Assembly (NCBI GenBank): GCA_025352625.1
Contig: JANXSR010000479.1
Span: 1-37,172 of the forward strand
DNA length: 37,172 nt
DNA from: Ferruginibacter sp.
GTDB lineage: Bacteria; Bacteroidota; Bacteroidia; Chitinophagales; Chitinophagaceae
Direction of reading: 5' to 3'
In this document: positions 1 through 37,172 of the stretch, one piece after another
How positions within the stretch are numbered: position 1 is the first letter of the stretch
Layout of the letters: every line of letters begins with the position of its first letter
Notes under the pieces: generated by a model
Seen by the model: only the letters and a program-made list of their open reading frames with translations
Databases searched by the model: none
Told to the model about the DNA's origin: nothing
Program-made: the position numbers and the translations under genes

Positions 1-1
1 G

Positions 2-1477
2 CTTACATCAGCAGCTAAAAGTCCTACAGGTAAATTACTTATGTGTGCTTCCAACACTTTTTTGTTTAGCGAAAAGCATGGTGAAGAGCCAAGAGTAATT
101 CATGAAATGTGGGATAACAATATGCACCTGATGAAGTTTACCAAAAAAATAAAAGCAGGGGGAAGTTATCGCTTTTCTATTGCAGGTTCTTCCATCACTT
201 CTGCCCATCACGATGACCCGTTGAATGAAGCAGAACGTATGACCATCACCGCTAAATTAGAAGGACGTGACAGGCTTATCCAATTTCACAATAAAGCATG
301 GGATGAAATTTGGAAAAGCGATATAACCATTGATGGCGATCCACAGGCACAGCAGGATGTGCACAGTATGATGTATCACCTGTATTCTTTTGTAAGAGAA
401 GGTACATCATTAAGCCCTTCACCGATGGGCTTAAGTGGGTTGGGTTACAATGGACATGTTTTTTGGGATACGGAACTTTGGATGTATCCTGCTATATTGG
501 TATTGCACCCGGAGATGGCAAAAAGCCTTGTTGAATATAGGTTTCAGCGCCTGGGAGCCGCAAAACAAAATGCTTTTAATCATGGTTATAAAGGTGCTAT
601 GTTCCCTTGGGAAAGTGCCGGTACCGGTGTTGAGGAAACCCCTGTATGGGCATTGAGCGGCCCGTTTGAACACCACATCACCGCCTGCGTAGGCATTGCT
701 GCGTGGAATTATTATTGTGTAACACAGGATAAAGATTGGCTGAGAGAAAAAGGCTTTCCCATCTTAAAAGAAACAGCCATGTTTTGGGCAAGTCGGGTAG
801 AACGAAACGGCCCCGGAAATTATGAAATTAAAAATGTGGTAGCATCTGATGAATGGGCCGAAAATGTAGACAACGATGCCTTTACAAATGCTGCTGCAAA
901 AGCAGTGCTGCAACATGCTTCAGAAGCTGCCATTTTATTGGGTTTAAAACCAGAAGCCGATTGGATGAATGTTGCCAATAACATCCCAATTTTAAAAATG
1001 AGTGATGGTGTTACCAGGGAACATGCAAGCTACGCTGGCGAAGGTATTAAACAGGGTGACGTAAATTTACTGGCATACCCGCTAAAAGAAATAACCGACA
1101 CAAAACAAATAAAAAAAGACCTTGAATATTACGAAACAAGAGTGCCAAACGAAGGTACACCGGCAATGACACAGGCAGTTTTTACCTTGTTATACTCAAG
1201 GCTTGGAGATGGTGCAAAAGCGTATCATTTTTTTCAGGATGCATACCTGCCAAATTTAAATCCGCCTTTACGGGTGATTGCAGAAACAAAAGGTGGAACC
1301 AATCCCTATTTTGCAACAGGTGCTGGCGGTATTTTACAAAGTGTGCTAATGGGTTTTGGCGGATTGGAAATTACTTCCAAAGGCATTACACAAATTAAAA
1401 CAGCTTTGCCCCCTAACTGGAAAAGCGTTACACTAACAGGTATTGGTGTAGACAGGAAAACTTTTATCAATAAGTAA
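2..1477 (+). CDS. Glycoside hydrolase family 65 enzyme (5' end outside window)
   Basis: The reading frame is open to the left edge, so this is the C-terminal part of a longer gene; the ATG at 41 is internal. The GH65 catalytic (alpha/alpha)6 barrel shows in GYNGHVFWDTELWMYP, in GYKGAMFPWES and in DEWAENVDNDAFTN, where the Glu at nt 851-853 matches the family general acid. KQGDVNLLAYPL further on is also typical. Near the C-terminus IAETKGG and FATGAGG replace the phosphate-binding Ser/His loop of GH65 phosphorylases; a Glu here (nt 1283-1285) is what I expect in hydrolases such as kojibiose hydrolase or glucosylgalactosyl-hydroxylysine glucosidase. I therefore infer an alpha-glucoside hydrolase rather than a phosphorylase; the substrate is unknown. 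The signal peptide, if any, lies outside the window. The next gene is 165 bp away on the same strand. Confidence 0.85.
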   Translation, partial: LTSAAKSPTGKLLMCASNTFLFSEKHGEEPRVIHEMWDNNMHLMKFTKKIKAGGSYRFSIAGSSITSAHHDDPLNEAERMTITAKLEGRDRLIQFHNKAWDEIWKSDITIDGDPQAQQDVHSMMYHLYSFVREGTSLSPSPMGLSGLGYNGHVFWDTELWMYPAILVLHPEMAKSLVEYRFQRLGAAKQNAFNHGYKGAMFPWESAGTGVEETPVWALSGPFEHHITACVGIAAWNYYCVTQDKDWLREKGFPILKETAMFWASRVERNGPGNYEIKNVVASDEWAENVDNDAFTNAAAKAVLQHASEAAILLGLKPEADWMNVANNIPILKMSDGVTREHASYAGEGIKQGDVNLLAYPLKEITDTKQIKKDLEYYETRVPNEGTPAMTQAVFTLLYSRLGDGAKAYHFFQDAYLPNLNPPLRVIAETKGGTNPYFATGAGGILQSVLMGFGGLEITSKGITQIKTALPPNWKSVTLTGIGVDRKTFINK

Positions 1478-1642
1478 AATACATTTTTTAAGTACCGTCA
1501 GATCGGCATATAAAGGATTGATTATCCTGCTGATAATAAAAATTATGGAAGAGATTCAGGTCGGCTTTTTAATTATTATTAAAAATAATTTGGCTGAAAT
1601 GCACCAGCAATAAGATTATTCCTTACTTTCACTTTTCCAAAA

Positions 1643-2203
1643 ATGCGTAAAACTGCTGCCATACTATTATTAATGCTATTTGTATTTAATACAATAGGGT
1701 ATAAATTATGGTTTACCATAGCCATGCAGCATGCAGATAACAGGCTTGAAGCTGCGCTGGATAAGAACAATTTCAATGAGCAGGATTTGTTTACTTTAAA
1801 AATTCCCATCAACTTACCGTATCAAAATTCATGGTCTAGCTTTGAAAGAACAAACGGCGAAATAACTGTTGATGGAGAAACTTATGTGTATGTTCAACGT
1901 AAGGTACAGAATGATACCATGTATTTACAATGCATAAGGCATACAGAAAAAATTAACCTTCAGGAAAAATCAAATGATTATTTCGGCAAGGTAAATGATG
2001 TTGCAGGTAACAACGATGGTAAAAAAATGCCAGGTAAAAGCAGTACTCTTCTAAAGTTTGCTGTATCAGATTTTACAAACGATATTCCCTCATGGAAACA
2101 CGTTTCCTTTACGGCAGATTTGTCCGTATATGCTATTAAACCCTTTATCAACAGTGGTTCTACCCACTTGCAAAAACTGATCAAGCCTCCGCAATCAGTA
2201 TAA
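1643..2203 (+). CDS. Hypothetical membrane-anchored protein
   Basis: A 186-residue protein I cannot assign to a named family. Residues 3-23 form one hydrophobic segment (AAILLLMLFVFNTIGY) after a short basic start, so it is either an uncleaved membrane anchor or a signal peptide without a clear cleavage site. The rest is hydrophilic, rich in Asn and Lys, and probably periplasmic, with beta-like stretches (GEITVDGETYVYVQRKV) and no cysteine or metal-binding pattern apart from one Cys. It ends in LIKPPQSV. It lies 74 bp before the lipoprotein gene at 2278 on the same strand and may be co-transcribed with it. The 165 bp upstream hold no gene; the only structure there is a weak 6-bp hairpin (ATTATC/GATAAT). 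Confidence 0.65.
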   Translation: MRKTAAILLLMLFVFNTIGYKLWFTIAMQHADNRLEAALDKNNFNEQDLFTLKIPINLPYQNSWSSFERTNGEITVDGETYVYVQRKVQNDTMYLQCIRHTEKINLQEKSNDYFGKVNDVAGNNDGKKMPGKSSTLLKFAVSDFTNDIPSWKHVSFTADLSVYAIKPFINSGSTHLQKLIKPPQSV

Positions 2204-2277
2204 AGTTTTCATCTTGATAACAACCCCTTCAGGTGGTTGAATGTCATTATTTCTCTACTTATTTATTCTCAAAAAAA

Positions 2278-3603
2278 ATGAAAAGACTTCTTGTATGTCT
2301 TTGCATTGTAGCATCATTGTATTCCTGCAAACCAAATGTGGAATACAAGGCCTACCTGCATGACGCCCAGCTATTTTCCAATACCGTACACGAATTAAAC
2401 AGTGTAGTAATGGGAAACAATTTTCCACCAATGATTGCGGCCCGTAATTATACTTATGGCGCTGTCGCAGCTTATGAAATCATAGCTGCAGGGTATCCTA
2501 AAAAATACCAGTCTTTAGCGGGGCAATTACATGGGCTTACTGATGTTGCAAAACCTACAGCCGATACACCAATAGATTTTGAATTGGCTGCTTTGCTGAG
2601 TTATATAAAAGTAGGAGAAGCAGTTACTTTCCCCGAAGGCAGTATGCAGCTCTTTAAAGACAGCATTTTAACGTTGGCACGGGATAAAGGTCTGCCCGAT
2701 GATATAGAAAAAGCATCTCAAACTTTCGCAGACAGTATGAGTGCCAGCATCATCCGCTGGAGTAAAAAAGATAATTATGCCCAGACAAGAAGTGCTGAAA
2801 AATATACAGTAAGAGATGAACCCGGCCGCTGGGTTCCAACGCCTCCAATGTATGCACAGGCTGCAGAGCCACATTGGATGGAAATAAGGACCATGGCCAT
2901 TGACAGCGCTACACAATTTTTACCACCACCACCCATTCCTTTTAACATTACTGATAAAAGCGGTAAATATTACGAACAGGTGATGGCAATAAAAAATGCA
3001 ACAGATAGCTTAACCGATGAGCAAAAACACATTGCAGAATTTTGGGATGACAATCCTTTTAAGCTCAATGTATCCGGCCATGTAATGTTTGCTACAAAAA
3101 AGTTTTCGCCTTCCGGTCACTGGATGAGTGTAATTGGCATTGCAGCAAAAACTGCCAAATCTGATTATGCCGAAACAGTGTACGCTTATGCAAAAACTTC
3201 CATCGCATTGTTTGATGCATTTATTCAATGTTGGCAGGCAAAATATACTTACAATACTGTTCGTCCGGAAACAGTAATCAACAAGTACATTGATCCAAAC
3301 TGGAGACCCTACCTGCAAACACCGGCCTTCCCCGAATATACTTGTGGGCACTCAACTATTTCTGCTTCAGCAGCCGAAGCGCTTACTGATATCTTCGGAG
3401 ATCATTTTGCTTATACTGACAGTACCGAACTTGAATTTGGTATAAAGAACCGCAATTTTAAGTCGTTTAGGGATGCGGCCCTGGAAAATAATATGGCCAG
3501 GTTTTATGGTGGCATCCATTTTCATCCCTCCTGTATTGTTAGTACAGAAGAGGGAATAAAAGTTGGCCGCTACATTTCTTCCAAATTAAAAATGAAAAAA
3601 TAA
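2278..3603 (+). CDS. Vanadium-dependent haloperoxidase/PAP2-like lipoprotein A
   Basis: A 441-residue lipoprotein of the PAP2/vanadium chloroperoxidase superfamily, whose members bind vanadate (haloperoxidases) or phosphate (phosphatases) in the same pocket. I chose the ATG at 2278 over the upstream in-frame ATG at 2233 because it gives a clean lipoprotein signal (MKRLLVCLCIVASLYSC). The pocket is mostly conserved: K322-x6-R329-P, C356-G357-H358, then R408-x5-H414. The usual Ser of the SGH triad is Cys here, and the residue four after the last His is Ser rather than Asp. FSPSGHW around residue 280 is another family mark. It lies 30 bp before a beta-barrel gene, probably in one operon. Location is a lipid-anchored envelope protein. 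Haloperoxidase and phosphatase activity cannot be separated from sequence alone. Confidence 0.82.
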   Translation: MKRLLVCLCIVASLYSCKPNVEYKAYLHDAQLFSNTVHELNSVVMGNNFPPMIAARNYTYGAVAAYEIIAAGYPKKYQSLAGQLHGLTDVAKPTADTPIDFELAALLSYIKVGEAVTFPEGSMQLFKDSILTLARDKGLPDDIEKASQTFADSMSASIIRWSKKDNYAQTRSAEKYTVRDEPGRWVPTPPMYAQAAEPHWMEIRTMAIDSATQFLPPPPIPFNITDKSGKYYEQVMAIKNATDSLTDEQKHIAEFWDDNPFKLNVSGHVMFATKKFSPSGHWMSVIGIAAKTAKSDYAETVYAYAKTSIALFDAFIQCWQAKYTYNTVRPETVINKYIDPNWRPYLQTPAFPEYTCGHSTISASAAEALTDIFGDHFAYTDSTELEFGIKNRNFKSFRDAALENNMARFYGGIHFHPSCIVSTEEGIKVGRYISSKLKMKK

Positions 3604-3633
3604 TAACCAATAATTAACTACTAAAAACAAAAC

Positions 3634-4800
3634 ATGAAATACATTTTATCAGCAATATTTATAGTTACCTTCTACATTCAAACAGCTGCACAAGGTTGCG
3701 TTGCTGTTCGCCAAATGGGTGGCATTAACGCTATGTTCCCTTCCAGTTCTTACAATCTTTCTAAAGGGGATATGCAGGTAGGCACTAACTATCGTTATTT
3801 TCATTCATGGCGTCACTTTGTGGGAACCGAGGAACAAAAACAACGTCAAAATACAGGTGGAGGAATTGGGTTAGATGGTATAGATCATGGTAACGCAGTT
3901 AACATTTATTCACATGCTGTAGACCTGAATTTTTCTTATGCCCTAACAAACCGTATTCAATTAAATGTAACCCTGCCATATGTACACAATGAACGTTCTC
4001 AGGTTTTAAGACAAACCTTGCCGGTAAAAGACACTTTCCGCTACAGTGTTTTTGCAAAGGGACTTGCCGATATTCGCATTGGTGCCAGTTACTGGGTGAT
4101 CGATCCCGCCAAAGCACACAGTGGAAATATAATGATAGGGATCGGCCTTAAATTACCTACAGGAAGTCATTCTGAAACTGATCTAGTCCCTCAATCAAAC
4201 GGAACTAAAAGAATAGGAATTATGGATCAGGCAATTCAGCCAGGTGATGGAGGATTGGGTTTCTCTGTTGAATTACAAGGCTTCAAAAAAATATATAAAA
4301 GTATTTATGGCTTTGCGAATGGTTATTATTTATTCAGTCCAAAAGAATCAAATGGTACTTTTAAATCTGCTCCAAGCCCTGGTTTAGCCGGTTATAATGT
4401 TTATGCTTGTCCTGACCAGTATTTTGCACGTGCAGGTTTTATGGCAGCAGTAGGAAAGGCAAAAAATTTAACGCTTTCATTGGCAGCAAGATGGGAAGGT
4501 ATTCCGGCATATGATGCTTTTGGTGGACAGGTTGCTTACCGTCGTCCCGGTTATGTGGTGGCTATAGAACCCGGCATCTCTTATCAAAAAGGACAGCATA
4601 CACTAAGTTTATTTGTGCCATTTAATTTTGTTAGAAACCGCATTCAAAGTGCTGCTGATATTGCCAGTCAGAATTTGCAGAATTCTGCCGTTCCGACTCC
4701 TCCAAAATTGGTGCATGTACAAGGTGATGCTGCGTTTGCAGATTATTCTATCAGCTTTGGTTACACTTACAGATTTGTAAAAAATAAAAAGCATTCATAA
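3634..4800 (+). CDS. Outer-membrane beta-barrel protein (MetA-pathway transporter-like) A
   Basis: A 388-residue protein with a cleavable signal peptide (MKYILSAIFIVTFYIQTAAQ) followed by alternating beta-strand patterns typical of an outer-membrane barrel: repeated amphipathic strands separated by Gly/Asn turns, such as RIQLNVTLPYVHNE and ISFGYTYRF. NVTLPYVHNERSQV and DIRIGASYWV resemble the transporter family found with phenol meta-cleavage genes (Pfam Phenol_MetA_deg), which I recall as a broad barrel family, so the name does not prove a phenol substrate. A paralogue follows at 4891. The gene follows haloperoxidase-like lipoprotein A by 30 bp and ends just before a strong hairpin. It may be a channel or a structural partner for the lipoprotein; the function is inferred only. 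Confidence 0.7.
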   Translation: MKYILSAIFIVTFYIQTAAQGCVAVRQMGGINAMFPSSSYNLSKGDMQVGTNYRYFHSWRHFVGTEEQKQRQNTGGGIGLDGIDHGNAVNIYSHAVDLNFSYALTNRIQLNVTLPYVHNERSQVLRQTLPVKDTFRYSVFAKGLADIRIGASYWVIDPAKAHSGNIMIGIGLKLPTGSHSETDLVPQSNGTKRIGIMDQAIQPGDGGLGFSVELQGFKKIYKSIYGFANGYYLFSPKESNGTFKSAPSPGLAGYNVYACPDQYFARAGFMAAVGKAKNLTLSLAARWEGIPAYDAFGGQVAYRRPGYVVAIEPGISYQKGQHTLSLFVPFNFVRNRIQSAADIASQNLQNSAVPTPPKLVHVQGDAAFADYSISFGYTYRFVKNKKHS

Positions 4801-4808
4801 TTATTTAT

Positions 4809-4858
4809 ACTCTTATATAACAGGTGTTTTAACTGCTTGTTATATAAGAGTTTCTTTA
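4809..4858 (+). terminator. Perfect 14-bp hairpin with U-rich tail, intrinsic terminator or attenuator
   Basis: Positions 4809-4822 (ACTCTTATATAACA) pair perfectly with 4838-4851 (TGTTATATAAGAGT). Two to three more pairs, some of them G-U, can close the loop. TTTCTTT follows directly. The stem is AT-rich. It sits in the 90-bp gap between the two beta-barrel genes and would end the 2278-4800 transcript, or attenuate read-through into the second pair. Confidence 0.7.
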
Positions 4859-4890
4859 ACTTAAAAGAAAATAACTATTAAAAAAAAGCA

Positions 4891-5844
4891 ATGAAATACT
4901 TTTTGTCAATTCCATTAATAACTGTTTTTCTGATCATAACATCACCATTGATTAGCCACGCACAAACAGATATGGATGCCATTATGATGGAGAAAAAACA
5001 GTTTTGTGTGGGCCCCATGTATAGCTACAACAGTTGGAAAAACTATTGGGAAGGCTCCTTAAAAAGAGAGAACCTTAACCTTGGAACCGTAAGTTCACAA
5101 ACCTTTTCATTAATGGGAGCTTATGGTGTTAGCGGAAAATTGAACCTCTTGTTTAACGTTCCTTATATCACAACAAAAGCGTCTGCTGGTACACTACATG
5201 GAATGAAGGGTATACAGGATCTTAGCCTGTATATAAAATGGATGCCGGTTGAAAAACAATGGGGGCCCGGAACTTTCTCGTTGTATGCCATTGGAGGAGT
5301 TTCAGTACCGCTTACAAATTATGTGGCAGATTTTCTTCCTTTAGCAATTGGTTTGCATAGCAAAACTGCTTCTGCAAGATTAATGCTTGATTACCAGGTT
5401 GGGAAAATTTTTGTTACCGGTTCTGCAACTTTTGTTGCAAGAGAAAACATAACTATTGACCGCACCTCTTATTATACAGAACAAATACATCTTACCAATG
5501 AAGTATCTATGCCCGATGCTTCTAATTTTAATTTTCGTGCCGGTTACAGAAGCAGTAAATTAATTGCTGAGGCCGTATTAAACAAATGGACAACACTTGG
5601 AGGTTTTGATATCAGCAGAAACAATATGCCTTTCCCTAGCAATAAAATGAATGCGACCACCATTGGAGCCAATTTTAAATATGTTGTAACGCCCAACCAT
5701 AAATTATCCCTAGTTGGTGGCGGCAACACAACCGTTGCAGGAAGAAATGTTGGGCAGGCAACTAACTTTTATGGTTCTATTTTTTATATTCTTGATTTTA
5801 CACACAAAACAAAAAAAGCTGACCAATCTGGTAAAACTAATTAA
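4891..5844 (+). CDS. Outer-membrane beta-barrel protein B
   Basis: A 317-residue predicted outer-membrane protein with signal peptide MKYFLSIPLITVFLIITSPLISHAQ, with cleavage expected after HAQ. The mature part has repeated amphipathic beta-strands (KLNLLFNVPYITT, FSLYAIGGVSVPL, KLSLVGGGNTTVAG) and no globular domain I recognise. It shares a layout with the barrel at 3634: an N-terminal MKYxLS start, an early Y-x-W segment (YSYNSWKNYW against YRYFHSWRHF) and a strand ending in PY. The two are probably diverged duplicates, though this one is about 70 residues shorter. Its stop codon lies one base before the next start at 5846, so it is surely co-transcribed with haloperoxidase-like lipoprotein B. 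The hydrophilic tail (KTKKADQSGKTN) after the last strand is unusual for a barrel, which normally ends in an aromatic residue. Confidence 0.68.
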   Translation: MKYFLSIPLITVFLIITSPLISHAQTDMDAIMMEKKQFCVGPMYSYNSWKNYWEGSLKRENLNLGTVSSQTFSLMGAYGVSGKLNLLFNVPYITTKASAGTLHGMKGIQDLSLYIKWMPVEKQWGPGTFSLYAIGGVSVPLTNYVADFLPLAIGLHSKTASARLMLDYQVGKIFVTGSATFVARENITIDRTSYYTEQIHLTNEVSMPDASNFNFRAGYRSSKLIAEAVLNKWTTLGGFDISRNNMPFPSNKMNATTIGANFKYVVTPNHKLSLVGGGNTTVAGRNVGQATNFYGSIFYILDFTHKTKKADQSGKTN

Positions 5845-5845
5845 T

Positions 5846-7399
5846 ATGAACACGAAACAATTTCTATATAGATTTTTTATTGCGGCAATTGTAGTATTAA
5901 TTATTGCGGCCTGCAGTAAGGATATTGTAGGTAGAACTGACAATACAATCGCCCTGCAACCTGCAAATATTGACTTAAATGCAGGCAGCTGGAAGCCGGT
6001 GTTGTTAACTGCACCAACAGATATTGTTGTTGCTACACCTATAGCTACCAACAGCCCCGATTATATTATACAGATAAATGAAATAAAAAGCTTTCAGGCC
6101 AATATTACAACTGAAGAAAAAAACCTTGTAGCTTATTGGAGTGCCGGTGCCATATTGCGCTGGAATGAAATTTTGCGGGAACTGGTAGCAAAACATAATT
6201 TAGCTCCTTATCAAAATGCTGATGGTACTTACCCTTTTCCCAGTGCCAATAATCCACTCGCTTACCCGCTGTTTCCTTTTGCCAACCCTCCCTATGCGGC
6301 AAGGGCTTATGCTTATGTAAGCGCAGCCCAGTATGATGCATTGGTAACTGCATGGTATTATAAAAAACAATTTAACCGTGCTGCCCCCTATAAAGTTGAT
6401 TCTTCTTTAAAAGTGTTGGTGCCAAAATCAGATCTTCCTTCCTATCCATCTGAAGATGCGGTAGTGGAAGGCACAGCCGTTGAAATGTTGAAATTACTTT
6501 TTCCCGGCGACCAGGATTATATACAGCAAAGAGCAGAAGAACATAGAAGAGCCCGTCTTATTTCTGGTGCCAACGTTCGCAGTGATATTGAAGCCGGTGA
6601 AGCTTTGGGCAAAGCGGTAGCACAAAAATTTGTAGCAAGAGCCCGTGGCGACAGGGCCGGTGCTGCAGCAGGTAATCAAACTATTTGGACAAAACTGGAA
6701 ACAGATTGTGCTGCAAGGGGAGAAACGCCGTGGCAAAGTTTAGAGTCGCCCAAACGTCCGCCTATGTTGCCCTTATTTGGCAAAGTAAAAACGTTTTTGT
6801 TTGATTCACTTACTGCTGTATCGCTTCGTGCAGTTGCTCCTCCTTCTACAAGCAGCAAGCAAATGAAAGATGAAACAGAAGAAATTTACCAATTAGTGAA
6901 AAATCCAACCCGTGAAAGAACAGCCATTGTTCAGTTTTGGGCTGATGGTGTTGCAACCTATACACCACCGGGCCATTGGGATGCTATTGCCGCAGAAGAT
7001 TTTATTAATAAAAATTTCAGTGAGGTTAGATGGGCAAGGAATATGGCGTTGCTAAACATGTCGCTAATGGATGCCGCAATTGTTTGTTGGGATACTAAAT
7101 ATTTTTATTTTAATCCAAGGCCATCACAATTGAACCCGGCAATAAAAACACTTACCGGTATGCCTAATTTCCCCTCGTATGTATCAGGCCATTCCACCTT
7201 CAGTGGTGCAGCTGCTGCCATACTTAGTCATATTATTCCTGACAGGGCAACTGCTTACGATGCTATGGCAAAGGAAGCTTCTGTTTCAAGAATGTATGGG
7301 GGTATTCATTACCGGAGTGATTGCGAGGTTGGTTTAACAGTAGGAAAAAATGTTGGTGGTTACGCCATTAAAAGAGCGCTAACGGATGGCGCTGAATAA
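5846..7399 (+). CDS. Vanadium-dependent haloperoxidase/PAP2-like lipoprotein B
   Basis: A 517-residue lipoprotein of the same superfamily as the gene at 2278. The start at 5846 gives a lipobox signal (MNTKQFLYRFFIAAIVVLIIAAC) and sits one base after the previous stop; the longer in-frame extension to 5714 would overlap the barrel gene and is rejected. All the pocket residues are canonical: K418-x6-R425-P, S447-G448-H449-S, S481-R482-x5-H488 and D492 four residues on. PPGHWDAIAAEDF near residue 375 matches the second family signature. The N-terminal 200 residues are Ala- and Pro-rich and probably helical, as in bacterial haloperoxidase-like proteins. The intact pocket makes this the better candidate of the two for a vanadate enzyme; acid phosphatase activity is the alternative. 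Confidence 0.85.
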   Translation: MNTKQFLYRFFIAAIVVLIIAACSKDIVGRTDNTIALQPANIDLNAGSWKPVLLTAPTDIVVATPIATNSPDYIIQINEIKSFQANITTEEKNLVAYWSAGAILRWNEILRELVAKHNLAPYQNADGTYPFPSANNPLAYPLFPFANPPYAARAYAYVSAAQYDALVTAWYYKKQFNRAAPYKVDSSLKVLVPKSDLPSYPSEDAVVEGTAVEMLKLLFPGDQDYIQQRAEEHRRARLISGANVRSDIEAGEALGKAVAQKFVARARGDRAGAAAGNQTIWTKLETDCAARGETPWQSLESPKRPPMLPLFGKVKTFLFDSLTAVSLRAVAPPSTSSKQMKDETEEIYQLVKNPTRERTAIVQFWADGVATYTPPGHWDAIAAEDFINKNFSEVRWARNMALLNMSLMDAAIVCWDTKYFYFNPRPSQLNPAIKTLTGMPNFPSYVSGHSTFSGAAAAILSHIIPDRATAYDAMAKEASVSRMYGGIHYRSDCEVGLTVGKNVGGYAIKRALTDGAE

Positions 7400-7422
7400 T
7401 ATTTAAGATAGTCGGTTTTGGT

Positions 7423-7476
7423 TTTAGTTAATGCATATAAGGCGCTGTAATTCTTTACGGGGCCAATATTTTAAAA
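7423..7476 (+). repeat. Stem-loop repeat copy 1
   Basis: First of two similar blocks in the 230-bp gap before the CMD1 gene. Each consists of TTTAGTTAATG, a stem-loop and TTTTAAAA. The stem here is GGCGCTGTAA / TTACGGGGCC with loop TTCT (7441-7464), with one G-G mismatch and one G-U pair. Copy 2 is at 7549. Confidence 0.6.
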
Positions 7477-7548
7477 GTAATACATTTTCAGCATTGTAAT
7501 TAAAATACCAAAATCGAAAAAATTTTTTAATCGATTTATGCAATTGAG

Positions 7549-7598
7549 TTTAGTTAATGATTAAGGCGTTGTAATTCCTTACGATGCCCATTTTAAAA
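7549..7598 (+). repeat. Stem-loop repeat copy 2
   Basis: Second copy of the block at 7423, starting 126 bp further on and 31 bp before the CMD1 start codon. GGCGTTGTAA pairs over its full 10 bp, counting two G-U pairs, with TTACGATGCC across a TTCC tetraloop. Where the two copies differ, several changes keep pairing (U-A against C-G), which suggests selection on the RNA or DNA fold. It could be a leader RNA element, a protein-binding site or a small dispersed repeat. Confidence 0.6.
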
Positions 7599-7629
7599 TT
7601 ATTTTTTCCTAAACTTATAACACTACTAT

Positions 7630-8190
7630 ATGCCATATATTCCATTAGAGGACCACTTGCCGGGTATTACCGGTTTGCTGGAATACAGTAAAGATACTGC
7701 TGCACCAATCAGAGAGCTGACACAAACGCTGCTTCGGGGACCGTCTACTTTAACAGAAGGAGAAAGGGAATTGATAGCCACGATTGTTTCTCATCGCAAC
7801 CAATGTACTTTTTGCGTCACTGCTCATACGGCAGCGGCAGATATTTTATTAGGTGAAGAAGAAACCTCAACCAAAGTAAAACAAGATATCAGCACTGCTC
7901 CGGTAAGTGATAAAATGAAGGCCCTGTTAACCATTGCTTCACTAGCGCAGGAAAGTGGAAAGAGTGTAACACCCGAATCTGTACAAAAAGCAAAAGATGC
8001 CGGTGCAACAGACATAGAAATTCACGATACTGTTTTAATTGCAGCATTGTTTTGTTTATACAACCGTTATGTAGATGGGCTTTCAACAGTTACGCCTACC
8101 GATCCTGCATTTTACAAAGGCCTGGGAGAGCGTTTAAAAAACAATGGCTACAATCGTTTGCCAGAAGGCTATGAGCATCTTAAAAAATAA
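7630..8190 (+). CDS. AhpD-like carboxymuconolactone decarboxylase family protein (CMD1)
   Basis: A 186-residue all-helical protein of the CMD/AhpD superfamily, closest in pattern to the uncharacterized peroxidase-related group. The AhpD catalytic set is complete: E47, C59-x2-C62 and H66 (E-x11-CTFC-x3-H), the same spacing as the Glu118/Cys130/Cys133/His137 relay of mycobacterial AhpD. A second block, EIHDTVLIAALFCLYNRYVDGL, is shared by all four paralogues in this window. It has no signal peptide and is therefore cytoplasmic. A thiol-disulfide or peroxide-reducing role is inferred; true gamma-carboxymuconolactone decarboxylases lack this redox pair. The MFS gene starts 3 bp after its stop, so transcription and probably translation are coupled. 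The leader carries two stem-loop repeats. Confidence 0.86.
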   Translation: MPYIPLEDHLPGITGLLEYSKDTAAPIRELTQTLLRGPSTLTEGERELIATIVSHRNQCTFCVTAHTAAADILLGEEETSTKVKQDISTAPVSDKMKALLTIASLAQESGKSVTPESVQKAKDAGATDIEIHDTVLIAALFCLYNRYVDGLSTVTPTDPAFYKGLGERLKNNGYNRLPEGYEHLKK

Positions 8191-8193
8191 AAA

Positions 8194-9465
8194 ATGACAG
8201 CACCTTTAGAAGATGAAAAAATAAAAACCTATCACTGGTTGTTGTTTGCTATTTGCTTTTTGGGGACTGCTTTTGCAGGAACTATTTCCACCCTGATGAG
8301 TGTTTATTTACCGGTAGTAGTAAAAGATTTACTGGGCGATAAAAGTGAAAATGAATTGAATACCATCAGTGCTTATATTAATGCGATATTTATTTTGGGC
8401 GGATCGTTCGGTGGTTTTATTTGCGGTGTTATCAGCGATAAAGCCGGCAGAAAAACAGGCGTAATATTTTCCATTGCCAGTTATGGCATCTTTACCATTT
8501 TAACCGGTTATATGCCCAATTGGTGGGCTGTTGTAATCTGCCGCTTTTTTAGTGGCTTTGGTTTGGGTGGTGTGCTGGTTACTACCGTAACTTTAATGAT
8601 GGAAGAATGGCCACAAAAAACAAGGGCCATCTTTATTGGTATTTTATCTATCTCCATTCCGGTTGGCATTTTTTCTGCCGGGGTAATTGATTATTTCGTT
8701 TCCTCCTGGCGTCAGGGATTTTTAGTAGGCATCCTGCCGGTTGGTATCTCTATCCTTGCTGTTTTTTTATTAAAAGAATCGCCAAAATGGAAATACAACC
8801 GGGATGAAATTACATTGCAACCAACTGCAAAAGACACGTTGTTTACAGGAAGCCATCGCAAAGATTTAATCACCGGTTCCATCATTTTCGGCACTATGCT
8901 CATTGGCTTGTGGGCCATCTTTTCTTGGTTGCCCACCTGGATACAAAGTCTCGTTACAAGCGGCGATGCACAAAAAGAAAGAGGATTTAGCATGATGATG
9001 TTGGGCATCGGTGGTTTAACCGGCGGTTTTTTATCTGGCTGGTTAACCAATGCAATTGGCTTACAAAAATCAATGCTGCTTTGTTTTTCAGTGTGTGCGT
9101 TTATGTCACTTATCTTATTTAAAACCAATCCTGTTTTTTCGCCGGTTATTTATGTTGAAATTATAATACTTGCTTTATTTTTTGGTGCCAGCCAGGGTGT
9201 GCTTTCTGTTTATATTCCTCATTTATTTCCGGTTGATATTCGTGGCACAGCCACAGGATTTTGTTTTAACATCGGTAGAATTTTTACTGCAATCGCTGTG
9301 CTATTTGTGGGTGTATTGGTAACCGAATTGGGTGGTTATGGTAATTCTTTATTTCTTTTTTCTACGGTATTTCTAATAGGTTTAGCGGTAACATTTTTCA
9401 CTTCCACTTCATCTGATATTAAAGAGGTGGATGAGGTGCAATTAAAAGTTGATAGTATTCATTAA
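8194..9465 (+). CDS. MFS transporter
   Basis: A 423-residue integral membrane protein with about 12 hydrophobic segments. The MFS loop 2-3 signature is present as GVISDKAGRKTG, and the matching second-half loop follows GGFLSGWLTNAIG. CRFFSGFGLGG in helix 4 and the central LLKESPKW resemble the metabolite/organic-acid:H+ and SV2-like branch of the MFS, which includes aromatic-acid and sugar symporters. It probably works in the inner membrane, either taking up the compound brought in by the nearby SusC/SusD pair or exporting a product. It lies 3 bp after CMD1 and 55 bp before CMD2, and this tight placing between two CMD genes suggests that their substrate and the cargo are related. The substrate cannot be read from the sequence. 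Confidence 0.88.
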   Translation: MTAPLEDEKIKTYHWLLFAICFLGTAFAGTISTLMSVYLPVVVKDLLGDKSENELNTISAYINAIFILGGSFGGFICGVISDKAGRKTGVIFSIASYGIFTILTGYMPNWWAVVICRFFSGFGLGGVLVTTVTLMMEEWPQKTRAIFIGILSISIPVGIFSAGVIDYFVSSWRQGFLVGILPVGISILAVFLLKESPKWKYNRDEITLQPTAKDTLFTGSHRKDLITGSIIFGTMLIGLWAIFSWLPTWIQSLVTSGDAQKERGFSMMMLGIGGLTGGFLSGWLTNAIGLQKSMLLCFSVCAFMSLILFKTNPVFSPVIYVEIIILALFFGASQGVLSVYIPHLFPVDIRGTATGFCFNIGRIFTAIAVLFVGVLVTELGGYGNSLFLFSTVFLIGLAVTFFTSTSSDIKEVDEVQLKVDSIH

Positions 9466-9520
9466 AACCTGTAGCCCTCTTCAGGCCAATACTTTGCCAG
9501 GTGGCGAGTGAGGGAAATTT

Positions 9521-10069
9521 ATGGCGCATATTAAAGTGGAAGAAAACATTCCCGGAATAAGAAGCCTGGTACTTTTTAGACCTGAAACAGGTAAATCTCT
9601 GTATGATTTGGCACAGGTTTTATTGCGTGGCCCATCTTCATTGCCGGAAGCGGAAAGAGAATTAATTGCAGCTTATGTGTCTTACCGAAATGATTGTATG
9701 TTTTGTATGAAAAGCCACGCTGCTGCCGCAAGATGTTTATATGGAGCAGAAGAAAAACTGGTGGACGAAGTGCTGAATGATATGCAGCAATCTAACGTGA
9801 GTAATAAAATGAAAGCTTTGCTACACATAGCCGGTAAAGTACAGATACTGGGTAAAGAAGTAAGATTAGAAGACATAATAGCTGCAAGGTCTTTGGGTGC
9901 TGATGATAAGGAAATACATGATACCGTTTTAATCGCAGCTTCCTTTTCTATGTTCAATCGATATGTGGATGGGCTGGCAAGTTTTACACCGACGGATGCT
10001 ACAGTATATGAAGAAATGGGCAAGCGAATGGTGAATGGATATTTGCCCCCTTCGTCGGAACAAAGCTAA
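9521..10069 (+). CDS. AhpD-like carboxymuconolactone decarboxylase family protein (CMD2)
   Basis: A 182-residue paralogue of CMD1 with the same residue numbering at the active site: E47, C59-M-F-C62, H66. The conserved second block EIHDTVLIAASFSMFNRYVDGL is present, but the Cys found at its FC position in the other three is Ser here (SFSMFNRY). No signal peptide. It begins with MAHI, as does CMD4, and its N-terminal motif PGIRSLVLFRPETGKSL is intermediate between CMD1 and CMD4. It lies in line with the MFS gene (55 bp upstream) and CMD3 (44 bp downstream), so an operon is likely. Role as for CMD1; CMD family proteins act as homo-oligomers, so mixed oligomers of these paralogues are possible but untested. 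Confidence 0.86.
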   Translation: MAHIKVEENIPGIRSLVLFRPETGKSLYDLAQVLLRGPSSLPEAERELIAAYVSYRNDCMFCMKSHAAAARCLYGAEEKLVDEVLNDMQQSNVSNKMKALLHIAGKVQILGKEVRLEDIIAARSLGADDKEIHDTVLIAASFSMFNRYVDGLASFTPTDATVYEEMGKRMVNGYLPPSSEQS

Positions 10070-10086
10070 CACCCAACAGCATCAAC

Positions 10087-10104
10087 TCATCATTCATCAT
10101 TCAT
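10087..10104 (+). repeat. Period-7 short tandem repeat before CMD3
   Basis: TCATCAT repeats two and a half times directly before the CMD3 start (10114). Another period-7 tract, built on ATTATCC, lies before CMD4 at 15161. Such tracts can change copy number by slippage; whether this one does is unknown. Confidence 0.6.
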
Positions 10105-10113
10105 AACTAAACA

Positions 10114-10674
10114 ATGCCACACATAAATTTCAACAACGATTTTCCGGGCATCAGAAGTGCCATGGCTTACAGTCCTGAAACAGCAGCACCCATGGGTGTA
10201 CTGGCTGAAATTTTATTAAGAAGCAATGATGGCTTAACGCCGGCCGACAGGGAATTGATTGGCATGTATGTCTCGTATTTAAATGATTGTTTTTACTGTA
10301 ATCATTCTCATGGAGAGATCGCCTGCATTTATTTAGGTGGCGATAGGGAACTGGTAGAACAAGTAAGAAAGGATTATTCCAAAGCCCCTATTTCTGACAA
10401 ATTAAAATCACTGCTGGCCATCGCAGCAAAAGTACAAAAGGGAGGAAAATTTGTAACCGTAGAAGATGTAGCAAAGGCAAAAGAAAATGGTGCAGATGAT
10501 AAAGATATACATGATACCGTATTGATTGCTGCGGCATTTTGCATGTTCAACCGCTATGTTGATGGGCTGGCTACCATCACCCCAACGGATATGGATTCTT
10601 ATCCGCTTCGTGCAAAACAAATAGTTGACAATGGCTATGGTAACCATGTTTTTACCAATAAACAACCTACCTAA
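10114..10674 (+). CDS. AhpD-like carboxymuconolactone decarboxylase family protein (CMD3)
   Basis: A 186-residue member of the same family. The active-site set is E47, C59-F-Y-C62 and H66, with an extra His at position 64 (CFYCNHSH). The DIHDTVLIAAAFCMFNRYVDGL block is intact. It resembles CMD4 most: both have NDFPGIR, LLRS and VSYLNDCF, while CMD1 and CMD2 have LLRGPS and an Arg in place of the Leu. This suggests two subgroups from an older duplication. No signal peptide, so cytoplasmic. It starts just after a period-7 tract and ends 60 bp before the SusC-like gene, which puts it at the head of the receptor genes as well as the tail of the CMD-MFS series. Confidence 0.86.
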   Translation: MPHINFNNDFPGIRSAMAYSPETAAPMGVLAEILLRSNDGLTPADRELIGMYVSYLNDCFYCNHSHGEIACIYLGGDRELVEQVRKDYSKAPISDKLKSLLAIAAKVQKGGKFVTVEDVAKAKENGADDKDIHDTVLIAAAFCMFNRYVDGLATITPTDMDSYPLRAKQIVDNGYGNHVFTNKQPT

Positions 10675-10734
10675 CAAAATTCCTTTTATAACCCAACTCA
10701 ATTTTTATTCATTTAAAAACAACATTACACTCAA

Positions 10735-13686
10735 ATGAAAAAGTTTATTTATTTTATGGCAGGCCTGCTATGCTTTTTATTATTGCCCGGCTGGCTACTT
10801 GCCCAGGATAAAACAATTACCGGTAAGGTTACCGATGCAAACCTTGTTCCTTTACCGGGAGTTAATATTGTCATCAACAAAAGCAATAAAGGCACGGTTA
10901 CAGATGCCGATGGAAAATTCAGCCTGTCAATATCCGGCAATGCAAAATTGCTTATCAGTGCAGCCGGGTTTAAAACAAAAACGATTGCTACCGAAGCTGC
11001 GCAAACAGATATTCAGGTAAAAATGGAAGAAGATTTCGCCAAGCTGGATGAAGTGGTTGTAACGGGGCTTGCTACCAATGTAAAAAGAAGGAACCTGGCC
11101 AATGCAGTAGCTACTATCTCATCTAAACAACTAACAGGTGTAGCACCTGCTCAAACTTTTGATGCCGCCTTAAACGGAAAAATATCCGGAGCTTATATCA
11201 ATTCGAACAGTGGTGCTCCCGGTGGTGGTATATCAGTAAAACTTAGAGGTGTTACTTCCATTTATGGCAATACACAACCTCTATATGTAGTGGATGGCGT
11301 GTTTATAGATAACACTGCTACTTCCGGTGGTTTAAATGCAGTAACAAATGCTGCTTCAGGCGGCAGCCCTACTTCCAACCAGGATAATCCATCAAGCCGC
11401 ATCGCAGATATACGTGCAGAAGATATTGAGAACATTGAAATTTTGAAAGGTGCTTCTGCCGCTGCTATCTATGGGTCCAAAGCTTCCGCAGGTGTTATCA
11501 TCATTACTACCAAAAGAGGCAAACAAGGCAAAACAAGCATCAATATTTCGCAGGACCTTGGCCAAATTGCTGCAAGAAAATTATTAGGCGTTCGGGAGTT
11601 TACTGCAGACAGAGCCGCCAGCCTTTCCCGTGATCCTGCTACCAGCGCTGCATTGGCAGCCCAGTTTACTGCTGCAAAATCAGCAAGACAAATTTATGAT
11701 TATGAAAAGGAAGTGTATGGCAACAAAGGCTTTGCAAGAAACACCGTCCTAAGCATGAGTGGTGGTGGCGAAAAAACAGGATTTTATTTTTCGGCTGCAC
11801 AAAAAGACGAAGACGGCATTGTAAAAAATACTGGCTATCGCAACAGCAGCGTCCGGTTAAACCTGGATCACCGCATAACGGATAATATCAAAATTGGTAT
11901 CAGTACAAATTATATCAATTCTTCTGCAGACAGAGGTTTGTCGGGTAATGATAATTCAGGTACTTCTCTTGGTATTGCCCTTTCATCTACGCCCAGCTTT
12001 GCACAATTACATCCTGACCAGTTCGGTAACTATCCGGCCAATCAATTTGGAGCATCCAATCCATTGCAGACAATTGCTTTAATGACCAATAATGAATCGG
12101 TTAACAGGTTTATCACCGGTTTAAACCTGGATGCCATTCTGCAGAAAAACAACAGCAGCATTACCAGGTTAATTGGAAGGGGTGGTTTTGATTTTTATAA
12201 TCTTGAGACCAATGCTTTGTTTCCAAGCACCCTTCAGTTTCAGGCAGTAAATAAAGGCACTTCTATACAAGGTGCTACAAAAAATTTAAGTACCAATTAT
12301 ATTCTTTCTCTTGTAAATACATTTACCCCTGCTGACAAATTATCCTTAACTACCTCTGCAGGTATTACCAGGGAAACAGGTGACTACAATAACCTGCTGA
12401 ATGTAGCTACACAGGTTATTTCGGGCCAGTCAAATGTTGACCAGGCTGGTGCTTTAACAGCCACACAGTTCAGGGCTAAATATCAAAACGATGGCGTGTT
12501 TATACAGGAAGAAGCGGTTATCAATAATGGAATTAATGTAACAGGCGGTGTTCGTTTTGACCGTTCAAGCAACAATGGCGACGCCAATAAATATTATGCC
12601 TATCCTAAAGCTGGTCTGTCAATTAATCTTACCAGTTTGGGCTTAATACAAAAAGGATTATTTGATGATATAAAATTAAGGGCTGCCTATGGACAGGCTA
12701 CCAACGTTCCTGCCTATGGAAGCAAGTTTACTTCGCTGGTGGTGTCTAATATTGCGGGCAATCCCGGTTCATTGGTAAATACACAACGTGGCGATCCATC
12801 CATCAAACCAGAAAGACAAACGGAACTGGAAGCAGGGATCGACTTTAGTTTATTGAATGGAAAATTAGCGTTTGAATTTACTTACTACAACAAAAAAATA
12901 AACGACTTCCTGATGCTTGCAGGGCTGCCGGCGTCTTCAGGTTTTTCAAACAAATGGGTGAATGCCGGTGACTTGCGTAACAGGGGTGTTGAACTGGGTG
13001 TAAAAGCAAAACCGATCTCATCAAAGAATATTACCTGGAATACATCGGTTAATTTCTGGCTCAACAAATCTCTGGTCACAAGGTACACTATAGCTCCTGT
13101 TCCGCAGGGCTCATTTGGTTATGTACTTGGTTCGTTTCAAATTGAACAGGGTAAATCTGCCACACAAATTCTTGGCTTAAATGGCGCCGGCGTTGGTGTA
13201 TTAGGCAATGCAGAACCAAAGTTCCAGATGAATACCTACAATGAAATTACTTTTCGCAATAAATTAAGCCTGCGGTTTTTAATGCATTGGAAAAAAGGTG
13301 GCGACAATGTAAACCTTACTTACTTGCAAAACGATTTTGGACAAACATCTGCTGACTTTGATGCAATGACAATTAAAGATGGAGTGCCGAACGGGGTTTA
13401 CAGGATTATGCAGGTAGGAAGCTCTGCTAAAGTTTTTGTTGAAGATGCCAGTTACCTGCGTTTAAGAGAAATAGGGTTGTACTATTCTTTCAATAAATTA
13501 CCAGCCAGTTCATTTATAAAAAATATCAGGGTTGGTGCATCGCTGAATAATTACCTCACCATCACAAAATATAAATCATACGATCCTGAAGTATCCAATT
13601 TTGGAACAGGTTTTTCATCAGGTGTAGATGTTGATCCTTACCCGGCATCCAAGCGGGCCTCTTTACATATTTCTATAGATTTCTAA
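10735..13686 (+). CDS. SusC/RagA-like TonB-dependent outer-membrane receptor
   Basis: A 983-residue SusC-type transporter, the usual length for the family. The signal peptide covers residues 1-24 (LLPGWLLAQ). A CarboxypepD_reg-like domain follows at about 25-100 (ITGKVTDANLVPLPGVNIVI). LDEVVVTG at 104-111 is the TonB-box-like segment that opens the plug, and the plug shows LRGVTSIYGNTQPLYVVDGV. The rest is a 22-strand barrel ending in a C-terminal Phe (LHISIDF), as required for barrel assembly. It imports a ligand captured by its SusD partner, 56 bp downstream, with energy from TonB-ExbBD. No glycoside hydrolase or peptidase lies next to the pair, unlike most polysaccharide-use loci; the neighbours are CMD proteins and an MFS transporter. 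A small, non-polymeric ligand is therefore plausible. Confidence 0.95.
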   Translation: MKKFIYFMAGLLCFLLLPGWLLAQDKTITGKVTDANLVPLPGVNIVINKSNKGTVTDADGKFSLSISGNAKLLISAAGFKTKTIATEAAQTDIQVKMEEDFAKLDEVVVTGLATNVKRRNLANAVATISSKQLTGVAPAQTFDAALNGKISGAYINSNSGAPGGGISVKLRGVTSIYGNTQPLYVVDGVFIDNTATSGGLNAVTNAASGGSPTSNQDNPSSRIADIRAEDIENIEILKGASAAAIYGSKASAGVIIITTKRGKQGKTSINISQDLGQIAARKLLGVREFTADRAASLSRDPATSAALAAQFTAAKSARQIYDYEKEVYGNKGFARNTVLSMSGGGEKTGFYFSAAQKDEDGIVKNTGYRNSSVRLNLDHRITDNIKIGISTNYINSSADRGLSGNDNSGTSLGIALSSTPSFAQLHPDQFGNYPANQFGASNPLQTIALMTNNESVNRFITGLNLDAILQKNNSSITRLIGRGGFDFYNLETNALFPSTLQFQAVNKGTSIQGATKNLSTNYILSLVNTFTPADKLSLTTSAGITRETGDYNNLLNVATQVISGQSNVDQAGALTATQFRAKYQNDGVFIQEEAVINNGINVTGGVRFDRSSNNGDANKYYAYPKAGLSINLTSLGLIQKGLFDDIKLRAAYGQATNVPAYGSKFTSLVVSNIAGNPGSLVNTQRGDPSIKPERQTELEAGIDFSLLNGKLAFEFTYYNKKINDFLMLAGLPASSGFSNKWVNAGDLRNRGVELGVKAKPISSKNITWNTSVNFWLNKSLVTRYTIAPVPQGSFGYVLGSFQIEQGKSATQILGLNGAGVGVLGNAEPKFQMNTYNEITFRNKLSLRFLMHWKKGGDNVNLTYLQNDFGQTSADFDAMTIKDGVPNGVYRIMQVGSSAKVFVEDASYLRLREIGLYYSFNKLPASSFIKNIRVGASLNNYLTITKYKSYDPEVSNFGTGFSSGVDVDPYPASKRASLHISIDF

Positions 13687-13742
13687 AAAATAGGTAAAGA
13701 AAAAACGGATCAATTTTATAAAACGCAATTAAAAATATTAAA

Positions 13743-15044
13743 ATGAAACACAGTAAATATATATACACAACCATTGCAATGGCGATGGCTATTTTCTTAT
13801 CAGCCTGTAAAAAAGACTACGGCAATTTAAACAGTCCTACTATTGAGCAATTTTTAGGCAATGCATCCAAAAGCGAATTAAATAACCTGGTAAGTGGTAC
13901 CGAATCGGGCATGCGGAATAATATGGCTTTTTACCTGGATGATGTTGGTACTATCGGCAGGGAAGGATACCGCTTTTCCGGATCAGAACCACGCTATGTT
14001 ACAGATCTGTTGGGTGCAAATGATGCCAGCCTTAGCAGCAGCAATTTTTATATCACCAATCCCTGGGCGGCCCGTTACAGGGTTGTAAAAAATTGCAATA
14101 CCCTTATCCAGGCTGCAACCAATTCTACATTAATAACCAGTGGAGAAAAAAGTGGCTATATAGGTTTTGCAAGAACCATTAAGGCCTACCAGTTATTGCT
14201 TAACCTTAACCTTACCTACACAAAAGGTATCAGGATCAATGTTACCGATCCGGATAACCTGGGTGCATTTGTTAGTTATGATGATGGGTTAAGCGGCATT
14301 GCATCCATATTGGATTCTGCTAAAACAGATTTAGGGACTGCTTCCGTTGCATTTCCGCTTGCAGGGTTTAACAGCTTTAATGATGCACCAGGTCTTTTAA
14401 AAGTAAATCGTGCCATCGCTGCCCGTGTTGCGGCCTATCGTAAAAAATGGGACGACGTACTGACTGCATTAAACGAATCTTTTTTTGATGTAACCAAAGA
14501 CTTTAACCTGGGCGTTAACCAAGTGTTTGGTACGGGATCAGGCGACCAGTTGAACTCTATGTTTATCCCAAAAAACCAAAATGGCGAAGTAAGGGTTGCG
14601 CATGCTTCTTATGCCACGGATATAAAAAACGGCGATGACAGAATTAATAAAGCTACGCTTAGAAACTCCACTGCCTCCCTCAATGGCCTTAGCAGCGACA
14701 GGGACGTTTGGGTGTACACATCAAGCACTGCCGCTATGCCCATTATAAGAAATGAAGAGTTGATATTATTATATGCAGAAGCAAAAATAAACAACAGTTC
14801 TTTCCCTGATGCCATTACCGCATTGAATGTAATAAGGCGGGGCCATAACCTTGCTCCTTACGCCGGAGCCTCCACAACAGATGCTCTGCTAACAGAACTG
14901 TTGTATGAAAGAAGGTATTCTCTCTTTTATGAAGGCCATCGCTGGATAGACATGCGCAGGTATAATAAACTCGCCGATTTGCCAATAGACAGAACCGGCG
15001 ACGATGTATGGACAGAATTTCCATTACCGGTAACAGAGCAGTAA
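13743..15044 (+). CDS. SusD/RagB-like ligand-binding lipoprotein
   Basis: A 433-residue surface lipoprotein that forms the lid of the SusC channel encoded 56 bp upstream. Lipoprotein signal: residues 1-22 with Cys in FLSACKKD. The TPR-like helical part shows GYIGFARTIKAYQLLLNL and the typical C-terminal SusD signature is ERRYSLFYEGHRWIDMRR, followed by a short end in FPLPVTEQ. It is at the short end for SusD proteins (often 450-600), which fits a compact ligand site but says nothing about which ligand. The pair is probably transcribed with CMD3. Repeats rich in TAATGGA follow the stop codon. Confidence 0.92.
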   Translation: MKHSKYIYTTIAMAMAIFLSACKKDYGNLNSPTIEQFLGNASKSELNNLVSGTESGMRNNMAFYLDDVGTIGREGYRFSGSEPRYVTDLLGANDASLSSSNFYITNPWAARYRVVKNCNTLIQAATNSTLITSGEKSGYIGFARTIKAYQLLLNLNLTYTKGIRINVTDPDNLGAFVSYDDGLSGIASILDSAKTDLGTASVAFPLAGFNSFNDAPGLLKVNRAIAARVAAYRKKWDDVLTALNESFFDVTKDFNLGVNQVFGTGSGDQLNSMFIPKNQNGEVRVAHASYATDIKNGDDRINKATLRNSTASLNGLSSDRDVWVYTSSTAAMPIIRNEELILLYAEAKINNSSFPDAITALNVIRRGHNLAPYAGASTTDALLTELLYERRYSLFYEGHRWIDMRRYNKLADLPIDRTGDDVWTEFPLPVTEQ

Positions 15045-15060
15045 TTTAATTTTAATGGCT

Positions 15061-15087
15061 AATTTTTTAATTGGTAATGGATAATGG
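15061..15087 (+). repeat. AT-rich repeat unit A after the SusD gene
   Basis: AATTTTTTAATTG (15061-15073) is the exact reverse complement of 15151-15163, and is followed by TAATGGATAATGG. Units A and B could form a 13-bp stem across the 166-bp gap between the SusD gene and CMD4. The same words recur after CMD4 (unit C). Confidence 0.55.
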
Positions 15088-15152
15088 TTCATAGCAGGTT
15101 CAAACAATGAAGGCAAATATCTCAAATTTATTGCGCTTGTATTTCATTTTCA

Positions 15153-15177
15153 ATTAAAAAATTATCCATTATCCATT
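15153..15177 (+). repeat. 25-bp inverted repeat, left copy (unit B), upstream of CMD4
   Basis: This 25-bp segment is the exact reverse complement of 15762-15786. It contains the period-7 tract ATTATCC-ATTATCC-ATT. The two copies lie immediately on either side of the CMD4 gene, 33 bp before its start and 2 bp after its stop. No transposase or target-site duplication is seen. Confidence 0.75.
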
Positions 15178-15210
15178 CATTAATATTCTTCAAATTATAA
15201 TACTCCAAAC

Positions 15211-15759
15211 ATGGCGCATATTGATTTGCAAAATGATTTTCCCGGCATTCGTGGGCCGATGGCATTCAGGCCGGAAACGGCTAAATCATTAAATGAATTG
15301 GCTGAAGTATTGCTTCGAAGCGATAACAGTTTAAGTCGCGGTGAAAGAGAATTAATTGCAGCCTATGTATCTTATTTAAATGATTGCTTTTTTTGTCAAA
15401 ATGTACATGGAGGCCTGGCACAACACTACCTGCAATGCGACAGCGATTTTATTGAAGCAGTAAAAAATGATTTCATATCAACCAGCGTTTCTGCAAAGAT
15501 GAAAACTTTATTATGGATTGCAGCAAGTGTACAAAAGGGTGGAAAAAAAGTGCGGCCTGAGCAAATTGAAGCTGCAAAAATTGTTGGCGCTACCGATGCA
15601 GAAATACATGATACCGTATTAATCGCCGCTGCCTTTTGTATGTTTAACCGCTATGTAGATGGTCTGGCAACCTGGGCACCGGAAGACAAAACGTATTATA
15701 TAGAAAGAGCAAAGCAGCGTGCTGAAGAAGGGTATGCTGGTTATGATGCAAGCAAATAA
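15211..15759 (+). CDS. AhpD-like carboxymuconolactone decarboxylase family protein (CMD4)
   Basis: A 182-residue member of the CMD/AhpD family with active-site residues at the same numbers as its three paralogues: E47, C59-F-F-C62, H66. EIHDTVLIAAAFCMFNRYVDGL is present. It is most like CMD3 (NDFPGIR, LNDCF). No signal peptide, so cytoplasmic. It is separated from the SusD gene by 166 bp of repeat-rich DNA and enclosed between perfect 25-bp inverted repeats, so it may be expressed on its own and may have arrived or moved as a unit. Thiol-disulfide or peroxidase-related activity is inferred from the AhpD-type residues; the physiological substrate is unknown. Confidence 0.86.
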   Translation: MAHIDLQNDFPGIRGPMAFRPETAKSLNELAEVLLRSDNSLSRGERELIAAYVSYLNDCFFCQNVHGGLAQHYLQCDSDFIEAVKNDFISTSVSAKMKTLLWIAASVQKGGKKVRPEQIEAAKIVGATDAEIHDTVLIAAAFCMFNRYVDGLATWAPEDKTYYIERAKQRAEEGYAGYDASK

Positions 15760-15761
15760 TT

Positions 15762-15786
15762 AATGGATAATGGATAATTTTTTAAT
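15762..15786 (+). repeat. 25-bp inverted repeat, right copy (unit C), downstream of CMD4
   Basis: Exact reverse complement of 15153-15177, starting 2 bp after the CMD4 stop codon; a further TAATGGATAATG follows. The rest of the 163-bp gap to 15923 contains no gene and no other structure that I can support. Confidence 0.75.
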
Positions 15787-15922
15787 GGATAATGTGGCTA
15801 GTTCAAAGTACTTGAATGTGCATAGCCACGGATGAAAAACGGGCGATAAAAAATAGAAACTGCCAATTACTTTTAGTTGACTAATAAAGAATAAAAAGGA
15901 ACACAAAATGTAAATAAAGGAT

Positions 15923-17059
15923 ATGAAAAAAATATTTTACCTCGGCTTTGTTGGTCTGCTGCTTTTTGAAATATTCAATGTGTACCTCATCATGCCCATG
16001 CCCGGCAGCCAGCGGATGAACAGTATTGATGTGGCGTATTTTTTATACCAATGGCGCTGGCTGTTCAGGGGCTTTTTTGCAGCCGCCTTACTGATCGGTT
16101 TGTTCGGTACAACCTGGGAACGCAAATGGAAATTGGCCGTTCCTCTGGTGATTTTAGCAGTTGCAATTTACATGGCTAACTTCAACATGGCTGCAGACCA
16201 TATGTTTAGTAACCCAAAGACTTTATTAATGTCAACTGCCAGCAACAATAAAGTGGACAGCAACCGCCTGGTAATTGGCGTGGTAAACAATGGCGAAGCA
16301 ATGGCATATCCCATCAGGTTTTTAGGATACCATCACCAGGTGCAGGATATAGTGGGTGGCAAACCTTTGCTGATCACTTATTGCACTGTATGCAGAACAG
16401 GCCGTGTGTACGAACCATTGGTGAATGGAAAGCCGGAACAATTCCGCCTGGTTGGCATGGATCATTTCAACGCCATGCTGGAAGATGTTACTACCAAAAG
16501 CTGGTGGCGGCAGGCAACCGGTGAGGCCATTACCGGAAAATTAAAAGGGCAAAAACTGCCGGAATTTTTTAGCACCCAAACCTCCCTAACAAAATGGCTG
16601 GAGCTAAATCCAACCTCATTGGTAATGCAGGAAGATCCATCGTTTAAAGATGAATATGATACTACAGGAAAATTTGAAAGTGGCAAAAGCACCAGCAAGC
16701 TAACCGGTACAGACAGCCTCAGTTGGAAAGATAAATCATGGGTGATTGGTGTAAAAGTGGGCAAAGAAAAAAAGGCCTATGACTGGAACCAGTTAATGGC
16801 AGAACGCATCATCAATGATAAATTAGATGGCAAAAATATTGTGGTGGTATTGGCGCAGGATAATAAAAGTTTCTTTGCTTTTGAAAACCCTGAGGCAACT
16901 AACAACTTTACAATACATAATGATACTTTAATTCAAGGTAATCTTCAATACACCATCAATGGAAAAGCAATCGGCAATAATGCAGCGTTAAAACCCTTGC
17001 CTGCTTACCAGGAGTTTTGGCATAGCTGGAGAACATTTAATGCAGATACAAAGAAGTAA
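15923..17059 (+). CDS. DUF3179 domain-containing membrane protein
   Basis: A 378-residue protein. The first 100 residues hold three hydrophobic segments: about 4-24, 48-63 (FRGFFAAALLIGLFGT) and 73-88 (LAVPLVILAVAIYMAN). The DUF3179 domain follows, recognised by the stretch from VVNNGEAMAYPIRFLGYH through LLITYCTVCRTGRVYEP, with its C-x2-C pair, and by FRLVGMDHFNAMLED. The domain has no established activity. The CTVC motif suggests a redox or metal-binding role, but this is inference. The soluble part probably faces the periplasm. It is the last + strand gene of the CMD/SusCD region; its end is 14 bp from the convergent phosphodiesterase gene. It may function with the CMD proteins, which are also CxxC proteins. 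Confidence 0.85.
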   Translation: MKKIFYLGFVGLLLFEIFNVYLIMPMPGSQRMNSIDVAYFLYQWRWLFRGFFAAALLIGLFGTTWERKWKLAVPLVILAVAIYMANFNMAADHMFSNPKTLLMSTASNNKVDSNRLVIGVVNNGEAMAYPIRFLGYHHQVQDIVGGKPLLITYCTVCRTGRVYEPLVNGKPEQFRLVGMDHFNAMLEDVTTKSWWRQATGEAITGKLKGQKLPEFFSTQTSLTKWLELNPTSLVMQEDPSFKDEYDTTGKFESGKSTSKLTGTDSLSWKDKSWVIGVKVGKEKKAYDWNQLMAERIINDKLDGKNIVVVLAQDNKSFFAFENPEATNNFTIHNDTLIQGNLQYTINGKAIGNNAALKPLPAYQEFWHSWRTFNADTKK

Positions 17060-17073
17060 TTCACTTTTTACTA

Positions 17074-18024
17074 CTAAAGGTTAAACGCTTTTCCCTGTAT
17101 TGGAAAAATAAGGTTTAGCCCAAGCTTATTGGCTGCTTTTAATTGTTCCGTTAATTGGCGAATGCGCAACGCAGGCGGTTTTACATGTGTTACCACAATA
17201 CTGAAACCCTTCAGTGCTTCAGTGCCGGTGAGTACACTTAATACATCCATTTCCTTCATCAGCCATTTGGGTGTAAGGTGACCAAAAAGTTTATTGTCCG
17301 GCTGGTCATTTGGAAAAGAGACTTCTATAAAAATACATTTCAGTTTTCCTTCCTTTATGAGTGGGGCTACCCGCTGCCACAGCAATTGCAGCTTATTGCC
17401 TTTTTCAATTTCATCCGGTCCGGTATCACCAAGGTATAAAACATATTGATCATTATTACGAATTAAAAAAGCCGTGCTTTCAAAAGGGTTTACATGGCTC
17501 AGCGAAAAGGCAGTTACCTTCATGGCGGTATTGTCAATGCCTGTTTCTTCGCCTGCTGCCAGCCTTTTAAAATGATATTTTTTCAGCAGAAAGCCTTTCC
17601 CTTCGTCCCCAAAATTGGCCCAGGCTTCCCCATTAAAATAATAGTCTTCCATCATGTTCATACACGTGGGCAGTGCATACACTGTTTTGGAAGAATCATT
17701 GGGTGAAGTGATGATAAGCCCTGATACATGATCAAGATGTGCATGGGAGATAAAATAGCCTTTGATGTATTGCTTCAATACCACTGCTGCACTTTCGGTA
17801 AAGGCACCGCCTGCAACGGCTTTCTCAATTCCTGCTGTTACAGTGCCTGCATCAAGGCATACATAATTGTTGGTATTGATGGGTGCCACGAGGTAGGCTG
17901 AAAGATTACTCTCATCAATACCACCTTTTACACCCAGCGGCACCACATGAAATACCGGTGGTTTTATTTTTTGTGCATACAACTCCGTTGAGAATATGAA
18001 TAACAGGAAGCATAATTTTTTCAT
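17074..18024 (-). CDS. Secreted class II 3',5'-cyclic-nucleotide phosphodiesterase (MBL fold)
   Basis: A 316-residue metallo-beta-lactamase-fold enzyme of the class II cyclic-nucleotide phosphodiesterase type (yeast PDE1, Vibrio CpdP), which hydrolyses cAMP or cGMP to the 5'-monophosphate. The zinc-binding signature is H94-A-H96-L-D98-H99-VSGL. Upstream, SAYLVAPINTNNYVCLDAGTV matches the family start, and YVLYLGDTGPDE and VVTHVKPPA carry the later metal ligands. The signal peptide (MKKLCFLLFIFSTELYAQ) sends it to the periplasm or outside, so it would act on extracellular cyclic nucleotides and not on internal signalling, as known for CpdP. It is transcribed away from the trehalase gene, sharing the 411-bp region 18025-18435. 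Confidence 0.85.
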   Translation of the reverse strand: MKKLCFLLFIFSTELYAQKIKPPVFHVVPLGVKGGIDESNLSAYLVAPINTNNYVCLDAGTVTAGIEKAVAGGAFTESAAVVLKQYIKGYFISHAHLDHVSGLIITSPNDSSKTVYALPTCMNMMEDYYFNGEAWANFGDEGKGFLLKKYHFKRLAAGEETGIDNTAMKVTAFSLSHVNPFESTAFLIRNNDQYVLYLGDTGPDEIEKGNKLQLLWQRVAPLIKEGKLKCIFIEVSFPNDQPDNKLFGHLTPKWLMKEMDVLSVLTGTEALKGFSIVVTHVKPPALRIRQLTEQLKAANKLGLNLIFPIQGKAFNL

Positions 18025-18435
18025 CTAACAAAAGTAAAGCTGCTATCCAATTTTATATGTATAAAGTTTGCAGATGCTGTTAATTGGCTATGGCAAAGTA
18101 CTGCTGACATTTACTGATACAATTTGGTATGGCTTAAATTTATTTTTCTGAAGGATATAGAAGAAAATATTATTAGCTCCTATTCTATATTTGTTTGTAT
18201 AAAACTTTAATTCTTTTGTATAATAAAATACGTTTCTATAAAAGTTGCTAAAAGCATTTTTTACATCAGTGCAATCCCTATAAAAATCGGGACAGGTTGC
18301 ACAAAATGATTCACACTTCTACTGCTTTGTGCTAACAGTATTTTTTATAGTATCTAACGGAAGGCGCTCTTACAGAAACTGCACATAACATGAACTGATT
18401 TATCAGATGGTGTAATTTTTTTGTAGATTTATAGC
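18025..18435. promoter_or_regulatory. Divergent intergenic region with competing inverted repeats
   Basis: A 411-bp gap between the phosphodiesterase (-) and trehalase (+) genes, with no gene that I can support. TATATTTG at 18186-18193 matches the Bacteroidota -7 element TAnnTTTG, but no TTTG is seen at -33 spacing, so a promoter there is only tentative. Two inverted repeats overlap: GCAATCC (18271-18277) with GGTTGC (18295-18300), and GTTGCACAAA (18296-18305) with TTTGTGCTAAC (18326-18336, one bulged base). They cannot form together because both need 18296-18300. This would suit a switch in the trehalase leader, but chance pairing is not excluded. Confidence 0.4.
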
Positions 18436-20046
18436 ATGAAAAAATTGCTTACTATTTACTTCGCCTTATTGCCAATAATATTAATAGCGCAACAAAAAGA
18501 AACGCTTACACCGGATGAAATTTATGGCGAGCTCTTTACAGCCATACAACTACAGCGCATTTTTCCTGATGGTAAAACTTTTGTGGATTGTACCCCCAAA
18601 AGAAAAGTAGCCGACATCATGTACGATTATGGGATGATGAAAGGGCTCAATTTTGATTTGAAGAAATTTGTGGCGGATAATTTTGACTTACCCGTAAACC
18701 CAACCAATAATTATTCATCTGATAGCAAACAGGATCTTGCCACACACATAAAAAATTTATGGTCTGTTTTAAAACGTAACCCCGATAAGGCAGTTGAAGG
18801 TAGCTCCCTTTTACCATTACCCCGGCCATACATTGTGCCTGGCGGCCGTTTTAGGGAAATTTATTATTGGGATAGTTATTTTACCATGCTGGGCCTAAGA
18901 GAAAGCAATGAGTGGGAAATGATTGAAAACATGATCGACAATTTTGCTTACCTCATCACTACCTATGGCCATATACCAAATGGCAACCGTAGTTATTATT
19001 TAAGCCGCAGTCAGCCCCCTTATTTTGCAATGATGGTAAACCTGCTGGCAGAAAAAAAGGGAGCTATTGTGTATAGTACCTACAAAATAGAGTTGCAAAA
19101 AGAGTATGATTACTGGATGGATAAAACTGCCGCTACCAAACATGTGGTTGTAATGCCTGATGGAAGTATGCTTAACCGATTTTATGATGCCGATATAAAA
19201 CCAAGACAGGAAAGTTTTAAAGAAGATTTTGAAATTGCCACAAGTGAATCAAAGCAGGTTAAAGACAGCTTTGAGCAAAAGACTAAAGAGTTAAGAAGTG
19301 GTGCAGAAAGTGGCTGGGATTTTAGCAGCCGCTGGTTTGCAGATGGCACTAATATAAGCTCTATACAAACAACCAATGTGGTTCCGGTTGATCTTAACGG
19401 CTTACTATATAACCTGGAGTTAACGTTGGCAAAGGCTTACAAACAAACCGGCGATGCAGCAACTGCCAATCAATACAATAGTGCGGCTGCAAAAAGAAAA
19501 GCCGCTATTAATAAATATTGTTTTAACACTAAAGAAAATTGGTACTACGATTATATTATTTCAACAAAAAAACAAAGCGCAGAACAGACAATTGCCGGTG
19601 TTAGCCCATTGTTTTTTAATATAGCACCAAAGCAAAATGCAACAGCAATTGCAAGTGTGTTAAAGAATAAATTTTTAAAAGCAGGTGGTGTAGTCACCAC
19701 TTTAAAAACCACCGGCCAACAATGGGATGCACCTAATGGATGGGCGCCATTACAATGGATAACTGTAAAAGGGTTAGACAACTATAGATTGAAAGCCATG
19801 GCAAAAGATATTGCCAGTCGATGGGTGGCATTGAATGAAAAAGTATATACCAACACCGGTAAAATGATGGAGAAATACAATGTAGTAAATTCTACTCTTG
19901 ATGCCGGGGGAGGAGAATATAAATCGCAGGATGGATTTGGGTGGACCAATGGAGTTTACCTGGCAATGAAGGCGAAATTGGTGCAGTGGCAGCATGTTGG
20001 CACTCCGCTTCCCAAACCTGCTATGCAAAAAGATAAATTACAGTAA
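18436..20046 (+). CDS. treA: Periplasmic trehalase (GH37)
   Basis: A 536-residue GH37 enzyme that splits trehalose into two glucose molecules with inversion. Both family signatures are present: PGGRFREIYYWDSY (135-148) and QWDAPNGWAPLQ (429-440). The catalytic acid and base are D295 in ESGWDFSSRW and E494 in GGGEYKSQDGFGW, matching Asp312 and Glu496 of E. coli Tre37A. The signal peptide MKKLLTIYFALLPIILIAQ directs it to the periplasm, so glucose is released before the inner membrane is crossed. Length and domain order are normal. The LacI-type regulator starts 81 bp downstream and may control it, but no match to the CAAACGTTTG palindrome is seen upstream of this gene. Confidence 0.96.
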   Translation: MKKLLTIYFALLPIILIAQQKETLTPDEIYGELFTAIQLQRIFPDGKTFVDCTPKRKVADIMYDYGMMKGLNFDLKKFVADNFDLPVNPTNNYSSDSKQDLATHIKNLWSVLKRNPDKAVEGSSLLPLPRPYIVPGGRFREIYYWDSYFTMLGLRESNEWEMIENMIDNFAYLITTYGHIPNGNRSYYLSRSQPPYFAMMVNLLAEKKGAIVYSTYKIELQKEYDYWMDKTAATKHVVVMPDGSMLNRFYDADIKPRQESFKEDFEIATSESKQVKDSFEQKTKELRSGAESGWDFSSRWFADGTNISSIQTTNVVPVDLNGLLYNLELTLAKAYKQTGDAATANQYNSAAAKRKAAINKYCFNTKENWYYDYIISTKKQSAEQTIAGVSPLFFNIAPKQNATAIASVLKNKFLKAGGVVTTLKTTGQQWDAPNGWAPLQWITVKGLDNYRLKAMAKDIASRWVALNEKVYTNTGKMMEKYNVVNSTLDAGGGEYKSQDGFGWTNGVYLAMKAKLVQWQHVGTPLPKPAMQKDKLQ

Positions 20047-20127
20047 TGCAAATGCAGCAATTAGGCCTAAACCAATGCCTTATCAACATCTTACTTACTC
20101 ACCAAAGTTTAATTACGGGCTTCTATT

Positions 20128-21129
20128 ATGTCTGATGCTATAACGCTTAAAAAAATTTCTCAACTCCTTAATATCAGTATTTCTACTGCTTCAAGGGCAT
20201 TAAAAGATCATCCGGATATTGCAGACAGTACCAAGCAAAAGGTAAAGGAACTGGCAGAAATGCTGGAGTATGAACCTAACCCATATGCCATTCAGTTAAG
20301 CACCAGCAGTAGCAGGGTATTTGGATTAATTGTACCCGAAGTAAGTAATTTGTTTTACACTTCTTTTATTGATGCAATAGAAGATGAAAGCAGGAAAGCT
20401 GGCTACACCCTCATTATTTTAAAATCGGATGATGATGCTGAAATTGAAGCGGCTCATATTAAATATTGCAAAAAACACCGGGTAGCTGGTTTATTTGCCT
20501 GTATTACACCCAGTACTTCCAATTTTGAATTGTTTCAAAGTTTAAGCAAATCAAATATCCCCGTTGTTTTTTTCGACAGGGTACCACCAGATAACAGCAA
20601 TTGCAACACCGTTTGTTTTGCAGATGAAAGAGCAGCTTCCATTGCTGCAGAAGCAATTCTTAAAAAGAACAAGAAGAAGGTATTGGCTATTTTTGCAGAG
20701 CCCAGCTTATCTGTCACCCAAAAAAGATTAAAAGCTTTTAGAAAAGTATTTCAGCAACATGCCAACGCTCCCAAACTCGATATCTACCACACCAACAATT
20801 ACGAAAACATTAAAGAGATCATAAAGAAACAGTTAGCAAATGCAGACAGACCGGATACTATTTTTTGTATGACAGATGTAATTTTAACCGGAGCAATGAA
20901 AGCGATCCACGAATTGAAACTCATGGTACCCGAAGAGGTAGCAGTGATTACTATCAGCAACAGTGATTTTTTCCCAAAACTATACACCCCTGAAATTACC
21001 TACGTAGAAACCAGTGGCTACAAGTTAGGCGTGTTGGCCCTATCCGCTATGATAACCTGTGTAGAAGAAGATGTGCCTTACCAGGAATTGTATGTAGATT
21101 CTTATCTTGTTGAAGGCCAATCTTTATAA
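20128..21129 (+). CDS. LacI-family transcriptional regulator
   Basis: A 333-residue regulator of the LacI/GalR family. The N-terminal helix-turn-helix is at residues 5-25 (TLKKISQLLNISISTASRAL) with the hinge helix near 50 (NPYAIQLST), and the periplasmic-binding-protein-like sugar domain begins at FGLIVPEVSNLFYTSF. The hinge has SSSRVFGL where many members have TKTIGV. It lies between trehalase and a sugar transporter, amid trehalose and sucrose genes, so the likely inducer is a disaccharide or a product such as fructose or a sugar phosphate. A 10-bp palindrome with a central CG, 42 bp after its stop and ahead of the transporter, is a plausible operator. Whether it represses or activates cannot be told from sequence. 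Confidence 0.95.
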   Translation: MSDAITLKKISQLLNISISTASRALKDHPDIADSTKQKVKELAEMLEYEPNPYAIQLSTSSSRVFGLIVPEVSNLFYTSFIDAIEDESRKAGYTLIILKSDDDAEIEAAHIKYCKKHRVAGLFACITPSTSNFELFQSLSKSNIPVVFFDRVPPDNSNCNTVCFADERAASIAAEAILKKNKKKVLAIFAEPSLSVTQKRLKAFRKVFQQHANAPKLDIYHTNNYENIKEIIKKQLANADRPDTIFCMTDVILTGAMKAIHELKLMVPEEVAVITISNSDFFPKLYTPEITYVETSGYKLGVLALSAMITCVEEDVPYQELYVDSYLVEGQSL

Positions 21130-21170
21130 TATTTTCCGTCCCCGTCCTATAGTTGGAAAAGTGTAAACAA

Positions 21171-21180
21171 CAAACGTTTG
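21171..21180. promoter_or_regulatory. Candidate LacI-family operator (CAAACGTTTG)
   Basis: A perfect 10-bp palindrome with a central CG, the symmetry typical of LacI-family operators. It lies between the regulator stop (21129) and the transporter start (21258), 77 bp ahead of the latter. No second copy was seen in the other gaps of this cluster. TATATTTA at 21212-21219 might be a -7 element, but the spacing to any -33 TTTG is poor. Confidence 0.5.
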
Positions 21181-21257
21181 CAAGGTAACAATGCATCTAT
21201 TGCAGGATTTCTATATTTATCTTACTTTCACTATTGCTATTAAACCATTGCCTGCAT

Positions 21258-22745
21258 ATGTCATTATCAAAACCACAGCTGAGTTTTCAGCAAATTATTA
21301 ATATGAATGTCGGTTTCTTTGGCATTCAATATAGTTTTGGGTTACAGCAAAGTGCTGTAAATCCTATTTACGATTTTTTAGGTGCCAGGCCCGATGAAAT
21401 TCCCTGGCTAAATTTAGCAGGTCCACTTACAGGTTTAATTATACAACCCATTATAGGTGCATTGAGTGATAAAACATGGCACCCAAAATTTGGGAGAAGA
21501 ACTCCTTATTTTTTCATCGGTGCCATGATTTGCAGTATCGCACTTTTTTTGTTCCCTTTCAGCAGCGCCTTGTGGATGGCAGCAGGTTTATTATGGGTGT
21601 TGGATGCTGGTAACAATACGGCCATGGAGCCTTACAGGGCTTTTATTGCAGATAAATTAGATGCAGCACAACAGCCAACCGGATTTCAGGCACAAAGCTT
21701 TTTTACAGGCTTTGGGCAAACACTGGCCAATGTTTCTTTGTTTATTTTCCCAATGATCTTTATTGGAAAAACAGGTAAGTTGCCCACTTGGGTTTTTGCG
21801 TCTTTCTTTTTAGGTGCCGTCTGTTCTATTGGATCTGTTTTATGGAGTATCAAAACAACTCCGGAAATACCCCCCTCTGAAAAAGAGTTGGCTGACTTAA
21901 CAGAAAAAAATAAAGGCATGCCTCACCCGGTTGTTCAGTTTTTTTTATCCATACTTACTACCATCGTTGCATATCTTGTAATTGTTTTGTTGATAATTCC
22001 TTCCCTTTTCTCAAGAGGATTATTTAGAAAAGTGTTGAAGTATGCTGAAAATCATTCAACGCTCAAAATATTATTTGCGCAGAATATTGAAATAATTGAT
22101 GCCGTATTAAGCATGCCCAAAGTAATGTGGCAGCTGGCGTTGGTTTATTTATTTCAATGGTATGCATTGTTTTGTTACTGGCAAAATTCATCTAAAAGTG
22201 TAGCCTTATCTGTTTGGAATACCACACCACAACAAAACAGTGAATTATATGAAAAAGCTGTTGGGTGGACAGGCCTGGTAAATGCCTGGTATAATGTAGT
22301 AACTTTTTTATGTGCTTTTGGTTTGGTATGGTTTGCAAAAAAATATTCCCCCAGGATGGTTCATTTTGGTTGTTTAGTTTTAGCTGGCATTGGCCTGTTA
22401 GCTTTCCCTCACATTGAGAATAAGTATTTACTATTTCCTGCAATAACCGGTTTTGGCATTGGCTGGGCAAGTATGATGGGCATTCCTTATTTAATGGTGG
22501 TAAGCAAAATACCTAAAGAAAGATATGGTGTTTATATGGGTATCATCAACATGATGATTGTAATACCCATGTTTATACAAACAACCTCTTTTGGTTTTAT
22601 TCTAAAACATTTTTTAAACAGCGACCCAAGAAATGCCATTTCATTTGCCGGTGTTTTTTTATTGATTGCCGCATTGTTGACCCTATTGATACAAAGTGGT
22701 AAACCTACCGGAGAAATTAGTTTGAGTGGCGGTGGCGGACATTAA
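21258..22745 (+). CDS. SLC45-like MFS sugar transporter (probable sucrose or maltose uptake)
   Basis: A 495-residue inner-membrane carrier with about 12 hydrophobic segments. The pattern [20 protein letters not shown] near the start and [18 protein letters not shown] in loop 2-3 mark the SLC45/glycoside-type MFS branch, which includes plant-type sucrose and bacterial maltose carriers. I use the ATG at 21258 and not 21234 because it puts the start right before the conserved N-terminal segment. A long central loop with hydrophobic parts (about 225-300) separates the two halves. Context (amylosucrase, fructokinase, LacI regulator) makes sucrose the leading substrate; maltose or trehalose are alternatives. 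The candidate LacI operator lies upstream. Confidence 0.88.
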
Positions 22746-22780
22746 ATTTGAATTTTTAATAACAAAAAATAGCAGTTGTT

Positions 22781-22864
22781 ATGAAGTCATCTGTAAATTT
22801 CTTTGTGGCTATATTATTAATAGCGATCTTAAATTTTTCCTGTAATTCTACAGATAAACATTAA
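22781..22864 (+). CDS. Possible 27-residue lipoprotein, or the start of a deleted lipoprotein gene
   Basis: ATG at 22781 opens a 27-codon frame ending at 22864. It encodes a well-formed lipoprotein signal (FFVAILLIAILNFSC) and only six residues after the Cys. In other genes of this window the same kind of signal leads a large lipoprotein, so this may be all that is left of a deleted gene, or a true micro-lipoprotein. The 113 bp that follow have no long frame and no recognisable remnant. It sits in the 232-bp gap between the sugar transporter and fructokinase, where a sucrose- or fructan-cleaving enzyme would not be out of place, but nothing in the sequence proves that one was there. Confidence 0.35.
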   Translation: MKSSVNFFVAILLIAILNFSCNSTDKH

Positions 22865-22977
22865 AGCCATACAAAGCTGCAGTAACTCAATTACAATAAT
22901 GCAACGATTAAGAGGACCGAATTTATGCGGGACAAAAAACTGGAAGGCAAAAAAAAGAAAAACAATAAACCATTTAT

Positions 22978-23931
22978 ATGAGCAAAATACTCTGCATTGG
23001 CGAAGCGTTGATAGATATGATTTGCACTGATAAAGGCAGGTCATTGGCGCAAGGTGAAAATTTTTTAAAAAAAACTGGTGGTGCTCCTACCAATGTTGCC
23101 GCGGCAATTGCAGCATTGGGTGGAAGTGTAAGCATGGCTGCTAAAGTTGGCAACGATCCTTTTGGCAAACAACTGATTGATACCATGAAAGACTTCGGCG
23201 TTTCAACCGAATTTATGTTACTGGATGATAGCCATTTTACCACTTTTGCTTTTGTTTCTTTAATGGAAGATGGTGAAAGAGATTTTGTATTTAACCGCGG
23301 CGCAGACGGACAGTTAAGTGAAGCAGATATTGATGCCATCAACCTGGATGAATTTGCCATTATACATTTTGGCTCTGCCACCGCTTTTCTACCGGGACCT
23401 TTGCAACAGGCATACACAAGCCTTTTAAAAAGAGCACAGGAAAAAAATATTTTTGTAAGCTTTGATCCCAACTACCGTCACTTACTTTTTAAAAATAATA
23501 CGCCTTCTTTTATTGCACAAAGCTGGCATTTTTTGCAGCACTGTAATTTTTTTAAGTTGAGTGATGAAGAAGCTATGTTACTAACCAATACCACTACGCT
23601 GATGGATGCAGCAGAAAAACTGTTGCAACAAACAAGCGCTTTGTTTACCATTACACTTGGTAAAGATGGCACCCTGTTAGGGTATCAAAAAAACATCAGC
23701 ATATTACCAAGTATTCCTGTAAAACCGGTAGATACAACCGGGGCAGGAGATGCTTTCGTTGGCGCTGTTTTATACCAGCTTAGTTTTAAAACAACAGATG
23801 AAATTAAGAAACTGCCTGTTGAAGCATGGAATACCATTATTACCAATGCCAATAAAGCGGGTGCCCGAACCTGTGAATACATGGGTGCCATGGAAGCATT
23901 TAAACAATTAACTGCGGATATATTTAATTAA
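22978..23931 (+). CDS. PfkB-family carbohydrate kinase, probable fructokinase
   Basis: A 317-residue ribokinase-fold kinase. The N-terminal CIGEALIDMI and GGAPTNVAAAIAALGG motifs bind the sugar, and the C-terminal D252-TTGAGD258-AFVGA motif carries the anion hole and catalytic base D258. The order and the N-terminal GEALID-x-GGAPxNVA pattern are those of fructokinases rather than ribokinases. It converts ATP and fructose to fructose 6-phosphate (sometimes 1-phosphate in PfkB enzymes). It lies between the sugar transporter and the amylosucrase gene, and amylosucrase releases fructose from sucrose, so fructose is the natural substrate. A strong hairpin follows 8 bp after the stop codon. Confidence 0.92.
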   Translation: MSKILCIGEALIDMICTDKGRSLAQGENFLKKTGGAPTNVAAAIAALGGSVSMAAKVGNDPFGKQLIDTMKDFGVSTEFMLLDDSHFTTFAFVSLMEDGERDFVFNRGADGQLSEADIDAINLDEFAIIHFGSATAFLPGPLQQAYTSLLKRAQEKNIFVSFDPNYRHLLFKNNTPSFIAQSWHFLQHCNFFKLSDEEAMLLTNTTTLMDAAEKLLQQTSALFTITLGKDGTLLGYQKNISILPSIPVKPVDTTGAGDAFVGAVLYQLSFKTTDEIKKLPVEAWNTIITNANKAGARTCEYMGAMEAFKQLTADIFN

Positions 23932-23939
23932 ATAAAACT

Positions 23940-23969
23940 CCCTAGGTTTTCCTGAAGGAAAACTTAGGG
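23940..23969 (+). terminator. 13-bp hairpin after fructokinase
   Basis: CCCTAGGTTTTCC (23940-23952) pairs with GGAAAACTTAGGG (23957-23969) over 13 bp with one G-U pair and a TGAA loop. The T-rich stretch TTATTTTATTTTTA starts about 10 bp later, so the tail is not ideal. It probably ends the regulator-transporter-kinase transcript or reduces read-through into amylosucrase. Confidence 0.7.
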
Positions 23970-24056
23970 CACAGCATTATTTTATTTTTATACGTTCTTT
24001 TAATTAAAAAGTTTTTTGATAATAGAGATTCATTAAATAATTGCCCGTTAAGGGAT

Positions 24057-24061
24057 GAGGG
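24057..24061 (+). promoter_or_regulatory. Shine-Dalgarno-like GAGGG before amylosucrase
   Basis: GAGGG lies 8 bp before the ATG at 24070. Such sites are rare in this window and the spacing is ideal, so it favours 24070 over the in-frame ATG at 24055. Confidence 0.4.
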
Positions 24062-24069
24062 TAAAACTT

Positions 24070-26022
24070 ATGTACGATTATATATTACATCAACAAATTA
24101 AAGCTACGTTAATAAAATTCAAGATTGGAAAGGAAGAGGATGACCTTTCATTTTATAGCAGGTTAATTTCCAATGCTTCGGCTATTAAATCGTTGTTTGA
24201 TGAGTTGTACCAGTATCATCCAAAAGCTACAGAACAGTTTGACGGATTAATTGATACGCTTACTGCTGCTCATAAAAAAAGAACTGCTGTACTACACAAA
24301 AAAGATGCAGCAAAGGCTGCTAAAGGGCTATGGTTTTTAAGCAATGAAATAACAGGCATGAGTTTGTATGTTGACAATTTTTGTGACAATATTTCCAACC
24401 TTGGTGGTAAACTGGATTATTTTAAAAAGCTCGGTGTAAATTTTTTACACCTGATGCCGTTGTTTGAAAGTCCGGCAGGTGAAAGTGACGGAGGATATGC
24501 TGTATCGAATTTTAGAAAAATAGATAGCCGGTTTGGTACATTGGACGATTTAAAAAAAGTACAGCAAAAGATGAGTGCAGAAGACATGTATTTAATGATA
24601 GACATAGTACTCAACCATACTTCACACCAGCATGAATGGGCCCTTAAGGCAAAACAGGGTGAAAAAAAATACCAGGATTATTTTTACATGTATGACGACC
24701 GATCTATCCCTGACACATTTGAACAGACTATGCCGGAAGTATTTCCGGAAGCGGCACCGGGAAATTTTACTTTTATACCTGAATGTGGCAAATGGGTAAT
24801 GACGGTGTTTCATAAATACCAGTGGGATCTTAATTTTAGTAATCCTGCAGTATTGGTAGAAATGCTTGATGTTATTCTTTTCTATGCCAACCTTGGTGTA
24901 GATGTATTGCGGATAGACGCCCCTGCATTTATCTGGAAACAAATTGGCACAACCTGTCAGAATTTACCCAGGGCACACACCATATTGCGGTTGCTAAAAC
25001 AGTGCGTACAGGTTGCTTCGCCGGGTATGGCCTTGTTGGGTGAAGCAATTGTAGCACCCAAAGAAATAATGAATTATTTTGGCACAAGTAATTTCATTGC
25101 CAAAGAATGCGACTTTGCATACAATGCTACCCAGATGGCTTTACAATGGGATGCGTTGGCTACAGGCGATACCCGTGTAATGCTTGCTGCGCAGCATGAA
25201 TTATTGAAAAAACCTTATGGCACTTCCTGGATAACGTATACCCGCTGCCATGATGATATTGGTTTGGGATACGATGATTACATGATTCAACAGGCATCTT
25301 TCAATCCCTACCAACACCGGGGATATTTAAAAGATTTTTACTCAGGCAATGCTGTTGGATCAACGGCTATGGGAGCGCTGTTTGCGGTAAACCCCAAAAC
25401 ACAGGATGCCAGAATTAGCGGAACCCTGGCTTCACTTTGTGGTCTTGAAAAAGCCATTATCAATAATAATGAAGCGGAAATAAATACTGCTATCAACAGA
25501 ATAATTGTAATGCAGGCCTGTACTTTTTTTATTGGTGGATTACCCATGCTTTTTTATGGCGATGAAGTTGGTTATACAAATGATTATAGCTACCTCGATA
25601 ATTCGGCAAAGAGTTACGATAACCGGTGGATGCACCGTCCTGTAATTGACTGGGATAAAAATAACAACATCGATACCGAAGGCTCTATTGAAGAACGTAT
25701 TTTTTCTGCCCTTCAATTATTGAACAGCATTCGGAAAAAATTACCCATGGTAGCAGACTATAGTAATCTTACCTGGCTATCTCCTTACAATATTCATGTT
25801 GCCGGTTTTTTGAGACAACTTGATGAGCAGCGTTTGTTTTGCTTTTTTAACTTTAAAAATGAAGTGGCATATGTTGACTGGCAGGTGGTAAAGGAAAAAG
25901 GCAACCCTCCTGCTTTATTATTTGATCACTGGCAAAAAAGAGAATACATTGTGGGTAGGGATAAAGAATACCTGATTGTAGAACCTTATTCATTTTGTTT
26001 GCTGGAGGCAAGACAACGTTAA
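24070..26022 (+). CDS. ams: Amylosucrase (GH13 subfamily 4)
   Basis: A GH13 enzyme of about 650 residues that uses sucrose to extend an alpha-1,4-glucan and releases fructose. Numbering from the ATG at 24055 (five residues more than my start), the catalytic residues are D288 in GVDVLRIDAPAFIWKQIGT, E330 in LLGEAIVAP and D400 in CHDDIGL, matching Asp286, Glu328 and Asp393 of the Neisseria polysaccharea enzyme. SDGGYAVSNFR and DNRWMHRP carry the Asp and Arg that close the sucrose pocket in that enzyme and separate it from amylases. An N-terminal helical domain of about 90 residues precedes the barrel, as in amylosucrases. No signal peptide, so cytoplasmic. Sucrose hydrolase or sucrose isomerase-like activity is the main alternative. 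Its fructose would feed the kinase encoded upstream. Confidence 0.92.
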   Translation: MYDYILHQQIKATLIKFKIGKEEDDLSFYSRLISNASAIKSLFDELYQYHPKATEQFDGLIDTLTAAHKKRTAVLHKKDAAKAAKGLWFLSNEITGMSLYVDNFCDNISNLGGKLDYFKKLGVNFLHLMPLFESPAGESDGGYAVSNFRKIDSRFGTLDDLKKVQQKMSAEDMYLMIDIVLNHTSHQHEWALKAKQGEKKYQDYFYMYDDRSIPDTFEQTMPEVFPEAAPGNFTFIPECGKWVMTVFHKYQWDLNFSNPAVLVEMLDVILFYANLGVDVLRIDAPAFIWKQIGTTCQNLPRAHTILRLLKQCVQVASPGMALLGEAIVAPKEIMNYFGTSNFIAKECDFAYNATQMALQWDALATGDTRVMLAAQHELLKKPYGTSWITYTRCHDDIGLGYDDYMIQQASFNPYQHRGYLKDFYSGNAVGSTAMGALFAVNPKTQDARISGTLASLCGLEKAIINNNEAEINTAINRIIVMQACTFFIGGLPMLFYGDEVGYTNDYSYLDNSAKSYDNRWMHRPVIDWDKNNNIDTEGSIEERIFSALQLLNSIRKKLPMVADYSNLTWLSPYNIHVAGFLRQLDEQRLFCFFNFKNEVAYVDWQVVKEKGNPPALLFDHWQKREYIVGRDKEYLIVEPYSFCLLEARQR

Positions 26023-26083
26023 ATGATATTTAATAATTAAAACTACAGAGCTGAGTGTATTGCTTCTTTCGTGATAGATAGTT

Positions 26084-27172
26084 TTACCACTCTACTTTTA
26101 TCTGTTCTGCATTTTCCCATCCTGGCGGCGGCGGGTATTGCTTTGCCGGAGGATCCGGGTAAGACAATGTATTGGGGTATGCATCAAAACATGCTACAGA
26201 TTGGGAGGGAATAAATTGTTGTGCAGATATTTCCAGTAAATACGGAGTAATGCTGTAGGGTACCAATATTACTTTTTTGTGTGTAACTGATGAAGCGGAA
26301 AAATATCCCAGCGCAAAGTCTGCTGTATTAGCAGCATTATAAACATTCCCTTTTATCGCTGCAGGCAATGGATCTAATATGCCGCCTGTTCGTGCAGTTT
26401 GATCCTGGTAAAGTTTCCAGAATTGGTATGCTTCCCTCGTCATCGATAATTGAGCGATATCAATAAAAGGATTAAAATAATTATAAATATAGCATCGGCC
26501 TATTGTTTGATTGATAATCTCCTTTCCATTAATGGAAGCATCTGATAAAATTCGCACTTCATTTTCAATTATTTTTTGATAGCAATATTCAAATTTTATA
26601 CAACCAAAGCCACAACCAATACCCTTGGTTTGTCTGCCTATGAATCCATTAAAAGTCCAGCGGTAATAATTTTCTTCCGCAACTGGGTCCTCTACATTTA
26701 CAGCCACGTTCATATAGGTTGGCAAAAACATGTCGAACTTGTTAACGAATGATACATTGATACCGGAGATAGACACAGGAGGTTTTATTTTTTCAGGCGT
26801 AGAAATATATTTCTTGCCATCTTTTAATAGAACCGCAACACTGTAGCTTCTGCCAACCTTGCCAATAAAATTGGGGTCTGTTGTTTCATAAACTCCCTGG
26901 TCGGTATATATAAGTTGTGTTGCATTTCCTTCGTCATCTGCTATGGTTACAATCGCATCTTTTTCAAGAAATTCTTCCGGTAGGGCATCGCTATAACTTA
27001 GCTTACCTGAGTAGGTTAATTTAACTGTGTAGGGAACCGTATCTGTTGTAACAGCGCCTTCTACTACCAGTATAGGTTTTTCATTCCTAAGTGGTACATC
27101 CACCTGCTTGATGCAGGAATGGCATGTTAACGTGCTGACAATAATTACAAATATTTTTTTTACAGATCGCAT
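26084..27172 (-). CDS. DUF4249 lipoprotein, partner of a TonB receptor
   Basis: A 362-residue lipoprotein (signal with TCHSC, Cys about residue 20) of the DUF4249 type, which in Bacteroidota is regularly encoded directly after a TonB-dependent receptor. The family start is visible in KPILVVEGAVTTDTVPYTVKLTYSG, a beta-sandwich-like region, followed by DAIVTIADDEGNATQLIYTDQGVYET. The middle has an unusual cluster of cysteines (CGFGC and EYCYQ, about residues 187-200) plus one near residue 237, which might form disulfides. It begins 5 bp after the receptor stop, so the two are co-transcribed. The role is unproven; a surface lid or ligand-binding partner, similar in idea to SusD, is inferred. It converges with amylosucrase, 61 bp away. 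Confidence 0.85.
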   Translation of the reverse strand: MRSVKKIFVIIVSTLTCHSCIKQVDVPLRNEKPILVVEGAVTTDTVPYTVKLTYSGKLSYSDALPEEFLEKDAIVTIADDEGNATQLIYTDQGVYETTDPNFIGKVGRSYSVAVLLKDGKKYISTPEKIKPPVSISGINVSFVNKFDMFLPTYMNVAVNVEDPVAEENYYRWTFNGFIGRQTKGIGCGFGCIKFEYCYQKIIENEVRILSDASINGKEIINQTIGRCYIYNYFNPFIDIAQLSMTREAYQFWKLYQDQTARTGGILDPLPAAIKGNVYNAANTADFALGYFSASSVTHKKVILVPYSITPYLLEISAQQFIPSQSVACFDAYPNTLSYPDPPAKQYPPPPGWENAEQIKVEW

Positions 27173-27177
27173 CTTAA

Positions 27178-29547
27178 TTAAAAATTATAGTTCCAGGATA
27201 AGGAGGGAATTAAGCCCCCAACTACAGAGAGCTGGTAAGCCAAAAGCCGTGTATCATCTCTTTTAAAATAAATAGAATACGCATTCTTGTGCATGTAAAC
27301 ATTGTAAAAAGAAATGTTCCATACACTGTATTTTTTTTGTTCGGGATACCTTTTTGAAACGTAGGAGAAGCCGGCATCTAAGCGGTGATAGGCTGGAAGC
27401 CGATCCATATTTCTCATAGAATAATTTGTTACCAATGTGCCGTTAAAAGCATAGTTGCCATCAGGATATGTGGCAGGCCTGCCAGAAGTATAAATAAAAT
27501 TACTGCTGAAACTCCAGCCCTGTCCGAGCTTTATTTTTAAGATGACCGCAAGGTTATGTGGCCTGTCAATATCAGATGGATAGTAAGCGCCCCTGTTAAC
27601 AGTTTCTGAAGGGTAAGGAGTTATAACCTGCACCTGCGATTTTGAATACGTATAATTTACCTGGCCTGTTACTTTACCGATATTTTTTGCTGCACTAAAT
27701 TCCATTCCCCAGGCCTTGCCTCTTGCATTTAACAATGCACTTTCTATGTAAGGATTCAACAACAGTGATGCTCCGTCTTTGTACTGAACTGTATTTTTAG
27801 TGGTTTTATAATACATTTCAAACGAAGCTTCGTATTGGTTTTTGTTGAAACTCCTAAAAACCCCTGCAGCATATTGATCGCCGATTTGCCTGTTAATATA
27901 TTGATCGCTCAATTTCCAAAAATCAACAGGCGAGATGGAAGTGGTGTTAGAAATCAGGTGCAAAAATTGTTGGCCGCGATTATAACTTAGCTTTAAAGAA
28001 AGGTCATCGTTTACTCCAATCTTCAATGCTATTCTTGGCTCCAGGCCTGTATAATTTTTAATGCTTTTATTTTTAGAAAAATAGGTGCTATCCGTAATTG
28101 TTTCTTTTGACATAGGTACTCCGGGTTCGTAATTATAAACCATTTTGGGGCCCAGGTAATTGTAGCTGGCAAATCGCAATCCTCCCTGTAATGAAATTTT
28201 TTCTGAAAGTTCAAACTGGTCGCTTATAAAAATGGCCATTTCTCTTCCTTGTTCTTTCTGAATGGTGGAAGGATTAATATTGCTGGAAATTGTGGAAGGG
28301 TTTCTTGTACCCGGAGAAATGCCATATAAAATAAAATCAACGCCGGTTTCTATGGTATGTTTATCGGTTGGTTTAAATACCAGTATTGGTTTTATTTGTT
28401 GTTGGGTTATGGAAGAGCGGATATTGTACTCATAGTTTTTATCTAACCCGTTAATGGTAGAAATAAACTGGCTGTAATTGGCATTGAGTTTTAATGAAAG
28501 TTTTGAACTTAATTCTGAAACATAATTGAGTGAAACAAGATTACTTTCCCAGTTGTAAGCAGTGGCAGTATCAAATTTAAACTTATCATAACTGCGGTAA
28601 CCTGTAACGGAAATTTTGTTTTTATTGTTAATGGTATATTCTGCCTTCATTACTCCATCATAAAAAAAGGCACGGCTATCGCCGAATTTTTTTCCAAGTT
28701 GATTTAAAATAATATCTGGGTAAGCTGCTCTAAACCCAGCTGTAAAAGTTAATTTGTCTTTCACCAATGGTCCATTCATAAAAAAACGGGCACTCATTGG
28801 GCCAACTCCGCCATTGTATTGCATACCGGTATTATTCCCGTTTTTAATTTTCATATTCAGCAGCGAAGATAAACGGCCACCATAGGCTGCCGGCATTCCT
28901 CCTTTATATAAAGTAATATCCTGCACTGCATCCGGACTAACGGAGGTATAAAAACCCAGCAAGTGTGCTGTATTAAATAAAGGAGCTCCATCAACCAACA
29001 CAAGGTTTTGATCTGCATTGCCACCACGTACATTAAAACCGCCTGCCCCTTCGCCCGTACTTGTAACACCCGGTTGTAAAATTAATGCCTTAATAATATC
29101 GGCTTCTCCAAAAAGCAAGGGGCTTCTTTTTATCATTTCAGGATTAATCTTCACAATATTCATTTCCACATTTTTTACCTTACTATTGTTATTGTAGGCG
29201 TTTACCACAACTTCGTCCAGTTGTTCATTTGCTTTTTTCTTAAGGTCAACTATAATGGCTTTACTGTCTTCCATTAAATTTATTTCTCTTGAAGTTCGAA
29301 TATATCCCACAGAAGAGATGTTGATGGTACAATAGGGCACCAATACTTTTAAATTAAAGTAGCCGCTGTCGTTAGTTACAGTTCCAATGGTTGTTCCCTT
29401 TTGAACAATGCTTATATTTTTAAGTGGTAACCTGGTATCATAATCCACTACCCTGCCTTTTACAATAAAATTATTTTGGGCCATGCCCTTTAATGGGATG
29501 ATGATAAAAATTAGTGTCTTAAAAACAAAACGCATTTGTAAAAACAT
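27178..29547 (-). CDS. TonB-dependent receptor with carboxypeptidase-like N-terminal domain
   Basis: A 789-residue outer-membrane receptor. The signal peptide ends at GMAQ (residue 24); translation may begin at the Met at residue 5 (29535). A CarboxypepD_reg-like domain at 27-100 (VKGRVVDYDTRLPLKNISIV) is followed by LDEVVVNAY near 110, the plug with FNVRGGNADQNLVLVDGAPLFN, and a barrel ending in SWNYNF. It is shorter than the SusC protein at 10735 and has a DUF4249 partner, not a SusD, so it belongs to a different receptor class; the ligand is unknown. The 165 bp upstream (29548-29712) hold no gene. The nearest -7-like sequence on this strand, TACTTTAG, has no well-placed -33 TTTG. Confidence 0.92.
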   Translation of the reverse strand: MFLQMRFVFKTLIFIIIPLKGMAQNNFIVKGRVVDYDTRLPLKNISIVQKGTTIGTVTNDSGYFNLKVLVPYCTINISSVGYIRTSREINLMEDSKAIIVDLKKKANEQLDEVVVNAYNNNSKVKNVEMNIVKINPEMIKRSPLLFGEADIIKALILQPGVTSTGEGAGGFNVRGGNADQNLVLVDGAPLFNTAHLLGFYTSVSPDAVQDITLYKGGMPAAYGGRLSSLLNMKIKNGNNTGMQYNGGVGPMSARFFMNGPLVKDKLTFTAGFRAAYPDIILNQLGKKFGDSRAFFYDGVMKAEYTINNKNKISVTGYRSYDKFKFDTATAYNWESNLVSLNYVSELSSKLSLKLNANYSQFISTINGLDKNYEYNIRSSITQQQIKPILVFKPTDKHTIETGVDFILYGISPGTRNPSTISSNINPSTIQKEQGREMAIFISDQFELSEKISLQGGLRFASYNYLGPKMVYNYEPGVPMSKETITDSTYFSKNKSIKNYTGLEPRIALKIGVNDDLSLKLSYNRGQQFLHLISNTTSISPVDFWKLSDQYINRQIGDQYAAGVFRSFNKNQYEASFEMYYKTTKNTVQYKDGASLLLNPYIESALLNARGKAWGMEFSAAKNIGKVTGQVNYTYSKSQVQVITPYPSETVNRGAYYPSDIDRPHNLAVILKIKLGQGWSFSSNFIYTSGRPATYPDGNYAFNGTLVTNYSMRNMDRLPAYHRLDAGFSYVSKRYPEQKKYSVWNISFYNVYMHKNAYSIYFKRDDTRLLAYQLSVVGGLIPSLSWNYNF

Positions 29548-29712
29548 TTGTAAGCAGTTTTAATAATACAGGAAATATAAAGAAATATCACGATAGCATT
29601 TTTTCTAAAGTACAAGTGGCAGTATTTATTTTTAATGTGTAGCAAAGGGCATTTTAAGGCAAAGATTTATGCGTAAAATAATTTAAGTAACGAACTAATC
29701 GTTCACTTCTCT

Positions 29713-32700
29713 TTACCAAACAAAGAAGAGGGGTGAATCGTTGTTACGTGCAATGATTAAACACCGGCGCCCGTTAGCCAGTTTGATTTTTTTTATATCC
29801 CTCACTTCTCCCATTGCCATAAAGCCAGATTGAATTGGAGACATGGTATTAAAACCAGTAGCTCCGGTTGCCAATAACACATTTCCAAAACCAGCATCGT
29901 AGCGGCCTTCATAAGGCAACACACCATAAAAATTTCCGGCGCTAATAATATCTGTTTTATTGTCTGCATTAAAGTCTCCGGTAAAAAAAGTAAAAGCAGG
30001 TGACCATTGTACCTGCATGGGTAATTTGGAAATTGTAAAATTTCCTTTGCCATTATTGGTTAGTAAAACAGATGATAATAATGAAGCCGTGTATTTTTTG
30101 GTGTGATCTAATTTTTCACCAAATACTTCTTCTACCGTTTGACCGGCAAAGCTGGAATAGTTTAAATACTTTTTCCGCATCAGCGCAGGCAGCTGTTTTT
30201 CAATTTCTTCTTTTCCAAGAAAGGTGTAGTAGTTATTATTTTTTTCAATAGTAAGCACCTGGTCCATTGCACCATTGTTATCTAAATCGCCGGTAAATAA
30301 TTTTAGCGGATATTGTTCGGTTGCATGCAGTTTTGAATTCTCCCCCCAGTTACCAACTAATAAATCTTCCGCTCCATCATTATTAATATCGGTTATATGA
30401 AGGCTAGTCCATAAACCATTTGTATTTTGTAAACCTGCTGCTGCGGTATTGTTGATGAGTTTTCCTTTTACATTTTTAAAAATTGTTATGGGCATCCATT
30501 CTCCTGCAACAACTAAATCAGGCCAACCGTCTTTATCAATGTCTGCCCATGCTGCATCAGTTACCATTCCAATTGTATGCAGGCCCGGTGCTATCGATTC
30601 ATCCGCAATAGTAAATTTACCTTTGCCATCATTTAGCAATAAATAAGAATCGGGAATTGCTCCATAATTTCCTGCCACCACCCGTCCCCCAATAAATAAA
30701 TCCAGGTCGCCATCATGATCGAAATCTGCTGCTGTTACTGCAGATTTATTTCCGTAAAAAAAAGGTAGTGAATTTGATTTGCTAAAATTTCCTTTCCCGT
30801 CGTTGATATATAATCTATCCAACAGTGAGGGGTCTTCCTTTTGTAATTCATTACCGCCACTCACTACATACAAGTCTTTATCGCCATCATTATCTGCATC
30901 AAAGAAAATAGCATTTACATCTTCGCAAATAACATCCGCAGCAAACAAATTTTGATTGGTAGCAATGAATTTGCCGGAAGGCATTTGCTGAAACAATGCA
31001 CCAGACTGGCTTGCAGCCCCGCAAATAAAAAAATCTTCCAGTCCATCGCCGTTAACATCTGCTACTGCCAGCTTTGGTCCCTGTGTAGAAACCTGGTGCG
31101 GAATAAATGCCTGTACATTAAAATCATTAAAATCATTTTCCTTGTGGCTAAATGGAAGTTGAATGGAAGATGTAATATCTGTAAACAATTTTTTAGATGA
31201 ACTATTTTCTGCCCCCGGTAATGTTAGCCGTGTAGTGGTACCCGAATTTTTGTAAAAAACAGTTAACCGCTCATTTGTTTTAACCTGGTCAAAAATTTGA
31301 GATTTCCCATCTGGCCATAACACCTGTACTTCATCAATGATTGAATCTTTACCTGTGCCAAAATGAACGTATTGAAGAGAAGCACTTTCAAATCCTTTAG
31401 TTGCATTCAGGTAGCCTGTTTGAATGTTGTTTTTTTGTTTGATGACAACTTTTGCGCCAACAGCAAACTTGTTTTGCTCATCGCCTTTTAATTGAATCTC
31501 TAAAAAATGATTGTTAAGTTGTTGCACTGCATTGTTCCGGTAAATGGTTGCAGGCTCGTTTATGTTGTTGATAACAATATCAAGGTCACCATCATTGTCA
31601 AGGTCCGCATAAGCAGCGCCGTTTGAAAAACCGGGATGACTCATTCCCCAGGCGGCAGTATTATCGATAAATTTTAAACTGTCTGTTCCTTTAAAAATAT
31701 AGTTGCTTATTTTTCCTTCAGGCATTTTATTGATGGCCGCAATATCTGCAGATCGCCCTGTATCCCTAGCACTTCGGGAAGAATAAAATTTTATAAAATC
31801 CAGGTCATTTGGCCGTCTTAAAATTCCATTGCTGATAAACAAATCTTTAATGCCGTCATTGTCGAAATCAGCCGCCAATGGCGACCAGCTCCAATCGGAT
31901 GCAGCAATACCCGCATACAAACCAATGTCGCTGAATTTTTTTCCGCCGCCTACGTTCAACTGTAAACAGTTGCGGGAATACTGGTGATAATACCCAAAGC
32001 CAAATTTAAAATTATAAATATCCAACGGGTCATCACCTGCCGAAGATTTCAATATTTTTTCATCCGCAGGTAACATATCAAGTGTCACGATATCTTCCCA
32101 CCCGTCATTATTCATATCCGCAATGGCACTGCCCATAGAGAACCGGCTCTCGTGCCCGAAGGCATTGCGGTTTATTTCTAAAAAACTACCGTTGTGGTTG
32201 TTGATGTAATAATAATCGTTTTCATGAAAATCGTTGCTTACATAAATATCATCCCATCCATCATTGTTAACATCTGCCACAGCAACATTTAAACCATAAC
32301 CAACCACGCTGCTATAAATACCAGCCTCTGTGGTTACTTCAACAAATTTTCTACCGGTAGCAGCGCTGTCGTTTCTGAATAATTTATCGCCGGCTGCTTC
32401 GTCTTTAATGTGTCGCATGGACGAATCTCCATAGCTTTGATTGGAGTGAACAGAGTGGTTTACGAGGAACATATCAAGGTCACCATCATGGTCGTAATCA
32501 AAAAAAACGGCTTGTGTATTAAAGCCCTGGATATCTAACCCATAAGTATTTGCACGCTCGGCAAAAGTAAGATTGCCGTTGTTGATGAATAGTTCGTTAC
32601 GACCTTTAAAATTTTTATAGCCGCCTACTTCACAAACATAAATATCCAAAAGCCCATCTCCGTTTACATCGGCGATGGTTATGCCGGTTTTCCAATTTCC

Positions 32701-33030
32701 TTTACCCTGTACACCAGCCTTAATGGTAATATCTTCAAATTTAAAATTGCCTTTGTTAAGATAGAGTTTATTGCTTCCCTGGTTAGATGTGAAATAAATA
32801 TCCGGCAAGCCATCGTTGTTTATATCCCCAATAGCAACGCCTCCTCCATTGTAGTAATAGAGATAATCAAGGATGTTGAGTGTATCAGTATCTGCTATTT
32901 TATTTTCAAATGAAATGCCTGTTTGTGAGACAGGCATCATTGAAAACAATGTATCGGATTTTTCTTTACCCTTGCATGCAGAAAATAAAATTACTGTAGC
33001 TAAACAATATAGTAAGCGATCAGGATGCAT
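29713..33030 (-). CDS. VCBS/FG-GAP repeat lipoprotein with ASPIC/UnbV domain (CRTAC1-like)
   Basis: A 1105-residue lipoprotein (MHPDRLLYCLATVILFSAC). Many FG-GAP/VCBS blades with Ca2+-binding D-x-[DN]-x-DG-x2-D loops build one or two beta-propellers: IGDINNDGLPDIYF (68-81), IADVNGDGLLDIYV and several more. An ASPIC/UnbV segment lies near 510-570 (FGTGKDSIIDEVQVLWPDG) between the two propeller halves. Such proteins are exposed at the surface and are thought to bind sugars or proteins; no enzymatic residue set is known to me. It starts 3 bp after the stop of the DUF1080 gene, so it is the last gene of the GMC/DUF1080 operon. A homologue stands at the other end of the same gene set (36422). Confidence 0.92.
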   Translation of the reverse strand: MHPDRLLYCLATVILFSACKGKEKSDTLFSMMPVSQTGISFENKIADTDTLNILDYLYYYNGGGVAIGDINNDGLPDIYFTSNQGSNKLYLNKGNFKFEDITIKAGVQGKGNWKTGITIADVNGDGLLDIYVCEVGGYKNFKGRNELFINNGNLTFAERANTYGLDIQGFNTQAVFFDYDHDGDLDMFLVNHSVHSNQSYGDSSMRHIKDEAAGDKLFRNDSAATGRKFVEVTTEAGIYSSVVGYGLNVAVADVNNDGWDDIYVSNDFHENDYYYINNHNGSFLEINRNAFGHESRFSMGSAIADMNNDGWEDIVTLDMLPADEKILKSSAGDDPLDIYNFKFGFGYYHQYSRNCLQLNVGGGKKFSDIGLYAGIAASDWSWSPLAADFDNDGIKDLFISNGILRRPNDLDFIKFYSSRSARDTGRSADIAAINKMPEGKISNYIFKGTDSLKFIDNTAAWGMSHPGFSNGAAYADLDNDGDLDIVINNINEPATIYRNNAVQQLNNHFLEIQLKGDEQNKFAVGAKVVIKQKNNIQTGYLNATKGFESASLQYVHFGTGKDSIIDEVQVLWPDGKSQIFDQVKTNERLTVFYKNSGTTTRLTLPGAENSSSKKLFTDITSSIQLPFSHKENDFNDFNVQAFIPHQVSTQGPKLAVADVNGDGLEDFFICGAASQSGALFQQMPSGKFIATNQNLFAADVICEDVNAIFFDADNDGDKDLYVVSGGNELQKEDPSLLDRLYINDGKGNFSKSNSLPFFYGNKSAVTAADFDHDGDLDLFIGGRVVAGNYGAIPDSYLLLNDGKGKFTIADESIAPGLHTIGMVTDAAWADIDKDGWPDLVVAGEWMPITIFKNVKGKLINNTAAAGLQNTNGLWTSLHITDINNDGAEDLLVGNWGENSKLHATEQYPLKLFTGDLDNNGAMDQVLTIEKNNNYYTFLGKEEIEKQLPALMRKKYLNYSSFAGQTVEEVFGEKLDHTKKYTASLLSSVLLTNNGKGNFTISKLPMQVQWSPAFTFFTGDFNADNKTDIISAGNFYGVLPYEGRYDAGFGNVLLATGATGFNTMSPIQSGFMAMGEVRDIKKIKLANGRRCLIIARNNDSPLFFVW

Positions 33031-33033
33031 GTA

Positions 33034-33807
33034 TTAATTAGCTAATTCCCTCACCCAAATATTGCGGTAACTGATTGGTTCACTAGGATCGCCATGGGCC
33101 TGTAATTTAATAGGCGCAGCACCATGCTTTTTATAAGATGGCGGCCCTATATAAGGAGTGTCTCCGATTAAGGAAGTGTTGTTTTGTACCAATACCCCAT
33201 TGTGTATTACTGTAGCACGTGCCTGGGATTTTACTGAACCATCTTCGTTAAAACGTGGAGCTGTCCAAATAACATCGTAGGTCTGCCATTCGCCCGGCTT
33301 GCGGCAAGCGTTGGCTAATGGTACGGCTTGTTTGTATAAACTTCCTACCTGGCCATTTACATACGTCGTATTATTGTAGTTATCTAGTACCTGTAATTCA
33401 TATCCGCCAGCTCCCCATGGAAGTGCTGCAAGAAAAATACCGCTGTTACCTCGTGCCTGGCCTTTACCGGTAATGTTTTCAGGAATGCGGTATTCTATAT
33501 GCAACTGGTAATCCATAAATCTTCTTTTTGTTTGCAGGTCACCGTTGCTTTTATTAACAGTCATTGCGTTATCAGCCAATGTCCATTTGTTGGCAGAAGT
33601 AGAATCTTTTGCAGATACCCATTGATCAAGATTGGTGCCATCAAATAAAACAATGGCATCTGATGGCGGCTGACCGAATACGCTGCCAGGGGTTACTATT
33701 TTTGGTACGGGCGTATAATATTCTGTGTCTTCCGGTTTTGCATTTTGCGCATTTATTGTAACAAAACTACCTGCAAGTAGTGCTGTAAATAAAAAGTTCT
33801 TTTTCAT
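33034..33807 (-). CDS. DUF1080 / 3-keto-disaccharide hydrolase domain protein (first copy)
   Basis: A 257-residue secreted protein with signal peptide MKKNFLFTALLAGSFVTINAQ and a single DUF1080 (Pfam PF06439) jelly-roll domain. The family hallmark LFDGTNLDQW is at 54-63, followed by NKWTLADNAMTV, the strand pair YQLHIEYRIP and RGNSGIFLAALPWGAGGYELQVLDN, all typical. The domain is described as cleaving 3-keto-glycosides, and members are linked to glycan and disaccharide use together with GMC oxidoreductases. Here the GMC gene lies 81 bp upstream, so this protein probably takes its 3-keto product. It stops 3 bp before the VCBS gene. The two DUF1080 copies are clearly diverged (257 against 228 residues) and may act on different bonds. 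Confidence 0.9.
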   Translation of the reverse strand: MKKNFLFTALLAGSFVTINAQNAKPEDTEYYTPVPKIVTPGSVFGQPPSDAIVLFDGTNLDQWVSAKDSTSANKWTLADNAMTVNKSNGDLQTKRRFMDYQLHIEYRIPENITGKGQARGNSGIFLAALPWGAGGYELQVLDNYNNTTYVNGQVGSLYKQAVPLANACRKPGEWQTYDVIWTAPRFNEDGSVKSQARATVIHNGVLVQNNTSLIGDTPYIGPPSYKKHGAAPIKLQAHGDPSEPISYRNIWVRELAN

Positions 33808-33888
33808 GTTCTAAATAATTATTTATTGTTAATTAATACTTCTCTTATTGATTCAGTGCAAAGCATATTTACCTCCACGGTGTGATGA

Positions 33889-35616
33889 TTAAATATTCCC
33901 TTTTTTTAATTCACTTACTGCATATGCTGCAGCTCTTGCTGTTAGTGCCATGTAAGTAAGTGAGGGGTTTTGGCAGGCAGAAGATGTCATAGCTGCACCG
34001 TCTGTTACAAAAACGTTCAATGCATCCCATACCTGGTTATGCGAATTGAGCACCGATGTTTTTGGATCGTTACCCATACGGGCGGTACCCATTTCATGTA
34101 TGCCCTGGCCAATATTATAATCCTTATCCCAGGTAGTAATATTTTTTACACCCGATGCTTCAAACATTGCCACCAATTCCTTGATAATGTCTTTACGCAT
34201 TTTTAATTCATTTTCTTTTAATCCTGCATCCATTGATAAAACCGGCAATCCCCATTTATCTTTCATGGTTTTATGTAAAGAGATTTTATTATCGTGATAC
34301 GGTAATATTTCTCCAAAACCTGTTGCGCCAATGCTCCATGCGCCCGGTTCAGTCAGGGCTTCTTTAAAATCGCCCCCAATATTAAGTTCTGCCACTTCAC
34401 GGCTCCAGCCTGCACGGCTGGCACTTCCCTGGTAACCATAGCCACGCAAAAAATCTCTTTTATCGCCATACAGGTTTGCAAACCTGGTGATGTAAAATCC
34501 ATTTGCCCTTCGGCCATAAGTAGTTTTATCTTCATACCCTTCCATGGTTCCCTGCGCACCCAGCATGTAATGATGGTCCATAATATTATGGCCTAATTCA
34601 CCGCTACTGCTGCCCAGTCCATCAGACCATATATCCGTTGCTGAATTCATTAACACCCATGCACTGTTTAAAGCAGATGCATTTAAGAAAAGGATTTTTG
34701 CATTAAACTCATAGGTCTTATTTGTTTCTGCATCCAATACTTCAACACCGGTAGCTTTCTTTGTATTTTTATCGTAGATAATTTTTGTAACAATGCTCCA
34801 TGGACGAACAGTTAAATTACCTGTTGCAGTCGCCGCAGGTAATGTAGAAGATTGTGTACTGAAGTAGCCCCCAAACGGGCAACCTTCCCAACAACGGTTT
34901 CTATATTGACATTGTGTTCTGGCCTGTAGCGGAGCTGTTAAATTTGCCACACGTCCAATAATCATATGTCGGTCTTTATATTGCTGTTTAATTCTAGCAG
35001 CCACATCTTTCTCCACAATATTCAACTCCATCGGTGGTAAAAAATGTCCATCTGGTAAATGTGCCAACCCTTCCATCGAACCACTGATGCCTGCAAATTT
35101 TTCAACATAATCATACCATGGCGCCATTTCTTTATAACGGATTGGCCAGTCAATGGCAATACCATCTTTTGCATTCGCTTCAAAATCGAGGTCGCTTAAA
35201 CGATAACTTTGCCTGCCCCACAGTAGTGAACGCCCACCCATTTGGTAACTACGCCACCAGGCAAAGGGTTTTTCCTGCACATAAGGACATTCTTTTTCAT
35301 TTACCCATGAATCCAGGATTGCTTCCTGTGCTGCTGTGCCATACATGGCCCAGTCTCTGGAAATTACAGGGTTGTCTTTTTTATATTGCAAGGGTGCTTT
35401 TCCACGGTGCTCAAATTCCCATGGGTCTTTACTGGCAGATGCGTAATCTTTTATATGTTCATGTGGCCTGCCACGTTCCAACATTAAAACTTTCAATCCT
35501 TTTTCAGTAAGTTCTTTTGCAGCCCAACCCCCACTAATACCCGAGCCTATTACAATGGCATCATAGGTATTTTGAATAACCGATTTGTTATTGACATTTG
35601 TTGAATCTCCAGGCAT
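33889..35616 (-). CDS. GMC-family oxidoreductase, probable glucoside 3-dehydrogenase catalytic subunit
   Basis: A 575-residue flavoprotein of the GMC family. The FAD-binding Rossmann motif GSGISG is at 24-29, MGGRSLLWGRQSYRL is the second FAD contact, and the catalytic pair is H507 (GIHEMGTARMG) and N550 (QNPSLTYM). A cysteine motif, C236-x5-C242-x3-C246-PFGG, resembles the one that holds the 3Fe-4S cluster in bacterial FAD-dependent glucose dehydrogenase, so electron transfer through an iron-sulfur cluster is inferred. There is no signal peptide; in known systems a small Tat-exported subunit (gluconate 2-dehydrogenase subunit 3 type) carries the large one across, yet none is encoded next to it here. 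Between two DUF1080 genes, it probably oxidises C3 of a glycoside. Confidence 0.92.
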   Translation of the reverse strand: MPGDSTNVNNKSVIQNTYDAIVIGSGISGGWAAKELTEKGLKVLMLERGRPHEHIKDYASASKDPWEFEHRGKAPLQYKKDNPVISRDWAMYGTAAQEAILDSWVNEKECPYVQEKPFAWWRSYQMGGRSLLWGRQSYRLSDLDFEANAKDGIAIDWPIRYKEMAPWYDYVEKFAGISGSMEGLAHLPDGHFLPPMELNIVEKDVAARIKQQYKDRHMIIGRVANLTAPLQARTQCQYRNRCWEGCPFGGYFSTQSSTLPAATATGNLTVRPWSIVTKIIYDKNTKKATGVEVLDAETNKTYEFNAKILFLNASALNSAWVLMNSATDIWSDGLGSSSGELGHNIMDHHYMLGAQGTMEGYEDKTTYGRRANGFYITRFANLYGDKRDFLRGYGYQGSASRAGWSREVAELNIGGDFKEALTEPGAWSIGATGFGEILPYHDNKISLHKTMKDKWGLPVLSMDAGLKENELKMRKDIIKELVAMFEASGVKNITTWDKDYNIGQGIHEMGTARMGNDPKTSVLNSHNQVWDALNVFVTDGAAMTSSACQNPSLTYMALTARAAAYAVSELKKGNI

Positions 35617-35706
35617 CGCTTTATATTTTATCGTTAAAGAAATTTATATTTTGAATATCCTTTATCCCTCCCTTATATTATTATCTTTTCACATCACCTG
35701 GCACTT

Positions 35707-36393
35707 TTATTTCAATTCGGCTATATCAATTTTTCGATAATAAATTTCTGCTCCTTCTGATTGAATGATTATTTTCCCTTCTTTCAAACTTGCCTCTGTG
35801 GCTTCATTTACAATTATACCATTTACGATATGTGTAAGCTTTCCATTGTTTGCGATTACTTCAACACGGTTCCATTCACCAGTTGGTTTTTCCGCATCTG
35901 TTTTCTTTTTAGCTCTGTTAAAATCTTTAGGGATTGTTTTTACCCCGTCTACAACAATGGTTGTACTATCTACCATCCAAAAATCACCTACATCCCCTTC
36001 CTGTATCTGGCACTCAATGCCTTTAGGCCAAACAAAATCTTTTGCATTCAACGGTACAAAATATAAAATCCCGTTGTCTCTCCTTGTTGTATCTGCATCC
36101 CTTGGAGGATATTTTTTTGTACCCCATTTAAATTCTACCACAAGGTGAAAGTTACCAAACACTTTTTCTGTACAAATATAACCGAACTCTTTACCGGAAA
36201 TATGCAATAACCCATCTTCAATATCGAATACTTTTTCCGGATCATTGTTCTTTCCTTTTGAAGTAAGAAAACTATACCAGCCTGCCAGATTTTTTCCGTT
36301 AAACAATGGCTTCAGGTCTTTTTGTTTTTGCTGCGCATTGGCAAAAAAACAGCTTAACAAAAGGCAACCGGTTAATATTTTTTTCATATGCAT
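35707..36393 (-). CDS. DUF1080 / 3-keto-disaccharide hydrolase domain protein (second copy)
   Basis: A 228-residue secreted DUF1080 protein. The signal peptide is MHMKKILTGCLLLSCFFANAQ; translation may begin at the second Met (36387). The hallmark LFNGKNLAGWYSF starts at residue 30, FGNFHLVVEFKWG and RRDNGILYFVP follow, and the domain ends in EGAEIYYRKIDIAEL. IECQIQEGDVGDFWMVD matches the central strand of the family, where the first copy has YELQVLDN. It lies 90 bp before the GMC gene and 28 bp after the VCBS gene, on the same strand, so all five genes probably form one transcript. As with the first copy, a 3-keto-glycoside cleaving role is inferred from the family and the GMC neighbour. Confidence 0.9.
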   Translation of the reverse strand: MHMKKILTGCLLLSCFFANAQQKQKDLKPLFNGKNLAGWYSFLTSKGKNNDPEKVFDIEDGLLHISGKEFGYICTEKVFGNFHLVVEFKWGTKKYPPRDADTTRRDNGILYFVPLNAKDFVWPKGIECQIQEGDVGDFWMVDSTTIVVDGVKTIPKDFNRAKKKTDAEKPTGEWNRVEVIANNGKLTHIVNGIIVNEATEASLKEGKIIIQSEGAEIYYRKIDIAELK

Positions 36394-36421
36394 TGTGTTT
36401 TACTGTGAATTTACCTCTTAT

Positions 36422-37172
36422 CTATTTGTTACTATTAAAAATCTTAGGGGCTTCATTGTTCATTGAAAATATGGTTAGATTTTTTTTACCTGCTTTAATG
36501 TTTGTAATGTTACGAACCTGCCCTTTTACCAATATTCCACTTAGGCTTTCGTTGACAGTTGTAAAGTTACCTTTTCCATCACCTTTTAACAGTAAGCCAT
36601 AACTGGCATCGTAAATACCTGCCTCTGGTTTGCTCTGGTAAAAATTACCACCCAATAGGATATCTTCTTTCCCATCGCCATCGTAGTCACTTACCGATAT
36701 GCCACTCACTGTAGAAAATTGTGCTTCCATCGGTAATGGTTTCAGCGTGAACGTACCATTCTTGTTGTTCAACACTACACTGCTCCGCATTTCTTTGGCT
36801 TCCAGCTTTACTGCTTTGCCCAGCTGCTCTTTGCTAAAGATGTCTTCTATCGTTTGCTCTTTGTAACTGTCGTATTTTAAATACTTCTTCTTTAGGTATG
36901 GCAGCTCTGCTACAAGGTCGTGCCGTAATACCATTGGGTACGCTTTGTCGCCGTTGTAACAGGTAATGATTTGCTCTATACTCCCGTTCTCATCAAAGTC
37001 GCTTACATACATGCTCACTGGTTTGTGTTCGCTGCATTTAAAACGGCTGTTTAAGCCATGGTTGCCTGCTATTATATCATCGTAGCCATCACCATTTACA
37101 TCGGCTATTACCAACCGGTTCCACCAGCCATTGCTGTTTTCTAAACCGGCTGCCGTCGTTACTTCTTTTAAT
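36422..37172 (-). CDS. VCBS/FG-GAP repeat protein (5' end outside window)
   Basis: The frame stays open to the right edge (LKEVTTAAGLENSNGWWNR precedes the first Val-Ile-Ala-Asp), so only the C-terminal 250 residues are here. They contain Ca2+-loop repeats IADVNGDGYDDII, VSDFDENGSIEQII and VSDYDGDGKEDILL and closely follow the end of the 1105-residue VCBS protein at 29713: both share a KKKYLKYDSYKEQTIEDIF-type segment, an ssVVLNNKNGTFTLKPLP-type segment and a final KAGKKNLTIF-like strand. It is therefore a homologue of that protein and probably a lipoprotein of similar size. The stop lies 28 bp before the DUF1080 start. The start at 37114 suggested by an in-frame TTG is internal. Confidence 0.88.
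   Translation of the reverse strand, partial: LKEVTTAAGLENSNGWWNRLVIADVNGDGYDDIIAGNHGLNSRFKCSEHKPVSMYVSDFDENGSIEQIITCYNGDKAYPMVLRHDLVAELPYLKKKYLKYDSYKEQTIEDIFSKEQLGKAVKLEAKEMRSSVVLNNKNGTFTLKPLPMEAQFSTVSGISVSDYDGDGKEDILLGGNFYQSKPEAGIYDASYGLLLKGDGKGNFTTVNESLSGILVKGQVRNITNIKAGKKNLTIFSMNNEAPKIFNSNK

Follow-up and report, generated by a model that had tools for sequence, protein, structure and literature searches.

Analysis of a 37,172-nucleotide stretch of Ferruginibacter sp. DNA (hereafter the window) revealed a conserved gene set that seems to carry a small molecule across both membranes to four related thiol enzymes. Gene content, homology, and orthology were observed directly for this cluster, as was the conservation of its neighbourhood; the direction of transport, the substrate, the chemistry, and the cooperation of its two blocks (A and B) are what we infer. 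Our best explanation, held tentatively and at somewhat below an even chance, is that two Bacteroidota blocks have been fused here, one for external haloperoxidation and the other for import and Cys62 processing of an oxidised, peroxidised, or halogenated organic molecule.

Gene content and layout

Using ORF-based gene calls, we placed the start of the unit at approximately 1643, upstream of the CMD block, with c2, VHPO1, OMP1, OMP2, and VHPO2 preceding CMD1. The genes are as follows:

1643..2203, + strand: c2, 186 aa, with a single N-terminal membrane helix plus a small beta domain; the unit begins here
2278..3603, + strand: VHPO1, vanadium-haloperoxidase-like lipoprotein (match to PDB 4cit; lipoprotein signal by eye)
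3634..4800, + strand: OMP1, outer-membrane-type by eye (no Pfam match at 0.001)
4891..5844, + strand: OMP2, Phenol_MetA_deg-type outer-membrane protein (PF13557, E 1.6e-07)
5846..7399, + strand: VHPO2, second haloperoxidase/PAP2-like lipoprotein (PF01569, 6.2e-16)
7630..8190, + strand: CMD1, AhpD-like, 186 aa (Pfam CMD; no signal peptide by eye)
8194..9465, + strand: MFS transporter (nearest TIGR00895, aromatic acid/H+ symport, below cut-off)
9521..10069, + strand: CMD2, 182 aa (Pfam CMD)
10114..10674, + strand: CMD3, 186 aa, the paralogue accompanying SusC/SusD (Pfam CMD)
10735..13686, + strand: SusC-type TonB-linked receptor (TIGR04056, 523.8 bits against a cut-off of 368.25)
13743..15044, + strand: SusD-type lipoprotein (PF07980, 4.1e-16, 59.9 bits against 23.1)
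15211..15759, + strand: CMD4, 182 aa (Pfam CMD)
15923..17059, + strand: DUF3179 (PF11376, 8.8e-51, above cut-off)

The ORF list and Pfam agreed on the four CMD genes, the MFS transporter, the SusC/SusD pair, and the DUF3179 gene that a first-pass annotation had placed here. That annotation had missed c2, the haloperoxidase pair, and the two upstream outer-membrane proteins, and its interpretation of the locus is partly supported overall. Its statement that no hydrolase lies nearby holds for the core but not for the flanks, which carry a GH65-type gene up to 1477 and a trehalase from 18436 onward; the Pfam scan detected no carbohydrate-active enzymes among the proteins of 1643–17059. With both the SusC and the adjacent SusD lipoprotein scoring above their cut-offs, the pair is a genuine SusC/SusD. 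The same scan found no AhpC among the unit's 13 proteins, and the only PF10417 (peroxiredoxin-type) match in the genome lies outside the unit, on contig C313. A genome search for PF02627 returned one place besides the window's copies.

Active site and orthology of the CMD proteins

CMD/AhpD-like proteins are common, yet to our knowledge the substrate is known for few of them. All four CMD proteins of the window matched Pfam CMD (E 3.5e-14 to 3.8e-12), with CMD2, CMD3, and CMD4 sharing 50%, 48%, and 46% identity with CMD1; their TIGR01926 scores were 85.4 (CMD1), 83.8 (CMD2), 85.4 (CMD3), and 80.5 bits (CMD4) against a cut-off of 81.8. By sequence, the solved structures closest to CMD3 were PDB 2pfx, 2prr, 3c1l, and 6k40. 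Alignment confirmed that E47, C59, C62, and H66 are common to the four proteins and invariant among them, as had been noted at first, and that their spacing (E-12-C-3-C-4-H) equals that of AhpD, judged from the M. tuberculosis site Glu118/Cys130/Cys133/His137 given in the available part of PMC3141380.

In the wider alignment, C62, E47, and H66 were invariant in 277/277 CMD rows and H132, D133, N145, and Y147 were each conserved in 275 or 276, whereas C59 was kept in 258/277 and replaced by Thr in 19/277. The same Cys59-to-Thr replacement was present in eight of the nine actinobacterial relatives read. Because Cys59 is Thr in some relatives, a two-cysteine cycle is not universal, and of the thiol chemistry originally proposed, the E/CxxC/H site stands while the thiol-reductase reading is weakened by those orthologues that have lost Cys59. 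The available parts of PMC13188914 and PMC9312934 tabulate selenoprotein forms of both TIGR01926 (CxxU) and DUF3179 (UxxC/T); the corresponding cysteine sites are therefore redox sites in relatives, as far as those parts go.

The window's CMD paralogues belong to separate orthologue groups, with tree support given for the CMD1, CMD2, and CMD4 groups. CMD1 fell in one orthologue clade of 31 rows (support 100/99), CMD2 in a clade of 28/31 labelled rows (100/95), and CMD4 in a clade of 25 rows (100/99); the CMD3 clade held 5/13 labelled rows (99/99). CMD1 (89 rows, 89 loci) and CMD4 (60 rows, 60 loci) each occurred once per locus.

Conservation of the CMD neighbourhood

CMD loci were taken as the best 80 of at least 520 relatives (at least 592 pattern matches), ranked by similarity to CMD1, a selection that puts CMD1 in every one of the 80; after omission of 12 loci whose flanks were short, 68 were counted. 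Among these 68 usable CMD1-picked loci (best 80 of at least 520), two or more CMD genes were present in 63 and three or more in 53, accompanied by an MFS gene in 62, a TonB receptor or SusC in 56, c2 in 55, and DUF3179 in 32. That makes DUF3179 a frequent partner, in support of the earlier suggestion that it may be part of the locus. In samples drawn without neighbourhood choice, two or more CMD copies were found in 28/47 positive genomes at the level of the order (single copy, 19/47) and in 14/26 at the level of the phylum (single copy, 12/26). The earlier expectation that CMD genes are regular neighbours in relatives thus holds for the CMD1-picked loci and is weaker in unselected genomes.

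The arrangement recurs across Bacteroidota, with the order CMD–TonB receptor–MFS–CMD–CMD on an annotated Spirosoma plasmid. The proposed import logic, comprising an outer-membrane TonB receptor, an MFS transporter, and cytoplasmic CMDs, is conserved in related loci. SusC/SusD is not the core, and the first-pass reading is not supported on this point as it was worded: the usual receptor is a SusD-less TonB receptor (47 of the same 68 CMD1-picked loci, best 80 of at least 520), and SusC/SusD accompanies CMD3. Accessory genes in this set of 68 encoded FG-GAP/UnbV (12), MetE-like (8), and esterase (3) proteins, and therefore more than detoxification is indicated. Haloperoxidase genes occurred in only 11 of the 68, which counts against our best explanation.

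Haloperoxidase block, c2, and DUF3179

Residues 1–439 of the 441 of VHPO1 aligned to the vanadium haloperoxidase PDB 4cit (E 1.8e-115), which we take to be the Zobellia iodoperoxidase, and the alignment showed that VHPO1 retains the K, R, H, R, and H of the PAP2-type site, presumably the vanadate-site residues. PAP2-fold phosphatases have the same site as vanadium haloperoxidases, and the Pfam PAP2 match to VHPO1 was only under the cut-off. The best PDB match of VHPO2 was also 4cit (E 4.3e-18), covering the C-terminal part only. Relatives of OMP1 adjoin haloperoxidase genes. VHPO1-like genes (E<=1e-60) were present in 214/396 genomes of the order, and the c2 family in 143/396.

No family match was found for c2 in Pfam at 0.1 or NCBIfam at 0.001, nor any structural match at E<=0.001 for its predicted structure (pLDDT 80.8, pTM 0.57). 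Among 83 strong c2 matches (listed rows with E<=1e-30, each from a genome of the window's family), the neighbours included a VHPO1-like gene in at least 54, a CMD gene in 16, and either in at least 69, with the VHPO1-like and CMD rows listed for same-family genomes counted, minus one weak CMD row (G331). c2 is the link between the haloperoxidase and CMD blocks and is common to both. Among the stretches fetched, L111, L112, L113, L115, and L117 carried the haloperoxidase block with DUF3179 and without CMDs, and L114 carried a shorter form of this CMD-less block, so that in the window a CMD block appears to have been inserted into it. Haloperoxidase genes lay immediately upstream of CMD genes in the window, L003, L014, and L119; a VHPO1-like gene was within 10 kb of at least 3 of 21 CMD clusters in same-family genomes, a further point against our best explanation.

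DUF3179 has three membrane helices, and the portion outside the cytoplasm is similar to two domains of the Rieske fold. The ligands of a Rieske cluster are CxH and CxxH; in their place DUF3179 carries an invariant YHH (136–138) and a CxxC (154, 157; the CTVC motif at 154–157), the latter coinciding with the selenocysteine site of some family members. Counted by hand, DUF3179 lay within 6 kb of a CMD gene in at least 13/30 genomes holding both, where one of the 13 is a weak CMD row (G316) and two of the 30 have unlisted DUF3179 places.

Transcription signals

A direct repeat at approximately 7432–7610 contains GTAATTCYTTACG twice, and the sole further copy in the genome is on contig C116. No shared operator was found through this repeat or in 148 upstream stretches (67 of c2, 81 of CMD1). 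The strongest signals in the 81 CMD1 stretches came from around the start of the gene itself, among them a palindromic dyad centred on the ATG, and the best palindrome upstream of c2, AAAT-N3-ATTT, was AT-rich (13/67 vs 2.4 in shuffles). Sigma-70-type promoter matches, a type that does not cover Bacteroidota promoters, numbered 48 vs 49.8 in shuffled sequence. Terminator-like sites were in excess in 1400–18500 (27 vs 16.3 in shuffles), and the longest such hairpin (4809–4851) lies within block A, between OMP1 and OMP2; a single transcript is therefore not assured.

Proposed function and alternative explanations

The window may represent two conserved Bacteroidota blocks merged into a single unit whose genes all point the same way. 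Block A (c2, VHPO1, OMP1, OMP2, VHPO2, and DUF3179) would act outside the cytoplasm, where VHPO1 and VHPO2 could oxidise or halogenate organic compounds with H2O2 and halide, and where the membrane-bound DUF3179, through its CxxC, may take part in thiol or electron transfer on the periplasmic side. Block B (CMD1, MFS, CMD2, and CMD4 plus CMD3-SusC-SusD) would be the importer of a small organic molecule. SusC/SusD would handle the outer-membrane step in the window, a role that falls in most relatives to the SusD-less TonB receptor; the MFS transporter would handle the inner-membrane step. In the cytoplasm the molecule would then be processed by four CMD enzymes, each specialised but all sharing one active site (E47, C62, H66, H132, D133). 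The likeliest substrate appears to be an organic molecule that has been oxidised, peroxidised, or halogenated; its reduction or detoxification would probably take place at Cys62, with bacillithiol or another thiol supplying the reducing power. The genome has a BshC gene, which we count in favour. Also in favour are the protection against HOCl and HOSCN by RclX, an AhpD-like protein of P. aeruginosa (PMC7950407, available part), and findings in Zobellia, where a CMD protein was raised, most on Laminaria, and a vanadium iodoperoxidase was raised on Ascophyllum, according to the available part of PMC9296495.

We regard as doubtful the wider reading of a hitherto undescribed cross-envelope Bacteroidota pathway, in which haloperoxidases and a Rieske-fold CxxC DUF3179 would oxidise or halogenate organic matter externally, a dedicated TonB/MFS importer would bring the products to three or four specialised CMDs for processing inside, and c2 would mark both halves. 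Three or four orthologous paralogues tied to one importer offer a route to a CMD substrate by genetics. The cassette occurs, for instance, in Mucilaginibacter, Dyadobacter, and Spirosoma, soil genera that can be cultured, and in Parafilimonas terrae (locus L006), and the c2 and DUF3179 links give a first handle on the role of these bacteria's common vanadium-haloperoxidase genes.

It is conceivable, if rather unlikely, that the locus serves nutrient import and catabolism, with a carbon source such as an aromatic acid conjugate entering via the TonB receptor and MFS transporter to meet non-redox CMDs. Cys62 would then be a nucleophile and E47/H66/H132-D133 acid-base groups, consistent with the invariance of C62, E47, and H66 beside a variable C59 and with the near-invariance of H132, D133, N145, and Y147; the paralogues would catalyse successive steps, helped by the MetE-like (PF01717) and esterase (PF00756) genes found within some loci. 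Streptomyces relatives of the CMD family also fit, being located within biosynthesis regions or close to them, next to SDR or MFS genes. The MFS transporter is closest to aromatic-acid symporters, but at 153.9 bits it falls far under the TIGR00895 cut-off of 418.55, no ring-cleavage enzyme occurs among the annotated part of the loci's 45 commonest gene clusters, and the retention of C59 in most rows together with the selenocysteine forms of TIGR01926 favours redox chemistry.

Slightly less probable still is a defence against reactive halogens, in which RclX-like CMDs would remove hypohalous acids or their organic products, leaked from the cell's own haloperoxidases or released by plants and algae, and the MFS transporter would be an exporter. 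RclX, with its protective effect in P. aeruginosa, is the precedent, and the directly upstream haloperoxidase genes in the window and three other loci, as well as the sharing of c2 by haloperoxidase and CMD operons, agree with it. However, this would leave the conserved TonB receptor or SusC/SusD unexplained, most CMD loci lack a nearby haloperoxidase, and four paralogues with separate orthology would exceed a detoxifier's needs.

SusC/SusD is not typical for siderophores, and metal or siderophore import, with a metal complex entering via the TonB receptor and MFS transporter and CMDs freeing the metal by reduction, is improbable. In its plug, the SusD-less receptor is similar to receptors of the colicin I/catecholate siderophore kind, and the Spirosoma plasmid receptor is annotated with a siderophore-transport tag, but every NCBIfam receptor match was far under its cut-off and no iron-type palindrome was prominent in the 148 upstream stretches. 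Ordinary AhpC/AhpD peroxide defence with chance neighbours would account for the CxxC-E-H site and the one peroxiredoxin-type gene elsewhere in the genome, but we consider it highly improbable, since no AhpC was seen in the locus, the CMD paralogues fall in separate orthologue groups, and chance clustering of CMD genes is rejected by the recurrence of the neighbourhood in the 68 counted loci.

Comparison with known systems

This gene combination was not described in the literature searched (titles and abstract openings, and open-licence full texts, among the matches listed). The window's CMD proteins share family and E-CxxC-H spacing with AhpD/TIGR01926 proteins; they differ in that several orthologue groups occur in one import cluster, near-invariant HD and NRYV motifs are added, the first cysteine is replaceable by Thr in relatives, and no adjacent AhpC was seen. 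RclX of P. aeruginosa is likewise an AhpD-like CMD protein with CXXC, but it is encoded by a single-gene operon adjoining the regulator gene rclR, and the available part of PMC7950407 mentions no receptor or transporter.

Like polysaccharide utilisation loci, the window has a true SusC with an adjacent SusD; unlike them, its core lacks a carbohydrate-active enzyme by Pfam, its SusC/SusD is joined by MFS and CMD genes, and most of its relatives have a SusD-less receptor instead. VHPO1 matches the vanadium haloperoxidase 4cit over its full length with the catalytic residues retained, whereas the window holds two copies, plus outer-membrane proteins, c2, and DUF3179. The window's DUF3179 protein scores above the PF11376 cut-off, and its CxxC corresponds to the UxxC/T site in some members of that family; it differs in being the cysteine form and in being tied to haloperoxidases or CMDs.

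Gene organization of the unit

The unit (about 1643–17059) carries four AhpD-like genes (CMD1–CMD4), an MFS gene, a SusC/SusD pair and a DUF3179 gene, all at the positions reported in the first-pass annotation, together with five additional co-directional genes upstream:

1643–2203, +, c2, membrane-anchored protein without a known family
2278–3603, +, VHPO1, match to vanadium haloperoxidase 4cit (E 1.8e-115, 439/441 residues)
VHPO1–VHPO2 interval, +, OMP1 (no Pfam match) and OMP2 (PF13557 match), outer-membrane-type proteins
5846–7399, +, VHPO2, match to 4cit (E 4.3e-18, C-terminal part)
7630–8190, +, CMD1
8194–9465, +, MFS
9521–10069, +, CMD2
10114–10674, +, CMD3
10735–13686, +, SusC
13743–15044, +, SusD
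15211–15759, +, CMD4
15923–17059, +, DUF3179 (CTVC motif)
17074–18024, −, metallo-beta-lactamase-fold protein (match to class II cAMP phosphodiesterases, PF02112, 1.7e-53), convergent to DUF3179
18436–26022, trehalase, LacI regulator, MFS, sugar-kinase-like gene (by eye) and GH13
29713–35616, −, FG-GAP/UnbV protein, 3-keto-disaccharide hydrolase and GMC oxidoreductase

Comparison of the four CMD proteins bore out the common residues E47, C59, C62 and H66 and added H132 and D133 as invariant. The TIGR01926-like assignment held for three of them, but CMD4 scored 80.5 bits, slightly below the 81.8 cut-off. The claim that no hydrolase lies nearby was correct for the core of the unit but not for its flanks, where GH65-type and trehalase genes are found. 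c2 matched no entry in Pfam or NCBIfam. Reading by eye found a lipoprotein-type signal at the start of both VHPO proteins and none in the CMD proteins. From VHPO2 onward, intergenic gaps are at most 60 bases, except 7399–7630, 15044–15211 and 15759–15923.

Terminator-like sites were over-represented in 1400–18500 (27 observed versus 16.3 in shuffles). A long AT-rich terminator-like hairpin (4809–4851; 18 pairs, then a T-rich stretch) lies in the OMP1/OMP2 interval, and a direct repeat at 7432–7610, between VHPO2 and CMD1, contains GTAATTCYTTACG within each copy. Because this sequence has one additional genomic copy (contig C116), no regulon was seen for it. The 18436–26022 region is a disaccharide locus adjoining the unit, with GH65 on the unit's other side; 29713–35616 is possibly a 3-keto-sugar locus.

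Conservation of the cassette

A species-genome scan gave at least 592 pattern matches, at least 520 of them encoding a relative, and the best 80 of these by similarity to CMD1 were taken (by title 78 Bacteroidota, one Ignavibacteriota and one labelled Williamsia). Genes on the same strand within 9.5 kb were counted in the 68 of these 80 loci whose flanks extend 2.5 kb or more before CMD1 and 8 kb or more after it. Among these 68, at least two CMD genes were present in 63 and at least three in 53; MFS was found in 62, a TonB receptor without SusD in 47, SusC in 10, SusD in 6, DUF3179 in 32, a haloperoxidase gene in 11, FG-GAP/UnbV in 12 and an esterase in 3. c2 was present in 55; in 42 of them its end lies no more than 1.5 kb ahead of CMD1. 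The commonest order was c2-CMD1-TonB receptor-MFS-CMD2-CMD4, with a variant c2-CMD1-MFS-CMD2-CMD4-CMD3-SusC-SusD. In 8 of the 80 loci, SusC shared 67% identity or more with the window's protein; CMD3 preceded it in all eight, with a c2 gene in between in one (L046). A plain version of the cassette is carried on an annotated Spirosoma plasmid.

The Williamsia-titled record (L042, Actinomycetota) holds a typical Bacteroidota cassette, and its bin is probably mislabelled. In another comparison locus, CMD2 appears as two overlapping ORFs (L003:11812–12353), a frameshift or assembly error. A single-domain MetE-like protein (PF01717; L080:8910–9974), highly conserved among nine aligned, has counterparts near CMD1 in 8/68 loci and may act in methyl or thiol transfer.

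Among 396 sampled genomes from the window's order, the CMD family was found in 47 (E ≤ 1e-20), with two or more copies in 28 of the 47; none of the 47 was a same-genus genome apart from the window's own, and 13 such genomes were listed as lacking a match. The phylum sample yielded 26/395 genomes (E ≤ 1e-35), 14 with two or more copies. On these counts the cassette is accessory, and single CMD copies are common outside it.

Association of the haloperoxidase and CMD blocks

Six same-family stretches (L111–L115, L117) contained c2, VHPO1 and DUF3179 together with at least one of the two outer-membrane proteins; VHPO2 was present in five, and no CMD gene lay within any of the six. A GH65-type gene lies upstream in three (L111, L112, L117), and a LacI-type regulator directly follows DUF3179 in L112. 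In the window and three other loci (L003, L014, L119), VHPO2 and DUF3179 flank the CMD block. Among 83 strong c2 matches listed (66 genomes; 2.2-kb cut-off), at least 54 had a VHPO1-like neighbour, 16 a CMD neighbour and at least 69 one or the other; c2 thus ties the two blocks together. Against a general partnership, a listed VHPO1-like gene lay within 10 kb of 3 of 21 same-family CMD clusters, a lower bound, although VHPO1-like genes were present in 214/396 genomes. Of 30 genomes with both DUF3179 and CMD genes, at least 13 had the two within 6 kb of each other (hand count).

Phylogeny and active site of the CMD paralogues

In a FastTree phylogeny of 277 CMD sequences from the window and 109 loci, CMD1 (89 sequences, 89 loci; support 1.0) and CMD4 (60 sequences, 60 loci; 0.95) formed clades. 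IQ-TREE on 103 sequences, whose bootstrap stopped short of full convergence, recovered CMD1 (100/99, 31 sequences), CMD4 (100/99, 25), CMD2 (100/95, 28 of 31 labelled) and SusCD-linked CMD3 (99/99, 5 of 13 labelled, the remaining eight falling outside). Since CMD groups occur in several host families, the paralogues look old and retained together.

E47, C62 and H66 were present in 277/277 sequences; at position 59, 258 carried Cys and the other 19 Thr. Thr59 occurred in 15/110 loci (window included), 14 of which encode another CMD with Cys59; the other (L108) is a 2.8-kb fragment with a single CMD. This distribution, with C62 invariant and with Thr59 also in the actinobacterial relatives described below, argues for Cys62 as the probable single essential thiol, Cys59 probably being an optional partner, and for a putative division of labour among paralogues.

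Actinobacterial relatives, located on Streptomyces plasmids and one Nonomuraea record, had Thr59 in 8/9 read. An MFS gene adjoins two of them; for others the next gene is annotated as an oxidoreductase (SDR in 2/2 scanned). One Thr59 relative (L126:12001–12552; 53.7% to CMD3), on a Streptomyces globisporus C-1027 plasmid, precedes an SDR gene; the surrounding region encodes a type I polyketide synthase and further biosynthetic functions.

Proposed function and comparison with known systems

From the observed gene content, homology, orthology and neighbourhood, we infer a direction of transport, a substrate, a reaction and a cooperation of the blocks: the receptor and MFS would import an oxidised or halogenated organic molecule, the CMD team would process it via Cys62 chemistry, and the haloperoxidase block may be an external generator in the window's lineage. 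In the main competing reading, the pathway is catabolic and non-redox, and Cys62 serves as a nucleophile. For import followed by thiol processing, bacillithiol would be a plausible reductant, because BshC is encoded in the genome.

All parts except c2 are known families; their combination was not found in the titles and abstract openings searched. We class the system as an import cassette that combines a TonB receptor and an MFS transporter with several AhpD-like enzyme paralogues. One precedent for the inferred function comes from Zobellia, in which a CMD protein rises most on Laminaria digitata, and Ascophyllum nodosum raises a vanadium iodoperoxidase (PMC9296495); as the algae differ, this does not show a joint rise. 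A further precedent is RclX, which acts against HOCl and HOSCN (PMC7950407).
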